Below are positions 1 through 64,000 of a stretch of 64,000 bases of DNA, in pieces. The translations under genes were made by a program, and so were the position numbers. How positions within the stretch are numbered: position 1 is the first letter of the stretch; each line of letters opens with the position of its first letter. This stretch comes from Thiorhodovibrio frisius (GTDB lineage Bacteria; Pseudomonadota; Gammaproteobacteria; Chromatiales; Chromatiaceae). A model generated the notes under the pieces. That model saw only the letters and a program-made list of their open reading frames with translations, did no database searches and was not told the origin of the DNA. Location: the NCBI RefSeq assembly GCF_033954835.1, contig NZ_CP121471.1, positions 1 through 64,000 of the forward strand, written 5' to 3'.

Positions 1-1362
1 TTGTCAAGTGTCTGGAAGGAATGTGTCGAACATCTGAAAGGAGAGTTGAGTCCTCAGGAATTCAGCACCTGGATAATGCCCCTGCAAGCGCGGCAGGAAG
101 GCGCCCAGTTGCGCCTGTTCGCACCGAACCGTTTTGTCCGGGACTGGGTGCGTGATCACTATGGAAACCAGATCGAACAGCTATGCAACTCCTCGAGTAA
201 TCAAAAAGTTACAGGGGTTCAGCTAGAGGTTGGCGCGCTCGTCAAGAACACAGGGAACGCAATCAGCGCAAAGACACCGGATAGTCGCGAACAGACCGAC
301 GGCCTTGCAGGCGATGATCGCTTGATGCTCGAGCGCCGGCGCGCATCCAATCTCTCGGCCGAATTTCGCTTCGACACCTTCGTTGAGGGGAAGTCGAATC
401 AGATTGCACGAGCTGCTTCCTTGCAAATCGCCAGCAACCCCGGGGTCAGCTACAACCCGCTGTTCATTTACGGAGGTGTCGGCCTTGGAAAAACCCATCT
501 GATGCAGGCGGTCGGCAATACCATTCTCGACCGCAATGAGGCCGCATCCATCCTTTATGTGCATTCCGAGCGTTTTGTGTCCGACATGATCAAGGCACTA
601 CAGCACAACCGCATGGATGAATTTAAGGCGCGTTATCGCGCGGTCAACGCACTTCTGATCGACGATGTGCAGTTTTTTGCCGGAAAAGATCGCTCGCAAG
701 AAGAGTTTTTCCATACCTTCAATGCACTTTTCGATACCGGACAGCAGATCATTCTGTCAAGTGATCGCTTCCCAAAAGAAGTGGCGGGACTCGAGGAACG
801 GCTGCGCTCTCGCTTTGGTTGGGGCTTGACGGTGGCAATCGAGCCGCCCGATCTGGAAACGCGGGTCGCCATTTTGCAGAGCAAGGCGAGTCTGTTTGGC
901 ATTGAGCTACCCGAAGAGGTCGCCTTTTTTGTCGCCAAACGCCTGCGCTCGAACGTGCGGGAGCTTGAAGGCGCACTCCGTCGACTCGGGGCAAATTCCA
1001 GGTTTACGGGCGTGCCCATTAACCTAGAGTTCGCGCGCACAGCCTTGCACGACATGCTGATTGCCCAAGACAAGCAGGTCACCATTGAGAATATTCAAAA
1101 GGTCGTGGCGGCATATTACAAAATCCGCACCGCAGATCTGCTCTCCGCCAAGCGCACCCGCTCGATCACGCGGCCGCGTCAGATCGCCATGACCCTTGCA
1201 AAAGAGTTGACCAAGAACAGCTTGCCTGAAATTGGCAAGGCTTTTGGGGGACGGGACCACAGCACAGTGATTCATGCGGCAAAGAAAATCGCGGAACTGC
1301 GTGTCGCAGATGCCCTAATCGATGAGGATTGTAAAAACCTGTTGAGAACTCTGACCTCATAA
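1..1362 (+). CDS. dnaA: Chromosomal replication initiator DnaA
   Basis: Initiator ATPase that binds DnaA boxes and melts oriC. The 453-residue product is full length for the family. The N-terminal DnaB/DiaA-interacting domain is followed by a variable linker (about 80-115), then the AAA+ core with Walker [10 protein letters not shown] near residue 158 and Walker B LLIDDVQF near 218, and the C-terminal helix-turn-helix with the signature [11 protein letters not shown] near 416. The start is TTG at the first base of the window, chosen because the protein then begins like other gammaproteobacterial DnaA proteins ([15 protein letters not shown]). No upstream sequence is visible, so promoter and RBS cannot be judged. 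It is followed by dnaN, recF and gyrB in the classical origin order. Confidence 0.98.
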
Positions 1363-1363
1363 C

Positions 1364-1372
1364 TGTGGATAA
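1364..1372 (-). promoter_or_regulatory. DnaA box, consensus match
   Basis: TGTGGATAA is the exact reverse complement of the E. coli high-affinity DnaA box TTATCCACA. It begins two bases after the dnaA stop codon, in the dnaA-dnaN spacer. It may contribute to the origin or to control of dnaN; which one cannot be told from sequence. Confidence 0.7.
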
Positions 1373-1408
1373 GTCCGGCACAGTCGTGGAAAAATAAATA
1401 TCGACATT

Positions 1409-1417
1409 TTATCCACA
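1409..1417 (+). promoter_or_regulatory. DnaA box, consensus match
   Basis: TTATCCACA is an exact match to the consensus DnaA box, opposite in orientation to the one at 1364 and 36 bases away. An A/T-rich stretch with a run of Ts (about 1467-1494) follows before dnaN. The 176-base spacer holds no gene; it probably contains the dnaN promoter and could be part of oriC. Confidence 0.7.
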
Positions 1418-1538
1418 GCTCCCGTGGCACTTGGCCCACCGTCTCGTCTGCTTTCAACCCACTGAGTAAATTACAAGATTTTTGCTTTTTTCGGTTACGC
1501 ACAGGCCTTACTACGACTACTAGGTTTTATTTAAGACT

Positions 1539-2648
1539 ATGAAGATAGAAGTACAGCGCGAAGACTTGGTTCCTGCGTTAACCAGCGTGGCAGCCGTTGT
1601 TGAGCGACGGCAGACTTTGCCTATTTTGAGTAATTTGCTGATCAAAACGACAGAAGACGGCTTTTTGCTCACGGCGACAGATCTGGAATTGCAGATATCA
1701 AGCAACATCGCAAGCAAGGTGGTCGAACCCGGAGCCATTACTCTGCCGGCAAAAAAGTTTGCTGATGTTTGCAAGGCGCTGCCTGAAAACAGTCGGATTA
1801 GCCTGGAGGTTAGCGATACTCGAGGATATGTTCGCTGTGGGCGGAGTCGGTTTTCGCTCAGCACCTTACCAGCGGAAGACTATCCTGGACTGGAAGGAGA
1901 AGCCAGCGAACAGGCATTTGAGGTCGAAACAGCCGTATTGGCTCGAATGATTGAGCGGACCAGTTTCGCAATGGCGCATCAAGATGTGCGCTATTACCTA
2001 AACGGCCTGCTGCTCGAAATTTGTCCTGGTAGGCTGGTCACTGTCGCTACAGATGGGCATCGCCTCGCGAAGGCGGAATCTGCCGTGAGCGCGCTTCAAT
2101 CATGGGAAGATAAGCGGCAATTGATTCTGCCGGAGAAAACCGTCGCTGAACTCAAACGCCTTCTGGCCGGTAAGGTCGGAGAAACAACCCGGCTCGAAAT
2201 CGGCGATCGAACGGTCGTTATTCGGGTTGGCAATAACGTGGTGACCACGAAGCTCATCGATGGGCGGTACCCGGATTATTCAAGGGTCATTCCCACCCAA
2301 CTTCAGCACTCAGCACTGTTGGAACGGGAAGCGGTCAAGGATTCTCTGGCACGCACGGCGGTCCTGTCGTATGAGAAGCAAAAAGGCGTGCGTATGACGT
2401 TCGAGGAAGGGACGCTCAAACTTGAGGTCAGTAACCCGGAGCATGAGGAAGCAGAAGAAGAGATTGCGATTGACTACCAGGGGGGCAGTACAACGATCGG
2501 ATTTAATGTCGGCTACTGGCTCGATGTGCTGAATGTTCTTGATGGGAAGTCGGTGGAGGTGCGTTTCCTTGATTCTGAAGTCAGTGCAATCCTGAGCGAT
2601 CCTGAGTCTCCAAATGAGCTTTATGTCGTGATGCCGATGCGAATTTAG
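1539..2648 (+). CDS. dnaN: DNA polymerase III beta sliding clamp
   Basis: Ring-shaped processivity clamp that tethers DNA polymerase III and other partners to DNA. The 369-residue product matches the usual length (about 366) and begins MKIEVQREDLVPALTSV, typical of the family. The three repeated clamp folds fill the protein, and it ends in the conserved VVMPMRI tail. ATG start. It sits between dnaA and recF in the conserved origin-proximal order. No strong Shine-Dalgarno sequence is visible upstream. Confidence 0.98.
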   Translation: MKIEVQREDLVPALTSVAAVVERRQTLPILSNLLIKTTEDGFLLTATDLELQISSNIASKVVEPGAITLPAKKFADVCKALPENSRISLEVSDTRGYVRCGRSRFSLSTLPAEDYPGLEGEASEQAFEVETAVLARMIERTSFAMAHQDVRYYLNGLLLEICPGRLVTVATDGHRLAKAESAVSALQSWEDKRQLILPEKTVAELKRLLAGKVGETTRLEIGDRTVVIRVGNNVVTTKLIDGRYPDYSRVIPTQLQHSALLEREAVKDSLARTAVLSYEKQKGVRMTFEEGTLKLEVSNPEHEEAEEEIAIDYQGGSTTIGFNVGYWLDVLNVLDGKSVEVRFLDSEVSAILSDPESPNELYVVMPMRI

Positions 2649-2693
2649 GAGGGGTGCTGTCTGTTCTGCTGGGGCCGAGAGTATGGAGGATTG

Positions 2694-3734
2694 ATGTGGA
2701 TTCGGCGGTTACGGATTGAAGGGATCAGAAATCTGGAAGCTTGCGATTTGGAGTGTGGTGAAGGGCTCAATCTGGTTATTGGGTCCAATGGTGCCGGAAA
2801 AACCAGTTTTCTTGAAGCGATCTATTTCCTTAACCGGGGAAGTACCTTTCGGGGTAAGAAAGCGGGACCAATGCGACAGGAGGGCGGGAGACGCTGCTTT
2901 GTCGGTTGTTGGGGAACTAACAGCTCAGGGGTTGAATGGAGGGGGTCGCGGTCTTGCGAGAAAGCCGAGGCGGCGCTCGCGGGTAGACGGAAAGGGGCTG
3001 ATTCGAAGCTTGATAAACTGATGGTACGGCTGATCAGTGACTCAGTTTACCTGTTAGTCGAGGGTCAGCCGGAACTGCGTCGGCGGTTCATCGACTGGAA
3101 TTTGTTCCACGTGGAACCAGGGTATGGAAGTTTGGTGCGCGAGTATCGGCGCACCTTGAGCCAGCGAAATGCATGGTTAAAAGCCGGTGCGAGCGGACCG
3201 CCTGTTTGGGATGAGCCCTATGTGAGACTGAGTTTACAGCTTGAACAACTGCGCGAAGGCTACTGCTTGTCGTTAAACAAATGTTTTCAGGAGAGCTGTG
3301 GAAGTTTTGGGATTGGCGACGGGCAAGTCTCAATTCGGTGGGTAGGGGGATTTGACAAGCAGCATCTTCGAAGGGACTTGGTCCGAATGTTAGAAACGGA
3401 TCGGCGTCGTGGCTTTACCTTTCATGGGCCTGATCGAGCGGACTTCCAAGTGGTGACCAGGGACGGGGTGCGACTAGGCTCGCGCGGTCAAAACAAAGCT
3501 TTTGGGATTCTGCTTCAAATCGCGGCTAGCCAACTCGGCGGGGCAAAGTCACCGAGAGACATTTGGCTAGTGGACGATATTGGCTCGGAATTGAGTGAGG
3601 AAAATGCACAGAGTCTGGTTGGCATGATTCAAACTCATAGCTGCCAGGTCTTCCTGACGGCCCTCAGCCAGCCGGTCCTTGATTCCTCGAAAATGTTTCA
3701 CGTGGAACAGGGCGTCATCTGTCCAGCCGATTAA
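2694..3734 (+). CDS. recF: DNA replication and repair protein RecF
   Basis: SMC-like ATPase that helps load RecA at gaps and stalled forks. The 346-residue product has Walker A GSNGAGKT (about residues 30-37) and a C-terminal Walker B region WLVDDIGSEL, slightly different from the usual LLVDD-SELD form. The ATG at 2694 is preferred; a TTG directly before it is in frame, and GGAGG lies at 2685-2689, rather close to the ATG. The gene carries two parS-like palindromes inside its coding sequence (3103-3118 and 3694-3709). The 205-base spacer to gyrB contains no gene. Confidence 0.96.
   Translation: MWIRRLRIEGIRNLEACDLECGEGLNLVIGSNGAGKTSFLEAIYFLNRGSTFRGKKAGPMRQEGGRRCFVGCWGTNSSGVEWRGSRSCEKAEAALAGRRKGADSKLDKLMVRLISDSVYLLVEGQPELRRRFIDWNLFHVEPGYGSLVREYRRTLSQRNAWLKAGASGPPVWDEPYVRLSLQLEQLREGYCLSLNKCFQESCGSFGIGDGQVSIRWVGGFDKQHLRRDLVRMLETDRRRGFTFHGPDRADFQVVTRDGVRLGSRGQNKAFGILLQIAASQLGGAKSPRDIWLVDDIGSELSEENAQSLVGMIQTHSCQVFLTALSQPVLDSSKMFHVEQGVICPAD
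3103..3118. promoter_or_regulatory. parS-like site inside recF, imperfect
   Basis: TGTTCCACGTGGAACC is a near-palindrome around the CCACGTGG core. It matches the bacterial parS consensus TGTTNCACGTGAAACA at 14 of 16 positions. It probably binds ParB weakly, if at all; its closeness to a better site 590 bases away makes it worth noting. Confidence 0.5.
3694..3709. promoter_or_regulatory. parS centromere site inside recF
   Basis: TGTTTCACGTGGAACA matches the parS consensus TGTTNCACGTGAAACA fully when read on the opposite strand, where the free position is C. It lies in the last codons of recF. parS is the ParB binding and clamp-loading site that organises chromosome origins, and it is normally found close to oriC, as here. 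Confidence 0.75.
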
Positions 3735-3895
3735 CCCTGAAACCACCGCGCATCTTGGTCCCTTAGCACGGACAGGACAATCTCTCCTCGCGCTAGTCTT
3801 GACAGAAATAGTCGCGCTGTCCGAACTAAGGACGATATCTTTAGTCGATTTCAAAAAATTCTCTAATGCCCACCGGTGGATGAGCCAAGAACCGG

Positions 3896-6345
<2,450 letters not shown>

Positions 6346-6372
6346 GAGCCAGTGGCAGTCTTTTGCTTAAGG

Positions 6373-6466
6373 AACGGTTCAAGAACTAGCGATACAACTT
6401 TGCCTTCTGAAGTTGGGCACGCTGCGCTTTGCCCAACCTACCTGTATCGGTAATTTTTGAACCGTT
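6373..6466. repeat. 94-bp palindromic intergenic element between gyrB and parC
   Basis: The outer arms AACGGTTCAA (6373-6382) and TTGAACCGTT (6457-6466) are perfect inverted repeats. The match extends over 26 bases per arm with five mismatches. An inner hairpin pairs GTTGGGCA (6412-6419) with TGCCCAAC (6430-6437). The whole can fold into one long stem. It lies one base from the parC stop in a convergent gyrB/parC junction, so it may also end transcription from both sides. It looks like a small palindromic mobile repeat; family not determined. Confidence 0.65.
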
Positions 6467-6467
6467 A

Positions 6468-8771
6468 CTAAGGGTCTTTATCTGAGTCAAAGAGCTGGTC
6501 ATTGTTTTGATTCGCCTCGGGGCTTAGAGGGATCAGGCGCTCGACCCGGCGAAAGCCGCGTGGCAAGAGGGCGCCGCGTCTGCCCCTATCACCCTGATAA
6601 TGAGATTGGTCCGCTGGCTTCAAGCTAAACTGGCGCTGGCCGGCCTCAACAATCAGAGTGTCGGTCTCGCTTAATACCGCCACTGCGCTGACGCGCTCTC
6701 CGTCTTGATTCATGCGGGTTGCGGGAATACCAATGAGCCGGTTGCCCTTGCCCTTGGCGAGTTCAGGTAAATCTGACAGCGCAAATAGCAGCAAATGACC
6801 GGTACTTGTCGCTACCGCAACCTTGGAGTTTGTCGCAGACTGCACCTTAACGGGCGGCAGCAGCCGGTCCGGAGCTGAAAGGTTGATTACCGCTTTACCG
6901 CTTTTTGTTTTCGCAAAAAGATTGGCGAGGGTGCAGATAAAACCGTAGCCGAGATCGGATGCCAGAATATACCGGCTTTCAGGCTCGCCAGCTAAAACGC
7001 TGACAAAGAACGCGCCTGCCGGCGGCTCCAGACGTCCGGTGAGAGGTTCTCCTTGTCCGCGCGCTGAGGGCAGGCTGTGGGCTGGCAAGGAATAGCTGCG
7101 TCCAGTGGAATCGATAAATACCGCTTGTTGCTGACTGCGCAAGCGCACCGCCATGCCAAAAGAATCACCGCTTTTAAAGGTGAGAGTTTCTGGCTCAATG
7201 TCATGGCCCTTGGCCGCCCGGACCCACCCCTTTTCAGAGAGCACGACAGTCAAAGCTTCGCTCGGTATCAAATCGGTATCGCCAAGAGCCACAGATGCAG
7301 CCTTTTCACAAATCGGGGAGCGGCGATCATCGCCGAATTTCTCGGCATCATTGCGGATTTCATCAATAATCAAGCGCGTAAGCTCAGGCTGGTTGTTCAG
7401 CAGGTGTTTCAGCTGGGACTCTTCTTTTTGTAAGTCTGCCTGTTCGGCGCGGATTTTTACTTCTTCGAGTCGGGCGAGTTGCCGTAACCGGGTATTGAGC
7501 ACATAGTCAGCCTGAGTGTCGCTGAGAGTAAAGCGGACTATCAATACAGGCTTGGGCTCATCCTCGGTGCGAATAATGCGGATGACTTCATCAATGTTGA
7601 GGAACGCAATCAGCAAGCCTGCGAGGAGATGCAGGCGCTCTTCAACCTTGGTAAGCCGGTATTGCAGTCGCCGGCGCACGGTGGTGTTGCGATAGCTCAA
7701 CCATTCGCGCAACAGTTCAGGCAGACCCATCACATGGGGTCTGCCGTCCAGGGCAATCACATTCATGTTGACCCTGTAGCTCTTCTCAAGGTCAGTGGTT
7801 GCATAGAGATGCGACATCAGGCGTTCGAGATCGACACGGTTTGATCGAGGGGTAATGACCAAGCGGGTTGCGCACTGATGATCCGACTCGTCGCGCAGAT
7901 CCTCAACCATGGGGAGTTTTTTCGCCTGCATCTGCGCGGCGATCTGCTCCATAATCCGATTGCCCGATACCTGATGTGGCAGCGCGGAGATGACGATATC
8001 TCCCTGTTCAATCTGATAGCGAGCCTGTTGTCTGATCGAACCACCACCGGATTCGTAGATGCGCCTAAGCTCCTCTTTAGAGCTGACAATCACTGCTCCG
8101 GTGGGGTAATCAGGGCCTGGAAGTTGGTCTAATAAGGTATCAAGGCTGGCCTGCGGATTCTCAAGCAAATGGATGCAGGCATTGGCAACTTCGCGCAGAT
8201 TGTGCGGAGGAATGTCGGTAGCCATGCCTACTGCGATGCCAGATCCGCCATTGAGTAGCAAATTGGGCAAACGCGCGGGCAATTGACGTGGCTCGTCCAG
8301 GGTACCGTCAAAGTTTGGCTGCCAGTCCACTGTTCCCTGACCAACCTCCGCCAGCAGGAGTTCAGCATAGGGAGTCAGGCGTGACTCGGTGTAACGCATG
8401 GCCGCAAAGGACTTTGGATCATCGGGCGCGCCCCAGTTCCCCTGGCCATCAACCAAGGGATAGCGATAACTGAAGTCCTGGGCCATTAGCACCATGGCCT
8501 CATAGCAGGCGCTATCCCCGTGCGGATGAAATTTGCCCAAGACATCGCCGACGGTGCGGGCCGACTTTTTGAACTTTGCACTGGCCGAAAGTCCGAGCTC
8601 GGACATGGCAAAAAGAATGCGCCTTTGAACAGGCTTTAGCCCATCAGTCACTTGCGGGAGGGCGCGATCAAGAATGACATACATGGAATAGTCCAGGTAG
8701 GCTTTCTCGCTGAACAGATGCAAAGGCAACTGTTCGAGTCCTTCAGGGTTTTCAAGCAAGGTTTCAGTCAT
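6468..8771 (-). CDS. parC: DNA topoisomerase IV subunit A
   Basis: Breakage-rejoining subunit of topoisomerase IV, which unlinks daughter chromosomes. The 767-residue product follows E. coli ParC closely at its N terminus ([31 protein letters not shown]). The active-site tyrosine is in [10 protein letters not shown] near residue 120. The length (E. coli 752) and the lack of gyrase-type C-terminal features separate it from GyrA. ATG at 8771 is chosen over an in-frame TTG at 8843, which would add 24 residues not typical of the family. parE is not in the window. The gene converges with gyrB. Confidence 0.95.
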
Positions 8772-8863
8772 AAGAAGAGGTAATGGTTTCAGTAACAGGG
8801 ATAGGTGAAAAGGCAGTGGGCAAAGAGAAGCAATCGCAAGCAACAGGGCATGTCAGCACGCTA

Positions 8864-9868
8864 TTAGTCCGCGCAGAAATGATCAAATCCAGTTGGTCCA
8901 TTTTTTTGCTCGGATAGATCCATTTTTTGGCCATCCGGTAAGACCAGGCGGATGTTGGGGGCCTCTGTCACCTGGCCGATGATTGTGACCGAACAGCCGA
9001 ATTGATTATCAAGGGCAAGCGCTTGGTCTAGATTTTCTTGAGGAACGGTAAAACAAAGCTCATAGTCATCGCCACTGGTTAGCGGAATTGCCCAGTCATC
9101 CTGTTGGGTAACAACACGAGCAACCTGCTCAGTCAGCGGCAGTGCAGCGAGTTCCAGATTGGCACCACAGCGGCTTTGGTCAAGTAAGTGACCGAGGTCG
9201 GCGACTAAGCCATCGGAGACATCGATAGCCGCGCTCGCGATGCCCACCAACTGACAGCCGAGCGCAACGCGAGGAGTCGGCCGTTCTAAGCGGTCGCGCA
9301 GTTGTGGATCGAGATGGGCGGCGGGGTGTTTGTCGCGTGAGAGCAGAGATTGCAGGGCAAGTCCTGCATCTCCGAGGGTGCCACTGACCATGATGGCATC
9401 ACCTGGTGAGGCGCCGGAGCGCAAAATTGCATGTTCTGGCTTAACCAGTCCCATCACTTGAATCGAAATAGTCAAAGGCCCGCGGGTCAGGTCTCCGCCG
9501 ACTAAGCGCAGGGAATGGCGGCAGGCCAGGCGGTGCAAGCCTTGCGCAAAGGCTTGTAACCAGAGTGGTTCAGCTTGCGGAATGGTGAGTGCCAGGGTCG
9601 CCCAGGCAGGAGTGGCACCCATGGCGGCAAGATCGCTCAATCCGACAGCCAAAGACTTATGGCCGAGCCTTGTTGGATCGCAATCGGGGAAAAAATGTCT
9701 GCCGCTCACCAGGGTATCGATACTGAATGCCAGTTCGAATCCTGGCGGCAGGCGCGTGAGTGCGCAATCGTCGCCGATGTCGACTAAAACATCTTCGCGT
9801 GGGGCACCGAGTCCAGTCAAAAAATCCCGAATCAGCGCGAATTCCCCGTGGACGCTGCTATTGCTCAA
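8864..9868 (-). CDS. thiL: Thiamine-monophosphate kinase
   Basis: Phosphorylates thiamine monophosphate to the active cofactor thiamine diphosphate, using ATP. The 334-residue product has the PurM/AIR-synthase-like fold with typical ThiL motifs: VDIGDDCAL near residue 30, SIDTLVSGRHF near 50, SDLAAMGATP near 78 and the later IDVSDGLVADLGH. It lies downstream of nusB on the same strand, as in many gammaproteobacterial rib-nusB-thiL operons, with a 90-base spacer. Confidence 0.95.
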   Translation of the reverse strand: MSNSSVHGEFALIRDFLTGLGAPREDVLVDIGDDCALTRLPPGFELAFSIDTLVSGRHFFPDCDPTRLGHKSLAVGLSDLAAMGATPAWATLALTIPQAEPLWLQAFAQGLHRLACRHSLRLVGGDLTRGPLTISIQVMGLVKPEHAILRSGASPGDAIMVSGTLGDAGLALQSLLSRDKHPAAHLDPQLRDRLERPTPRVALGCQLVGIASAAIDVSDGLVADLGHLLDQSRCGANLELAALPLTEQVARVVTQQDDWAIPLTSGDDYELCFTVPQENLDQALALDNQFGCSVTIIGQVTEAPNIRLVLPDGQKMDLSEQKNGPTGFDHFCAD

Positions 9869-9958
9869 GAGTATCTAGACGGCCTGATAGGGAGACTGTG
9901 CTTAGGCCAATGATGGCGAACAAGCACAACGTACAAAAAAGAAATTCAAGCCAACATC

Positions 9959-10474
9959 TTAGGCCGAGGTAGCCGAGGTAGCTGAGGATAGAAGAGTACC
10001 ACTGGCCAATGCAGATCGGTGGCGGGCGACCTTATCGAGCACGCCATTGATGAACTTGTGGCTTTGATCGGCGCCAAAGGTTTTTGCGAGTCCAATGGCC
10101 TCATCGAGAATCACAGGCGACGGCAGTTCCGGACTGCTCAAGAGCTCGAAGGTCGCGAGTCGCAGAATAGCGCGCTCCACCGGGTCGACACTGGTCAAGG
10201 AGCGATCCAAAAACGGCGTAAGACTTTGGTCAATGACCTTTATCCGCTCAACGACACCGCGGAGCAATTGATCGAACAATTGAAGATCAAAGCGCACATC
10301 GCCGGGCGTTTCGTCGTCATCAGTGCGTCCCGCCAAACCCCGAGCGAGCGCCTCGATCCAGGGCGGATCATCAAAAAACTGTTGCGCGATTTCGGCGCTG
10401 GTCTGCCGCCCGAACTGCCACTGATAAAGGGCTAATAGCGCGTAACGACGCGCCTGAGCGCGGGGACCTGCCAT
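9959..10474 (-). CDS. nusB: Transcription antitermination factor NusB
   Basis: RNA-binding partner of NusE/S10 in antitermination complexes on ribosomal RNA operons. The 171-residue product begins MAGPRAQARRYALLALYQWQ, as expected for NusB. It contains the family segment PVILDEAIGLAKTFGADQSHKFINGVLDK. It is longer than E. coli NusB (139), with a low-complexity C-terminal tail rich in Ser/Ala/Thr that comes from a short near-tandem repeat (GCCGAGGTA-like units about 9962-9986). Part of the rib-nusB-thiL run on the minus strand. Confidence 0.93.
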   Translation of the reverse strand: MAGPRAQARRYALLALYQWQFGRQTSAEIAQQFFDDPPWIEALARGLAGRTDDDETPGDVRFDLQLFDQLLRGVVERIKVIDQSLTPFLDRSLTSVDPVERAILRLATFELLSSPELPSPVILDEAIGLAKTFGADQSHKFINGVLDKVARHRSALASGTLLSSATSATSA

Positions 10475-10515
10475 GGTTTGAATGCTCGGCTGCGGTGATT
10501 TTGACAGGCAATCGG

Positions 10516-10983
10516 TCAGCCAAGCTGGCCGAAAAGATTCGCCATTTCAAGGGCTGAAAGTGCTGCTTCCGCACCCTTGTTGCCGGCTTTGGTACCGGCA
10601 CGTTCAATGGCTTGCTCAATGGTGTCTGTGGTCAGGACCCCAAAGCCAACTGGCACTCCATGAGCGAGACTAACTTGTGCGATTCCTTTCACGCATTCGC
10701 CAGCGACGTAGTCAAAGTGGGGAGTACCGCCGCGAATCACGGCACCAAGCGCAATCATGGCGTCATAGCCACCCTTTGCGGCAACTTTTTGCAACACGAG
10801 CGGAATCTCAAAGGCGCCTGGCACTCGCAAGATGGTGATGTTTTGTTCCTCAACGCCATGGCGTTTGAGGGTATCAAGAGCGCCGGCTTCTAGATGATCA
10901 ACGATGAAACTATTCCACCGCGCCACGATGAGACAAAAACGCAGGGATGCCGGTCGAAAACTACCTTCGAGTGATTGAATCAT
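10516..10983 (-). CDS. ribH: 6,7-dimethyl-8-ribityllumazine synthase
   Basis: Condenses 5-amino-6-ribitylaminouracil with dihydroxybutanone phosphate to make lumazine, the penultimate step of riboflavin synthesis. The 155-residue product shows the family motifs [39 protein letters not shown] and [16 protein letters not shown] at 10983 is chosen over a TTG five codons upstream. Next gene upstream on the same strand is ribBX, and nusB follows. Confidence 0.95.
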
Positions 10984-11020
10984 TGGTAAAACGCACAAAA
11001 GGGATGAATGAAACGGGTGA

Positions 11021-12172
11021 TCAGGGAATGCTTGAGCCGTTAGCCGCTGGGCCTTTTTCCGCGCCGCCTACGTATTCTACAACTTCCAGGTCAAAGCCGG
11101 AGATGGCGTGCATGGTCTTGGGAGCGCTCATAACGCGCATTTGCCGCAGGCCAAGGTCGGCGAGAATCTGGGCGCCGATGCCGTAGGTCCGCAACTCGCT
11201 GCCATCCGTGCGCGGAATGAACTGCTGCTCGGAGTCAGTCGCCTCACGAATTTGCCGGACCTTGTCAAGAATGTCGTGGTTGGTGTCGCGGTTGCGCAGC
11301 ACGACAATCACCCCCTCGCCTTCGGCGACAATTTGCCGCATCACATCGGTGAGTGGCCAGCCGCAGGCAGCATGGGCGCCGGCGAAGAGATCGCACAAAC
11401 TGTTTTGTAGATGGACTCGAACCAGTGTTGGACGGTCCGGGGATATCTCGCCATGGGTTAGCGCCAAATGAATTGCACCATCGATGGTGTCCCGATAAGC
11501 CGTCAGGACAAATGGGCCAAACTCTGTGGGGAGGTTGCAGCGGTCCAAGCGTACGACGGCTTTTTCATTGGCGACCCGATAGTGAATCAAATCGGCGATG
11601 GTGCCAATTTTCAACCCATGGTCGGTGGCAAAGCGTTCGAGATCGGGCCGTCTGGCCATGGACCCATCTTCATTAAGGATCTCGACAATCACGGCCGCGG
11701 GCTCAAAACCAGCCAGGCGGGCTAGATCACAGCCGGCCTCAGTGTGGCCCGCGCGCACCAAAACGCCGCCGGGTTGGGCGATCAGCGGAAACACATGGCC
11801 GGGTTGCACCAAATCAGTCGGGCAGGCGTCGGCCGCGACAGCAGCCTGAACCGTCCGCGCCCGATCCGCTGCCGAGATGCCGGTGGTCACACCCACGGCC
11901 GCCTCGATCGAGACGGTAAAAGCAGTGGAGTGGGGTGCTCGATTGTTATCGACCATCAAAGGCAAGCGCAGGCGTTCTGAGCGCTCCTTGCTGAGGGTCA
12001 GGCAGATCAGACCGCGACCATACTTCGCCATGAAGTTAATGGACTCGGGCGTTACGCATTCCGCCGCGAGCAAGAGATCCCCCTCGTTTTCACGGTCTTC
12101 ATCATCCATGATGATGACCATGCGCCCATCGCGAAGATCCTGAATAATTTCCTCTGTCGAATTGAGACTCAT
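11021..12172 (-). CDS. ribBX: RibBX: dihydroxybutanone-phosphate synthase with degenerate RibA-like domain
   Basis: The N-terminal half (about residues 1-200) is an intact 3,4-dihydroxy-2-butanone-4-phosphate synthase with [11 protein letters not shown] near residue 23 and the [16 protein letters not shown] segment. The C-terminal half has the GTP cyclohydrolase II fold, but its zinc site is broken. Where RibA has Cys-11-Cys-1-Cys, this protein reads [18 protein letters not shown], keeping only the last of the three ligand cysteines in alignment. The domain is therefore probably not a cyclohydrolase. This matches the proteobacterial RibBX variant in which RibA activity is supplied by another gene. 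383 residues; ATG start. Confidence 0.88.
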
Positions 12173-12214
12173 GAAACAGCCAAGCGCAGGGTTGAAGAAA
12201 GCGGAATGCGGGGA

Positions 12215-12871
12215 TTACAGAAATCCATGACGCGCAAGGAGTTCTTTGCTGAGGGAGGAGCCGTCGCGCGTGCACGAATGCGGACCCAGCATCAGGCGCT
12301 CAAGGTAGCGGGCAACCAAGTCAACCTCGACATTCACCCGCCATCCGTTGCGATAGTGAGCAACAGTGGTCATCTGTCTGGTATGGGGAACAATATTTAA
12401 CGAAAACAGACTTCCGGTGATGTCGTTCACCGTCAGGCTGATTCCATCGATAGCAATCGAGCCTTTGCGTGCAATGTAGGGCGCCAACTCAGCCGGCGCG
12501 TGAATCTGCAATCTGAGAGAGCGCGCGTCCTCATGCACGTCAACCAGGGTACCCACACCATCGACATGGCCGCTCACCAGATGACCGCCGAGCGGTGTGG
12601 CAAGAGTTAGCGCGCGCTCAAGGTTGACCGCGCTACCAGCGGAGATGTCGCCCAAAGTCGTCAGCGACAGTGTTTCACGTGAAACATCGGCGCTGAAACC
12701 ATCCGACATCAAACCGACCAGGGTCAGACAAACGCCATTGACAGCGATACTGTCGCCAATCTGGGTCTGCTTGAGATCAAACTCCGGACACTGAATCGAC
12801 AACCGCGCATCGCCTTCACGTTTTTCAACGCGAGCAATCCGTCCCATGGCCTGGATGATGCCGGTAAACAC
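12215..12871 (-). CDS. ribE: Riboflavin synthase alpha chain
   Basis: Dismutates two lumazine molecules to riboflavin. The 218-residue product has the duplicated barrel of the family. It begins MFTGIIQAMGRI, with the first repeat ending in LGGHLVSGHVDG and the second containing GSIAIDGISLTVND. It follows prk by two bases on the same strand and precedes ribBX. Codons for DVSRETL overlap a perfect parS palindrome at 12671-12686, so this part of the gene may be under selection for two roles. Confidence 0.96.
   Translation of the reverse strand: MFTGIIQAMGRIARVEKREGDARLSIQCPEFDLKQTQIGDSIAVNGVCLTLVGLMSDGFSADVSRETLSLTTLGDISAGSAVNLERALTLATPLGGHLVSGHVDGVGTLVDVHEDARSLRLQIHAPAELAPYIARKGSIAIDGISLTVNDITGSLFSLNIVPHTRQMTTVAHYRNGWRVNVEVDLVARYLERLMLGPHSCTRDGSSLSKELLARHGFL
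12671..12686. promoter_or_regulatory. Perfect parS centromere site inside ribE
   Basis: TGTTTCACGTGAAACA is a perfect 16-base palindrome and an exact parS consensus. It lies about 12.7 kb from dnaA, within the coding sequence of riboflavin synthase, in a position that encodes DVSRET. It is expected to load ParB for origin segregation. parA and parB themselves are not in the window. Confidence 0.85.
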
Positions 12872-12873
12872 GT

Positions 12874-13764
12874 TCAGACGTTGCGCGCGTCCATCATCCG
12901 CTCGATGATGGGTTGCAGAATCACTTCCATCGCAAAGCCCATTTTGCCGCCGGGGACAACCATGGTGTTGCGCCGAGTCATGAAAGAGTCGTGAATCATG
13001 CTCAGAAGATAAGGGAAATCGATGTGCAATTGTTCCGGATCGCGAAAGCGGATGATCACAAAGCTTTCATCAGGGAGCGGAATATCGCGCGCAATAAAGG
13101 GGTTGGAGGTGTCCACCGTTGGCACTCGTTGGAAGTTGATATCCGTGAGGGAAAACTGCGGGGTGATGTGGCGAATGTAATCTGGCATGCGCCGCATGAT
13201 GGTATCGACAATAGCCTCTGCCGAGTAGCCACGCTCAAGATTATCCCGATGAATTTTCTGAATCCACTCCAGATTGACAATAGGCACCACACCGACTCCA
13301 AGGTCGACATGCTGAGCAACATTGTCTTCTTCAGTGACCACCAGCCCATGCAGGCCTTCGTAAAACAGCAGGTCGGTACCACTCTCGAGATCATTCCAGG
13401 GTGTGAACTCCCCCGCCTTGAGTTGCGTGCCCAGCTGCTCGTTATGGTGGGCTGCCTCCTCGTCGCTGTGCAGATAATAGCGACGCTTGCCCATGCCGGT
13501 ATCCCCATAGGTTTGGAATAGCTCTGCAAGCAGGTCGAAACTGTTTGCTTCCGGTCCAAAATGGCTGAGATTCCGTCCTTCCGCCGCTGCTTTGGCCATT
13601 TCCGCCTTCATCTCAACGCGGTTGTAGCGGTGAAAGCTGTCGCCCTCAATCACAGCGGATCGGATTCCGTCGCGGTGAAAAATATGCTCGAATGCGCGCT
13701 TGACTGTGGTTGTGCCGGCGCCTGACGAGCCCGTGACTGCGACAATCGGATGCTTCTTCGACAT
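12874..13764 (-). CDS. prk: Phosphoribulokinase, class I (proteobacterial)
   Basis: Phosphorylates ribulose 5-phosphate to ribulose 1,5-bisphosphate, the CO2 acceptor of the Calvin cycle. The 296-residue length and sequence fit the octameric proteobacterial class. The P-loop variant VTGSSGAGTTTVK is at residues 10-22, followed by EGDSFHRYNR near 40 and FYEGLHGLV near 132. It implies CO2 fixation by the host, although no RuBisCO large subunit is in the window. It is the first gene of the minus-strand run prk-ribE-ribBX-ribH-nusB-thiL and is divergent from the yjbQ/RuBisCO-like pair. Confidence 0.95.
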   Translation of the reverse strand: MSKKHPIVAVTGSSGAGTTTVKRAFEHIFHRDGIRSAVIEGDSFHRYNRVEMKAEMAKAAAEGRNLSHFGPEANSFDLLAELFQTYGDTGMGKRRYYLHSDEEAAHHNEQLGTQLKAGEFTPWNDLESGTDLLFYEGLHGLVVTEEDNVAQHVDLGVGVVPIVNLEWIQKIHRDNLERGYSAEAIVDTIMRRMPDYIRHITPQFSLTDINFQRVPTVDTSNPFIARDIPLPDESFVIIRFRDPEQLHIDFPYLLSMIHDSFMTRRNTMVVPGGKMGFAMEVILQPIIERMMDARNV

Positions 13765-13889
13765 AAATGACTCCCGTCGTTGTAATTATTCCAAATCAGG
13801 AAGGTGGATCGATATGCGCCCGGAACCAGCGCCCGAACCCGCCACTATACCATGAGCCGCCCAGGTGAAGCCCCAAGAGGATGACGAAA

Positions 13890-14318
13890 ATGCAAATGGT
13901 GCTGGATGAACTCACGCTCGCCACTCACCACCCGATCGAGATTATTGATGTTGGCCAGCAGGTGCGCGAGCGCTGCAACCGCGCCGGCATTCGCTCTGGT
14001 CTTGCCACGCTCATTTCGCGCCACACCACGGCCCGCGTCAACCTAAACGAGCGCGAGCCACAATTACAGCAGGATATGCTGACCTTCCTGAAGCGCTTCA
14101 TCCCGCGTGATGGCGATTACCAGCACAACATCGCCCCGGTCGATGATCGCGACAATGCCCATGCGCATCTGCTCGGGCTCTTTATGAACGCCTCCGAAAG
14201 TATTCCCATTGTTGATGGCGAGTTGCTGCTTGGAGAGTGGCAGTCGGTGTTTTTTGTCGAACTCGACGGTCCGCGGCCGTCGCGTACTCTCACGCTCCAG
14301 TTTCTAGGCCAGGATTGA
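13890..14318 (+). CDS. yjbQ: YjbQ/UPF0047 family protein
   Basis: Small single-domain protein of the YjbQ (UPF0047) family, about 142 residues. The family has been reported to have weak thiamine-phosphate synthase activity, but its main role is unsettled. Family hallmarks are visible: SRHTTARVNLNERE near residue 45, the HAHLLGLFMNASE stretch near 95, and GEWQSVFFVELDGPR near the end. The ATG at 13890 is chosen because AAGAGG at 13875-13880 is well spaced from it; an in-frame ATG at 13881 directly abuts that sequence. Its stop is three bases before the RuBisCO-like gene, so the two are probably co-transcribed. Confidence 0.85.
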   Translation: MQMVLDELTLATHHPIEIIDVGQQVRERCNRAGIRSGLATLISRHTTARVNLNEREPQLQQDMLTFLKRFIPRDGDYQHNIAPVDDRDNAHAHLLGLFMNASESIPIVDGELLLGEWQSVFFVELDGPRPSRTLTLQFLGQD

Positions 14319-14321
14319 ACA

Positions 14322-15617
14322 ATGAAAGCATCCGACGCACGCGCCTTTTTTGCCTCGCCCGAGTCTCTTGCGCTCGACGACTATTTGTTGCTCGACTACG
14401 TTTTCGAGTGTCAGGACGACCCGGAACTGGCCGCTGCCCATCTTTGCAGCGAGCAATCCACGGCACAATGGAAGCGAGTCGATGTGAGCGAAGATTATCG
14501 CCCGCGCTTTGCCGCAAAAGTTCTGGACCTCAACATAGAGCCGGTTCCCACGGGGTTTTCCGTGCCCATGCCGGAGTTTGGCGATCAGCAAGTCCATCGC
14601 TGCCGAATCCGCATTGCTCATCCGCATGCCAACTTCGGCCCCCGACTGCCAAACCTGCTCAGCGCGGTGCTTGGTGAGGGCGCCTTTTTCGCCCCCGGGA
14701 TTCCGCTCATCAAGCTGCTTGATATTGCGTTCCCAGATGCATTCCTGAGCGCCTTTCAGGGGCCGCGGTTCGGCATTGGGGGCATCCGCGAGCAGCTTAA
14801 GGTGTTTGACCGGCCCATATTCTTTGGCGTTATCAAGCCCAACATCGGCCTTCCGCCAGAACCATTCGCCGAACTGGCGTATGAGGCTTGGCGGGGCGGA
14901 CTCGATATCGCCAAGGACGACGAGATGCTGGCCGACCCGGACTGGTCGCCGTTGGCCGAGCGCGCTCGGCTGCTTGGCGCCGCACGCAGGCGAGCCGAGC
15001 AGGAAACCGGTGTGCCCAAGATCTATCTCGCCAATATCACCGACGAGGTGGATCGGCTGCTTGAACTGCACGATACCGCAGTGGCTGCCGGTGCCGGTGC
15101 GGTCATGCTCAACGCCTGGCCCACGGGATTGAGTGCCGCGCGCATGCTCCGCCAACACACCAAGGTACCCTTGGTGGCGCATTTTCCGGTGATCGCGGCC
15201 ATGAGCCGACTGCCGTTTTATGGCGTGCATAGCCGAGTGCTGACCAAGCTGCAACGTCTCGCCGGCTTTGATGTCATCATCATGCCCGGATTCGGCAACC
15301 GCATGATGACCCCCGCCGAGGAAGTGCGTGCCTGCATCCATGCCTGTGTTGATCCAGCTTTCGGCCAACTCAAGCCCAGTCTGCCGGTACCCGGTGGCAG
15401 CGACTCAGCCGCCACCCTCGAGTCCGTACATGCTCAGGTTGGCAGCGCGGATTTTGGCTTCGTTCCAGGCCGTGGCGTCTTCAGCCACCCGCAGGGTCCT
15501 GCCGCCGGAGCCACAAGCCTGCATCAAGCCTGGCAGGCCATCAGCGCCGGAGTGCCAGTCGCGGAGGCGGCCGAGCAGCAATCCGAGCTGAAAGCCGCGT
15601 TAGCCACCTTTGGTTGA
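14322..15617 (+). CDS. RuBisCO-like protein (form IV)
   Basis: Large-subunit homologue, 431 residues, that is not expected to fix CO2. The carbamylation and metal site is kept in [11 protein letters not shown] (Lys near residue 198, followed by D-D-E). In the loop that normally reads IKPKLG this protein reads FGVIKPNIG, so the second catalytic lysine is replaced by Asn. The histidine motif before loop 6 is replaced by FPVIAAM, and loop 6 is altered. It ends with [20 protein letters not shown], a recognisable phosphate-binding segment. The pattern resembles form IV proteins of phototrophic sulfur bacteria, whose reaction is unknown. Co-directional with yjbQ; the 3' end overlaps yggX. Confidence 0.9.
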
Positions 15618-15881
15618 TGGTGGCACAAAACCCTCGGGTACCTCGGCTCCGTCGCCAAAGAAAAATTGCTCCATCTGTTGCTCAAGAAAGCGACGTGCCT
15701 TGGGGTCCATCGGGCTCAGCCGATTTTCGTTAATCAGCATTGTCTGATGCTTCAGCCAACTGCCCCAGGCCTCTTTGGACACCTGCTCGAAAATACGCTG
15801 CCCAAGAGGGCCAGGATAGGGAAGACGCTCAAGGCCCTCGGCCTCACGCCCGAGTTTGATGCACTGGACCATGCGGGACAT
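15600..15881 (-). CDS. yggX: YggX-type iron-sulfur trafficking protein
   Basis: Small cytoplasmic protein (93 residues) linked in enteric bacteria to iron handling and protection of Fe-S clusters from oxidation. The N terminus ([21 protein letters not shown] with the family cysteine), the [11 protein letters not shown] segment and the MEQFFFG motif identify it. ATG at 15881 with GGAGGTG about seven bases upstream. The last codons overlap the end of the RuBisCO-like gene tail to tail by 18 bases. It is downstream of mutY on the same strand, the usual mutY-yggX order, but a palindromic repeat separates them. Confidence 0.93.
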
Positions 15882-15918
15882 AGGACACCTCCAATAAACA
15901 AATCGTAAATGGTTGTCG

Positions 15919-16025
15919 GTTCTGGGCCGGGTGACGGCCACGGGGGTCTCGGCGGCAGGACGCCGCCGCGAAGCCTACAGGGAAGTATTCACGGCGTCCC
16001 CCGTGGCCGTCACCCGGCCCAGAAC
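15919..16025. repeat. 107-bp intergenic element with 28-bp perfect inverted repeats
   Basis: Bases 15919-15946 and 15998-16025 are perfect inverted complements over 28 positions (beginning GTTCTGGGCCGGGTGACG). Within the 51-base middle, GGCGGC and GCCGCC form a second, smaller hairpin. The transcript would form a very stable cruciform-like stem. It lies between mutY and yggX. I infer a dispersed palindromic repeat or MITE-like element; only one copy is in the window. Confidence 0.7.
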
Positions 16026-16073
16026 AAGCCGCAATCTGAAAGGCTGTCGGTAGAAGCATCATTGCAATGAAAA

Positions 16074-17186
16074 TCAAAGATCCGCCGCCAGTAGCTCCAG
16101 CAGCAGCGCTTTTACGGGTGCGGGTATAGCCATCTTTGATGCGGACTCAAGGGCCATCCAAAGGCGGGCGTCGTCTTCTCCCACCCTGTCTGCCAAGGCC
16201 GCGATGGCCAGCCGTTCCGGATGAATATCCAACTGGAAGTGGGAAAAGGAATGCCGCCTGTTCGCCAGCTTTTCAACCCGATTCGCCGCCTGACCAAGAT
16301 GTTGCGCGCACCAGTCGGCGCTGCTTTCTTGCAGCGCGACCTCCGGTAATGTCCACAGACCGCCCCAGAGTCCGGTGGGCGGTCGCTGCTCGAGCAAAAT
16401 CCGGCCGTCAGAATCTTGCACCAGCAGCCAGCGGGTTGCGCGCCTGGGCAAGGGTCGTCTGGGTTTAGACTCGGGATAACGCCGCACGCTGTCAGTGCCC
16501 AGAGCCAAGCAGTGCCGGCTGAGCGGACAAGGGTCGCAGTCTGGCGCAGTGCGCGTGCAGACCGTGGCGCCAAGGTCCATCATCCCCTGATTGTAGGCCC
16601 CGGCAGCGCTCAGACGGCCGGGTTGCATTTGCGTCGAGCCGACCCGGTTTGCGGCAGCCAGAAGGTCATCCGCCAATACCCACAGGCGTTTTTGCACCCG
16701 ACTAGCTCCAGGCCAGCCTGCAATCGCAAAACAGCGTGCCAGTACCCGTTTGACATTACCATCGAGGATCGCATGCGCCTGGCCACCCGCCAGCGACAGA
16801 ATGGCACCTGCGGTGGAACGCCCAATGCCCGGCAGCGCCATCAGCAACTCAAGCTCTTGTGGCAACATGCCTCCATGTTGATCGATAACCACGCGTGCCG
16901 CACGATGCAAATTGCGCGCGCGGGCATAGTAACCAAGACCGGCCCAGAGTTGCAGAACCTCATCGGGTTCAGCTTTCGCGAGCGCGGAAACGCTTGGAAA
17001 GCGCCCCATAAAGCGCTCAAAATACGGAATCACAACAGCAACTTGCGTCTGCTGTAGCATCACCTCGGACACCCACACCCTATAAGGCGTGGGTTCAAGC
17101 TGCCAGGGAAGATTCTTGCGGCCAAAATGCGCAAACCACTCCAGCACCGCGTTAGCAAAAGCCTCGGGCAGCCAGGCAGCGGTCAT
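16074..17186 (-). CDS. mutY: Adenine DNA glycosylase MutY
   Basis: Removes adenine mispaired with 8-oxoguanine. The 370-residue product has the helix-hairpin-helix [19 protein letters not shown], the catalytic region [16 protein letters not shown], the Fe-S cysteine cluster [17 protein letters not shown], and a C-terminal NUDIX-like domain that recognises 8-oxoG. ATG at 17186 is preferred over a TTG nine codons upstream. Followed downstream by yggX, as in E. coli. Confidence 0.95.
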
Positions 17187-17223
17187 GGCATCAGTGCGGG
17201 GAGTAGATAGCAAGAGCGGGAAG

Positions 17224-17297
17224 TGGAGCGGGCGATGGGAATCGAACCCACATTGGAGGCTTGGGAAGCCCCTGTTCTACCATTGAACTACGCCCGC
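17224..17297 (-). tRNA. tRNA-Gly (anticodon CCC)
   Basis: On the minus strand the sequence folds as a normal cloverleaf: acceptor arm GCGGGCG/CGCCCGC, D arm starting GTTCAATGGTAGAAC, anticodon loop TTCCCAA giving CCC, T loop TTCGATT in GTGGGTTCGATTCCCA. The discriminator is T and the terminal CCA is encoded. 74 nucleotides. It lies between mutY and the acyl-CoA synthetase gene. Confidence 0.93.
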
Positions 17298-17501
17298 AAA
17301 AAGAGTCAGCGCCGCTCTTTGTCGGAGCGGCCAGCCAAGCTGGGAGCGATGCATGCGCTGAAGCCTCGCTTGTCAATTGGCTCAGCAATTGGGATTCAGA
17401 TTTGCATCGCCAAGCCCGATTGTAGGTCCGCGCGAGCGGATCGGCAAGATGCGATCACCTCGGCGCCAAACAAACCCACACCGGACCATACGAAAGCTGA
17501 T

Positions 17502-19322
17502 TCAGCCGTCCAGCGCGTACATACGTTCGATCAAGTTGCGATGCTGCTCGACAACCTGATGGCGCTTGACCTTCATGGTGGGGGTCAGCAAGCCGTTGTC
17601 GATTGACCAAGGCTCAAGCGCTAGGGTGACGCGGCGAATTTTGGCATAGCCGGGAAAGTCTGCCAGCGCCTTACGCACCCGCGCTAGCATGGCCTTGATC
17701 AGGCCCTGATCATTCAAGCTCGCCGGGTCCTGTGGGTCGAGCTGGAAATCGCGAGCAAGGCTCGGCCAGAGGTCGGCATTGAGCACCAGCAGGGCGCTCA
17801 AAAAGGGCTTGCCCTCGCCAAGTACCATGGCTTGCTCAAACAGCGGATCGAGCGCAATGGCCATCTCCATATCAGCCGGCGGTACCTTCTCGCCATTGGA
17901 GAGCACCAGAATGTCCTTCAGCCGCCCGGTGATCTGAATATGGCGCCCTACCAGCCGTGCCTGATCTCCAGTGCGAAACCAGCCGTCCTTGCCCAGAACC
18001 TGCGCGGTGGCGGCCTGGTTGTTCCAGTACCCGCGCATCACCCCGGGGCCGCTGACCAGGAGTTCGTCAAGTTCACTAATGCGCACCTGCACGCCGCCTA
18101 GCGGGATGCCGACCGTCTCTGGGCGGTTGTCCTCAAGTGGATTGACACTTACCACCGGGCTGGTTTCGGTCAGACCATAGCCCTGAATTAACGGCAGCCC
18201 CAGGCCAAGAAACAGTCGCGCCACCTCAGGCGGGAGGGGCGCACCACCGCTAACAGCCGCGCGAATGCGCCCGCCGAGGCGTTCAAGCACCTTATCCGCA
18301 ACCAAGCGCCTGAGCACCGGCCACAGCAATAGCAGCGGATGCCAGCGCCGCCGCCCCTGAGCATGCTCAAAGGCCACCCAGCCAAAGTGCCTGGCCAGGT
18401 CAAACAGCCAGCGTGTCGGGGCCGGACGCTGGCGAATTTGTTCATGCAGACGCTGGTAGACACGCTCAAACACCCTTGGCACGGCAATAATCACCGTCGG
18501 GCGGACGTTTTTAAGATCTTCTGCCAGCTGCGTCACCGAGCGCGCGTAGGCCAGGGTGGAGCCGGCCATCATCGGCAGATAATAGCTGGCCGTGCGCTCG
18601 AGCATGTGCGACAGCGGCAGGAAGGACAGAAACACATCTTCCTGATAGACATCCAGCAGGGTCAGCGCCCCTTGTACATTACTCAGAATGTTCCCATGCG
18701 TCAGCATCACGCCTTTGGGCTTGCCGGTGGTGCCAGAGGTGTAGACGATACTGGCCAACTCATTGGGCCCGGCCGCGCGCTGGTGCCAAATCGCGCCCTC
18801 GCTCGGCAGCCAGTCACTGGCCACCACCACAGCAGGCTCTTTGGCGGCCAATGCACGGGCGTCTTTGGATGTATCGAGCAGTACCACACGCGCTGGCCAG
18901 CGTCCGTCGGTCATGACCTCGGCCAGGCGCTTCCAGCGGTATGCGTCCTGCACCAGCAATACCCTGGCAGCGCAGTCGCGGAGAATATAGGCGGCATTCT
19001 CGGCGCGGTCGTCGGTATACAGGGGCACTGTCACCAGTCCGAGTGACAGCGCCGCTTGATCGAACATCACCCATTCCGGACAATTGCGCAGTAACAGGGC
19101 GACCCGATCACCCGGTTTTAGCCCTTCACCTGCCAGCGCTTGGCGCCAGCGCGCGGCCTGCGCGGCAATCTCGGCCCAACTGAGAGATCGCCAGGCGCCA
19201 TTGGCGCGGTCGAACCACCGATAAGCCTCGCGCTCCGGGGAACGGCGCACCCGATGCAGAAAAAGCCCGTCGAGAGTGACAGCTTGGTCAACCGCAATCA
19301 GATCTTTCGACCATTGCTCCAT
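17502..19322 (-). CDS. Long-chain fatty acid-CoA ligase (AMP-forming)
   Basis: Activates a fatty acid with ATP and coenzyme A via an acyl-adenylate. The 606-residue product belongs to the FAA1/long-chain group of the AMP-binding superfamily. The P-loop-like motif YTSGTTGKPKGVMLTH is near residue 180, GYGLTETSPVVSVN is in the middle, and the hinge GWFRTGDQARL leads into the C-terminal lid domain. ATG at 19322 is preferred because GGGGAG lies just upstream; an in-frame ATG eight codons earlier is less likely. Divergent from thiS. The chain-length preference cannot be read from sequence. Confidence 0.9.
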   Translation of the reverse strand: MEQWSKDLIAVDQAVTLDGLFLHRVRRSPEREAYRWFDRANGAWRSLSWAEIAAQAARWRQALAGEGLKPGDRVALLLRNCPEWVMFDQAALSLGLVTVPLYTDDRAENAAYILRDCAARVLLVQDAYRWKRLAEVMTDGRWPARVVLLDTSKDARALAAKEPAVVVASDWLPSEGAIWHQRAAGPNELASIVYTSGTTGKPKGVMLTHGNILSNVQGALTLLDVYQEDVFLSFLPLSHMLERTASYYLPMMAGSTLAYARSVTQLAEDLKNVRPTVIIAVPRVFERVYQRLHEQIRQRPAPTRWLFDLARHFGWVAFEHAQGRRRWHPLLLLWPVLRRLVADKVLERLGGRIRAAVSGGAPLPPEVARLFLGLGLPLIQGYGLTETSPVVSVNPLEDNRPETVGIPLGGVQVRISELDELLVSGPGVMRGYWNNQAATAQVLGKDGWFRTGDQARLVGRHIQITGRLKDILVLSNGEKVPPADMEMAIALDPLFEQAMVLGEGKPFLSALLVLNADLWPSLARDFQLDPQDPASLNDQGLIKAMLARVRKALADFPGYAKIRRVTLALEPWSIDNGLLTPTMKVKRHQVVEQHRNLIERMYALDG

Positions 19323-19357
19323 TATCTGCTCCCCCGAAAACCACAAGGAAATAGTCG

Positions 19358-19558
19358 ATGCAGATCCATTTAAATGGTGAAACCCTTGAACTCAACCCAG
19401 GTGCCACAGTGCAGGCGCTGATTATCCAACAGGGACTCGCCGAGCGGCGCCTTGCGGTCGAAGTCAACCAAAGCCTCGTACCCCGCAGCCAGTTCGCGGC
19501 AAGCTCGCTAGCCGAGGGCGACCGCGTCGAGATCATTCACGCGGTTGGCGGCGGCTAA
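19358..19558 (+). CDS. thiS: Sulfur carrier protein ThiS
   Basis: Ubiquitin-like sulfur carrier for the thiazole ring of thiamine. The 66-residue protein ends in the essential Gly-Gly tail (HAVGGG), preceded by the typical EGDRVEII strand. The start MQIHLNGE fits the family. The usual neighbour thiG is missing: the next gene is a convergent globin. ThiF/ThiG/ThiE must be encoded elsewhere. It could also serve another sulfur-transfer pathway. Confidence 0.9.
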   Translation: MQIHLNGETLELNPGATVQALIIQQGLAERRLAVEVNQSLVPRSQFAASSLAEGDRVEIIHAVGGG

Positions 19559-19597
19559 GCGCCTGGGTCAGGCTTTGGTCCCTTTGGAGTCGACCTG

Positions 19598-19629
19598 AGA
19601 GCGGGCGGAACTGCCGCTGAGCCCGCTCT
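19598..19629. terminator. Hairpin between thiS and globin genes
   Basis: AGAGCGGGC (19598-19606) pairs with GCCCGCTCT (19621-19629) across a 14-base loop in the convergent spacer. There is no following T-run, so it is only a candidate terminator or stabilising hairpin. Confidence 0.35.
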
Positions 19630-19655
19630 TGGCCCGATTGGGAACCCAAAAAGGC

Positions 19656-20063
19656 TCAGCTCGCTGCGCCTTCCATCATCAGTTCGGCAAGTTCGCCATA
19701 GACGCTAATCCAGGCGCTGCGGGTCTCCGGCGTAAACTCGCTCCCAAGATGGGTGTCAAGGGTAGCGACCAGGGCATTGCGCATCTTCGGGTAATCCTCA
19801 TCTTCCACACCATAGCCGCTGTGGCGAGCGCCCATCATAATAATCACCCGATTCAGCGATGTCAGATCATCCAGGGTATCGACGGTGCGGTTGACCATGC
19901 GCATCAGCTTGTGCGCCTGCTCGTCCATCTCACCCTTGAACAGACGGCGAAGCTCCGGGTGGTCGTTAAACATGCGCTGATACAGCGCCGCCCCGACCTG
20001 CTCGGCCTGTGGTTGCAACTGCGCCCAGGAAGTGCGCACGAGGGCAATATCGTCTGATGTCAT
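19656..20063 (-). CDS. Single-domain bacterial globin
   Basis: Haem-binding globin of the Vitreoscilla haemoglobin/flavohaemoglobin class without a reductase domain, 135 residues. The start MTSDDIALVRTSWAQLQPQAEQVGAALYQRMF is typical. The conserved MGARHSGYGVEDEDY segment carries the proximal histidine near residue 86. Such proteins bind O2 or NO; the role here is not set by context. It converges with thiS and is divergent from the DjlA-type gene. Confidence 0.9.
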   Translation of the reverse strand: MTSDDIALVRTSWAQLQPQAEQVGAALYQRMFNDHPELRRLFKGEMDEQAHKLMRMVNRTVDTLDDLTSLNRVIIMMGARHSGYGVEDEDYPKMRNALVATLDTHLGSEFTPETRSAWISVYGELAELMMEGAAS

Positions 20064-20192
20064 AATAAGGGAGTCTCCCGTGAGTTTCGGTCAGCCCAGA
20101 CAAAGGGTAAGTCTGGCAGTTTATACCTGACTCGGCGCGGAATTGCCCACTCTGGGTTCAAGACAGGCAGGGAATCATCAGGATGCAAGTCC

Positions 20193-21029
20193 ATGGGTTG
20201 GATAGGTAAAGTCATTGGAGGCGTCGCCGGGCTGCTCGTCGCCGAAGCACCCGGTGCCGTGCTTGGCACCATACTCGGGCATGGTTTCGACCATGGCCTG
20301 CGCTCGCTTAGGCGCAACGGCTCGCTCTCACGCCAGGAGCGCGAGCGCGTGCAGACGGCTTTTCGCGCCGTCACCTTCAGCACCATGGGCCATGTCGCCA
20401 AAGCCGACGGTCGGGTCTCCGAGGCTGAAATCGCCATGGCCGAGGCGGCCATGACCCGTCTGCGCTTCTCCGCTGAAAAACGGCGTCAGGCCATCGCTGA
20501 CTTTAAACGCGGCAAGGCACCGGAGTTCGTTCTGGCCGAAGCGCTCACCACCTTCTGGCGCGACTGTCGCGGCAACCCCGGCCTGCTGGAAATGTTTCTG
20601 CGCTTTCAACTCCAGGCCGCCTATGCCGACGGCGCCCCCTCCTCAGCGCAGCGCCAGTTGCTCAATCAGGTGCGCCGGGCGTTGCGCATACCGGAATCCC
20701 AATTCGAGCAACTCGAGCAAATGATACTCGCCGAACGGGCCAAAGCGTCGGGAAAAACCGGTACGCGCGGCAAAAAGAAATCCCGCCGTTCCTCTCAGCA
20801 GTCGGAACCGAATGTGCTCACCCTCGCCCAGTCCTACGCCCTCTTAGGCGTCAAACCCAGCGACTCCGAGATCGTCATCAAACGCGCCTATCGGCGCCTG
20901 CGCAGCCAGCACCACCCCGACAAACTCGTCGCGCGCGGCTTGCCGGAAGAAATGCTCAAACTCGCCACAGAAAAAACCCAACAGATCCGCCAAGCCTACG
21001 AGCGCATCCAACAGGCGCGCGCAGCATAA
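20193..21029 (+). CDS. djlA: DjlA-type membrane-anchored J-domain co-chaperone
   Basis: Stimulates DnaK ATPase activity from the inner membrane. The 278-residue product has an N-terminal hydrophobic, glycine-rich membrane segment (about residues 2-32, VIGGVAGLLVAEAPGAVLG), a TerB-like helical domain (about 55-180, GHVAKADGRVSEAEI), a basic linker and a C-terminal J domain (about 212-275). The J-domain core HHPDKL retains the HPD tripeptide. Length is close to E. coli DjlA (271). ATG start. Confidence 0.88.
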   Translation: MGWIGKVIGGVAGLLVAEAPGAVLGTILGHGFDHGLRSLRRNGSLSRQERERVQTAFRAVTFSTMGHVAKADGRVSEAEIAMAEAAMTRLRFSAEKRRQAIADFKRGKAPEFVLAEALTTFWRDCRGNPGLLEMFLRFQLQAAYADGAPSSAQRQLLNQVRRALRIPESQFEQLEQMILAERAKASGKTGTRGKKKSRRSSQQSEPNVLTLAQSYALLGVKPSDSEIVIKRAYRRLRSQHHPDKLVARGLPEEMLKLATEKTQQIRQAYERIQQARAA

Positions 21030-21105
21030 CCAACCAGCGCTGGCGCACGGACAGCAGCCAAGCCTCTCCTCACCAAGGACTAAACAGTAAATACCAGGAG
21101 ATTCC

Positions 21106-21897
21106 ATGTCTCAGTTCATTCCCATTTCAGCCGAACACCATGCCAGCCTGCGCTGGCGTCGCTACAGCTCCTATGAATTTGCCCAGCAGACACATCTCGC
21201 GGCCCTGGTCGGCGCCGAGCTGCCAAAGGCCGTCATGACCATGCCTATCGCCTTGGTGCCGCGCCCGCAGGCAGACTCCCCGCCTGAGACCACCCAGGGC
21301 TACATGTTCGTCGCCCTGCTCGGTTTGGAGCCGGGTGTCAATCTCTATGTTGCCCCCGACGGTCGCTGGCTGGGGCGCTATGTTCCGGCCGCCTTGCGTG
21401 GCCATCCATTTCGTCTCGCGCAGGCGGGGAATGACAAACTCGCGCTCTGCGTTGACCAAGACAGCGGCCTGATCGGCGAGCAGGGTGACGAGCCCTTCTT
21501 CGACCAAAATAACGAGGTCGCAGAGCCGGTCAAGCAGGTGATGGAATTCCTGACCCAGATTGAGCGCAATCGCACCGCCACCCTCGGGATCTGTGATCGG
21601 CTGCAAGCCCATGGGCTGATTCAACCCTGGCCGGTCAAGCTGCAGGGTGGCGATGGCGGCCAGCGCACGCTCGAAGGCCTCTTTCGCGTCGACGAAGCCG
21701 CGCTCAACGCCCTGCCCGCCGAGGGCCTTACCGAGCTGCGCGACGCCGGAGCCCTGTCTCTTGCCTACTGCCAGCTCCTGTCGATGCAACAGCTCTCACT
21801 GCTTGGCGAACTGGCCCAGGCACGCGCCGCTCAGGCACCCAAGCTCGACGATGTCTTCAGCTTTCCCGACGACGACCTGCTGCATTTTGGCGATTGA
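21106..21897 (+). CDS. SapC family protein
   Basis: 263-residue soluble protein of the SapC family (named from Campylobacter S-layer loci), of unknown molecular function. The family-typical N-terminal region FIPISAEHHASLRWRR, the ETTQGYMFVALLGLEPGVNLYV segment and the central NDKLALCVDQDSGLIGEQGDEPFF are visible. SapC proteins often lie near type I secretion genes, as here: the next two genes on the opposite strand are a membrane-fusion protein and a type I ABC protein. A link to secretion of a surface or RTX-like protein is inference. Confidence 0.75.
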   Translation: MSQFIPISAEHHASLRWRRYSSYEFAQQTHLAALVGAELPKAVMTMPIALVPRPQADSPPETTQGYMFVALLGLEPGVNLYVAPDGRWLGRYVPAALRGHPFRLAQAGNDKLALCVDQDSGLIGEQGDEPFFDQNNEVAEPVKQVMEFLTQIERNRTATLGICDRLQAHGLIQPWPVKLQGGDGGQRTLEGLFRVDEAALNALPAEGLTELRDAGALSLAYCQLLSMQQLSLLGELAQARAAQAPKLDDVFSFPDDDLLHFGD

Positions 21898-21938
21898 TCG
21901 GCATCAGCGCGAAGCAGCCGCGCAGCGCAAGCGAAGGA

Positions 21939-23276
21939 TCAGTCCTCCTTAAAAGCGGTCGCGAAGATATCCGTAATGGGCTTCATCAGATACTCAAGAA
22001 ACGTCCGCTCGCCGGTAATAATCATCACCTGCACCGGCATGCCCGGTTGCAGGGTTTTCCCGGCGAGCGTTTCCATTCCCTCGGGCGTGACCTTCACCCG
22101 CGCAAGATAATAAGACATACCGGTGCGTTCATCGGTCAGGCTGTCGGCGGAAACCGTCATCACCTTGCCCGGAATAGTCGGCGTGGTGCGCGCGTTAAAG
22201 GCGCTCATGCGCAGATCCGCATTCAGGCCGGGGAACACACGGTCGATGTCCACGGGGTTGACCTGGGCCTCGACAATCAGATTCTCATCCATCGGCACAA
22301 TATCGAGCAACGGCTCGCCTGAGCGCACCACGCCACCGATGGTATGCAGATTCACCGACACGACGTTACCCGTGACCGGCGCGGTAATTTCCGTGCGCTC
22401 CAGCGTCTTGGTCAGCGCCCGCCGACGCTCGCTGAGATCGCCCAATTTGGTTTCCACGTCCCGCATCTCGCTGGCGACTTCGGTATTCTGCTGCCGGTCG
22501 AGCTGCACAATTTGCAATTCCGTCTCGCTGATGCGCACCCGAGTCGCGGCGATTGAGGCCTGATGCTCCGCGCGCTCGCCTTCAAGTTCCGCCACCATGC
22601 GCTCCCATTCGCGCAACCGGCTCTTGTCGCCAAGCCCCTTCTTAAACAGCGTTTTCAGCCCGTCGATTTCTTCCTGGTACAGATCGATCCGCTTCTGTTT
22701 GGTCTCGGATTGTGCCTCCAGCCCGAGAATCTGCTCTTGGAGTTGAACGGCGCGCTGGCGCAGCACATCTTTCTCGCCCTGCAGCGCCTTGCGTCGGGTA
22801 GCAAACACCCGTTCCTCGCCGTCGATGGCCTCCGCGATGCGCGGATCATCCCGCTCCTTCAGGAGTTCTTGCGGAAAATCAATGGTCTCCGCGCCATCGC
22901 GTTCGGCAGTCAGCCGTGCCAAGCGCGCCAGTAGGCCAAGATACTGGCTGCGGACAATTTCAAGCTGGGCGCTGGCCTCGGTATCGTCAAGCCGCACCAG
23001 GACCTGACCCTTTTGCACATGGTCCCCTTCATGCACCAGAATCTCATCGACAATGCCGCCCTCGAAATGCTGCACCGTTTTGCGGGTGGACTCCACCGCT
23101 AGCACCCCGGGCGCCACCGCTGCGCCATCAATCGGCGCGACCGCAGCCCAGACAGCAAAGGCGCCGAAGCCGAACAGCAGCACCAGCAGCCCGGCGATCC
23201 AGATCGGCTTGTCGTTGGTTGGAACCTGGGAATCTTCGTCGGGTTCGACCCGGCGTGGAACAACATTAATATCCAT
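21939..23276 (-). CDS. HlyD-family type I secretion membrane fusion protein
   Basis: Periplasmic adaptor of a type I secretion system, joining the inner-membrane ABC protein to an outer-membrane TolC channel. The 445-residue product has one N-terminal membrane segment (about 25-46), a barrel-sandwich half domain (EGDHVQKGQVLVRLDDTEA), a long coiled coil (about 110-290) and a C-terminal beta-barrel ending in GMPVQVMIITGERTFLEYLMKPI, the family signature tail. It lies 84 bases downstream of the ABC gene on the same strand. No TolC gene or substrate is visible. Confidence 0.92.
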   Translation of the reverse strand: MDINVVPRRVEPDEDSQVPTNDKPIWIAGLLVLLFGFGAFAVWAAVAPIDGAAVAPGVLAVESTRKTVQHFEGGIVDEILVHEGDHVQKGQVLVRLDDTEASAQLEIVRSQYLGLLARLARLTAERDGAETIDFPQELLKERDDPRIAEAIDGEERVFATRRKALQGEKDVLRQRAVQLQEQILGLEAQSETKQKRIDLYQEEIDGLKTLFKKGLGDKSRLREWERMVAELEGERAEHQASIAATRVRISETELQIVQLDRQQNTEVASEMRDVETKLGDLSERRRALTKTLERTEITAPVTGNVVSVNLHTIGGVVRSGEPLLDIVPMDENLIVEAQVNPVDIDRVFPGLNADLRMSAFNARTTPTIPGKVMTVSADSLTDERTGMSYYLARVKVTPEGMETLAGKTLQPGMPVQVMIITGERTFLEYLMKPITDIFATAFKED

Positions 23277-23360
23277 AGTAAGGCAGAGTGACGGATGGCC
23301 GTCTTAAGCTATGATAGAGAGAGAAGAATCGGGCCGCGATCAGCCCAGGTCAAATTGGCA

Positions 23361-25106
23361 TCAGCTCGCCGCCTGCTGGGCCTGCAACGCTGGCCGCGTG
23401 ACGGGCGCCGGGCGCGCGAACTGCGCCAGCACCTTCTCGCGGGTGCCAAAGGCTTCCACCATGCCCTCACGTAAGACAACCACCTTGTCGACATTGTTCA
23501 GCACGCTCAAACGGTGGGTAATTAACAACACCGTAGAACCCTCGGCCTTGAGCTGACCAATGGCCCGCACCAGCGCCGCCTCGCCCTGATCATCCAGATT
23601 GGAATTAGGCTCATCCAGCACCACCAGCACCGGGCTGCCATACATAGCCCGCGCCAGGCCGATACGCTGACGCTGCCCGCCGGAGAGCACAGCGCCGGCA
23701 TCGCCAATTGGCGTGTCGTAGCCCTGCGGCAGGCGCAGAATCATCTCATGCACCTGCGCGCGCCGGGCAGCGGCCACGACTTTCTCGGCATCCACCTCGC
23801 CGAAGCGCGCGATATTCTCGCCCACAGTACCCGCAAACAGCTCGATATCCTGCGGCAGATAGCCAACATAAGGGCCCAGCTCATCGCGGTTCCATTGACT
23901 GATGTCGGCCCCGCTCAGGCGCACCTTGCCGGAGGCCAGCGGCCACACGCCAAGCACCACGCGCGCCAGGGTCGACTTGCCCGCCGCGCTTGGCCCGATA
24001 ATGCCGACGATCTCCCCAGGCTCGACCTCAAAGCGCACCCCGCGCAAAACCGGAACTTGCGCCCCTGGCGGCGCAGCGACGACATTCTCGACCGTCAGCC
24101 GCCCGTCTGGCGCCGGAAGGCTCATCGCCCGTGGTCGCGACGGGATGGCGGCCAGCAGATCACCTAGGCGCCGATAGGCCTGGCGTGCCGAGAGAAAACC
24201 CTTCCAACTGCCGATCAGCAGATCGATTGGCGCCAGCGCGCGGCCCAGAATGATGGACCCCGCAATCATCATGCCCGGAGTAATCTCGTGCTGGACCGCC
24301 AGATAGGCGCCCAGGCCCAGGGTCATCGACTGCAACGCAATGCGCAGCGTCTTACTGAGGCTCGAGAGACCACCAGCGCGATCACTGGCCACCGACTGCA
24401 AGCTCAGCAGCTCATTGTGCTGCTTCGCCCAGTGCTGGCGGACATTCTCGCGCATGCCCATAGCCTCCAGCGCCTCGGCATTGCGCAGATTGCCATTGAG
24501 ATAGTTGCGCCCGGCAATCGCCAGGCTGTTGGCTTTCGCCAGCGGCTTTTGCGTGGCGAAATTATTCGCCGCAGCGACCGCCGTCAGCAGGAGCGCGCCG
24601 CCAATCGCCAGGGTGCCGATCCAGGGATGAACCAGATAGAGCACCGCGATATAAATCGGCATCCAGGGCGCGTCGAAAAAGCCGAACAGCGCATTGCCGG
24701 TCATGAACTGGCGCAGACTGGTCAAATCATCAATCGGCTGCGAGCCAGGCCCACGCCCGCGCAGATTGGCGTCGAACATGGCATCGAACAGGCGCCGGCT
24801 CATCAGCACATCCATGCGCGCGCTCACCCGCACCAGAATTCGCGAGCGCAGCATCTCCAGCACGCCCATCACCGTAAAGAGCCCAAGCACCAGCAGGGTC
24901 AGCATCAGCAGCGTTGATTCGCTGTTGCTGCCGAGCACCCGGTCGTAGAGCTGGAGCATGTAGATTGCCGGCGTGAGCATCAGCAGGTTGATAAACATGC
25001 TGAAAATGCCGGCAAAAACAAAGGAATTACGGCTGAGCTTGAGGATGTCGCGCAGCTCGTTCTCGGGCTTGTGCTGGCCGTGGCCGGGGAGATGGGGAAG
25101 ACGCAT
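23361..25106 (-). CDS. Type I secretion ABC transporter (PrtD/AprD type)
   Basis: Fused permease-ATPase that drives one-step export of a protein substrate. The 581-residue product has an N-terminal transmembrane domain with about six helices (starting FAGIFSMFINLLMLTPAIYML) and a C-terminal ATPase with Walker A GPSAAGKSTL, signature LSGGQRQRIGLARA and Walker B VLVVLDEP. It lacks the N-terminal peptidase-like domain of HlyB, so it belongs with the PrtD/LapB-like group that handles substrates with C-terminal signals. ATG at 25106 is chosen; an in-frame GTG lies 12 codons upstream. Followed by the HlyD-type gene. Confidence 0.92.
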   Translation of the reverse strand: MRLPHLPGHGQHKPENELRDILKLSRNSFVFAGIFSMFINLLMLTPAIYMLQLYDRVLGSNSESTLLMLTLLVLGLFTVMGVLEMLRSRILVRVSARMDVLMSRRLFDAMFDANLRGRGPGSQPIDDLTSLRQFMTGNALFGFFDAPWMPIYIAVLYLVHPWIGTLAIGGALLLTAVAAANNFATQKPLAKANSLAIAGRNYLNGNLRNAEALEAMGMRENVRQHWAKQHNELLSLQSVASDRAGGLSSLSKTLRIALQSMTLGLGAYLAVQHEITPGMMIAGSIILGRALAPIDLLIGSWKGFLSARQAYRRLGDLLAAIPSRPRAMSLPAPDGRLTVENVVAAPPGAQVPVLRGVRFEVEPGEIVGIIGPSAAGKSTLARVVLGVWPLASGKVRLSGADISQWNRDELGPYVGYLPQDIELFAGTVGENIARFGEVDAEKVVAAARRAQVHEMILRLPQGYDTPIGDAGAVLSGGQRQRIGLARAMYGSPVLVVLDEPNSNLDDQGEAALVRAIGQLKAEGSTVLLITHRLSVLNNVDKVVVLREGMVEAFGTREKVLAQFARPAPVTRPALQAQQAAS

Positions 25107-25613
25107 AATTGTCGGACCAAGAATTATCAGGAAACGAAACACACCTAAGGATTGATAAACTAGCGATACAACGCTAGCGGGCGAAAGCTAGGTGCGAGGT
25201 TTTGGCACAGTCCAGTTGAAAGTACTTGTTTCACGTTAGTCCGGGGACTGACAAGAAGGGTGGAAGCATGTTCCGCTTCCGTCTCGTCCCGTTTTGGGAG
25301 CCAGCCCAAGCGCCATCACACCAAAAACCCAGGAAAGTGGCGAGTTTGGGTTGTTTAGGGGGGCAACAATGCGAGCGGGGAAACAAGCTAGTCCCTTACC
25401 CCGGAAATCTTGTACAAGATGTCGAAGAAATCGGGCGAGGTATCAAATTTCGCAGATTGCTCAGTTGGTTGCGCGAGCATTTCAAAAATCCAACTTTTGG
25501 TTCCGGCTTTGCCGGGTTAGGAATTATAGAAAATTCAGACCTCCCAGGTCCAGATTTCTCCTATCACCCGGGACTTGACATTTGAGCAATTCGGTTATTT
25601 GGGTGGATGGTTA
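25107..25613. other. 507-bp spacer without a recognisable gene
   Basis: Short open frames occur on both strands, but none has a recognisable motif or convincing start. The stretch contains several small hairpins, for example GGAAGC-ATGTTCC-GCTTCC at about 25264-25282. It probably holds the promoter of the type I secretion pair on its left side. Confidence 0.5.
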
Positions 25614-26744
25614 TCAACGACTGGAAACCAAATCTTGATAAAGTCCGCGATACCGCTCCACAACAGCATTCAATCCAAAATGTGTTGCTATTCGGAGCCG
25701 GGCGGCGCGGCCCATGGCTTGTCGTTCCATCGCAGATTTCTGAAGCATTGCTTGAATCCCCAATGCGAGTGCGTGGCTGTCCTTGGGCCGTACAAGAATG
25801 CCAGCTTTCCCGATGATATCAGCGCTATCCCCGACATCGGTTGCGACGCAAGGAAGACCTGATGCCATGGCTTCTGCGAGTACATTCGGAAACGCCTCCG
25901 AGCTGCTGCTCTGGCAAAACATATCCATGCCCTGCATCCAGTCAGCAACATCGGCTCGCTCACCGAGAAAAACAAAATAGCGCAACAACGGCGGTGGGAT
26001 GATTCCCGATAGTGCGGGATGATCAGGAAATACATTTCGTCCAATCATAACATAAAGAAGATCATGTCTCTGGTTAAGTAGCTGAACCGCACTGCGCAAA
26101 AAGCAAGCATGGTCCTTCATCGGGTGTAGACGCGCCACATGACCAATGACAATGTCGGCATCTGATGCGCCGGCTGCCCCTCGGGTTGCCCGGCGTCGCC
26201 GGGCATCGGGCGCAAATGCGGCAAGATCGAAACCGTTAGGAATGACCATACCGCGCGCTGAAGCGAAACCGAGTCTCTCATGCTGGCCTCGAGACAGGGT
26301 GCTGTTATAAAGCACGGCCTTGGGTCTGGACGACAGCCAACGGTTCGCCTGGATAACGTACCGGGTCGTTGGCTTCTCCGCGGCCAAGTCATAAAGGCTT
26401 TGGCGCACATTCCAGACAACCACCGGTGGGCGTCGTGCGATCATGGCGGCAAAACAGGCGGCAAGATTGCCGTGGTACATCCAGCCCTGAATTAAGTCTG
26501 GTGAGAATAAACGCCCAATGCGCGCGAATTTGGCGATTGCTATCGGAAAGCTTAAATCAGGTCGGCTTCTGAGTGCGTACACATTAAACCCAAGTGCTCT
26601 AATCCGCGGCCCAAAGGTGCCATCATCGGTCAAGGAGACTACAGCTGCGGTTTGGTGGTGAGCTAATCCACCCTGCAAAAGTCGATACAGCGCCATTTCG
26701 GCGCCGCCGGTGCTGAGCCCTGTAATACAGTGAAGCTGATTCAT
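25614..26744 (-). CDS. GT4-family glycosyltransferase
   Basis: Cytoplasmic GT-B glycosyltransferase, 376 residues, likely adding a sugar to a lipid-linked glycan. The N terminus MNQLHCITGLSTGGAEMALYRLL is the classical GT4 start with the glycine-rich loop. The C-terminal half has GHVARLHPMKDH and the EX7E-type nucleotide-sugar motif EAFPNVLAEAMASG. ATG at 26744 is preferred: the in-frame extension upstream reads into the neighbouring insertion sequence. Donor and acceptor are unknown. It stands alone on the minus strand at the edge of the polysaccharide region. Confidence 0.88.
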   Translation of the reverse strand: MNQLHCITGLSTGGAEMALYRLLQGGLAHHQTAAVVSLTDDGTFGPRIRALGFNVYALRSRPDLSFPIAIAKFARIGRLFSPDLIQGWMYHGNLAACFAAMIARRPPVVVWNVRQSLYDLAAEKPTTRYVIQANRWLSSRPKAVLYNSTLSRGQHERLGFASARGMVIPNGFDLAAFAPDARRRRATRGAAGASDADIVIGHVARLHPMKDHACFLRSAVQLLNQRHDLLYVMIGRNVFPDHPALSGIIPPPLLRYFVFLGERADVADWMQGMDMFCQSSSSEAFPNVLAEAMASGLPCVATDVGDSADIIGKAGILVRPKDSHALALGIQAMLQKSAMERQAMGRAARLRIATHFGLNAVVERYRGLYQDLVSSR

Positions 26745-26783
26745 TCCTTGTAGGAAACCCTGTTTATTGACTGGGCCATTATT

Positions 26784-28612
26784 GAGTCCCCTCCGAAAAG
26801 GCACTCCGCCGTGGAGCCGCTGCTGGCTGCGGGCTGAGCGCCAGGGATAGTAAACAGTCGCGCGAGCGGCGGGATTTACACAGATAATTGACGAAAATTG
26901 ACTGGGTTATGCCGCTATTCGTGTAAGCCTGCCGTGATCGAAGCTGTTGGCAATTGCCGGGCAGCCCTGGGCTAGCGTTCAGGCAGCCATTTCGGCCTCT
27001 TTGGCCTGATACAGGACAATCCGCTTCACGTTGAGCCACGCCACTCGGCACACCGCCCAGAGCTGAACGGCGCGGCGACCGCGATACTTCAGCTTCTTGT
27101 TTCGGGTGTGGTAGACGAGTTGGAAGATGCTCGCCTCGACGTTACAGCGGCGATTGAAGAGCTCGCGCGGGAGATGCTCCGTGCGCCGTCGCGTGGCGGC
27201 CGCATCAATGGTTTTGTCGGTGATGTAACGCCATTGGCCGTCGGCACGAAACCGATAGCGACCGGGCTTGTACTCTTCGGCGAGTTGGCGCTCGCCGCTG
27301 TGACGGTCGATGACCACGACGCCCTCCTCGGTGCGCTCGACGTCGTAGCGCCCGGGCTTGCCGGGGAAGCCGGTGTAATGGATGTCTTTGTCCTGCTCGT
27401 TGGCGTAGGTCTCATTGGCTTCGCTGTAGTAGGCGCCGTCGGCGGAGATCGCTTCTGCCGGGGTCTCGAGCACCTGTTCGCTGTTGGTGACCGCCTCTTG
27501 GAGGTAGCTGTTGTCGGCGGCGGTGGCGGGCTCGACTTGGACGTCGACGATGAGGTTAAGCCCGTCGTCCTGGCAGGTTTCGGTGAGGTTGACGCTGTAG
27601 CCGCGCGCGCTCTCATCGCGCTTCTTGCGGTAGGCGGCGTCTTCGTCATGCGGGGATTGGAGCGAGTCGGCACTGATCTCTTGGGCGGGTTTGAGCGTCA
27701 CGCGGGTCGCCTCGTTTGAATCATCGACCTGGTATTGCTCAAGCAGTAGCCGCTCGATGAGCGGATAGCGGGGGCTGCTCTGGGCATCGTAAGTCTGATG
27801 CAGACGCAGGAGTAATTCGCCAAGCTCCTCGAGCCAGGCGTGCTTGGCGGTTTCTTCCAGACGGTAGATGTGCTGACTCGGGCGTTTGGCGCACAGGCGT
27901 TCCAGCAGGGCGCGGTCGGCGTCGCTTAGGCGCGCTTGCTGCTCGGGCGCGAGGCTGTTCCAGAAGACCTGCAGGCAGGCGATGATGAGCTGTAAGCGGG
28001 TGCAGGCGGCCAGGTTGCTGCCCAGAAGGGTGCTATCCATGCGCAGGCGATCACCCACCACGCCGAGGCGCTTGGCTTGCTCGCGCGTGAGCTCCTGAAA
28101 GACGTCTTTGAGCAGGTTCTCGCCTGTCTCGACTTGGTGGGCATACAGCCGCTGCTTGAACAGGTAGTAAGTCGACTCAACCGGAACCTCGTCGGTGAGG
28201 TTCATCAGTCCCAAGGCGCGACGCACCAGCAGATTGAAGTGCACCGCCTCGAACAATTCCTCGTCACTCCAGCCGAAGCCCTCTTTGAGGACGAGCATCC
28301 CGACCAGCAGGCGCAGCGGGGCGTTCGGGCGACCGGTGGTGTCATCGAACAGCTCGGCGAAACGCTCCTCGGGAATGCGGTTGGTGACTTGGTCGAGGAA
28401 GACGTTCTGCCAGGCGTTGGGATCGTTGAGCTTCTTCTGGTCGAGAGCGCGCAAAAACTGCTCGACGTTGCTGAACAGATCAATCTGGCTGCTGGCAGGG
28501 CTGGCTCGGAACATCGTCTGGAGGGGCTCGGGTGAGACGGTGGACGGATGGCCCTATTTTACCAGTCCTCCGCTCTCGGTCGAGCGGTCCGGGGGCTTTT
28601 CGGAGGGGACTC
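26784..28612. mobile_element. Insertion sequence with DDE transposase, IS1182-like
   Basis: An 1829-base element bounded by 17-base perfect inverted repeats, GAGTCCCCTCCGAAAAG (26784-26800) and its complement (28596-28612). The flanks are direct repeats ATTATT (26778-26783 and 28613-28618), a probable 6-base target duplication. One full-length transposase gene fills the element. It sits 39 bases upstream of the glycosyltransferase start at 26744 and may have separated it from its promoter. The family assignment rests on transposase resemblance and is uncertain. Confidence 0.85.
26979..28514 (-). CDS. DDE transposase, IS1182-like
   Basis: Intact 511-residue transposase of the insertion sequence. 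The N-terminal DUF772-type region (NRIPEERFAELFDDTTGRPN, VGMLVLKEGFGWSDEELFEA) is followed by the catalytic core. Candidate acidic residues are Asp in RLRMDSTLLGSN (near 158), Asp in ISADGAYYSEAN (near 358) and Glu in RRCNVEASIFQ (near 464). No frameshift or stop is seen, so the element may be active. Assignment to IS1182 rather than another IS5-like group is tentative. Confidence 0.85.
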   Translation of the reverse strand: MFRASPASSQIDLFSNVEQFLRALDQKKLNDPNAWQNVFLDQVTNRIPEERFAELFDDTTGRPNAPLRLLVGMLVLKEGFGWSDEELFEAVHFNLLVRRALGLMNLTDEVPVESTYYLFKQRLYAHQVETGENLLKDVFQELTREQAKRLGVVGDRLRMDSTLLGSNLAACTRLQLIIACLQVFWNSLAPEQQARLSDADRALLERLCAKRPSQHIYRLEETAKHAWLEELGELLLRLHQTYDAQSSPRYPLIERLLLEQYQVDDSNEATRVTLKPAQEISADSLQSPHDEDAAYRKKRDESARGYSVNLTETCQDDGLNLIVDVQVEPATAADNSYLQEAVTNSEQVLETPAEAISADGAYYSEANETYANEQDKDIHYTGFPGKPGRYDVERTEEGVVVIDRHSGERQLAEEYKPGRYRFRADGQWRYITDKTIDAAATRRRTEHLPRELFNRRCNVEASIFQLVYHTRNKKLKYRGRRAVQLWAVCRVAWLNVKRIVLYQAKEAEMAA

Positions 28613-28618
28613 ATTATT

Positions 28619-29236
28619 GCACCAGGAAAATCTCTGGAAGAGTAAAGAAGAACGCCAAATGTGTCGATCAATCAAAAACCTCTTTTGGGACTCGTCAGGT
28701 GTAAAGTACCAAAGGAAGAAGGACAGGTCGTCCCGTGCAATCTGGTGTTGCGGGACGAGAGGGCGCTGCATCCGCCACGAGGCGTGATCAGAGGGCACTT
28801 AGGCCATGCAACTGTTCGGTCCCGGCGTTTGGTTGTACTCCACCAGCCCATTATTTTGACACCCCAGTTGGGCTCGGTAGGGTTAGTGCGCTGACTGCTT
28901 GCATACATGCTCCATCCAAGGGGCCGGCTAGCCCGCGTACTGACGCCGAGACCGCGCATTTAGCATGCCAGCAAAGGCATTGGGCTCGATCTCCCGCCTT
29001 GCCAAGCCGATGCTCATCGCGTATGCTTGCAGCCAGTTCAAGCCCTGAACAAGAGCGATGATCCGCAAGAGCTCGCTCCGCTCCATCAGGGCCGGATTCC
29101 AGGTCGGACGGCGTGCCCAAAAGCAATGAGTGAAGACCACGGCTTCCAAGTGCTGCAACGGTGCCAGCCCGACTCGAAAATCACCAGGCGCCAGATTGGC
29201 GACTGGCGCGGCGTCAGCGTCCGGCGCACCAATTAA
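28619..29236. other. 618-bp stretch without a recognisable intact gene
   Basis: Between the insertion sequence and a dehydrogenase gene fragment. Open frames on the minus strand (28672-28959 and 28928-29569) have no motif I recognise; the second ends in a plausible-looking stretch (ALVQGLNWLQAYAM) that could be a relic of a gene. The region looks like decayed DNA bordering the polysaccharide locus. Confidence 0.4.
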
Positions 29237-29593
29237 GTCGTGCGCGCACTCAGTCGCTGTAGGGCACAGTTCGACCAATCCACCACCGAGGCGCAAACCC
29301 AGCGCCTGCTCGGTGTCGCGCACCAGAGCTAGTGGAGTAGCGACCCCGAAGCTCCGCGCGCCTGCCGAATTTTCATCGTTACCGTTCCCTCTCTGGTCGA
29401 GGACGCCAAAAGCGCTCGGATTCCAACCGCGATCAATAACTTTGAGACTGTCGGCGGGGCTTTCAAGCCCGGCCACTTTGTTATCTGCGATCCCACCGCC
29501 TACTCCGGCTGCAATGAAGGCGACTGCGTCGGAGACGTGCGTGCAAGATTGGTTGGCAGTATCCGCCATTGGCCGCCGCTGCCCGCATTATAA
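29237..29593 (+). pseudogene. Fragment of a nucleotide-sugar dehydrogenase (TviB/WbpA type)
   Basis: Read in one frame from 29237, the stretch encodes SSDPEAPRACRIFIVTVPS followed by FETVGGAFKPGHFVICDPTAYSGCNEGDCV. This closely resembles the segment of UDP-N-acetylhexosamine 6-dehydrogenases that normally reads like DIFIVTVPTPID...ASETVGKALKPGDVVIYESTVYPGCTEEDCV. An in-frame TAG at 29330-29332 interrupts it. The N-terminal Rossmann glycine loop and everything after about residue 125 of the family are missing. It lies just upstream of wzm, on the same strand. It suggests the polymer once needed a uronic-acid-type sugar made here. Confidence 0.65.
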
Positions 29594-29836
29594 GGTGCAT
29601 TTAACACGAATATGCCGTTCTTCCTCACCCGTTTCAGGCGCTTCGGTGCCGCCAGCACTGGCACGACCAACGGCTGCGGCTCGTCGTTGCCTCGGTTGGG
29701 GTAGCGCCGGGCCTTCGCCGGTATCTAAGGGCGAGCGGTGTTTGTCGACTGCGGGTGTCAGTTGGTTTGCATGTCACTACCCCAGGGATGACAGCCCGTG
29801 CAAAAAATACAATATGATCATCGACGAGTCGGTTGA

Positions 29837-30676
29837 ATGATGCTTTTACGTGTGTTTAACCCGGTCGCTACGGGCTTGGCCCTGAGGGAAGCCGTGGTGT
29901 CCATTCGCCGTGATAGAGCGCTGGTGCTTCACATGGCCGCGAGGGAGGTGCGTGATCGTTACGCCGGTCAGGTCCTGGGTGTCCTCTGGGCTGTTTTTGC
30001 CCCGCTGCTCACGATGGTTGTCTACATTTTCGCGTTTACCTTCATTTTCAAGCAACGCCTCGACATCGAGGACGCCGGTTTCGGCTATACGGCCTATGCG
30101 TTGGCTGGCCTTGTGCCCTGGCTCGCCATGGGCGACGTACTGTCGCGTTCGCCGACGGCCGTGTCGGGAAGCGCGAGTCTCGTCAAGCAGATCGTGTTTC
30201 CGTCTGAGGTCTTACCCCTCAGGACGGCACTCGCAAGCCTGCCGCAGTTATTCGTGGGTATCGTTGTCGCGGTGGCGGTCTCGTTCTTGGCCGGCCGGCT
30301 GCACCTTCAGGCGTTATGGCTGCTACCGACGGCAATCGTGCTTTATGTTACGACCATCTCCGGCATCAGCTTCCTGCTCGCGGCCATCGGCGTTTTCCTT
30401 AAGGACGTAAGAGAGATTCTCGCTTTTTTCGTCACCGTCGGCCTTTTCCTCCACCCGATCCTTTATCCCCCGGCGTCAATGCCAAGCTGGCTGAGCCCGC
30501 TGTTCCTGGCAAGCCCGTTCAGCCATCTGATATGGTGCTTCCGGGATTCGCTCATTGAGGAGACAGTCGCGCATCCTTGGTCGTGGGTAGTTTCTAGTAT
30601 CGTTTCAGTGCTTCTTTTTGCGACCGGTTGGCGGTTTTTCCGCATGTTGAAGCCGAGCTTTGGCAACGCGCTATGA
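29837..30676 (+). CDS. wzm: ABC-2 type polysaccharide export permease (Wzm)
   Basis: Inner-membrane channel subunit of an ABC exporter for lipid-linked polysaccharide. The 279-residue product has six predicted membrane helices and the family N-terminal amphipathic stretch followed by REVRDRYAGQVLGVLWAVFAPLLTMVVYIFAF. The central FPSEVLPLRTALASL and the final helices match O-antigen and capsule exporters. The ATPase gene wzt overlaps its end by ATGA, so the two are translationally coupled. Confidence 0.92.
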   Translation: MMLLRVFNPVATGLALREAVVSIRRDRALVLHMAAREVRDRYAGQVLGVLWAVFAPLLTMVVYIFAFTFIFKQRLDIEDAGFGYTAYALAGLVPWLAMGDVLSRSPTAVSGSASLVKQIVFPSEVLPLRTALASLPQLFVGIVVAVAVSFLAGRLHLQALWLLPTAIVLYVTTISGISFLLAAIGVFLKDVREILAFFVTVGLFLHPILYPPASMPSWLSPLFLASPFSHLIWCFRDSLIEETVAHPWSWVVSSIVSVLLFATGWRFFRMLKPSFGNAL

Positions 30677-32079
30677 GGACATCCGGCAGAGACACGGAGC
30701 AGCCAATCGCGATCCGCGTGTCGGGACTGTCGAAGGCCTTCCGGGTGTGGCAGCGCCCGGCCGACATGTTGCTTGAGGCGCTCTCGCTGGGGCGCCGCCA
30801 TACCGACCTCCAGGCGCTGAAAGCCATCTCGTTCGAGGTGCGGCGGGGCTCGGTGACTGGTATCATGGGGCGCAATGGTGCGGGCAAAAGCACATTGCTC
30901 CGGATCGTGGCGGGTACGCTTGATGCCACCGGCGGCTCCATGGAGGTAAATGGCCGGATTTCGGCCATCCTTGAGCTCGGCACGGGCTTTTCGCCCGAAT
31001 ATACCGGCCGCGACAACATCTATCTTGGCGGCATGTGCCTCGGGCTGAAGCGTCACGAGATCAAGGATCGCTTCAACGAGATCGTGGCTTTCTCTGAGTT
31101 GGCCGAGTTCATCGACATGCCTTTCCGAACCTTCTCCAGCGGCATGCAGGCCCGCCTCACCTTTGCGGTCGCCACCTCCGTCGACCCCGACATCCTTATC
31201 ATCGACGAGGCGTTGGCGGTGGGCGATGCGCGCTTCCAGGTGAAATCGTTCGACCGCGTGCGCGAGTTTAAGCGGCGTGGAAAGGCTATTCTGCTCGTCA
31301 GCCACGACATGAATCAAATCGCGTCGATCTGCGACCACGCCATTCTGCTTGAGAAAGGTCGCATTGTGGCGGATGGCGCGCCAAAGGAAGTGTGCAACAT
31401 CTATCACGAGATGCTGTTCGCGCCGGCAGTGGCATCGATGGCCGATGAGACGACCCGATCATCAGTATCAGCGACGGATTCCGGTACCGTGTCTGAGGTA
31501 GGCATTAAAAGAGACGTCGCAGAGCGGGCAATGTCCACTCTATCTGCCGACTCGGTGATGATGGCGGACGCAGCACCCGCGGACGCCTCATTAATACCCC
31601 AGCAGACAACAAGTGCGTTTGCTCCCCCTCTGACCGCAGCCTCGAAAGAACACAGATACGGCGATGGGATGGCACGCATCGTCTCGATGGGCATCACAAC
31701 TTCCGATGGCAGGCCGGTGGCCCGACTGATCAGCCTGATGGACTATCGTCTCGTCTGTCGGGTCAGGGCAATGCGCGATGTCCCGCAACTGGTGTTCGGC
31801 TGGTTGCTCCGAGACAAGCGCGGGTTAGACCTGTTCGGCTGGGATACTCAAACCGCTGGCCTCGCACCCGTCGATATGAAGTCGGGTGAAGAGCATGACT
31901 TCGTCGTGGGGTTTTCGGCGTGCTTGGGGCCAGGGCGCTTCTTTGTCACATCGGCCATTGCTCAAACGGACGGGCACAAACACGACGTTCGCCTAGACGC
32001 CTTGGAAATTGCGGTTGAAGGGGCCTTGGACCTTTACACCACGTCCCTCGTTAACCTCGCCCCACACATGGTGAGTTAG
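30673..32079 (+). CDS. wzt: ABC exporter ATPase with C-terminal glycan-binding domain (Wzt)
   Basis: Nucleotide-binding subunit that powers polysaccharide export with Wzm. The 468-residue product has Walker A GRNGAGKST near residue 76, signature FSSGMQARLTFA and Walker B ILIIDEALAVGD, followed by a low-complexity linker. A C-terminal beta-sandwich domain of about 150 residues (from YGDGMARIVSMGI) resembles the Wzt domain that recognises a terminal cap on the finished chain. ATG at 30673 overlaps the wzm stop; an earlier in-frame ATG lies within wzm. A strong terminator follows at 32217. Confidence 0.92.
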   Translation: MRTSGRDTEQPIAIRVSGLSKAFRVWQRPADMLLEALSLGRRHTDLQALKAISFEVRRGSVTGIMGRNGAGKSTLLRIVAGTLDATGGSMEVNGRISAILELGTGFSPEYTGRDNIYLGGMCLGLKRHEIKDRFNEIVAFSELAEFIDMPFRTFSSGMQARLTFAVATSVDPDILIIDEALAVGDARFQVKSFDRVREFKRRGKAILLVSHDMNQIASICDHAILLEKGRIVADGAPKEVCNIYHEMLFAPAVASMADETTRSSVSATDSGTVSEVGIKRDVAERAMSTLSADSVMMADAAPADASLIPQQTTSAFAPPLTAASKEHRYGDGMARIVSMGITTSDGRPVARLISLMDYRLVCRVRAMRDVPQLVFGWLLRDKRGLDLFGWDTQTAGLAPVDMKSGEEHDFVVGFSACLGPGRFFVTSAIAQTDGHKHDVRLDALEIAVEGALDLYTTSLVNLAPHMVS

Positions 32080-32216
32080 TGCGGCAGTTGCGTCTTATGA
32101 TGTTTCGTGATCCTCTCCACCGTCTTAGCTGTTTTTGTCCCGCCTGTTGGCCTCTCGGAGCTATTGAAGCCGCATCTCGTTTCATTCGGTAGTCAATGCC
32201 GTGCGACCAGGAATAA

Positions 32217-32245
32217 CTCGCCCGATCCGGGCGGGTTGTTTTTTT
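32217..32245 (+). terminator. Rho-independent terminator after wzt
   Basis: CTCGCCCG (32217-32224) pairs with CGGGCGGG (32228-32235) around a three-base loop ATC, followed by TTGTTTTTTT. This is a textbook intrinsic terminator. It separates wzm-wzt from the large fusion gene starting at 32285, which then needs its own promoter or readthrough. Confidence 0.85.
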
Positions 32246-32284
32246 GGTTCAGGTCGCGAGTTGTGGCCGCCGCATCAAACCTAC

Positions 32285-35200
32285 ATGATGGATCCAAGGG
32301 TGATTGATAAATTTTCTCTTAAGGCTCAGTGGACAACTGATTCGGTCGAGGCCTTTTGGCGGGCATGCTACGATCTGGACTTGGAAGCAGCGCGATCCTC
32401 CCGCCACATGGCGCCGCTCATAGCTGATCTTTTAGCCCTTCGGTTTGCTCCGCCTCGACGCGTGTTTCTCATCGGTGATCGCGATCCGATAATGGCCGAG
32501 GCGCTTTTGGGAGCGGGATTTCAGGTGGCACGCGCCGATATTGGGCCCTGGCTGACGCCCCCGGCTCGTGAGCTTGAGGCGCAAGAGCATTGGCTCGGTG
32601 CGGTGGATACGATTCCCGCGGCGGGTGAATTCGAAATTGTGCTCTCAGCAGGCATGCTCGAGTCCTTGCTCGAAGACGAGCTGGATACGTTTCTCGCCGC
32701 GCTGAAGATTTCCGGTGGTGCGGTGGTGATCGCGATTCCTAACGGCGAGCGCCTAGAGGAAAACCTAGCCGTCTGCCCACAGACCGGCACCATGTTCCAT
32801 ACAGCCCAGAGATTGCGTGCCTTTGACCGGTACGGGCTCGCGGATTTTCTCGCCAGCTCGGGCCTCGAAACGGTGGCTGAGCTTGAAGCGGAGCTCAATG
32901 AAACCGTTCTGACTGAGGTGTTAGAAAAAGAGCCAGACTTGGTTGAGCGACCGCATGCGGTTATTGGGGCAGGGACAACACTGATCTCCATATCGCGGCC
33001 TCTTGCGCTCGCTGAAAATGAGCGGGCGAACATCGATTTCTACGGCCCGAATGGGTGGCTTGCCGCTCGGCGCAGGCGGGCTGATGCTTCCAGAAGCCCG
33101 GTGCCAAAGCGGTGGCAGTGGACGCGGTCCAACATCGACGACTTCTGGTCGCGTATCGTCGGCACGCCACTCGATGATTTGAGTTTCGGCAAAGTGTCAG
33201 GTTCAAAATTCCTCAGTGGCGTCGAGCCCTGGCTCGTGCCCTGCGGTCGGCACTTGGACGTCGGCGCCGGTGAAGGCCACATGGCCGAGTTGTTGGCCAA
33301 ATGCGGCTATCCGGTTGCCGCCCTTGAGCCGGCGCAAAGTCGCGCGGAGGTCATCGAGAAGAATCTTGCCGGCCTTTCAGGCTTTCTTGGTCGCCTCAGC
33401 GGGCTAGATGACGCATCTAGGGGCACCTTTGATGTGGTGCTGGCATGCGAGGTGGTCGAGCACGTACTTGAAGAGGATCTCGAAGACTTTTTCGAGCTTC
33501 TCAAATCCGCATTAAAGCCCGGCGGAAGGATCGTTCTGTCGACCCCGAACGCTGAGGATCTTTCGCGTTCCCAAATCTACTCCCCCTTCGGCAATGTCTT
33601 GTTCCATCGATGGCAGCATGTTAGAAGCCTGTCTAGCGAGACACTTGGCCAACTCTTGCGAGATCACGGCTTCGTGCCCCAGGTCATCCACGAGGTGGAT
33701 TTTGGTCTGGCCGCCCTTGAGGGTACCCAGGACCTTGCGAAAACCCTTGGCGCCAATCAGAACGGACGGCACGGCAGCGGCGCGGATCTCGTCGCCATCG
33801 CCGTGCGGTCGGGCGACAAGAAGTTGCCACCACGAAGTCTATCTGCCGCTGAGCGCAGAATAGCTGACCAAGACAGTGAACCGAAAGAATCTGGCCCTCT
33901 TTCGATGCGCCTCCACGAGCGCCTCGTAGCAGGCAGCGCGGCAGTGCAGGTCTGCAAGCTGTCGTCTGCCACGATGGTCGGCGAAGACGGTCTGCTGTGG
34001 AGTGTTGAGCTACCGCACACGTTCCCGTCGGGGGATCACAAGGGCCGCCCGAATCGCTCGACACTAGAGCTGTTCGAGGACGGTGTTCCTCTGGGGCCCG
34101 CTCACGCGCCGCACGAGGAGATCGCCCGCCTCGGCAAGGGGCGCTTTTCGCATTGGCGGCGACGTTTGCTTTTTTCCACCTCGGATGGCTTCGATCCGCG
34201 GCATAGCGGGCGGCATTACATGGCCATGATCCGGCTCCCTAACGCACCGGCTTTGACAATCCGTCGTATCGCGAGTCGCGTTGCTCGCATGGGCCTGAAG
34301 GTCGGGCTAAGAGTCGGCCGAGCCGTGTTGAGTCCCTCTATCAGGTCAAGATTGTCGAAAGTAGCAGGTCGCATCGAGGAATTCGTCGCTCGAGCAGAAG
34401 GCAATACGTTTGAAAAACGGCCGATCCCATTGGCGGATTTTCCGAAGGCATTGCCAGAATCGGCTTTCTCCGGCGGGCCGGTCGTGCTATGCAATAACGC
34501 ACTGGCCTGGGGCGGCGCTGAGCGTCAGATTGTAAATACCCTGCGCGCTCTCGTCGCGCGGCTCCCACAGCCGCCACATCTTCTTTGTCGCCGGTTGGGC
34601 GACAGCGCCGACCATGATTTCTACAAGGGTGCCCTAGCCGACCATCCCGTCGAGGTTCGCAACATCGTTGATCTTGCGACAGCACGCAAGGAGTTGGCAC
34701 TGATCGATGCGGGCCTCGAACGCCGAGTCGCAGATGCCACCGCGTGGTTGCCCATTGACGTCCAGGAAGAGATCATTCGATTTGCGGGGGACTTCCTCGC
34801 GCTGAAGCCATTGGTCGTCCACGCCTGGCAAGACGCTCTGTCGATATCGGCTGGTTACGCCGCTCGCATGGTCGGCGTACCTCGTGTAATCATCTCGAGC
34901 CGCAACATGGCAGCCAACCGTTTCGCGTACCACCGTCACTACATGGCTAATGCCTACCGCGAGATCGCAAGCTGCATCGACATCGTCATGTTGAACAATA
35001 GTGAAGCCGGTGCTCGCGACTACGCCAAGTGGCTTGAACTTCCTAGGGAGCGCTACCGCATCGTGCGAAATGGAATTAATCCCGACGAGATTATTGCGCC
35101 GAATGAGGCAGAAATCCAAGGGTTGCGATACAGTCTTGGCCTTGCTGGCGACACCCCAATCGTCGGATCGATTTTTCGCTTTTATGCCGAGAAGCAACCG

Positions 35201-35680
35201 CTGCTATGGGTTGAGACCGCGGCTCGTATTGCGGCTGCGCACGCTAAATGTCATTTTATTGTGTTTGGTACGGGGCCAATGAAGGAGGAGATGATTACAC
35301 TGGCTGCGCGTCACCGGTTTGCGGACCGGCTCCACCTTCCTGGTACCATCGATAATGCGGCCCTTGGCCTGTCCATCATGGATGTTTTTCTGCTTACCTC
35401 CGAGCTTGAAGGGACCCCTAACGTTGTACTTGAAGCAAGCTTGCTGGGTTTGCCTGTGGTTGCAACGGATGCGGGCGGGACGGCGGAGACGATTGATGAA
35501 AATACGACCGGCCTCGTGGCAGCGACGCCCGATCCGCAATTGCTGGCCGACCATGTAATTATGATCCTAGGCCAAGAGCAGTGGCGCAATCGCGTACGCG
35601 AGGCTGGCCCAGTCTTCGTTCGGTCGCGTTTCGGTCTGGAGCGGATGCTGGATGAAACGTTAAACCTATATCGCCTCTAG
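32285..35680 (+). CDS. Multidomain methyltransferase-methyltransferase-GT4 glycosyltransferase fusion
   Basis: A 1131-residue protein with four visible parts. About residues 1-260 form a methyltransferase-like domain lacking a good SAM motif. About 300-500 form a typical class I SAM methyltransferase with HLDVGAGEGHMAELL and DVVLACEVVEHV. About 580-680 form a module with HEEIARLGKGRFSHWRRR and LLFSTSDGFDPRHSGRHY, seen in other glycan-modifying proteins as I recall. About 760-1130 form a GT4 glycosyltransferase with LEGTPNVVLEASLLGLPVVATDAGG near the end. ATG at 32285 is chosen; an upstream in-frame ATG lies in the terminator. It probably builds and methylates the exported glycan, perhaps making the methyl cap that Wzt could recognise. 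Confidence 0.82.
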   Translation: MMDPRVIDKFSLKAQWTTDSVEAFWRACYDLDLEAARSSRHMAPLIADLLALRFAPPRRVFLIGDRDPIMAEALLGAGFQVARADIGPWLTPPARELEAQEHWLGAVDTIPAAGEFEIVLSAGMLESLLEDELDTFLAALKISGGAVVIAIPNGERLEENLAVCPQTGTMFHTAQRLRAFDRYGLADFLASSGLETVAELEAELNETVLTEVLEKEPDLVERPHAVIGAGTTLISISRPLALAENERANIDFYGPNGWLAARRRRADASRSPVPKRWQWTRSNIDDFWSRIVGTPLDDLSFGKVSGSKFLSGVEPWLVPCGRHLDVGAGEGHMAELLAKCGYPVAALEPAQSRAEVIEKNLAGLSGFLGRLSGLDDASRGTFDVVLACEVVEHVLEEDLEDFFELLKSALKPGGRIVLSTPNAEDLSRSQIYSPFGNVLFHRWQHVRSLSSETLGQLLRDHGFVPQVIHEVDFGLAALEGTQDLAKTLGANQNGRHGSGADLVAIAVRSGDKKLPPRSLSAAERRIADQDSEPKESGPLSMRLHERLVAGSAAVQVCKLSSATMVGEDGLLWSVELPHTFPSGDHKGRPNRSTLELFEDGVPLGPAHAPHEEIARLGKGRFSHWRRRLLFSTSDGFDPRHSGRHYMAMIRLPNAPALTIRRIASRVARMGLKVGLRVGRAVLSPSIRSRLSKVAGRIEEFVARAEGNTFEKRPIPLADFPKALPESAFSGGPVVLCNNALAWGGAERQIVNTLRALVARLPQPPHLLCRRLGDSADHDFYKGALADHPVEVRNIVDLATARKELALIDAGLERRVADATAWLPIDVQEEIIRFAGDFLALKPLVVHAWQDALSISAGYAARMVGVPRVIISSRNMAANRFAYHRHYMANAYREIASCIDIVMLNNSEAGARDYAKWLELPRERYRIVRNGINPDEIIAPNEAEIQGLRYSLGLAGDTPIVGSIFRFYAEKQPLLWVETAARIAAAHAKCHFIVFGTGPMKEEMITLAARHRFADRLHLPGTIDNAALGLSIMDVFLLTSELEGTPNVVLEASLLGLPVVATDAGGTAETIDENTTGLVAATPDPQLLADHVIMILGQEQWRNRVREAGPVFVRSRFGLERMLDETLNLYRL

Positions 35681-36537
35681 TGGCGACCCGAACCGCGGAG
35701 CGAACTAAAGTGTTTTGCGTCGAGCATCTCAACGCGCTCAGGCTGGCTGAGATCGAAAAGACCCTGCCCTATTTGCGGCCCGTCGGAGCGCGTGTGTTGG
35801 AATTGGGCGCCGGCACAGGCCAGCAGGCACTCGAGCTGGAGCGGCACGGCTTCTCGGTTGAAGCAATCGAGCTTTCAGATTCGAACTACGCCGAGGATCG
35901 TCTGTTCAACATTACCGACTACGACGGACGCCATATCCCGTTCGCTGACGCGAGCTTCGACATCGTCTTTTCGTCAAACGTGCTTGAGCATGTTCCAGAT
36001 CTAGCCGGAATGCACGCAGAGATCCGGCGTGTGCTAAAGCCAACCGGTTATGCTGTTCACATTCTACCAACTCACGCGTGGCGCTTCTGGACAACCGTCT
36101 CGGCATTCCCGACGGCCTTTATGTATGCAGCCACAATCCGCGGCCAACTTGTGCCGCGCTTGTCGCGTAATGTTGCGGAAATCCGGCGCTTGTTGGGTGC
36201 CTGGTATCGGGCTGGACTGTACTTGCTCGCGCCTTTCGGGCAGCGCCGACATGGTGAGAGGGGCAATATCATCTCCGAGACGTGGCTGTTCCATCCGAGT
36301 TGGTGGCGCCGAAACTTCCGCGCCAACGGTTTTGACATCATTGAGGACGAACCGTTAGGACTATTTTATACTGGCCATATGACGTTCGGCATGCGCTGGT
36401 CGCTTGAGCGGCGGGCCCGGTTGGCGCGTGTTCTCGGCAGCGCCACGCATTTGTTCGAGCTCAAGGCAAGCGGCTCGCCAAAAGCTCAGGCTACTGCTGT
36501 CGTAAATCCAGTGGAGGTATCGCATGCGCCGGTTTAA
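35680..36537 (+). CDS. Class I SAM-dependent methyltransferase
   Basis: 285-residue methyltransferase. Motif I is VLELGAGTGQQALEL near residue 40, and FDIVFSSNVLEHVPD near 90 is the acidic motif typical of methyltransferase domain 11. A long C-terminal region with WLFHPSWWRRNFRANGF is common in lipid- or sugar-modifying enzymes. It starts with GTG overlapping the TAG stop of the preceding fusion gene by one base, so translation is coupled. Substrate unknown, probably a glycan. Confidence 0.83.
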   Translation: MATRTAERTKVFCVEHLNALRLAEIEKTLPYLRPVGARVLELGAGTGQQALELERHGFSVEAIELSDSNYAEDRLFNITDYDGRHIPFADASFDIVFSSNVLEHVPDLAGMHAEIRRVLKPTGYAVHILPTHAWRFWTTVSAFPTAFMYAATIRGQLVPRLSRNVAEIRRLLGAWYRAGLYLLAPFGQRRHGERGNIISETWLFHPSWWRRNFRANGFDIIEDEPLGLFYTGHMTFGMRWSLERRARLARVLGSATHLFELKASGSPKAQATAVVNPVEVSHAPV

Positions 36538-36570
36538 CGGAGCAATGCTTAGAAACCCAAAGGTTTTTCT

Positions 36571-38529
36571 GTGTGCGGCCTAGCCGGCTTCATTGACGTC
36601 AAGCAACGCCTGGCCGCGGATGAGCGTGCGCGCATCGCGCGCGCCATGGGCATGGCAATCGAGCATCGCGGACCAGATGACTGGGGTGTGCACCAGGAGC
36701 CTGAGGCCGGTCTCGTATTGTCGTTTCGTCGGCTTGCGATTATCGACTTATCTTCTACGGGTCAGCAGCCGATGATTTCGGCTTCGGGCCGTTCTGTCAT
36801 CGCGTACAATGGGGAGATCTATAACGCAGCGGAGATCGCCAAAGAGTTGGAGGGGGTGGGGCACAGGTTTCGCGGTCATTCGGATACGGAGGTCTTGCTC
36901 GAGGCTTTTGACCGCTGGGGTGTCGAAGAGACAATGCCGCGACTCGTCGGCATGTTCGCCATCGCTTTCTACCGTCGCGAGAGCCGACGCCTGACCCTGA
37001 TTCGCGACCGACTTGGCAAGAAGCCGCTCTACTTCGGGAAAGTTCGCGGCACGGTGTTCTTCGGCTCGCAGCCCAAGTCGTTTTTCGCGCATCCCTCCTG
37101 GTCGCCCGAGATCGACCGCAAGAGCGTCGCCGCCTTCATGCGCTGGGGCTATGTGCCCGCTCCGCGCTCGATTTATCGGGGTGTCGAGAGCCTGAGACCC
37201 GCCGAGCGCATCGATATCGTCGCGGGCGATGTGGTCCACCGATCACAATACTGGAACATTCGGCACATCGCTGCCCGCGCACAGCGCTCGCCAAATCGGC
37301 TCTCCGATGTTGAAGTCAAGGCTCGCTTTGAGGCCCTGCTCGAGGAAGCGGTTAAGGTCAGGATGGTCTCTGATGTACCGCTGGGCGCTTTCCTGTCGGG
37401 AGGCATCGACAGCTCGACCATTGCGGCCCTGATGCAAAAGAACGCGTCGCGGCCGATCAAGACCTTTTCAATTGGTTTCGATGAGGCCGAGTATGATGAA
37501 TCGAAGCATGCTGCCGCGGTCGCCCGGCATCTCGGTACGGAGCACCAGGAGCTTGTCGTCCGCCCTGAGGACGCACTCAACGCGATCCCGCTCATGCCTG
37601 ACTATTTCGACGAGCCGTTCGCCGACGCCTCGCAGGTGCCGACCTATTTGCTGAGCAAGCTGGCGCGTCAAGACGTTACGGTAGCTCTGTCCGGTGACGG
37701 CGGTGACGAATTGCTCGCTGGCTATCCCCGCTATCGCATCGCCAACGAGACACTGGCCAATACCCGCAGGATACCGAAGGCACTGCGGGCGGTCGCCGCA
37801 GCCATGCTCCAGAATACCCCCAATGCAGTATGGCAATGCCTGCAGCCGATCTTGCCTCGGCGCCATGGCATCTCCCCGCTCGCAGGCCGCGCCAAGAGGC
37901 TCGGCCGTCTGATGGCGGCGGGCGCCGAGGAGCGGGTGTTCCAGAACATCGTCGGCCAGTGGCCGGACCCCGAGCGGTTGGTGCGCGACACCCTCTATGA
38001 AGAAGATTCTATCTGGGCCGGCGCGCTTGCCGACGAACTGCCTGACCCGATCCGTCGCTTCCAGATGCTCGATACACTCACCTATCTGCCAGACGACATT
38101 CTGGTGAAGGTCGACCGCTCAAGCATGGGTGTGGCGCTTGAGACACGCGTACCCCTTTTAGATCACCGCGTCGTCGAGTTCACGCTTGGCCTACCGGCCG
38201 AGCTACTGGAGCGCAGCGGGGAGACAAAGTGGCTGCTGCGTCAGGTGCTATATGAACACGTACCGAAGGCGCTTCTGGACCGCCCGAAGACCGGATTCAT
38301 GATGCCGATTGACCAGTGGCTGCGCGGACCCTTGCGCGATTGGGCCGAGGACCTGCTCGATGAGAAGCACATGGCCGTCGATGGCATCCTCGATCCAACG
38401 CCCATTCGCGAGACTTGGGCTCAGCACCTCTCCGGCCAGATCAACTGGCAATACCGGCTTTGGTGCGTACTGATGTTTCAGGCCTGGAAGCGACGATGGA
38501 TGGAGGGGATTCCGTACGGTGCGATCTGA
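36571..38529 (+). CDS. asnB: Asparagine synthase, glutamine-hydrolysing type (amidotransferase)
   Basis: 652-residue class II amidotransferase. The GTG start gives M-C-G, placing the catalytic cysteine at position 2. The glutaminase domain shows HRGPDDWG and AYNGEIYN. The synthetase domain has the PPi-loop LSGGIDSSTIAAL near residue 272 and ends with LLRQVLYEHVPKALLDRPKTGF. In polysaccharide loci such enzymes often amidate a uronic acid or another acidic group rather than make asparagine. AAAGG lies seven bases before the start. A second copy-type gene is at 55248; the two are clearly different in sequence. Confidence 0.88.
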   Translation: MCGLAGFIDVKQRLAADERARIARAMGMAIEHRGPDDWGVHQEPEAGLVLSFRRLAIIDLSSTGQQPMISASGRSVIAYNGEIYNAAEIAKELEGVGHRFRGHSDTEVLLEAFDRWGVEETMPRLVGMFAIAFYRRESRRLTLIRDRLGKKPLYFGKVRGTVFFGSQPKSFFAHPSWSPEIDRKSVAAFMRWGYVPAPRSIYRGVESLRPAERIDIVAGDVVHRSQYWNIRHIAARAQRSPNRLSDVEVKARFEALLEEAVKVRMVSDVPLGAFLSGGIDSSTIAALMQKNASRPIKTFSIGFDEAEYDESKHAAAVARHLGTEHQELVVRPEDALNAIPLMPDYFDEPFADASQVPTYLLSKLARQDVTVALSGDGGDELLAGYPRYRIANETLANTRRIPKALRAVAAAMLQNTPNAVWQCLQPILPRRHGISPLAGRAKRLGRLMAAGAEERVFQNIVGQWPDPERLVRDTLYEEDSIWAGALADELPDPIRRFQMLDTLTYLPDDILVKVDRSSMGVALETRVPLLDHRVVEFTLGLPAELLERSGETKWLLRQVLYEHVPKALLDRPKTGFMMPIDQWLRGPLRDWAEDLLDEKHMAVDGILDPTPIRETWAQHLSGQINWQYRLWCVLMFQAWKRRWMEGIPYGAI

Positions 38530-38778
38530 AGGACTCCGCAATAATGGTTACGGTGCATGGTCGGAGATGTCGAGTGATCGTCTAGCGGGTTGTAAGCCAA
38601 TCGTCGACCGCATTCGGTAGCGTTGATTATGCGGGCAAGGCTTCCGGGCTCGCTTCTCTATGAAATGGCTTTCTGGCTCGGCATCGTCACTGCTCTCAGA
38701 CCAGGGAACCACTTCTTTCTCTGTCTCAACTTCTACAGCTTTTTTTATTGCGCCGAACGAGTAGTAAGCGGAACGAGT

Positions 38779-41352
38779 ATGAATAGCGTCATCAGGCGTC
38801 GGAGGCCGGCTACCCGTCTGCGAAATTGGCTTTGGCGCGAATGTGTGGATCCGCGCAGGCAGGTGGTTTGGACAACGCGGGCGATGGGGTTGATTGCGGG
38901 GCTTCTCGCGGCTGCTCTCTTGCTGCAGATGGGCATCTGGTCGGCACAGGAGGAATTTAGCGGGCCCATGCAGACCGAGGGGCCGAATAGCCAGATGATC
39001 GCGCTACATCTGGATGGTGCTTCCAATTTGTCAGGGCTGCTCACGACAGGCGGTGATTCCACCGGGGCGGGCAACTTCCGATCCGATCTTCAGCTATGGG
39101 TGGACGGGGTCGCCTATACGCGCCCGCACACGCTGCATGCGGACCTTCGCGCGGGTGCGGCGCCTGGCGCCTACAGCCATTGGGGTGATGTGGTCTATTT
39201 CTCTGATCCCGACCCGTCGCCTCACATTCCCGCCACCGTGCGGGTGATCTATTCGGTTCAGCCGTTTGCGGGATCCGTCGCTCTGCTGATGGCTGCCTTG
39301 CTGCTTTCGGTGGCGATGCTTGTATTTCTTTCTCGTCGCGCCGGGCATCAGCCGGTTTGGGTCCGGGGCCTGGGCAACCGATTCGGTCTCGGCCTTCGTG
39401 CCGCGTCATGGGTGGTGCTTGGTTGCGCTTTGGTCTATCTGGCATCCATTCCGGTTGCGATGGCAATGGGCGAGCCTTTGCCAACCGCTTGGCTCGTCAG
39501 GGTTATGCCGGGCGGTTCCTATGTGCCGATGGCAATTCCCAGGATGCCGCACGTGGTGCTGGTCTTGGCGATTTCAGGGGCGGTTCTGACCTGGATGCTC
39601 CATCTGACCGGGATGTCTGCCGCCAAGTTTGAAGAACATACAGCCGCCCTCAGCCAGTTCTGGCTGAGGGCTGGTCTTGTCGTGGTCCCGGCACTCTTGC
39701 TCATGACGGCTAGTTCCGGCGGCTGGGCTGGTTACTTTACGACGTTTGAGACGCATAACACGACCCTTGGCGGGTTGCTGCCGTACTTGGATGCGTATTG
39801 TCACTACTCCAGTGCGTTCGACCTTCTGTTTCGTGGCGAGTGGAACCACTTGGTCAGCCGGCGCCCGCTCGCCGGCGCATTCAGAACCGCGATCACGACG
39901 GCCGGGGGCTTGTCCTATGTCGGGGGCATCTATGTGCAGATCATGCTGATTGCTGCCTGTCTTTTGTTTGCTCTGCGGGCCCTTCTGCAACGCTACGGTC
40001 TATGGGCCGCGCTGGCTTTCTTCGCGCTCGCCTTCGGCATTGCAGCTGTTCACCTAAACACCACCATGACCGAGCCGCTCGGGTTGATTTGGGCGCTGCT
40101 GGCTCTGGCCGTGCTGGTGGAAAGCCACGCACGGCGGTCAGCTGTTTTGGCGCTGCTGGGCTTCGCTCTGTTCACGCTGGCCATGGTCACGCGCATGGGC
40201 AGTATGTTCGCGATTCCTCTTCTAGCAATTTGGGTGGCATTCGCATTCGGCGGTATTTCGCGCAGGGGTGCGCTGTTGCTTGCGGCGTGCGGTGCGATCA
40301 CGCTTGCGGTTCTCGCGGCCGGAGAAGTCTTCAATATCCTCTTTTCAAACCCCGATTCTCAGGTGGGTGGGAACGTTTCCTATACCTTTTGCGGGCTGGC
40401 GCGGGGCACTGGCTGGGCCGAATGCAAGGACACTTTCGCCGCCGAGTTGGCGGCCCTGCCGTCGATCCGTGACAAGAACGCGTTTCTGTTTGGCCAGGCA
40501 TTCGAGGCATTGCAGCAATCCCCCGCAACCCTGATTGTCGGACTGATCGATAATGTCACCATGTTTTTCAGGGCAATGCCGCAGTACTTCGCCGGTTACT
40601 ACGCGACCCAACCCGTGGTCTCGTTCTCCCGCAATGCTACTGTCTTGGTCTACCTGTTTCTCGGTGCTGGGTTGCTAGCACATGCACGACGCATAGACTG
40701 GCGTGTAACGGGCACGTTCTGGATCGCCCTCGGGCTCGGCGTCATAAGCTCAGCGGCGCTGATCTTTCGCGATGATGGACTTCGCACGCTAGTGGTTACC
40801 CATGTCTTTGTCGCCGCGCTCCTCGCGATGGCGTTAACCGTGCCACAGCCATTTCGCCCAAGCCGCCTGAAAGCCGACCTATTTCGCGCGCCTGTATGGG
40901 CCGGGGGTATCGCCGTAGCCCTATGCTTGTTTCTTGGAGCGGGACTGTTTGTCAGGTCAATGCATACGGAAACCTTGGCTGCGGGCCGATCCGCGGCAGA
41001 CGACCGCTCTGCGGTGTTCGCGCGCAAGGGTTTGACCGGATTCCTGGTGGGCAGTCCGGGGCCGGACGCTCAGCATGTGCCGCACATCCCGTCATCGGTT
41101 TTCGCCCGCATCCTCGAAACCGAATCGTCCTTGCCGCCGGATTTAATCGTTGACATGAAAGCACAATCCGTAACACATCCGGCCGTCTTCAGGGGCTTTA
41201 CCATGCCATCGGCCGGCACCATATACGTTCCCGTGATGTTCGGACCGCGCAGTATTCTTCTGGAAAGCGACCCAAGCAGAACGAGTGCGGAGACGCGGTT
41301 TGACTTCGGATTAGCGCTTTCGTGGGCTGATGATCCTGCCTGCTTGCCCTGA
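38779..41352 (+). CDS. Large polytopic membrane protein, copy 1 (GT-C-like)
   Basis: 857-residue protein with an N-terminal cytoplasmic stretch, a first membrane helix (near 40-60), a soluble loop to about 150, then many hydrophobic helices. The loop after the next helix group carries GGLLPYLDAYCHYSSAF, which resembles the acidic first extracytoplasmic loop of GT-C glycosyltransferases. No database match can be claimed. ATG at 38779 is chosen because the homologous start of copy 2 gives the same length. Bases 38802-41258 are almost identical to 42181-44637. The C-terminal 30 residues differ from copy 2. Confidence 0.7.
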   Translation: MNSVIRRRRPATRLRNWLWRECVDPRRQVVWTTRAMGLIAGLLAAALLLQMGIWSAQEEFSGPMQTEGPNSQMIALHLDGASNLSGLLTTGGDSTGAGNFRSDLQLWVDGVAYTRPHTLHADLRAGAAPGAYSHWGDVVYFSDPDPSPHIPATVRVIYSVQPFAGSVALLMAALLLSVAMLVFLSRRAGHQPVWVRGLGNRFGLGLRAASWVVLGCALVYLASIPVAMAMGEPLPTAWLVRVMPGGSYVPMAIPRMPHVVLVLAISGAVLTWMLHLTGMSAAKFEEHTAALSQFWLRAGLVVVPALLLMTASSGGWAGYFTTFETHNTTLGGLLPYLDAYCHYSSAFDLLFRGEWNHLVSRRPLAGAFRTAITTAGGLSYVGGIYVQIMLIAACLLFALRALLQRYGLWAALAFFALAFGIAAVHLNTTMTEPLGLIWALLALAVLVESHARRSAVLALLGFALFTLAMVTRMGSMFAIPLLAIWVAFAFGGISRRGALLLAACGAITLAVLAAGEVFNILFSNPDSQVGGNVSYTFCGLARGTGWAECKDTFAAELAALPSIRDKNAFLFGQAFEALQQSPATLIVGLIDNVTMFFRAMPQYFAGYYATQPVVSFSRNATVLVYLFLGAGLLAHARRIDWRVTGTFWIALGLGVISSAALIFRDDGLRTLVVTHVFVAALLAMALTVPQPFRPSRLKADLFRAPVWAGGIAVALCLFLGAGLFVRSMHTETLAAGRSAADDRSAVFARKGLTGFLVGSPGPDAQHVPHIPSSVFARILETESSLPPDLIVDMKAQSVTHPAVFRGFTMPSAGTIYVPVMFGPRSILLESDPSRTSAETRFDFGLALSWADDPACLP
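38802..41258 (+). repeat. 2457-bp direct repeat, first copy
   Basis: Pairs with 42181-44637 without any insertion or deletion (offset 3379). The only differences I see are 11 bases between 39761 and 39799 and one base at 40938. Outside the repeat both genes continue as homologous but clearly diverged sequence, including the stop codon and the first bases beyond it. Confidence 0.93.
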
Positions 41353-41393
41353 CCAAATTTCCCAGTTCGCGTTGACGGTTATTTTCGGGGCCA

Positions 41394-42130
41394 GTGCGGC
41401 CTGGCAAGGCCGCGTGTTCTAGCGGGTTTGAGTCCCGTCCGGGTAATTGTGAGCCGCGAGCTCGGTATCAAGCCTTGTTGTGTCAAGTTAAATCCAGATC
41501 CTTAGAATCGGAAGCCGTGAAATTCGATTATGTTACCCAGTGGGTGAGGGGCGAAGTAATTCCCACGAGATGCGGCTAACCACCGCGCTCTGTGGCGAAC
41601 CTGCGTGCATATTTCCGCAAGGGTATGTATGAAGCCAGGTGTAGCGAGTGTGCAGGACGCGTGATAGGTTCCCAAAAAAATAGTTTTTGTGGTTTATGAG
41701 GATAACTGCGCGCAAGCACGGGAAAGCCGACGGTTTCAAGGCACCGGAAGGCTGTAGTCTTTGGCGCGTTAAGGTGAGCGGCGAAGACACCACCGGGATC
41801 GCCGAGCAGGGCATGTAGACACAAGGGTAGCTTGGGAACTTGAGAGGACCGTCATCTCCTTGTGGAGGACGCCGGTGAGGCACGCCGGAGAAGAACAGGG
41901 CCAGGCGCTGCTGGGGTCATCGTTAGTACCGTTGTAGCGAACCCGAGAGGGGATACAAACCAAAAGAGAATGATCACAAGGTATCGGGACACGTAGGTTC
42001 TCGAACTCGCCCATCTGGATCCTCGACAATCGGGTGCTAGGTAGCTGACGCTGCGGAGTCTCCGAGATTGACTCCAGTGAATGCAGAACTGCGACTGTGA
42101 CCACCGGCAGAGCCGAGGGATTACCGGAAT
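41394..42130 (+). ncRNA. Candidate group II intron 5' fragment or other structured RNA
   Basis: The 780-base gap between the two membrane-protein genes has no convincing open frame. At 41394 it starts GTGCG, the 5' consensus of group II introns, followed at once by a hairpin GCGGCC-TGGCAA-GGCCGC (41396-41413) and then GCGGG-TTTGAGT-CCCGT. The stretch is rich in short GNRA-like loops and stems. No reverse-transcriptase gene and no domain V are found, and it runs into the start of copy 2. I infer an ORF-less, 3'-truncated intron; other structured RNAs are possible. Confidence 0.35.
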
Positions 42131-42157
42131 GATATGCTCGACTGGGACGGAACAGCT

Positions 42158-44731
42158 TTGAATAGTGCCAAACAACGGCTGAGGCCGGCTACCCGTCTGC
42201 GAAATTGGCTTTGGCGCGAATGTGTGGATCCGCGCAGGCAGGTGGTTTGGACAACGCGGGCGATGGGGTTGATTGCGGGGCTTCTCGCGGCTGCTCTCTT
42301 GCTGCAGATGGGCATCTGGTCGGCACAGGAGGAATTTAGCGGGCCCATGCAGACCGAGGGGCCGAATAGCCAGATGATCGCGCTACATCTGGATGGTGCT
42401 TCCAATTTGTCAGGGCTGCTCACGACAGGCGGTGATTCCACCGGGGCGGGCAACTTCCGATCCGATCTTCAGCTATGGGTGGACGGGGTCGCCTATACGC
42501 GCCCGCACACGCTGCATGCGGACCTTCGCGCGGGTGCGGCGCCTGGCGCCTACAGCCATTGGGGTGATGTGGTCTATTTCTCTGATCCCGACCCGTCGCC
42601 TCACATTCCCGCCACCGTGCGGGTGATCTATTCGGTTCAGCCGTTTGCGGGATCCGTCGCTCTGCTGATGGCTGCCTTGCTGCTTTCGGTGGCGATGCTT
42701 GTATTTCTTTCTCGTCGCGCCGGGCATCAGCCGGTTTGGGTCCGGGGCCTGGGCAACCGATTCGGTCTCGGCCTTCGTGCCGCGTCATGGGTGGTGCTTG
42801 GTTGCGCTTTGGTCTATCTGGCATCCATTCCGGTTGCGATGGCAATGGGCGAGCCTTTGCCAACCGCTTGGCTCGTCAGGGTTATGCCGGGCGGTTCCTA
42901 TGTGCCGATGGCAATTCCCAGGATGCCGCACGTGGTGCTGGTCTTGGCGATTTCAGGGGCGGTTCTGACCTGGATGCTCCATCTGACCGGGATGTCTGCC
43001 GCCAAGTTTGAAGAACATACAGCCGCCCTCAGCCAGTTCTGGCTGAGGGCTGGTCTTGTCGTGGTCCCGGCACTCTTGCTCATGACGGCTAGTTCCGGCG
43101 GCTGGGCTGGTTACTTTACGACGTTTGAGACGCATAACAGAACACTTGGCGGGCTGGTGCCCTACACAGATGCCTATGGTCACTACTCCAGTGCGTTCGA
43201 CCTTCTGTTTCGTGGCGAGTGGAACCACTTGGTCAGCCGGCGCCCGCTCGCCGGCGCATTCAGAACCGCGATCACGACGGCCGGGGGCTTGTCCTATGTC
43301 GGGGGCATCTATGTGCAGATCATGCTGATTGCTGCCTGTCTTTTGTTTGCTCTGCGGGCCCTTCTGCAACGCTACGGTCTATGGGCCGCGCTGGCTTTCT
43401 TCGCGCTCGCCTTCGGCATTGCAGCTGTTCACCTAAACACCACCATGACCGAGCCGCTCGGGTTGATTTGGGCGCTGCTGGCTCTGGCCGTGCTGGTGGA
43501 AAGCCACGCACGGCGGTCAGCTGTTTTGGCGCTGCTGGGCTTCGCTCTGTTCACGCTGGCCATGGTCACGCGCATGGGCAGTATGTTCGCGATTCCTCTT
43601 CTAGCAATTTGGGTGGCATTCGCATTCGGCGGTATTTCGCGCAGGGGTGCGCTGTTGCTTGCGGCGTGCGGTGCGATCACGCTTGCGGTTCTCGCGGCCG
43701 GAGAAGTCTTCAATATCCTCTTTTCAAACCCCGATTCTCAGGTGGGTGGGAACGTTTCCTATACCTTTTGCGGGCTGGCGCGGGGCACTGGCTGGGCCGA
43801 ATGCAAGGACACTTTCGCCGCCGAGTTGGCGGCCCTGCCGTCGATCCGTGACAAGAACGCGTTTCTGTTTGGCCAGGCATTCGAGGCATTGCAGCAATCC
43901 CCCGCAACCCTGATTGTCGGACTGATCGATAATGTCACCATGTTTTTCAGGGCAATGCCGCAGTACTTCGCCGGTTACTACGCGACCCAACCCGTGGTCT
44001 CGTTCTCCCGCAATGCTACTGTCTTGGTCTACCTGTTTCTCGGTGCTGGGTTGCTAGCACATGCACGACGCATAGACTGGCGTGTAACGGGCACGTTCTG
44101 GATCGCCCTCGGGCTCGGCGTCATAAGCTCAGCGGCGCTGATCTTTCGCGATGATGGACTTCGCACGCTAGTGGTTACCCATGTCTTTGTCGCCGCGCTC
44201 CTCGCGATGGCGTTAACCGTGCCACAGCCATTTCGCCCAAGCCGCCTGAAAGCCGACCTATTTCGCGCGCCTGTATGGGCCGGGGGTATCGCCGTAGCCC
44301 TATGCTTGTTTCTTGGAGCTGGACTGTTTGTCAGGTCAATGCATACGGAAACCTTGGCTGCGGGCCGATCCGCGGCAGACGACCGCTCTGCGGTGTTCGC
44401 GCGCAAGGGTTTGACCGGATTCCTGGTGGGCAGTCCGGGGCCGGACGCTCAGCATGTGCCGCACATCCCGTCATCGGTTTTCGCCCGCATCCTCGAAACC
44501 GAATCGTCCTTGCCGCCGGATTTAATCGTTGACATGAAAGCACAATCCGTAACACATCCGGCCGTCTTCAGGGGCTTTACCATGCCATCGGCCGGCACCA
44601 TATACGTTCCCGTGATGTTCGGACCGCGCAGTATTCTAATGAAGGAAGACCCAAGCGGAACGCCGGTGGTGACGCGGTTTGATGCTCCATCAGCTCCTTT
44701 CGGGGTCGCCGACCCGGTCGACTTGCCCTGA
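42158..44731 (+). CDS. Large polytopic membrane protein, copy 2 (GT-C-like)
   Basis: 857-residue near-twin of the protein at 38779. A TTG at 42158 aligns with the ATG of copy 1 (both followed by AATAG and preceded by CGGAAC) and gives exactly the same length, so it is taken as the start. An ATG eight codons upstream is the alternative. The central loop reads GGLVPYTDAYGHYSSAF against GGLLPYLDAYCHYSSAF in copy 1. The last 30 residues (KEDPSGTPVVTRFDAPS...) differ. The function is unknown; a membrane glycosyltransferase or polymerase for the local polysaccharide is plausible. Confidence 0.7.
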   Translation: MNSAKQRLRPATRLRNWLWRECVDPRRQVVWTTRAMGLIAGLLAAALLLQMGIWSAQEEFSGPMQTEGPNSQMIALHLDGASNLSGLLTTGGDSTGAGNFRSDLQLWVDGVAYTRPHTLHADLRAGAAPGAYSHWGDVVYFSDPDPSPHIPATVRVIYSVQPFAGSVALLMAALLLSVAMLVFLSRRAGHQPVWVRGLGNRFGLGLRAASWVVLGCALVYLASIPVAMAMGEPLPTAWLVRVMPGGSYVPMAIPRMPHVVLVLAISGAVLTWMLHLTGMSAAKFEEHTAALSQFWLRAGLVVVPALLLMTASSGGWAGYFTTFETHNRTLGGLVPYTDAYGHYSSAFDLLFRGEWNHLVSRRPLAGAFRTAITTAGGLSYVGGIYVQIMLIAACLLFALRALLQRYGLWAALAFFALAFGIAAVHLNTTMTEPLGLIWALLALAVLVESHARRSAVLALLGFALFTLAMVTRMGSMFAIPLLAIWVAFAFGGISRRGALLLAACGAITLAVLAAGEVFNILFSNPDSQVGGNVSYTFCGLARGTGWAECKDTFAAELAALPSIRDKNAFLFGQAFEALQQSPATLIVGLIDNVTMFFRAMPQYFAGYYATQPVVSFSRNATVLVYLFLGAGLLAHARRIDWRVTGTFWIALGLGVISSAALIFRDDGLRTLVVTHVFVAALLAMALTVPQPFRPSRLKADLFRAPVWAGGIAVALCLFLGAGLFVRSMHTETLAAGRSAADDRSAVFARKGLTGFLVGSPGPDAQHVPHIPSSVFARILETESSLPPDLIVDMKAQSVTHPAVFRGFTMPSAGTIYVPVMFGPRSILMKEDPSGTPVVTRFDAPSAPFGVADPVDLP
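42181..44637 (+). repeat. 2457-bp direct repeat, second copy
   Basis: Second copy of the repeat at 38802-41258. The divergent 39-base patch lies at 43140-43178 here, and the single base change at 44317. The patch changes four residues (T to R, L to V, L to T, C to G) and also includes silent changes. Confidence 0.93.
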
Positions 44732-44920
44732 CCCGGATTTCTCAGTGCGCCCTGATAGCTGAAGAGCGCCCGGTCAGTGCCCAGATCGACGGCATGGTTA
44801 AGTCAAACTGTTCAGGCCGCCCAAGTGCGCAGAGCGGGTTCTCGGGACGTTTCCGTTTTCCCATTTCGCAACATAGACATATCAATGCAGATTACGAAGC
44901 CCGAAGGGATGGTGTGACCG

Positions 44921-46365
44921 CAATGCCGTCAACTTTAGCGCCACCACGCGGATTTTGTTGAAATTATCGTTCGCATTCCAGTTTCCAACCCGATGGAGTA
45001 CCAACCATGAAGCGCCACACACAAATTGAACTAAAGCCGGCTGAAGTTGCGCATACGAAGTGTATTCCCAAATGTGTACACCGGGATTAATGATTCACTT
45101 TCCAGCGCCGATTTTGTTGCTGAACATCGCTTGAGCGAACGTGCGTTCACCCGCCAACGCGATTTGCCCTTCGAGCGCTTGGTGGCCTTCCTGATGAAAC
45201 CCCGCGCGCGCAGCACCGAGACGGAGCTGGAGACGTTTTTTGCCGCGCTGGAGGGCGAAACTGTCTCTTCGGGTGTGCCAACCCGCGCGGCGGTGAGCAA
45301 GGCGCGCAAGGGGCTGGCGGCATCGGTGTTTCAGGCGCTCAACCGCCAAGCGGTGGCGGGCTTTTTCTCCGGTTTCGGTCGCCCCACCTGGCATGGGTTC
45401 CGCTTGCGGGCGGTGGACGGGACGACCTTTCGCCTGCCCGATGGCGAGGATATCGAACGGTTCTTTGGCGCTCAGTCCAGCGGGCCGGTGCTTGCGCGCG
45501 CTTCGATGCTCTTTGACCTGGATCTGGACATGGTTCTGGACTTTGGCTTGGCAGCCTACTGCGTCAGTGAGCTTGAACTGGCGGTCGATCATCTCAAGGC
45601 AACCGCGCCAGGGGACTTGGTTATTTATGATCGCGGGTATCCGGCATTGTGGCTGTTTGCCTTGCATCTGAGTTTGGGTGTGGACTGCGTGATGCGCTTG
45701 GCGCGCAAGCAGTTCAAGGAAGCCGAGCCGTTTTGGCACAGCGATGCACCCAGTGCGCTGATCACCTAGCAGCCCTCCGCGAAGCAAGCACGCGCCTGCC
45801 GCGACCAGGGTGTCGAACCGCAACCGATCACCTTGCGTCTGGTGCGGGTCAAGCTCAAAGGCGGCGAAACCGAAGTGTTGGCCACCACGGTCCTGGAGGA
45901 AACGCGCCTCCCGGCACGGTTGTTCAAAGACCTCTACCACCGCCGTTGGGGCGTGGAGGAAGGCGGCTACAAGGTCTCCAAGATGCGCGCGGAGATGGAG
46001 AATCTCTCGGGGCGCTCCTCGCTTGCGGTGCGCCAGGACATGCATGCGAAGGTGCTGGCGATGAATCTGGCCGCGATGCTGCGCGCGGTGGCGCAGCTGG
46101 TGGCCAAACGCCTGTATCAGGCACGCCGGTTTGACTACCAGGTGCGCATGACCAGCGCATTGTCCCATCTGAGTGACCAGTTGTTTCATCTCCTCTACGC
46201 CTCACCCAGCGGCGGTGCAGAGCTGATCATACGGATCATCCAGCGCCTCTCGCAGACCACCGAGCAAGTGCGCCCGGAGCGAAGTTTCCCGCGTCACAAT
46301 CCCGGAAAGCGCAAGGCGGGCTATTCGATTCCGTACAAGCGGGTGATCTAAAGTTGACGGCATTG
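44921..46365. mobile_element. IS4-family-like insertion sequence
   Basis: A 1445-base element with 18-base perfect terminal repeats, CAATGCCGTCAACTTTAG (44921-44938) and its complement (46348-46365). The left flank is GGTGTGACCG (44911-44920). The matching right-hand duplication is found only at 48565-48574, after a group II intron that begins directly at the IS end. The 10-base duplication fits the IS4 family. The transposase gene has an in-frame stop. Confidence 0.9.
45047..46351 (+). pseudogene. IS4-type transposase interrupted by an amber codon
   Basis: One continuous frame from 45047 encodes an IS4-type DDE transposase. It has VDGTTFRLPD near residue 120 (first Asp), VIYDRGYPALWLF near 190 (second Asp) and YHRRWGVEEGGYKVSK (the Y-2-R-3-E signature) in the second half. 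A TAG at 45767-45769 splits it: the frame is unchanged on both sides (ALIT-stop-QPSAKQ). Apart from this codon it appears complete, so inactivation is recent or read-through occurs. The start is a TTG; an earlier start is possible. Confidence 0.85.
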
Positions 46366-46977
46366 GTGCGACACGAGGTTGCACGTGTACTTATCAAGGA
46401 ACTCTGATCCGGTGTTCTGCCACCGGTACCCTACCAGACCGTGCGTTGGGGGTAACCCTGGGGTGCGAAGCGTCTGGGACACCGTAGCCTCCGTCTTTCG
46501 GGACGGGCGACGGACCCGCGAGGGAAAGTCGCGACTGCCAGCCTCATGGCGGTCGGGAGCTGGGTTGAAGGGCAAGGCTAACTCAGGTGAACCGCTGTTG
46601 AAACGTCGTTATCAACGCCATGCCAAAGAGGCTGACAGGCATGAACCAAAAGGTAAGCAGTCAGGTCGGGGCGTTCAATGCTGGCCCCGCGCAGATGATG
46701 CACTGCCGGCGTACAGGCGGAGCCTACCCCCTTCTGGAATGGTACGCGTGCGAAACGTGGTAAGCCTGATCGTTCCCACAAGGGCGGTGGACAGCGACCC
46801 GCAAGGGTCGGCTTGCGAGCGAGCGGGTATGGGAGGCCGGAGAAAGCGAAAGCCGCGCTGTAATGGGGCGGATAGGGGTTCACGCTTTGCCTCACTGCGA
46901 AAGCAGGCAGACTTCCGGCTGGTCTTGATTCACGAAAACGGTCAGGAAAGGCTTAACTTGCGTGGTGTCTTTGGACA

Positions 46978-48429
46978 ATGAACGCCGTTGGCATCATTGA
47001 AGGCCCGCAAGCTCTGGCGCCACACTGGGCATCCATCGATTGGCCCAGAATACGTCGCCAGGTCAGCCGATTACAAGCCCGGATCGTGAAGGCGCTCAGA
47101 GCAGGCAAGTGGCACCGCGTGCGCTCGCTACAGCGCCTGCTCACCAACTCGCTGGCCGCCAAGCTGTTGGCGGTGCAGCGGGTTAGCTCCAATCGGGGCA
47201 GCAAAACGGCGGGAGTCGACGGTGTCGTGCTGAAGACGCCCGCGCAAAAGTGGCGACAAGCCCATCAGTTGAATGCGAAGGAGTATGCGCCAAAGCCGCT
47301 GAGACGGATCTACATCCCCAAGAAAAACGGAAAACGCCGCCCGCTCGGGATTCCGGTTCAAGCCGACAGAGCCGAGCAGGCGCTCGAGTTGTTGGCGCTT
47401 GACCCGGTCTCGGAAACCCTGGCAGATGCATGCTCCTATGGGTTTCGCAAGGAGCGCGGAGCGCAGGATGCCATCGCCGGGTGCTTTCTGGCACTATGTC
47501 GACGCCGCAGCGCGGAATGGATTCTGGAAGGGGATATCCGGGCCTGTTTCGATGAGCTGTCACATCCGTGGCTGCTCGCACAGGTCCCGACTCATCAAGG
47601 AAAATTGCGCGCTTGGCTCAAGGCCGGATTCATGGAACGCGGGGTGTTTCATCCAACAACGGCCGGAACACCACAAGGGGGCATTCTGTCCCCGACGGCG
47701 GCCAATATGGCCCTGGATGGGCTGGAGACGCGGCTGAGGGCGCGTTTCAAGAGCCATCACAAGGTCAATCTGGTCCGCTACGCGGATGACTTCATCATCA
47801 CCGGCGTGTCACAGACACTGCTGGCCGATGAGGTCAAACCCTTGGTGCAGCAATTTCTCAGGGAACGCGGCTTGGAGTTGTCCGAAGCGAAGACCCATAT
47901 CGTGCATATCGATGAGGGGTTCGATTTCCTCGGCTTCAACCTGCGCAAGTATCACGGAAAGCTGCTCATCAAACCGGCCAAATCCAGTATCGCGGCGGTG
48001 AAGGAGAATATCCGGGGCATCATGAACACAAATGGCCACCTGAGCCAAGATGTCCTGATCTACCGCCTCAACCCGGTTATCCGAGGCTGGGGCAATTATT
48101 ACCGCCATGTCGTGAGCAAGGAGGTCTTCAACGACATCGATCACGCGATCTGGCGCATGACATGGAGCTGGGCCACACGACGACATCCCCAGAAAGGCCG
48201 AAAGTGGGTCAAGGACCGCTACTATACTCACATGGACGGTCGCGACTGGGTGTTCACGGATGGATCGGTTACGCTCTTTCGGATGGCGAGTATTCCGATC
48301 CGCAGGCATGTGAAGATTCGCGGCGATGCCAACCCGTATGACCGACAAGACGCGGCTTATTTCACCGCACGTCACGCACGTCAGCGCGGTCGCCTTCCAA
48401 CGCCTGCGCCTCCTTGGTTCCTTCCGTGA
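46978..48429 (+). CDS. Group II intron-encoded reverse transcriptase/maturase
   Basis: 483-residue intron protein that helps splicing and reverse-transcribes the intron during mobility. An N-terminal RVT_N-type region (about 15-90) is followed by reverse-transcriptase blocks with SSNRGSKTAGVDG, IPKKNGKRRPLGIP and the catalytic YADD (in LVRYADDFIIT). The maturase X domain follows (NPVIRGWGNYYRHVV) and then KIRGDANPYDRQDAAYF. No HNH endonuclease motif is seen at the C terminus, so retrohoming may rely on replication forks or be endonuclease-free. The frame is intact. Confidence 0.93.
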   Translation: MNAVGIIEGPQALAPHWASIDWPRIRRQVSRLQARIVKALRAGKWHRVRSLQRLLTNSLAAKLLAVQRVSSNRGSKTAGVDGVVLKTPAQKWRQAHQLNAKEYAPKPLRRIYIPKKNGKRRPLGIPVQADRAEQALELLALDPVSETLADACSYGFRKERGAQDAIAGCFLALCRRRSAEWILEGDIRACFDELSHPWLLAQVPTHQGKLRAWLKAGFMERGVFHPTTAGTPQGGILSPTAANMALDGLETRLRARFKSHHKVNLVRYADDFIITGVSQTLLADEVKPLVQQFLRERGLELSEAKTHIVHIDEGFDFLGFNLRKYHGKLLIKPAKSSIAAVKENIRGIMNTNGHLSQDVLIYRLNPVIRGWGNYYRHVVSKEVFNDIDHAIWRMTWSWATRRHPQKGRKWVKDRYYTHMDGRDWVFTDGSVTLFRMASIPIRRHVKIRGDANPYDRQDAAYFTARHARQRGRLPTPAPPWFLP

Positions 48430-48489
48430 TGCGTCGCAGCCATCTCCCCGTTGAGCGCCGGGCGCTTCACGGCGCCTTTTTCAAGGCTT

Positions 48490-48523
48490 GAGCCGTGTGC
48501 GGTGAAAGTCGCACGCACGTTTC
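48490..48523 (+). ncRNA. Group II intron domain V
   Basis: A 34-base hairpin beginning GAGCCGTGTGCGG, with GAAA in the terminal loop and the catalytic AGC triad near its 5' base, closing with CGCACGCACG. It matches the highly conserved domain V form. A domain VI-like hairpin (48527-48555) follows before the intron 3' end at 48564. Confidence 0.88.
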
Positions 48524-48749
48524 TTAGGGGACGGAGTGGCCGTAAGGTCACCCTGTTACCCGACGGTGTGACCGTGCTATCATGTGCCAATGGATATTAT
48601 GTCGTCCCCAGTCAAGAAATTAAAACCCGGTGTTTACGCGGCCACGCATTCGGCGGTAAAGGGTCCGAAAAATTGGCGCAGCCCCGCTGACAATGCCTAC
48701 CAGGCCAAATAGTCTTGTTTTACTAATATACTGATCGTCATGGTAGATA

Positions 48750-49565
48750 ATGACTCAGAGAAAGGAAATTTTTCTTAGAGCAAGTTGCCCAGTTATCGGT
48801 TTTTTATTTTTGGCCGCATCAATTGCTCTGAACTGGGAACTGCCTGAGCCAAAAGTTCGAAGCTCGCCGGATACACGACCCGGACACAATCACCCTCTTG
48901 ACACCCAACTTGATGGCTGGGCTGACATGCGCTTGCAGCGCCGTGAAGGAGAGTCCGATTGGGACTTTTCAACCAGGCTAAACCAGCAGGTGTTTGAGAG
49001 CATATACCATTGTGATTATGATTTTGCCCCGAGGGCGATTGAACGCATCGTCGGACTAACGCCTGGAAGCAAATTGGACCAAGTTGGCTTTCTTTCGCCA
49101 GACATTGTGTGTGGATTCTGTCATCAGGTGGCTTTCATCCTGGCGAAGGCCTTGTCCAACGGCGGACTCAACGCGAAACCTCTTGGAGTGAATGGACATG
49201 TTGTTACGCTAGCCTACATCGATGGGAAGCCGTTTGTTTTAGATCCTGACATCGGCGTAGGGCCGATTGCATATGGAGATCAAATGTCGGATGAAGCGGC
49301 TCATGCATACAAAACTAAGCTGATGGATTCTACAGACCAACCCCCTTCCCCTGGTCTTGTTAGATATATGAACAAGATTGTCGAGGCCTATGCAACAACG
49401 GAGGACGATCGGCCGTATTTTACGTTGGATTGGATGAGTCGCATTCAGATCAGACAGCAAAGATATATTCTTTTTGTAACGGTTTTCGCATATGGCATTG
49501 GTTTTTTAGGACTGCTTTTGATTTTTCTATGCGCCGTTCCCGGCTTTAAGAGACGAGACACGTGA
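48750..49565 (+). CDS. Membrane-anchored transglutaminase-like protein
   Basis: 271-residue protein of unknown function. A membrane helix near residues 12-28 and a second near 237-263 flank a soluble domain predicted to be outside the cytoplasm. The domain contains CGFCHQVAFILAKAL, then NGHVVTLAYIDG and PFVLDPDIGVG: a Cys, His, Asp order like the transglutaminase/cysteine-peptidase fold. The function could be a peptidase or amide-bond former acting on a surface glycan or peptide, but this is inference. Base composition is lower in G+C than the flanking genes. It starts 175 bases after the intron's right flank. Confidence 0.6.
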   Translation: MTQRKEIFLRASCPVIGFLFLAASIALNWELPEPKVRSSPDTRPGHNHPLDTQLDGWADMRLQRREGESDWDFSTRLNQQVFESIYHCDYDFAPRAIERIVGLTPGSKLDQVGFLSPDIVCGFCHQVAFILAKALSNGGLNAKPLGVNGHVVTLAYIDGKPFVLDPDIGVGPIAYGDQMSDEAAHAYKTKLMDSTDQPPSPGLVRYMNKIVEAYATTEDDRPYFTLDWMSRIQIRQQRYILFVTVFAYGIGFLGLLLIFLCAVPGFKRRDT

Positions 49566-49651
49566 TAGTCTTCTGAGACCGTTGAAGCCCTTTGTTTTTA
49601 GATATGCTTTTGTTGTTTTAATTTTTAGCAAATCAAGAGGAAAATGGTGTT

Positions 49652-51082
49652 ATGCCGTCCACCTTTCAATTAGAATTCTCTGGTTACCAAGCCGAGCGGA
49701 GTGCTTTTTGGGATGACATTGCTACCCAGCCTTTTAATTCTTTGGGAGGATACTATCACCGCTGGCTTACTTATGTTTACAGATTGGCCATTCCCGAAGG
49801 TGCTCGCGTATTGGAAGTTGGTTGCGGCATCGGCAATCTGATTTCCGCACTGAAACCCAGCATTGGCATCGGCGTAGACTTTTCTTCGCGCATGATTCAA
49901 GAAGCGCGCAGACGACATTCGGATATCCAGTTTGTTGTAGCCGATGCTCATGAACTAGACCTTGGCGATCACGATTTCGATTTTATCATTTTATCGGATC
50001 TCATCAATGATGTCTGGGATTTACAAAGAATTTTCGAGCAACTTACACCATATTGCAGCTCTTCCACCCGTATTATTTTAAATTATTTTAGTCATCTGTG
50101 GCAGACGCCGTTGTCAATTGCGCGACAATTTCGGCTGGCAACGCCCACCCTCACCCAAAATTGGTTTACTCGGCATGATGTCGAGAATCTACTCGAGCTA
50201 AGTGGCTACCAGCCGCTACGCTGTTGGGAGGAAATAATCGTACCCTTGCGAATTCCATTGCTTAGCACCTTTTCCAACCGCTTTCTCGCCCGGATTGCGC
50301 CATTTCGTTGGTTGGCGCTGACCAACTTTCTCGTTGCGCGACCCAGTCCAGCATTCAGTCCTTCACCAAGAGTTTCTGTCGTGGTGGCCGCGCGCAATGA
50401 ACAAGGCCATGTCGATGAATTGATCGAACGGATTCCTGAAATGGGCCGTGGCACGGAAATCGTCTTCGTCGAGGGAAACTCGACTGACGACACCTGGGGA
50501 ACAATTCAGCGCGCCATCGCTGCCAACCCGCAGCGAAATTGCAAGTTGCTGAAGCAACCCGGAAAGGGAAAGGGGGACGCTGTGCGAACCGGATTCGAAG
50601 CGGCGACTGGGGATATACTGGTTATTTTGGATGCTGACATTACCGTTCCACCGGAGGATTTGCCGCGCTTTTTTGATATTCTTGTGTCTGGACAAGGGGA
50701 GTTTGCCAACGGTGTTCGCCTGGTTTATCCGATGCAAGACGATGCCATGCGGTTTTTCAATCTAATCGGCAACAAGGTATTTTCCTGGGCGTTCAGTTGG
50801 TTACTTGGCCAGCCAATCAGGGATACTCTATGTGGAACGAAGGCGCTCTGGGCGAAGGATTATCAGCGGCTTGCCGCGAATCGCGCCTATTTTGGAGACT
50901 TCGATCCGTTTGGCGATTTCGATCTGTTATTCGGGGCCGCCAAGCTTAACTTGAAAATCATGGAGGCCCCCATTCGTTATCGAGCGCGTCGTTATGGTAG
51001 TACAAATATTCAGCGTTGGCGACATGGTCTCCTGTTGGCGCGCATGGTCTTATTTGCCGCCCGTCGGATTAAGTTCGTTTAG
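49652..51082 (+). CDS. SAM methyltransferase fused to GT2 glycosyltransferase
   Basis: 476-residue bifunctional protein. The N-terminal half (about 30-200) is a class I methyltransferase with VLEVGCGIGNLISAL near residue 52 and FDFIILSDLINDV near 110. The C-terminal half (about 237-476) is a GT-A fold glycosyltransferase family 2 domain with SVVVAARNEQGHV, EGNSTDDTW, GKGDAVRTGF and the metal-binding DAD in VILDADI. Polyprenyl-phosphate sugar synthases have a similar GT2 form. ATG start with AAGAGG upstream. Next genes are co-directional. Confidence 0.83.
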   Translation: MPSTFQLEFSGYQAERSAFWDDIATQPFNSLGGYYHRWLTYVYRLAIPEGARVLEVGCGIGNLISALKPSIGIGVDFSSRMIQEARRRHSDIQFVVADAHELDLGDHDFDFIILSDLINDVWDLQRIFEQLTPYCSSSTRIILNYFSHLWQTPLSIARQFRLATPTLTQNWFTRHDVENLLELSGYQPLRCWEEIIVPLRIPLLSTFSNRFLARIAPFRWLALTNFLVARPSPAFSPSPRVSVVVAARNEQGHVDELIERIPEMGRGTEIVFVEGNSTDDTWGTIQRAIAANPQRNCKLLKQPGKGKGDAVRTGFEAATGDILVILDADITVPPEDLPRFFDILVSGQGEFANGVRLVYPMQDDAMRFFNLIGNKVFSWAFSWLLGQPIRDTLCGTKALWAKDYQRLAANRAYFGDFDPFGDFDLLFGAAKLNLKIMEAPIRYRARRYGSTNIQRWRHGLLLARMVLFAARRIKFV

Positions 51083-51127
51083 TTGTTCTATGGTGGATCA
51101 ACTCTAGCACGCGCATGCGCGGGACAA

Positions 51128-51901
51128 ATGGGTATTCTAGCTTCTTGGTTGTCGTATCCCCTTACGCGCGGGTTATCGATTGATGACCCCCGAACGACGG
51201 CCCTTCGCCGTCGTATTCTACGGGATAAAGCTTTCTTGGCGCAGGTCTATGATGAGTGGTATGCGTTGATTATTGACGCATTGCCTGCTCGGGACGACGT
51301 GCTTGAACTAGGCTCCGGCGCTGGGTTTCTGTCGGAGCTTTTGCCGGGGCTTATCACCTCCGAGGTTTTTTCGACTCCGAATGCTAAATGCGTCTTGGAT
51401 GCAAGCAGGCTTCCATTCTCTGCGCATTCGTTAAACGCGATCGTTATGACCGATGTGTTCCATCATATCCCGGATGTGCGGCTTTTCTTTCATGAGGCCG
51501 TACGTTGCGTTCGTCCCGGTGGACGTGTCCTGATGATAGAGCCCTGGCGAACGCCTTGGTCCGAATGGGTATACACCCACTTGCACCATGAGCCATTTCT
51601 TCCCAAGGCGAAGCAGTGGTCGCTCCCACCAGGCCAGGGCCCCTTGTCCGCGGCCAATGGCGCATTACCTTGGCTGGTGTTCCAGCGCGACCAGCGCCGG
51701 TTTAAGGCGGAATTTCCAGCTTTACGCAATTTGGCCATTAAGCCTTTGATGCCGCTGGCTTACTTGCTTTCCGGCGGCGTTTCCATGAGATCGCTCATGC
51801 CTGGTTGGGCCTATCCATGGATCCGTCGCCTGGAGCGAACGGTCGGCGAGAACCGCTGGGCGATGTTCGCCTTCATCGTACTGGAGCGCCGCTCGACATG
51901 A
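51128..51901 (+). CDS. Class I SAM-dependent methyltransferase
   Basis: 257-residue methyltransferase with VLELGSGAGFLSELLPG near residue 60, then LNAIVMTDVFHHIPDVRLFF and VRPGGRVLMIEPW. The ATG at 51128 is preferred, with GGGA upstream; an in-frame TTG at 51083 directly after the preceding stop would add 15 unconvincing residues. The stop overlaps the next start as ATGA. The substrate is unknown; the setting points to a glycan or lipid carrier. Confidence 0.78.
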   Translation: MGILASWLSYPLTRGLSIDDPRTTALRRRILRDKAFLAQVYDEWYALIIDALPARDDVLELGSGAGFLSELLPGLITSEVFSTPNAKCVLDASRLPFSAHSLNAIVMTDVFHHIPDVRLFFHEAVRCVRPGGRVLMIEPWRTPWSEWVYTHLHHEPFLPKAKQWSLPPGQGPLSAANGALPWLVFQRDQRRFKAEFPALRNLAIKPLMPLAYLLSGGVSMRSLMPGWAYPWIRRLERTVGENRWAMFAFIVLERRST

Positions 51902-52902
51902 CGCGTTCCATCCGCAAGGCGGCGCTGGTCATTCTAGTTAGCTTGTTCCTAAGTGCGCTTTTTTTGTGGCTCGCATTGCGTCAGGTAGAGCCCAAGTTGG
52001 TAATCCGGGCCCTGGTGGATTTGCAGCTGGCGTCTCTTGTTTTCGCCGGCTTTGCTATCGCCCTGGGAATTCTGCTTCGCGGTTGGCGCTGGCGCTTGCT
52101 TTCGGGGAGCGCAAACAACACGCAGCCGGAATTTTTCCGCGCAACCGCGCTCGGGGTTTTCGCCAATCTTGTGATACCAGCGCGTCTTGGGGAAATCGTC
52201 CGGGTCGCCGCGCTGTACAAGCTCTCATACTTATCACTCAGCGAGGTTGTCGCCAGCGGTTTTGTCGATCGACTCACAGATATCCTGGTTTTGGTTTGCG
52301 TGGCATCAGTGCTCTTTCTTGTTATGCCGATTCCGGATTTCGTCGACGACTGGCTGTTCGGCTTTGGTCTCGCCTTAGGCTTAGTGATGACAGGCGTAGC
52401 CCTCACCTCACGCAGACATGTTCTTGGAAGGTTTACCGTTACGCGAGTGGTCAAATTTTGGCGCATCCGCTGGCCTGCGCAGCCGCTCACGTTCGCCGCA
52501 AACGTCCGTCACCGACTCTCAGTCGCACTGCGGCGGGTACCGAGCCCGCGAGTCGCTGCTGTTATATTCCTTGTCCTCATCGCTGACTATTGCGCGGTGG
52601 CCTTGGTCTTACGGGCGTTTCGACTCGATTTGCCGCTTTCGGCGCCGCTGGTCTTATGGGTGTTTTTCGCGGCAGGCTCAGCGCTGCCGTCGGCCCCAGG
52701 CTACGTTGGCGTCTATCAACTGGCCGGCCGGTGGGCGCTCGGGCTATTTGACGTCCCCGCCACCATTGCCGTCGCGCTCGCCACGGTATTCCAAGCGGTC
52801 GTGCTTCTCGTCGCGGCTATACTGGCGGGCATGGCCTCTTGGCGAACCGGCGTTTCCGGTTTTTACGCCGCAGAATCAAAACCAAATGAAACTAAACACT
52901 AA
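51898..52902 (+). CDS. Flippase-like membrane protein (UPF0104/LPG synthase TM region family)
   Basis: 334-residue integral membrane protein with about eight hydrophobic helices. Family signs are FANLVIPARLGEIVRVAAL and GSALPSAPGYVGVYQL, as in the transmembrane part of MprF and AglD-type proteins. These act as flippases or in lipid-linked sugar steps. ATG at 51898 overlaps the previous stop (ATGA). The 3' end overlaps the next gene by 17 bases. A role in moving a lipid-linked sugar is inference. Confidence 0.8.
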   Translation: MTRSIRKAALVILVSLFLSALFLWLALRQVEPKLVIRALVDLQLASLVFAGFAIALGILLRGWRWRLLSGSANNTQPEFFRATALGVFANLVIPARLGEIVRVAALYKLSYLSLSEVVASGFVDRLTDILVLVCVASVLFLVMPIPDFVDDWLFGFGLALGLVMTGVALTSRRHVLGRFTVTRVVKFWRIRWPAQPLTFAANVRHRLSVALRRVPSPRVAAVIFLVLIADYCAVALVLRAFRLDLPLSAPLVLWVFFAAGSALPSAPGYVGVYQLAGRWALGLFDVPATIAVALATVFQAVVLLVAAILAGMASWRTGVSGFYAAESKPNETKH

Positions 52903-53806
52903 ACAGAAGATCGCTCTCGCCTCCGCTTTCAGCACCGGTATTCGAGGTTGTCGCGGGTTGCTTGGCTTGAGCAACGTAGTTTGCACAAGACGTAACGGAC
53001 TCAACTGGAAACTTGATCTGCGCGAGGGAATCGATTTCTCAATCTACCTGCTGGGCGGGTTTGAATTGCCAACACTCAGGCTCTACAAGAAAGTATGTGC
53101 CGCGGTTCGACCTCGTATTGTCTTCGATATCGGAGCGAATATCGGCGCTCATACGCTTCCGCTCGCTCAACTATTGCAACAACACGATGGCAGGGTGCAT
53201 GCGTTCGAACCCACCCATTGGGCATTAAGCAAGCTTCGCACAAACCTCGCGCTCAACCCCGCGTTGGCGCCAGTTGTCCATGCTGTTCAGGCCATGCTTG
53301 TTGCAGACTCGACGAAAAAGGTAAAAGAGCAAATTTATTCCAGTTGGCCACTTGCTGGCGGGGAGGGACTACACGCAGTTCATTGCGGCAGGCTAAATGA
53401 AACAACTGGAGCTATTGCAATTACTCTAGACAACTATGTCGCGCAAAATCGTCTGGATACAGTTGATCTCATTAAGATTGATGTCGATGGCAACGAACCT
53501 CAGGTCTTGAATGGGGCAATGCAGACAATAAGGCAATTCGCTCCCCTTATATTGATGGAATGGTCGCCTCATCTCTTTCTTGACCAACCTGAGGTAATGA
53601 AAAAAATGCTGGCTCAACTGCAAGCATTGGACTACCGTATACGCCATGGTGGGACCGGTTCGCCGATCATCGGTGGTCAATCCGAGCTGGATAAGCTTAC
53701 CCCGAAAGAAGGGTCAATAAACATCCTATTCGTACCTGCCCGTTACGCACGGATATTCGGCAAGAACGGTCCTGGTCGGTGTCTCAACAATGATTGTCAG
53801 GGTTAA
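52886..53806 (+). CDS. FkbM-family methyltransferase
   Basis: 306-residue SAM methyltransferase of the FkbM family, which often O-methylates sugars or lipids. Motif I appears as VFDIGANIGAHTLPLA near residue 80, followed by VHAFEPTHWALSKLRTNL, and the central LIKIDVDGNEPQVLNGA is diagnostic. ATG at 52886 starts inside the end of the preceding gene. Followed by a 290-base spacer. Confidence 0.85.
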   Translation: MKLNTKQKIALASAFSTGIRGCRGLLGLSNVVCTRRNGLNWKLDLREGIDFSIYLLGGFELPTLRLYKKVCAAVRPRIVFDIGANIGAHTLPLAQLLQQHDGRVHAFEPTHWALSKLRTNLALNPALAPVVHAVQAMLVADSTKKVKEQIYSSWPLAGGEGLHAVHCGRLNETTGAIAITLDNYVAQNRLDTVDLIKIDVDGNEPQVLNGAMQTIRQFAPLILMEWSPHLFLDQPEVMKKMLAQLQALDYRIRHGGTGSPIIGGQSELDKLTPKEGSINILFVPARYARIFGKNGPGRCLNNDCQG

Positions 53807-54096
53807 CAGTGGATCCCATGGCTTTTGCCTATCCAATCATCCTTGTTTAGCGTCGGCAGCGTCCGCCATCGACTCTTGGTCGGGCTACGGCATCATGTAC
53901 CAAGAGCGTGTCGCCGCTGTAGAATTTCTTGTGCTGCTCTGCTCTTGGTCGCTGCTGCTTTAGCCAGCATCGCGGTTTCTGGAATTTGACTTGCGCGTCT
54001 ATTTCCGGAGCCATCAAATCCAAGGGTTATTTAAGGCAATACAACCTATCAAAATTACCAAAATACTCAGGGAAATAGTAGGCCGGATTCTCTTTC
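53807..54096. other. 290-bp spacer before a glycosyltransferase operon
   Basis: No gene is visible. CTCTTGGT (53873-53880) pairs with ACCAAGAG (53899-53906) across an 18-base loop. The last 100 bases are A/T-richer and may carry the promoter for the next gene group; no clear -35/-10 pair is found. Confidence 0.4.
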
Positions 54097-55248
54097 ATGG
54101 CTCGAGTGGTTTTTTTCGTAAGCTCGATGCACGGCGGTGGCGCGGAGCGAGTCGCGGCACTCTTGTGCAACCAATGGGCATCGCATGGCCATGATATTCT
54201 TTTGGTTCCGACTTTTTCTGGTCGCGGGGAGTGCCTTTACCCGCTTGACTACAGAGTCCGGCTGGAATTTCTTGCCGATCGGGTCGGCACAACGCGGAGA
54301 AACGCGGGGAACAACATTCGGAGACTGCTGGCCATGCGCTCGATGATCCGAGAGTTCCGCGCCGATGCGGTGCTGTCTTTCCTGACGGACGTGAACCTCG
54401 CCGTGCTTTTGGCAACTCGCGCTCTTGGTCTTCCGGTGGTGATATCCGAGCGAATTTTTCCACCGATGATGCCGACAGGCTCCTTTTCGAAGGTGATGCG
54501 ACGACTCGCCTATCCGTGGGCGAGCCATGTTGTCATGCAGACCCAACGCGGGGCGGACTGGTTGGCAAAATCTGTGCCCGGCAGCCGCGCGGTTGTCATC
54601 GCTAATCCCTGTGTTTTCCCAATTCCTGACGCAAAGCCCGCAATCTCTCCTGACACCCTCGTTGAGCCTGACCGATGTCTGCTGCTAGCTGTCGGTCGTT
54701 TGGCTCTTCAGAAGGACTTCCCCATGCTGATCGGGGCGTTCGCAACGTTGGCGCCGGACTTTCCAACATGGGACATGTTCATCCTTGGCGAAGGCTCGGA
54801 GCGTCCCCGCCTTGAAGCCCAAATCGAGCAAGCCGGTTTGGGGGGGCGCGTGCATCTGCCCGGACGCGTCGGGAATCTGGGCAGGTGGTATGAGCGTGCC
54901 CAGTTGTTCGCGCTTACTTCGCGGTTCGAGGGGTTTCCCAATGTGCTGCTCGAGGCGATGGCCCACGGCTTGCCGGTTGTGAGTCTCGATTGCCAAGCTG
55001 GACCCGCGGACTTGATCCACGACGGGGTCAATGGATTTTTGGTTCATCCATCAAACGCGTTGCTTGGCTTGATCTCCCGGTTGCGGGAGCTAATGGAAGA
55101 TCCACCCTTGCGTCACCGTCTGGGCCTGCGTGCGCGGGAGGTCCGGGAGCGCTTCGCGCTTGCGAAGATTGCTCGGCAGTGGGAAGCCTTGTTCGCTCCC
55201 GAACGAGCCGGGCATCGGAGCGGCAATCATTCGCGGGATAATGACTGA
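54097..55248 (+). CDS. GT4-family glycosyltransferase
   Basis: 383-residue GT-B glycosyltransferase with the typical N-terminal SSMHGGGAERVAALL and the C-terminal VGRLALQKDFPMLIGAF and RFEGFPNVLLEAMAHG. The last base of its stop is shared with the first base of the next gene (TGATG), so it is coupled to the second asnB-type gene. GT4 proteins of this shape are common in capsule and O-antigen loci; the sugar is unknown. Confidence 0.88.
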   Translation: MARVVFFVSSMHGGGAERVAALLCNQWASHGHDILLVPTFSGRGECLYPLDYRVRLEFLADRVGTTRRNAGNNIRRLLAMRSMIREFRADAVLSFLTDVNLAVLLATRALGLPVVISERIFPPMMPTGSFSKVMRRLAYPWASHVVMQTQRGADWLAKSVPGSRAVVIANPCVFPIPDAKPAISPDTLVEPDRCLLLAVGRLALQKDFPMLIGAFATLAPDFPTWDMFILGEGSERPRLEAQIEQAGLGGRVHLPGRVGNLGRWYERAQLFALTSRFEGFPNVLLEAMAHGLPVVSLDCQAGPADLIHDGVNGFLVHPSNALLGLISRLRELMEDPPLRHRLGLRAREVRERFALAKIARQWEALFAPERAGHRSGNHSRDND

Positions 55249-57176
55249 TGTGCGGTATCACCGGCTATTGGCACCCTGATCGCTGCGATGCGGCAATCGC
55301 CGAGCGGATGTCGGTCGCGATCCAGGCGCGCGGTCCCGATAGCCGCGGCGTGTGGTGCGATCACAAGGCGGGTCTCGCCCTGGCGCATCGACGCTTGGCG
55401 GTTTTGGACTTGTCCCCGGCCGGCCATCAGCCGATGGTGTCCCCCTGTAAGCGTTACGCGTTGACCTACAACGGCGAGATTTACAATAACCTGGATATCC
55501 GCCGTGAATTGGAGTGTGTCGGTGGTTACTTTGACTGGCGCGGTCACTCCGACACCGAGACTCTTCTGGCCGCGTTGCGGCATTGGGGTGTGCCAGTTGC
55601 CCTGGAGCGACTCAATGGGATGTTTGCCTTCGCGCTCTGGGATGCCCGGGAGCGCTTGCTGTATCTCGCGCGGGACCGCATGGGCGAGAAGCCTTTGTAC
55701 TACGGACATTATGGGAAGGCTTTCCTGTTCGGCTCGGAACTGAAGGCACTCCGTGCTTACTCGGGCTGGCAAGGCATGATTGACCGCGATGCCTTGACGT
55801 TGTATCTGCGACACAACTATGTACCCACTCCCTGGAGCATTTATCGCGGCATCGCCAAGTTGCCGCCGGCACACTATGTGGTGATCCGCGAAGGGGGCCG
55901 GAGCATTGGCAAGCCCCGGTGCTATTGGAGTCTTGCCACTGTCGCGGAAGCCGGCACGGTCGAGGCCGGAGCGGCCGAGCTAACTGACGAATTGGACGCC
56001 CTGCTAACGGATGCGGTAAAGCGACGCATGGCATCTGACGTGCCGCTCGGCGCTTTTCTGTCTGGCGGGTACGACTCAACCATGGTGACCGCGCTAATGC
56101 AGGCCCAGAGCCAGCGGCCAGTGCGCACCTTTTCCATCGGTTTTCACGAGGCCGCCTACGACGAATCGCGGCACGCCAAGAAGGTGGCCGCGCACCTTGG
56201 CACCGACCACACCGAATTGCTCGTTAGCCCGGAACAGGCGCTGGCGGTGGTACCCAAGCTGCCTTTTATTTATGATGAACCATTCGCCGATTCGTCCCAG
56301 ATTCCGACCTTTCTCGTCAGCCAGCTTGCCCGGCGTCATGTCACGGTCGCGCTTTCGGGCGACGGAGGCGATGAGCTGTTCTGCGGCTATAACCGCTATG
56401 TGCTGGGCTACCAAGTTTGGCGCTTCCTGCAACTGCTGCCAAACCCACTGCGCCGCGCCATCGCGGCGATGTTTCGACGCGCGCCTGGGCATGCGTTGGA
56501 TTCCTTGCAGCGATTGTTGCCCCGGCGGCTGAGAGTCCCGCAGCTGGCGGACCGCTTGCCAAAGTTGGCGGACGTGCTGGCCCATCGGAATGGACCGTCC
56601 TTTTATCGGGGTCTTGTGTCCCACGCCAAACAACCCGACCAGATTGTGATTGGCGCGCGCGAACCTGAGGGTATCCTCGCCCGCGCCGGCGGTTTTCCCC
56701 AGTTGGCCGACCCGCGTGAGTGGATGATGTTGATGGATTCGGTGACTTATCTGCCCGATGACATTCTCACCAAGGTTGACCGGGCTAGCATGGCGGTGAG
56801 CCTCGAGGCGCGAGTTCCGCTGTTGGATCACCGGGTGGTCGAGTTCGCCCTGCGCCTGCCCATCGGCTACAAATTCCGCAAGGGCCAGGGGAAATGGCTT
56901 TTGCGACAAGTGCTCGATCGCTACGTGCCGCGCCCGTTGATGAATCGCCCGAAGATGGGGTTCGGCGTGCCCATCGAGCATTGGCTCCGAGGCCCCTTGC
57001 GAGGCTGGGCGGAAGACCTCTTGAACGAAACGCGGTTGCGCAATGACGGCTTCCTCGACCCGCAACCCATTCGCGAGATGTGGCGGGAGCACCAGTCCGG
57101 CGCGCGCCGCTGGCATTATCATCTTTGGGATGTGCTGATGTTTCAGGCATGGCTCAGGGAAACGGGCCACCACTAA
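55248..57176 (+). CDS. asnB: Asparagine synthase-type amidotransferase
   Basis: 642-residue class II amidotransferase with Cys2 (MCGITGYWHP), HRRLAVLDLSPAGHQPM, TYNGEIYN, and the ATP-binding LSGGYDSTMVTALM near residue 272 in which the usual ID/VD is YD. C-terminal LLRQVLDRYVPRPLMNRPKMGFGVP is family-typical. It overlaps the upstream GT4 gene by one base. It is a clear paralogue of the gene at 36571, and probably amidates a polysaccharide residue rather than serving asparagine synthesis. Confidence 0.87.
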   Translation: MCGITGYWHPDRCDAAIAERMSVAIQARGPDSRGVWCDHKAGLALAHRRLAVLDLSPAGHQPMVSPCKRYALTYNGEIYNNLDIRRELECVGGYFDWRGHSDTETLLAALRHWGVPVALERLNGMFAFALWDARERLLYLARDRMGEKPLYYGHYGKAFLFGSELKALRAYSGWQGMIDRDALTLYLRHNYVPTPWSIYRGIAKLPPAHYVVIREGGRSIGKPRCYWSLATVAEAGTVEAGAAELTDELDALLTDAVKRRMASDVPLGAFLSGGYDSTMVTALMQAQSQRPVRTFSIGFHEAAYDESRHAKKVAAHLGTDHTELLVSPEQALAVVPKLPFIYDEPFADSSQIPTFLVSQLARRHVTVALSGDGGDELFCGYNRYVLGYQVWRFLQLLPNPLRRAIAAMFRRAPGHALDSLQRLLPRRLRVPQLADRLPKLADVLAHRNGPSFYRGLVSHAKQPDQIVIGAREPEGILARAGGFPQLADPREWMMLMDSVTYLPDDILTKVDRASMAVSLEARVPLLDHRVVEFALRLPIGYKFRKGQGKWLLRQVLDRYVPRPLMNRPKMGFGVPIEHWLRGPLRGWAEDLLNETRLRNDGFLDPQPIREMWREHQSGARRWHYHLWDVLMFQAWLRETGHH

Positions 57177-57203
57177 CATGATCAGTGGGGCGCGCAAGGG
57201 GGC

Positions 57204-58337
57204 ATGGCCATGACGCGTTTACTGTTTGTTGTGTCTGAAGACTGGTTTTTCGTGTCCCATCGCTTGCATCTGGCGCAAACCGCCATCCAGGAGGGTTTTC
57301 AGGTCGCTCTTCTCACCCGGATTGCCGACCAGCGGGCGAAAATTGAACAGGCTGGGGTAACCGTGTTCGACTGGCAACTGGAGCGAGGCTCGCGTAACCC
57401 CCTGTTGGAGTTCAAGGCATTGATTGGGCTTGTGCGGGCAATGCGCGCTTTTCGTCCGGATTTGATTCATGCGGTCGCCATGCAGCCAGTGCTTCACGCG
57501 ACTGCGGGTGCTTGGCTCACCGGCGTCCGCCGTCGGGTGCTCGCGCTCAGCGGACTTGGGTTTGTGTTTTCCTCGGCCAAGCTCCGCGCGCGGCTGTTGC
57601 GCCCCCCGTTGAGCGCCGCCTTGAGGCTGGCGTTGAATGGGGAGCACACCCGTTTGATCTTGCAGAATCCCGACGATTGTCGCGTGCTCGTCGACGCGAA
57701 GGTGGCGCGTCCTGGATGCATTCGCATGATCCGCAGCTCGGGCGTGGATACCTCCGTGTTCCTGCCAGGAACCGGACAGCCGTCGACACCATTGGTTATC
57801 CTGCCGGGAAGGATGCTGTGGGACAAGGGTGTGGGTGAGTTCGTCAGCTGTGCCCGGGCGTTGAAGGCAGCGAAGGTACCGGCTCGTTTCGCGTTGGTGG
57901 GTGATCCGGATCTCCGAAATCCGGAGTCGGTGCCCTTGGCGCGGCTTCATCAGTGGGTCGACGAGGGTGTCGTGGAATGGTGGGGGCGCCGCGCGGATAT
58001 GCCCGCCGTGCTGGCACAGGCCGATATCGTCTGCCTGCCATCCTACCGGGAGGGATTGCCGCTGGCGCTGCTGGAGGCAGCAAGCTGCGGCCTGCCGATC
58101 GTCACTTTCGATGTACCCGGATGCCGTGAGGCCGTCGAGCACGGCAGAACGGGGTTTCTGGTGCCCTTCGGCGACCAGGGAATGCTCAACGAGGCCATTG
58201 CGTCCCTCCTTGCCGATGAATCAATGCGCCGCGGCTTTGGCGACGCTGGCCGGGATAAAGTGTTGAGAGAATTCACGCGAGAGCGCGTCGCGCGGGAGAC
58301 CTTGGCGGTTTGGAAGGAGGTGTTGGGCTTGCCGTGA
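57204..58337 (+). CDS. GT4-family glycosyltransferase
   Basis: 377-residue glycosyltransferase. N-terminal LLFVVSEDWFFVSHRLHLAQ and the segment ALSGLGFVFSS place it with galactosyl/N-acetylgalactosaminyltransferase-like GT4 enzymes of capsule and O-antigen loci. The C-terminal PSYREGLPLALLEAASCGLPIVTFDVPGC carries the nucleotide-sugar binding glutamates. ATG at 57204, 27 bases after the asnB-type stop. Confidence 0.87.
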   Translation: MAMTRLLFVVSEDWFFVSHRLHLAQTAIQEGFQVALLTRIADQRAKIEQAGVTVFDWQLERGSRNPLLEFKALIGLVRAMRAFRPDLIHAVAMQPVLHATAGAWLTGVRRRVLALSGLGFVFSSAKLRARLLRPPLSAALRLALNGEHTRLILQNPDDCRVLVDAKVARPGCIRMIRSSGVDTSVFLPGTGQPSTPLVILPGRMLWDKGVGEFVSCARALKAAKVPARFALVGDPDLRNPESVPLARLHQWVDEGVVEWWGRRADMPAVLAQADIVCLPSYREGLPLALLEAASCGLPIVTFDVPGCREAVEHGRTGFLVPFGDQGMLNEAIASLLADESMRRGFGDAGRDKVLREFTRERVARETLAVWKEVLGLP

Positions 58338-58585
58338 AAAGGCAGGTTTCACCCGCCGGAGTGGCGGGGGCCATGAGGTAGATAAAGACCCAAAGCGGAA
58401 TCAGATCGATGGAGTTGAGCGCGCATTGCCGAGGCACACCCTGAATTAAAAAAAAAACGATCTAGCACAAATGTCTCTCGCTGTCATATCGCTGCAAGGC
58501 TGTGCCATATTTGATAACGTGCCCGGTCGGTCGCGATCCAACCTCGCGCCCGCATCGATCAAACGTGATCCAACAGAGAAATCCG
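58338..58585. other. 248-bp spacer with hairpin and A-tract
   Basis: A hairpin CCCGCC-GGAGT-GGCGGG lies at 58352-58368, soon after the preceding stop, but without a T-run. A run of ten A residues occurs at 58448-58457. The spacer likely divides two transcription units; no certain promoter is visible. An in-frame GTG at 58502 could extend the next gene to the left. Confidence 0.4.
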
Positions 58586-59743
58586 GTGAAAGTCATTCTT
58601 TCAGTTGACCCGATCAAATTTCCGCTCACGGGAATTGGACGCTACACTGACGAGCTGGCAAAGGGTCTGCAACGGGCGGAGCTTGAGGGGCTGCGGTTCT
58701 TGCGTGGGACGAAACTGGTCTCCTCGGTCCCCGCGCTCCATCCCGCCAAGGCCATGGCGAGCATGCCCGCTTGGCTGCGGCTGGCGCAAAAAAGCCGTCT
58801 CACCGTTGCCGCCTATCGCGGGCTCGGCGCCTGGCGCAAAGCCCGATCACTCAGAGGATTCGAGGACCATCTGTTTCACGGCCCCAACTACTACCTGCCG
58901 CCATTCGCTGGCAGGAGCGTGGTGACCATTCACGATCTTTCGCCCTATCAATGGCCCCAGTGCCACCCACCGGAGCGAGTGCGCTTCATGCGCGCGGAAA
59001 TCGAGCGTTCCTTGGAGCGCGCAACCGCCTTGATCACGGATGCCGAGCACACCCGTCTAGAGGTCGCGCGCTACTTCGGCTGGCCCATGGAAAAGATTCA
59101 CGCAATTCCCCTGGCCAGCTCCCCGGATTTCCGCCCGCGCTCGGAGCAGCCGGGAAAGGATTTTGCGCGCCTGCTTTCCGCCCTCGACATAAAGCCCGAT
59201 CAATATACCCTGTTTACCGGCACAATCGAACCACGAAAAAACCTTGGCGTTTTGTTGGATGCCTATTCCCGTTTGCCGGATGCGACACGCCAGCGTTGGC
59301 CGCTCGTCATTATCGGCTACCGCGGCTGGGGCAGCGCCCAACTGCACGCGCGTTTGCAAGACGCGCAACGTGCCGGTTGGCTGCGCTATCTCGGCTATCT
59401 TCCCCAGGAGAGCTTGGTCGCCATCATGGCCGGCGCGCGGCTTTTCGTGTATCCCTCCCTCTACGAGGGCTTTGGTCTGCCGGTACTCGAAGCCATGGCT
59501 AGTGGCGTTCCCGTCGTTTGCTCCAACGCCTCGACTCTGCCAGAGGTCGCTGGCGACGCCGCCGCCTACCATGCGCCGAATGACACCGACGCACTGAGGG
59601 ATCTCATTCTCAGCGGTCTGGAAGATGAACAATGGCGCGCCGCAGCGCGCGATGCTGGGCTCAAGCAGGCCGGCGCCTTTTCCTGGCACCGATGCGTCAA
59701 GAGTACAATTGCAGTCTATCGCCAGGTCGCGTCCGAATCATGA
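58586..59743 (+). CDS. GT4-family glycosyltransferase (WbaZ/mannosyltransferase-like)
   Basis: 385-residue glycosyltransferase. FPLTGIGRYTDELAKGL near the N terminus, then VVTIHDLSPYQWPQCHPPERV, and C-terminal FTGTIEPRKNLGVLLDAY and PSLYEGFGLPVLEAMASGVPVVCS. This pattern fits mannosyl/rhamnosyl-type GT4 enzymes, in keeping with the GDP-mannose dehydratase genes that follow. The GTG at 58586 is preferred for a normal N terminus; an in-frame GTG at 58502 would add 28 residues. Confidence 0.85.
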   Translation: MKVILSVDPIKFPLTGIGRYTDELAKGLQRAELEGLRFLRGTKLVSSVPALHPAKAMASMPAWLRLAQKSRLTVAAYRGLGAWRKARSLRGFEDHLFHGPNYYLPPFAGRSVVTIHDLSPYQWPQCHPPERVRFMRAEIERSLERATALITDAEHTRLEVARYFGWPMEKIHAIPLASSPDFRPRSEQPGKDFARLLSALDIKPDQYTLFTGTIEPRKNLGVLLDAYSRLPDATRQRWPLVIIGYRGWGSAQLHARLQDAQRAGWLRYLGYLPQESLVAIMAGARLFVYPSLYEGFGLPVLEAMASGVPVVCSNASTLPEVAGDAAAYHAPNDTDALRDLILSGLEDEQWRAAARDAGLKQAGAFSWHRCVKSTIAVYRQVASES

Positions 59744-59756
59744 AAGGCCAGCGTGC

Positions 59757-60917
59757 ATGAGGGTTTTGAATGTCTATCGCACCTATTTTCCGGATCCCCC
59801 CGGAGGCATGCAGGAAGCCATTCGGCAGATCTGCCTAAGCACCAGCAGGCTCGGTGTCCAAAACAGCGTTTTCACCCTATCGCCAAATCCAGCGCCAGGG
59901 CGAATTGATCGTCCCGAGGCCCAGGTGGTGCGTCAGCGGTCCTGGGCGGCGCCAGCCTCATGCGATCTCGGCGGACTGCAAGCGGTCAAAACCTTTCGCG
60001 CCCTGGTCGCTGAAGCCGACGTGGTGCATTACTTTTTTCCCTGGCCATTCGCTGATATTTTGCGCGAGCTCGCCCCGCGCAGGCCCTCGGTCTTGACCTA
60101 CATTTCCGACGTCGTCCGGCAGAAATGGCTGGGACGACTCTATGAACCCTTGATGTTGCGCACCTTGCGCGGCATGGACGCTGTTGTCTGCAATTCGCCC
60201 GCTTACGCGCGAACTAGCCCGGTACTGCAAGATCCAGCCATCGCCGAGCGTCTGCGCATGATTCCCTTGGGCATCGAGGAAAGTTGCTACCCGACGCAAT
60301 CGGACGCGGGCCTCTTCGCGCGTCTCGCCATCGAGCCATCCGAGCCCTTTGTGTTGTTTCTCGGGGTGCTTCGTTATTACAAAGGCTTACAATTCTTGCT
60401 TGAGGCCTGCCGCAACCTGCCTGGCAAGCTTGTCATCGCCGGTTTCGGTCCAGAAGCGGCACGGGTGCGCGGGCAAGCTCGGCGCATGCGACTCGATCAG
60501 GTCAAATTCGCCGGTCACGTCACCGATAGCGAAAAAGTCGCCCTACTAAAGGCCTGTCGCGGGCTCGTACTCCCCTCGCACTTGCGCTCGGAAGCCTATG
60601 GCATGGTTCTCGTCGAGGCCAGCATGCACGGCAAGCCCATGGTCAGTTGCGAGATCGGCACCGGCACATCCTTCGTCAACCAGCACGGAAAAACCGGCTT
60701 TGTCGTTCCGCCGGAATCGCCCGAGGCGCTGGCCGGCGCCATGCGGCGCCTGCTCACTGACAGCGCCTTGGCCGCGCGGCTTGGGCGCAACGCCCGCCAA
60801 CGCTACGACGCGCTCTTCTCGGGCGACACGCTCGGTCGAGCCTACGCGACACTTTACTCAGAGATTGCCAAGGGCGCGCTCACTCCCGGCGCTCCAGCAC
60901 AGGATACCCCTCGCTAG
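59757..60917 (+). CDS. GT4-family glycosyltransferase
   Basis: 386-residue glycosyltransferase starting [25 protein letters not shown], with [32 protein letters not shown] and [28 protein letters not shown] at 59757 is chosen, 13 bases after the preceding stop; the open frame extends upstream but inside the preceding gene. The 3' end overlaps gmd, on the other strand, by 38 bases. Confidence 0.87.
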
Positions 60918-61965
60918 CGCAGAGCGCGTCGCGTTCGGCCTCCTTGAGGTCCTCTCGCATCATTTCCTCGACCAGCTCATCAAACGCGATACGCGGGGAC
61001 CAGCCCAGCTCGACGCGCGCTCGGCTGGGATCGCCGAGCAGGGTCTCAACCTCCGCTGGGCGAAAGTAGCGTGGGTCAACCGCGACAATGCAGTTGCCAC
61101 CGTCGGTGTTGTAGCCTTTTTCCTCCGCGCCATGGCCTTCCCACCGAATCTCGATCCCGATGGACCGCGCGGCCGTTTCAACAAACTGCCGAACCGAATA
61201 TTGCGTTCCGGTCGCAATGACATAATCCTGCGGGCTTTCCTGCTGAAGCATCAACCACTGCATTTCGACATAATCGCGGGCATGGCCCCAGTCCCGCTTG
61301 GCGTCCAGATTGCCCAGATATAGTCGCTCCTGCATGCCGAGCTTGATGCGCGCCAACGCCCGGGTGATCTTGCGGGTAACGAAGGTCTCACCGCGCAAGG
61401 GGCTCTCGTGGTTGAACAAAATGCCATTGCAGGCGTACAAGCCGTATGCCTCACGATAATTCACTGTGATCCAGTAGGCATAAAGTTTTGCCACGGCGTA
61501 GGGTGAGCGGGGATAAAAGGGCGTTGTTTCGGTCTGGGGAACCTCTTGCACCTTGCCATAAAGCTCGGACGTGGAGGCTTGGTAAAACCGGGTTTTTTGC
61601 TCCAGACCCAGAATCCGGATCGCTTCCAGCAGGCGCAAGGTTCCAACCGCGTCGGAATTCGCTGTGTATTCTGGTTCCTCGAAGCTGACCGCGACATGAC
61701 TTTGGGCCGCCAGGTTATAAAGCTCGTCGGGCCGAACCTGCTGCATGATGCGAATGAGACTGGACGAATCAGTCAGATCCCCATGGTGCAAAATGAACCG
61801 CCGATCAGGCTCGTGCGGCCCTTGATATAGGTGATCGATCCGGTCCGTGTTGAACAAAGAGCTTCGTCTCTTGATTCCGTGGACTTCATAGCCTTTCGAT
61901 AGCAGGAATTCCGCTAGGTAGGCGCCATCCTGACCGGTGACACCGGTGATAAGAGCTTTTTTCAT
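60880..61965 (-). CDS. gmd: GDP-mannose 4,6-dehydratase
   Basis: Converts GDP-mannose to GDP-4-keto-6-deoxymannose, the precursor of GDP-fucose, GDP-rhamnose and related sugars. The 361-residue product starts [36 protein letters not shown], with the NADP-binding GxxGxxG. It carries STSELYGKV and [12 protein letters not shown], the latter with the catalytic Tyr-X3-Lys. ATG at 61965 is chosen; the open frame extends 41 codons further without family character. Divergent from a paralogue at 62479. Confidence 0.95.
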
Positions 61966-62478
61966 TTCGACTATGTCAGTTCGTCTCAGTGTGGTTGCGT
62001 TTACAGTCAGCGCCTCTTGGCACGCGAATACTCTGCCCGGCGGCCTCGCGGAAGACCAAGCTGGGTGCGGCCTTGGGGCAACGTCCAAGGGCAGGTGTGC
62101 ATGAGCGTTGTCAAAGTCAGGCCGTCACTAAATTAAGCAATCGAGCCACAGGATAAGATCCGCCAAAATACCACAGATGGTGGCCTTCATCGGCCACCGA
62201 CCCAGCGAAGCTCGGCTGAAAGGGCTGCTTGCGCCCGTGTTCACAAGCCCGCATCCCAGCCAGAACCCGTGCAGTTAGGTGCGAGCTCCATGCTGGGCGA
62301 GCGTCCCGGCGCTGAAACGGGGTATGCTACCACCTAATGCCGTGGGAAGGAGCCTGGCCGAGCGTGGGGCATTACCGAGATGTCTTCGACCTCGCGCGCA
62401 ACAGTCCATTGCAACGAAAAATCCGCTGCAAGCAGTCCCGCGAACAATCACCAATCACTAATCACCAGCCCGAGCAAT
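61966..62478. other. 513-bp divergent spacer between gmd and its paralogue
   Basis: No gene is visible. A hairpin GGTGGCC-TTCATC-GGCCACC lies at about 62178-62197. The spacer should hold promoters for both divergent genes; I find no strong -35/-10 pair. Confidence 0.4.
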
Positions 62479-63441
62479 ATGAAACGCGCACTTATCTTTG
62501 GAGTCTCCGGACAGGATGGCGCCTACCTCGCCAAGTTACTGCTTGAGAAAGGCTATCAGGTTACTGGCACCTCGCGGGATGCCGAGTTGTCCAGCTTCGC
62601 CAATCTCGGCCAACTTGGCATTCGCGACCAAGTGCGCTGCATCTCCGCCGCCATCAACGACTTCCGCAGCACCCTGACCGCCATCACCCAGGCCGAGCCG
62701 GATGAAATCTACAATCTCGCCAGTCAAAGCTCCGTTGGCTTATCCTTCCACCAACCGGCTGAAACCCACGAGAGCATCAATCTCGGCACCTTGAACCTGC
62801 TCGAGGCCCTGCGTTTTGTTGGTCGGCCAATCCGCTTCTACAACGCATCCTCCAGCGAATGTTTTGGCGACACCGGCGCCACCCCCGCCACCGAGGATAC
62901 GCCTTTTCGCCCACGCAGCCCCTACGCCGTGGCCAAGGCCGCGGCCTATTGGCAGGTCGCCAACTACCGCGAAGCCTATGACCTCTTCGCGTGCTCCGGA
63001 ATCCTGTTCAATCACGAATCCCCCTTGCGCCCGGTGCGCTTCGTCACCCGCAAAATTATCGCAACCGCCTGTCGCATTGCCGCCGGGGCCGATGAAATTC
63101 TCAGCGTCGGCAACACCGACATCATCCGCGACTGGGGCTGGGCGCCCGAATATGTCGATGCCATGTGGCGCATGCTCCAGCAGGATCAGCCCGATGATTA
63201 CCTTATCGCCACCGGCCACTCGTGCAGTCTCAATGACTTGATCGCCGAAACCTTCGCCGCGCTCGACCTCGACTGGCGCGATCACGTTCGTGTCGATCGC
63301 AGTCTCTACCGTCCCACCGACCTGCTCCGCAGCCGCGCGGATCCCGGCAAAGCCGCCGCGCGTCTCAACTGGCGAGCCGCGATGCGCGTGCCAGAGATTG
63401 TTCGTGCCATGATCATCGCCGAGCAACACGACAGCCATTGA
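62479..63441 (+). CDS. GDP-mannose 4,6-dehydratase-family enzyme (second, divergent paralogue)
   Basis: 320-residue short-chain dehydrogenase/reductase of the GDP-mannose dehydratase family, starting [38 protein letters not shown]. In place of STSELYG it has ASSSECFGD; the PYAVAKAAAYWQVANYRE motif with Tyr-X3-Lys is kept. It is shorter than Gmd (320 against 361). It could be a second dehydratase, a GDP-4-keto-6-deoxymannose reductase or an enzyme for another GDP-sugar; sequence alone does not decide. ATG at 62479, just after a stretch of short near-repeats (AATCACC-AATCACT-AATCACC). Confidence 0.8.
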   Translation: MKRALIFGVSGQDGAYLAKLLLEKGYQVTGTSRDAELSSFANLGQLGIRDQVRCISAAINDFRSTLTAITQAEPDEIYNLASQSSVGLSFHQPAETHESINLGTLNLLEALRFVGRPIRFYNASSSECFGDTGATPATEDTPFRPRSPYAVAKAAAYWQVANYREAYDLFACSGILFNHESPLRPVRFVTRKIIATACRIAAGADEILSVGNTDIIRDWGWAPEYVDAMWRMLQQDQPDDYLIATGHSCSLNDLIAETFAALDLDWRDHVRVDRSLYRPTDLLRSRADPGKAAARLNWRAAMRVPEIVRAMIIAEQHDSH

Positions 63442-63608
63442 GTACCAATAAGCACACAAGCCGGAAGGGCACGAACCATTACAAACCGAACTGGTTGGTT
63501 CTATCGTGCCGACTGCGCGCCCAAGTGCGGTTCCGCGCGAAGCATCCCCGGGGCGCGGTGGTGACGATGCACCTGGTTTAGGCCTGGTCCGTTTAGCCTC
63601 CGTACGGG

Positions 63609-64000
63609 CTAATCCTCGATTCCAGCTCCGCGCTTTAGATTCGTGATCAGGTTGATATCCTTGCCGAGCGAGGATTGCCATCGACTCATCACGTCCTTGA
63701 TACTCTGATTATTTCTCAAGGAGCTTTGTGGATTGTGTGTAAGGATCTGGAAGCTATATTCGCGATGGACATCGGTGTATTTGTCCTGTAGCAGTATCGC
63801 ATCGATTAGCTCCGGCTCGGTGGATGGGCGCACGGGGAATCCGGTGTGGCTTTCCAGCGCATCCGCTGGCCGGATGGTCGCGAAATAATCGCAAAATACT
63901 TCATACTGCAAATCACCCTTGGCGTAGGGTGCTAGGTGCGTATCCTTCCCTTTGTAAACATCGTAGCCGATGGCGAATAGAAACCCAATTAGATCGTGGT
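63609..64000 (-). CDS. Partial protein of unknown function
   Basis: An open frame runs from the right edge of the window (about 130 codons visible, no start seen) to a TAG stop at 63609. The visible sequence includes IGYDVYKGKDTHLAPYAKGD and DKYTDVHREYSFQILTHNPQ. I recognise no family. The frame lacks stops across the boundary, so the gene continues beyond 64000. The 167-base gap to the preceding gene holds nothing recognisable. Codon use is less G+C-rich than in gmd. Confidence 0.5.
   Translation of the reverse strand, partial: HDLIGFLFAIGYDVYKGKDTHLAPYAKGDLQYEVFCDYFATIRPADALESHTGFPVRPSTEPELIDAILLQDKYTDVHREYSFQILTHNPQSSLRNNQSIKDVMSRWQSSLGKDINLITNLKRGAGIED

Follow-up and report, generated by a model that had tools for sequence, protein, structure and literature searches.

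The window examined here (64,000 nucleotides, positions 1 to 64,000 of contig NZ_CP121471.1 of Thiorhodovibrio frisius) contains two long membrane-protein genes lying in tandem on the forward strand, with a group II intron relic between them and an IS-like element and a second group II intron behind them. Genes for glycosyltransferases, methyltransferases and asparagine-synthase-like proteins also flank the pair (Table 1). Copy 1 encodes 857 amino acids from the ATG at 38779, while for copy 2 either a protein of 857 amino acids from the TTG at 42158 or one of 865 from the upstream ATG at 42134 can be read; the equal length given in the first-pass annotation is correct for the former start and does not hold for the latter. 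DNA and protein searches of the 5,417,120-bp one-contig genome returned just these two copies and no third paralogue at E 0.001. A search of the same genome with the A1 profile added one place, 33938-34258 within the gene 32201-35680, which matches in the N-terminal YSHWG-type region only.

Table 1. Features of the tandem pair and its surroundings (window coordinates; a dash in the evidence joins first and last positions)
Feature	Coordinates	Strand	Evidence
Polysaccharide exporter: ABC-2 permease, and ATPase carrying a Wzt C-terminal domain	29837..32079	+	ABC permease and Wzt-type ATPase genes
5' diverged homologous end, copy 1	38769..38801	+	20/33 identical to 42148-42180
Copy 1, predicted GT-C-type membrane glycosyltransferase gene, motif GGLLPYLDAYCHYSS	38779..41352	+	ORF, translation; fold from copy 2 core
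Homogenised tract, copy 1	38802..41258	+	12 differences in 2457 bp, 11 in patch
Divergent patch, copy 1	39761..39799	+	11/39 bases unlike; putative catalytic Asp codon 39790
3' diverged homologous end, copy 1	41259..41352	+	60/94 identical to 44638-44731, ungapped
Group II intron relic between the copies, no long ORF	41387..41904 (approximate)	+	matches to genome 340487-340930 and 439776-440288
Copy 2, paralogue, motif GGLVPYTDAYGHYSS	42158..44731	+	ORF, translation; core model m4ee83508e11b
Homogenised tract, copy 2	42181..44637	+	ungapped comparison with copy 1
Matching patch, copy 2	43140..43178	+	Asp codon 43169; agrees with family consensus S/T-D
IS-like element, split DDE transposase	44912..46374		27-bp imperfect inverted ends, 85% complementary; PF01609
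Group II intron, reverse transcriptase/maturase ORF 46978-48429	46408..48564	+	RF02012 46408-46560, RF00029 48488-48564, TIGR04416 above cut-off
Methyltransferase-GT2 fusion	49652..51082	+	GT2 half best with dolichyl-phosphate sugar transferase NCBIfam types, below cut-off
LPG_synthase_TM / flippase-like membrane protein	51805..52902	+	PF03706; TIGR00374 39.7 bits, cut-off 43.2

The homogenised tracts align at an offset of 3379 and, as recomputation of the earlier comparison confirmed, without gaps and with a single unlike base outside the patch, namely the silent one at 40941 (GCG/GCT); the count of 11 differences inside the patch was likewise reproduced. The longest identical runs between the copies measure 1141, 959 and 317 bp, and the core proteins are unlike only in patch residues. 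Within the patch, which in copy 2 encodes RTLGGLVPYTDAYG, 8 of the 14 codons are unlike, four of them by silent changes only and four by replacements (T/R, L/V, L/T and C/G, copy 1 versus copy 2). Four residue changes had previously been assigned to a pair of 15-residue segments; the number is right for the patch, only L/V, L/T and C/G fall within those segments, and T/R belongs to the codon at 39760.

Outside the tracts the two genes remain homologous yet clearly diverged, including the stop codon and the bases beyond it, as the first-pass annotation had stated and as the base counts in Table 1 bear out. The 5' end comprises ten leader bases and the gene start, the 3' end the coding tail with the stop, and similarity after the stop is lost within about 30 bp. 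Divergence amounts to 28% in the patch, 36% in the 3' coding tail and 39% at the 5' end. In ungapped comparison 5 silent and 17 replacement codons are unlike among the 32 of the 3' tail, and 2 silent and 5 replacement codons among the 8 of the 5' end. Fisher tests do not separate the density of differences in the patch from that at the ends (p 0.43 and 0.33), but set it far apart from that of the core (p = 4e-20). The locus thus displays diverged ends, a homogenised core and a narrow diverged island, the pattern looked for in gene conversion. Because the patch has diverged about as far as the ends and half of its changed codons (4 of 8) are silent, its differences would represent old divergence and not a local burst of mutation. 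As judged from these letters, the best fit is an old paralogous pair on which recent conversion has acted, leaving a single patch unlike. The same history had been proposed in the first-pass annotation, and it now gains from the agreement of patch and ends, the share of silent codons and the search for other donors described below.

Several other origins of the patch were rejected. Recent duplication followed by local mutation is contradicted by the divergence of both ends and by the four silently changed codons. Local template switching was discarded, as a search of the window for exact words of 11-20 bases carrying a changed base, direct or inverted, gave no second occurrence. An ectopic donor was dismissed, since the 42- and 27-base copy 1 patterns and the 27-base copy 2 pattern match only themselves genome-wide with up to 3 mismatches. 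Against a diversity-generating retroelement speak the presence of A in only 4 of the 11 differences, the patch patterns being unique in the genome at up to 3 mismatches, and the nature of the nearby reverse transcriptase, a group II maturase.

A wider version of the duplication scenario, in which a recent simple duplication was followed by replacement of the 39 bp in one copy, through an imported patch, an ectopic template or targeted mutagenesis, would account for the near-identity of the core and could draw on the reverse transcriptase gene lying 2.2 kb downstream of copy 2. We consider it improbable, since both ends are diverged as well, no patch donor was found in the genome (up to 3 mismatches) or in the window (words of 11-20 bases), the reverse transcriptase is a group II maturase, and the proportion of A among the differences does not resemble adenine mutagenesis. 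Still less credible, and in our opinion very unlikely, is an assembly or polishing artefact by which the consensus of one gene was copied onto the other. Assemblers do err at near-identical tandem repeats; however, the genome is a single contig, and the patch, the tails and the surroundings are unlike between the copies. For T. frisius 970 the sequencing details cited from PMC10609205 give a genome of 5.42 Mbp in one contig, obtained on PacBio Sequel IIe from 10-kb libraries, with 911x coverage reported and an assembly target of 40x, and such libraries, if the present sequence comes from that strain, are long enough to span the 5.9-kb pair.

Relatives of the two proteins are distant. The closest one found, from a Xanthobacteraceae metagenome-assembled genome (MAG; locus L028), is about 35% identical, and the others belong to Thiodictyon-like Chromatiaceae, an alphaproteobacterial MAG, Chloroflexi and a cyanobacterial MAG. 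Genomes G150-G153 are presumably the Thiodictyon-like Chromatiaceae. Neither of the 2 other genomes of the genus gave a homologue; matches were found in 5 others of the family (search with P0002, 210 genomes including its own) and in 11 others in the order search with the A1 profile (210 genomes), 8 of these 11 matching in the N-terminal region only. The class sample gave no match among 368 other genomes and the phylum sample 2 weak ones among 397. The first pattern scan of contigs yielded no locus and the second 10 loci, one of which (L037) has the N-terminal region only; no homologue was detected in the plasmid search. G150 and G152 each hold a second, diverged member of the family on another contig, so two members in one genome are not unusual.

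The patch spans a conserved motif, G-x-x-P-x-S/T-D. Gly340, Pro343 and Asp346 (residues 340, 343, 346 and 349 are given in P0002 numbering) are invariant in both copies and in every aligned relative, that is, in the nine relatives of alignment A2, five of which are close kin from Chloroflexi, and the five of alignment A1; they make up three of the 23 invariant columns of A2 (copy 2 and nine relatives). Directly before the Asp, the 13 distinct relatives (the nine A2 and five A1 rows, one protein, L036/L010, being common to both) all have Ser, copy 2 has Thr and copy 1 has Leu. Position 349 is occupied elsewhere by Gly, Ala, Ser or Asn, and Cys is found in copy 1 alone. T-D-A-x-G in copy 2 thus stands against L-D-A-x-C in copy 1. 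By this alignment copy 2 conforms to the family motif, and copy 1 has a variant form whose changes leave the invariant residues untouched.

At E 0.01 no Pfam or NCBIfam model recognises either copy, a PDB sequence search with A4 gave nothing at E 1 or better, and two of the five relatives scanned score below the cut-off for PMT_2 (PF13231; 21.0 and 22.8 versus 26.1 bits). A core model was compared by its fold. It was computed with AlphaFold from ten core sequences and is of low confidence (mean pLDDT 60, about 43-56 in the patch; pTM 0.66). Its structural neighbours include ALG12 (Z 19.5), ArnT (17.4), ALG3 (15.5), Pmt4 (15.3) and OST (15.2); the 46 matches listed with Z 9.2-19.5 are, to judge by their titles, chains of GT-C type, and the next one, of another fold, has Z 5.0. 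Four GPI-transamidase chains among the 46 were counted on our assumption that they are GT-C-like. For the core model plain Foldseek gave weak E-values (best 3.3e-3); GT-C chains headed the ranking, and unrelated membrane proteins came in from rank 12. For a full-length model of mean pLDDT 53 the best E was 1.5e-2, again with GT-C chains leading. Both copies are, on this modelling, probably GT-C-type membrane glycosyltransferases.

The first-pass annotation had compared the patch loop to the catalytic loop of GT-C enzymes and had called for a structure prediction that would place it. In the core model (pLDDT 60) D346 comes after helix 57-89, the first helix of the GT-C-aligned part, and the patch motif accordingly lies in the first loop of that module. 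The comparison is strengthened, as the model aligns to GT-C chains far above anything else and the Gly, Pro and Asp of the patch are invariant. ArnT and ALG12 share the core fold and likewise have an Asp in the loop that follows helix one of the module aligned; they differ by an identity of only 11-14%, by the lack of Pfam or NCBIfam matches here and by an extra N-terminal region of about 285 residues. Other GT-C enzymes hold a proposed catalytic Asp at that loop position, according to the part of PMC11127046 drawn on here, and by analogy D346 is a putative catalytic Asp.

The neighbours of the pair suggest polysaccharide modification. The best NCBIfam scores of the GT2 half of the methyltransferase-GT2 fusion are those of AglJ and of dolichyl-phosphate hexose transferase, both under their cut-offs. 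The cluster offers candidates for all three components of a known type of system, a GT2 resembling lipid-linked-sugar synthases, a flippase-like protein and the GT-C enzyme, of which the GT2 and the flippase remain below NCBIfam cut-offs. In three loci from Chromatiaceae (L069-L071; 65-67% identity) the fusion gene adjoins a GT-C gene; its homologue in L028 (50%) lies one gene further away. Each of these four loci shows one GT-C gene of the family. As far as it is described in the cited part of PMC11127046, three-component O-antigen glycosylation (GtrA/GtrB/Gtr, and the GT136 enzyme ORF12 of Citrobacter youngae) similarly clusters a GT-C enzyme with a polyprenyl-phosphate-sugar-synthase-like protein, a flippase-like protein and an ABC polysaccharide exporter. 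The present locus, a predicted system, differs in that the GT-C gene is doubled, the GT2 is fused to a methyltransferase and the candidate flippase resembles LPG_synthase_TM. GC content is 0.50 in the methyltransferase-GT2 gene and 0.60 in the GT-C copies, although the former is the better conserved across species. Two asparagine-synthase-like genes, 36571-38529 and 55248-57176, lie one on each side of the pair and are 49% identical.

We propose that the two GT-C glycosyltransferase genes form an ancient tandem pair within a cluster for an ABC-exported polysaccharide, and that recent gene conversion made 2.4 kb of each copy identical, by one or more intrachromosomal events or by replacement of both copies with the same incoming allele. 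Conversion would have halted at both ends and spared the 39-bp island at the first-loop motif with its putative catalytic Asp; since a single long gap-repair event would erase such an island, we infer that two events or a mosaic one were needed, a point that counts against the account. From the gene context both enzymes would attach to the polysaccharide, on the periplasmic side, a sugar taken from a polyprenyl-phosphate donor that the adjoining GT2 makes. Copies with a converted island may then have been selected against, if the two motifs give different donor, acceptor or linkage specificity, a weaker step of the kind proposed for divergence peaks in opsin and Rh pairs. To this account, of which selection is the weaker part, we assign a probability of about 0.6. 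Its first part is real as a pattern and well explained by conversion that left an island at a probable active-site motif, whose role is assigned by analogy. That selection for two specificities kept the island is plausible, though less likely than not; the argument is where the island lies and what kind of changes it holds, in one genome.

How exceptional this position is depends on the measure. Among 806 windows of 14 residues, 14 cover D346 and 44 contain at least 3 invariant columns, while by overall conservation the patch window ranks 48th of 853 in A2 (top 6%) and 84th of 853 in A1 (top 10%); the chance of an island landing on the motif is, on these figures, about 2-10%. The same conversion history could also have run its course without selection, conversion tracts being patchy by nature and the island simply never having been covered by a tract or a mismatch-repair patch. 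The patch is no more diverged than the ends, and the ends show that parts of the genes escape conversion; moreover, its longest identical run is 9 bp, so that local divergence itself could hinder strand exchange, and on overall conservation its rank is not extreme. We hold this explanation to be about as probable as selection; against it stand the strongly conserved catalytic-type motif on which the island sits and the few windows that cover the Asp or are equally rich in invariant columns.

Leu and Cys at family-conserved positions also raise the thought that copy 1 may be impaired rather than re-specified. Copy 1 would then be decaying or have entered a non-catalytic state, from which conversion by copy 2 restored it just partly. 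Both residues are peculiar to copy 1, and the four relatives' loci with a methyltransferase-GT2 gene show one GT-C gene of the family nearby. On the other side, copy 1 retains the motif residues Asp, Gly, Pro, Ala, Tyr and His, its 857-codon frame is open, four patch codons changed silently only, as under constraint, and the second members in G150 and G152 speak against a single-gene norm. We regard loss of function as rather unlikely. It shares its conversion history, as does the explanation without selection, with the reading in which selection retained the island.

Turning back to retention by selection, the pair suggests, from its sequence, two enzymes kept different exactly at the site of chemistry. 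A more specific version, which we put forward tentatively, is that the enzymes, the same except for loop and ends, embody a one-motif specificity switch shielded by selection from repeated conversion, and make two decorations, or one decoration at two sites, on the same polysaccharide. Conversion with an island of divergence is a known kind of pattern. The portions of PMC3924837 and PMC3728101 relied on here describe divergence peaks over functional sites in opsin, Rh, yeast and Drosophila gene pairs; the red/green opsins, RHCE/RHD, the Teshima-Innan model and GOT1 of Tigriopus share with our pair very similar duplicates and a narrow peak of differences on a functional site. The opsin, Rh and GOT1 cases are, in the same portions, eukaryotic and come with population or comparative data, whereas we deal with one bacterial genome and a sharp-edged 39-bp island. 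Prokaryotic paralogues kept similar by concerted evolution are likewise on record in the cited part of PMC6053082; that process is long-lasting, while the near-identical pair here is known from one genome. Among the papers listed in literature searches on conversion in paralogues, no GT-C gene pair of such a kind was seen, which is not proof of absence. If the account is true, the locus would give a clear example from bacteria of an active-site island outlasting conversion. It would also supply a near-isogenic GT-C pair in which to seek the few residues that govern the choice of donor or acceptor; in GT-C families this is difficult because their members are usually too diverged for comparison.

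The N-terminal extra region carries the conserved YSHWG motif. A domain without a Pfam entry (consensus SRLxLxEDGxPL...GxYSHWGxxLxFSTxDxSDP) is present in the GT-C genes and also in a glycosyltransferase/methyltransferase fusion (the window gene 32201-35680, around 33938-34258), in adjoining membrane proteins of several Chromatiaceae (L064-L068) and in a planctomycete MAG (L037). In three of the five other Chromatiaceae loci inspected for this (L064, L066 and L068) the adjoining membrane-protein genes that share this domain are about 45% identical and not homogenised; L065 aligned over 117 residues only and L067 has one such ORF. In the Xanthobacteraceae MAG an FSHWG-type membrane-protein gene (L028:3481-5729) lies upstream and appears by eye as two overlapping frames, possibly with a frameshift.

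The relic between the copies matches Rfam RF02005 at 41557-41808 (69.2 bits, gathering threshold 49), and the split DDE transposase scores 22.8 and 24.2 bits with PF01609 (cut-off 23). The IS-like element has apparently landed in the 5' portion of the group II intron that lies downstream, for GTGCGCC, which resembles intron 5' ends, stands beyond the copy 2 stop. A 94-bp stretch of the relic, 41383-41476 (stem GCGGCCTGGCAAGGCCGC, then GTGTTC or GTGCTC), recurs at 21 further places in the genome, the majority within 78-440 kb and 4.12-4.35 Mb, which suggests a group II intron family in many copies. When seven of these loci were aligned, L013 and L014 ran on as the relic does, and L015-L019 had a different downstream sequence.
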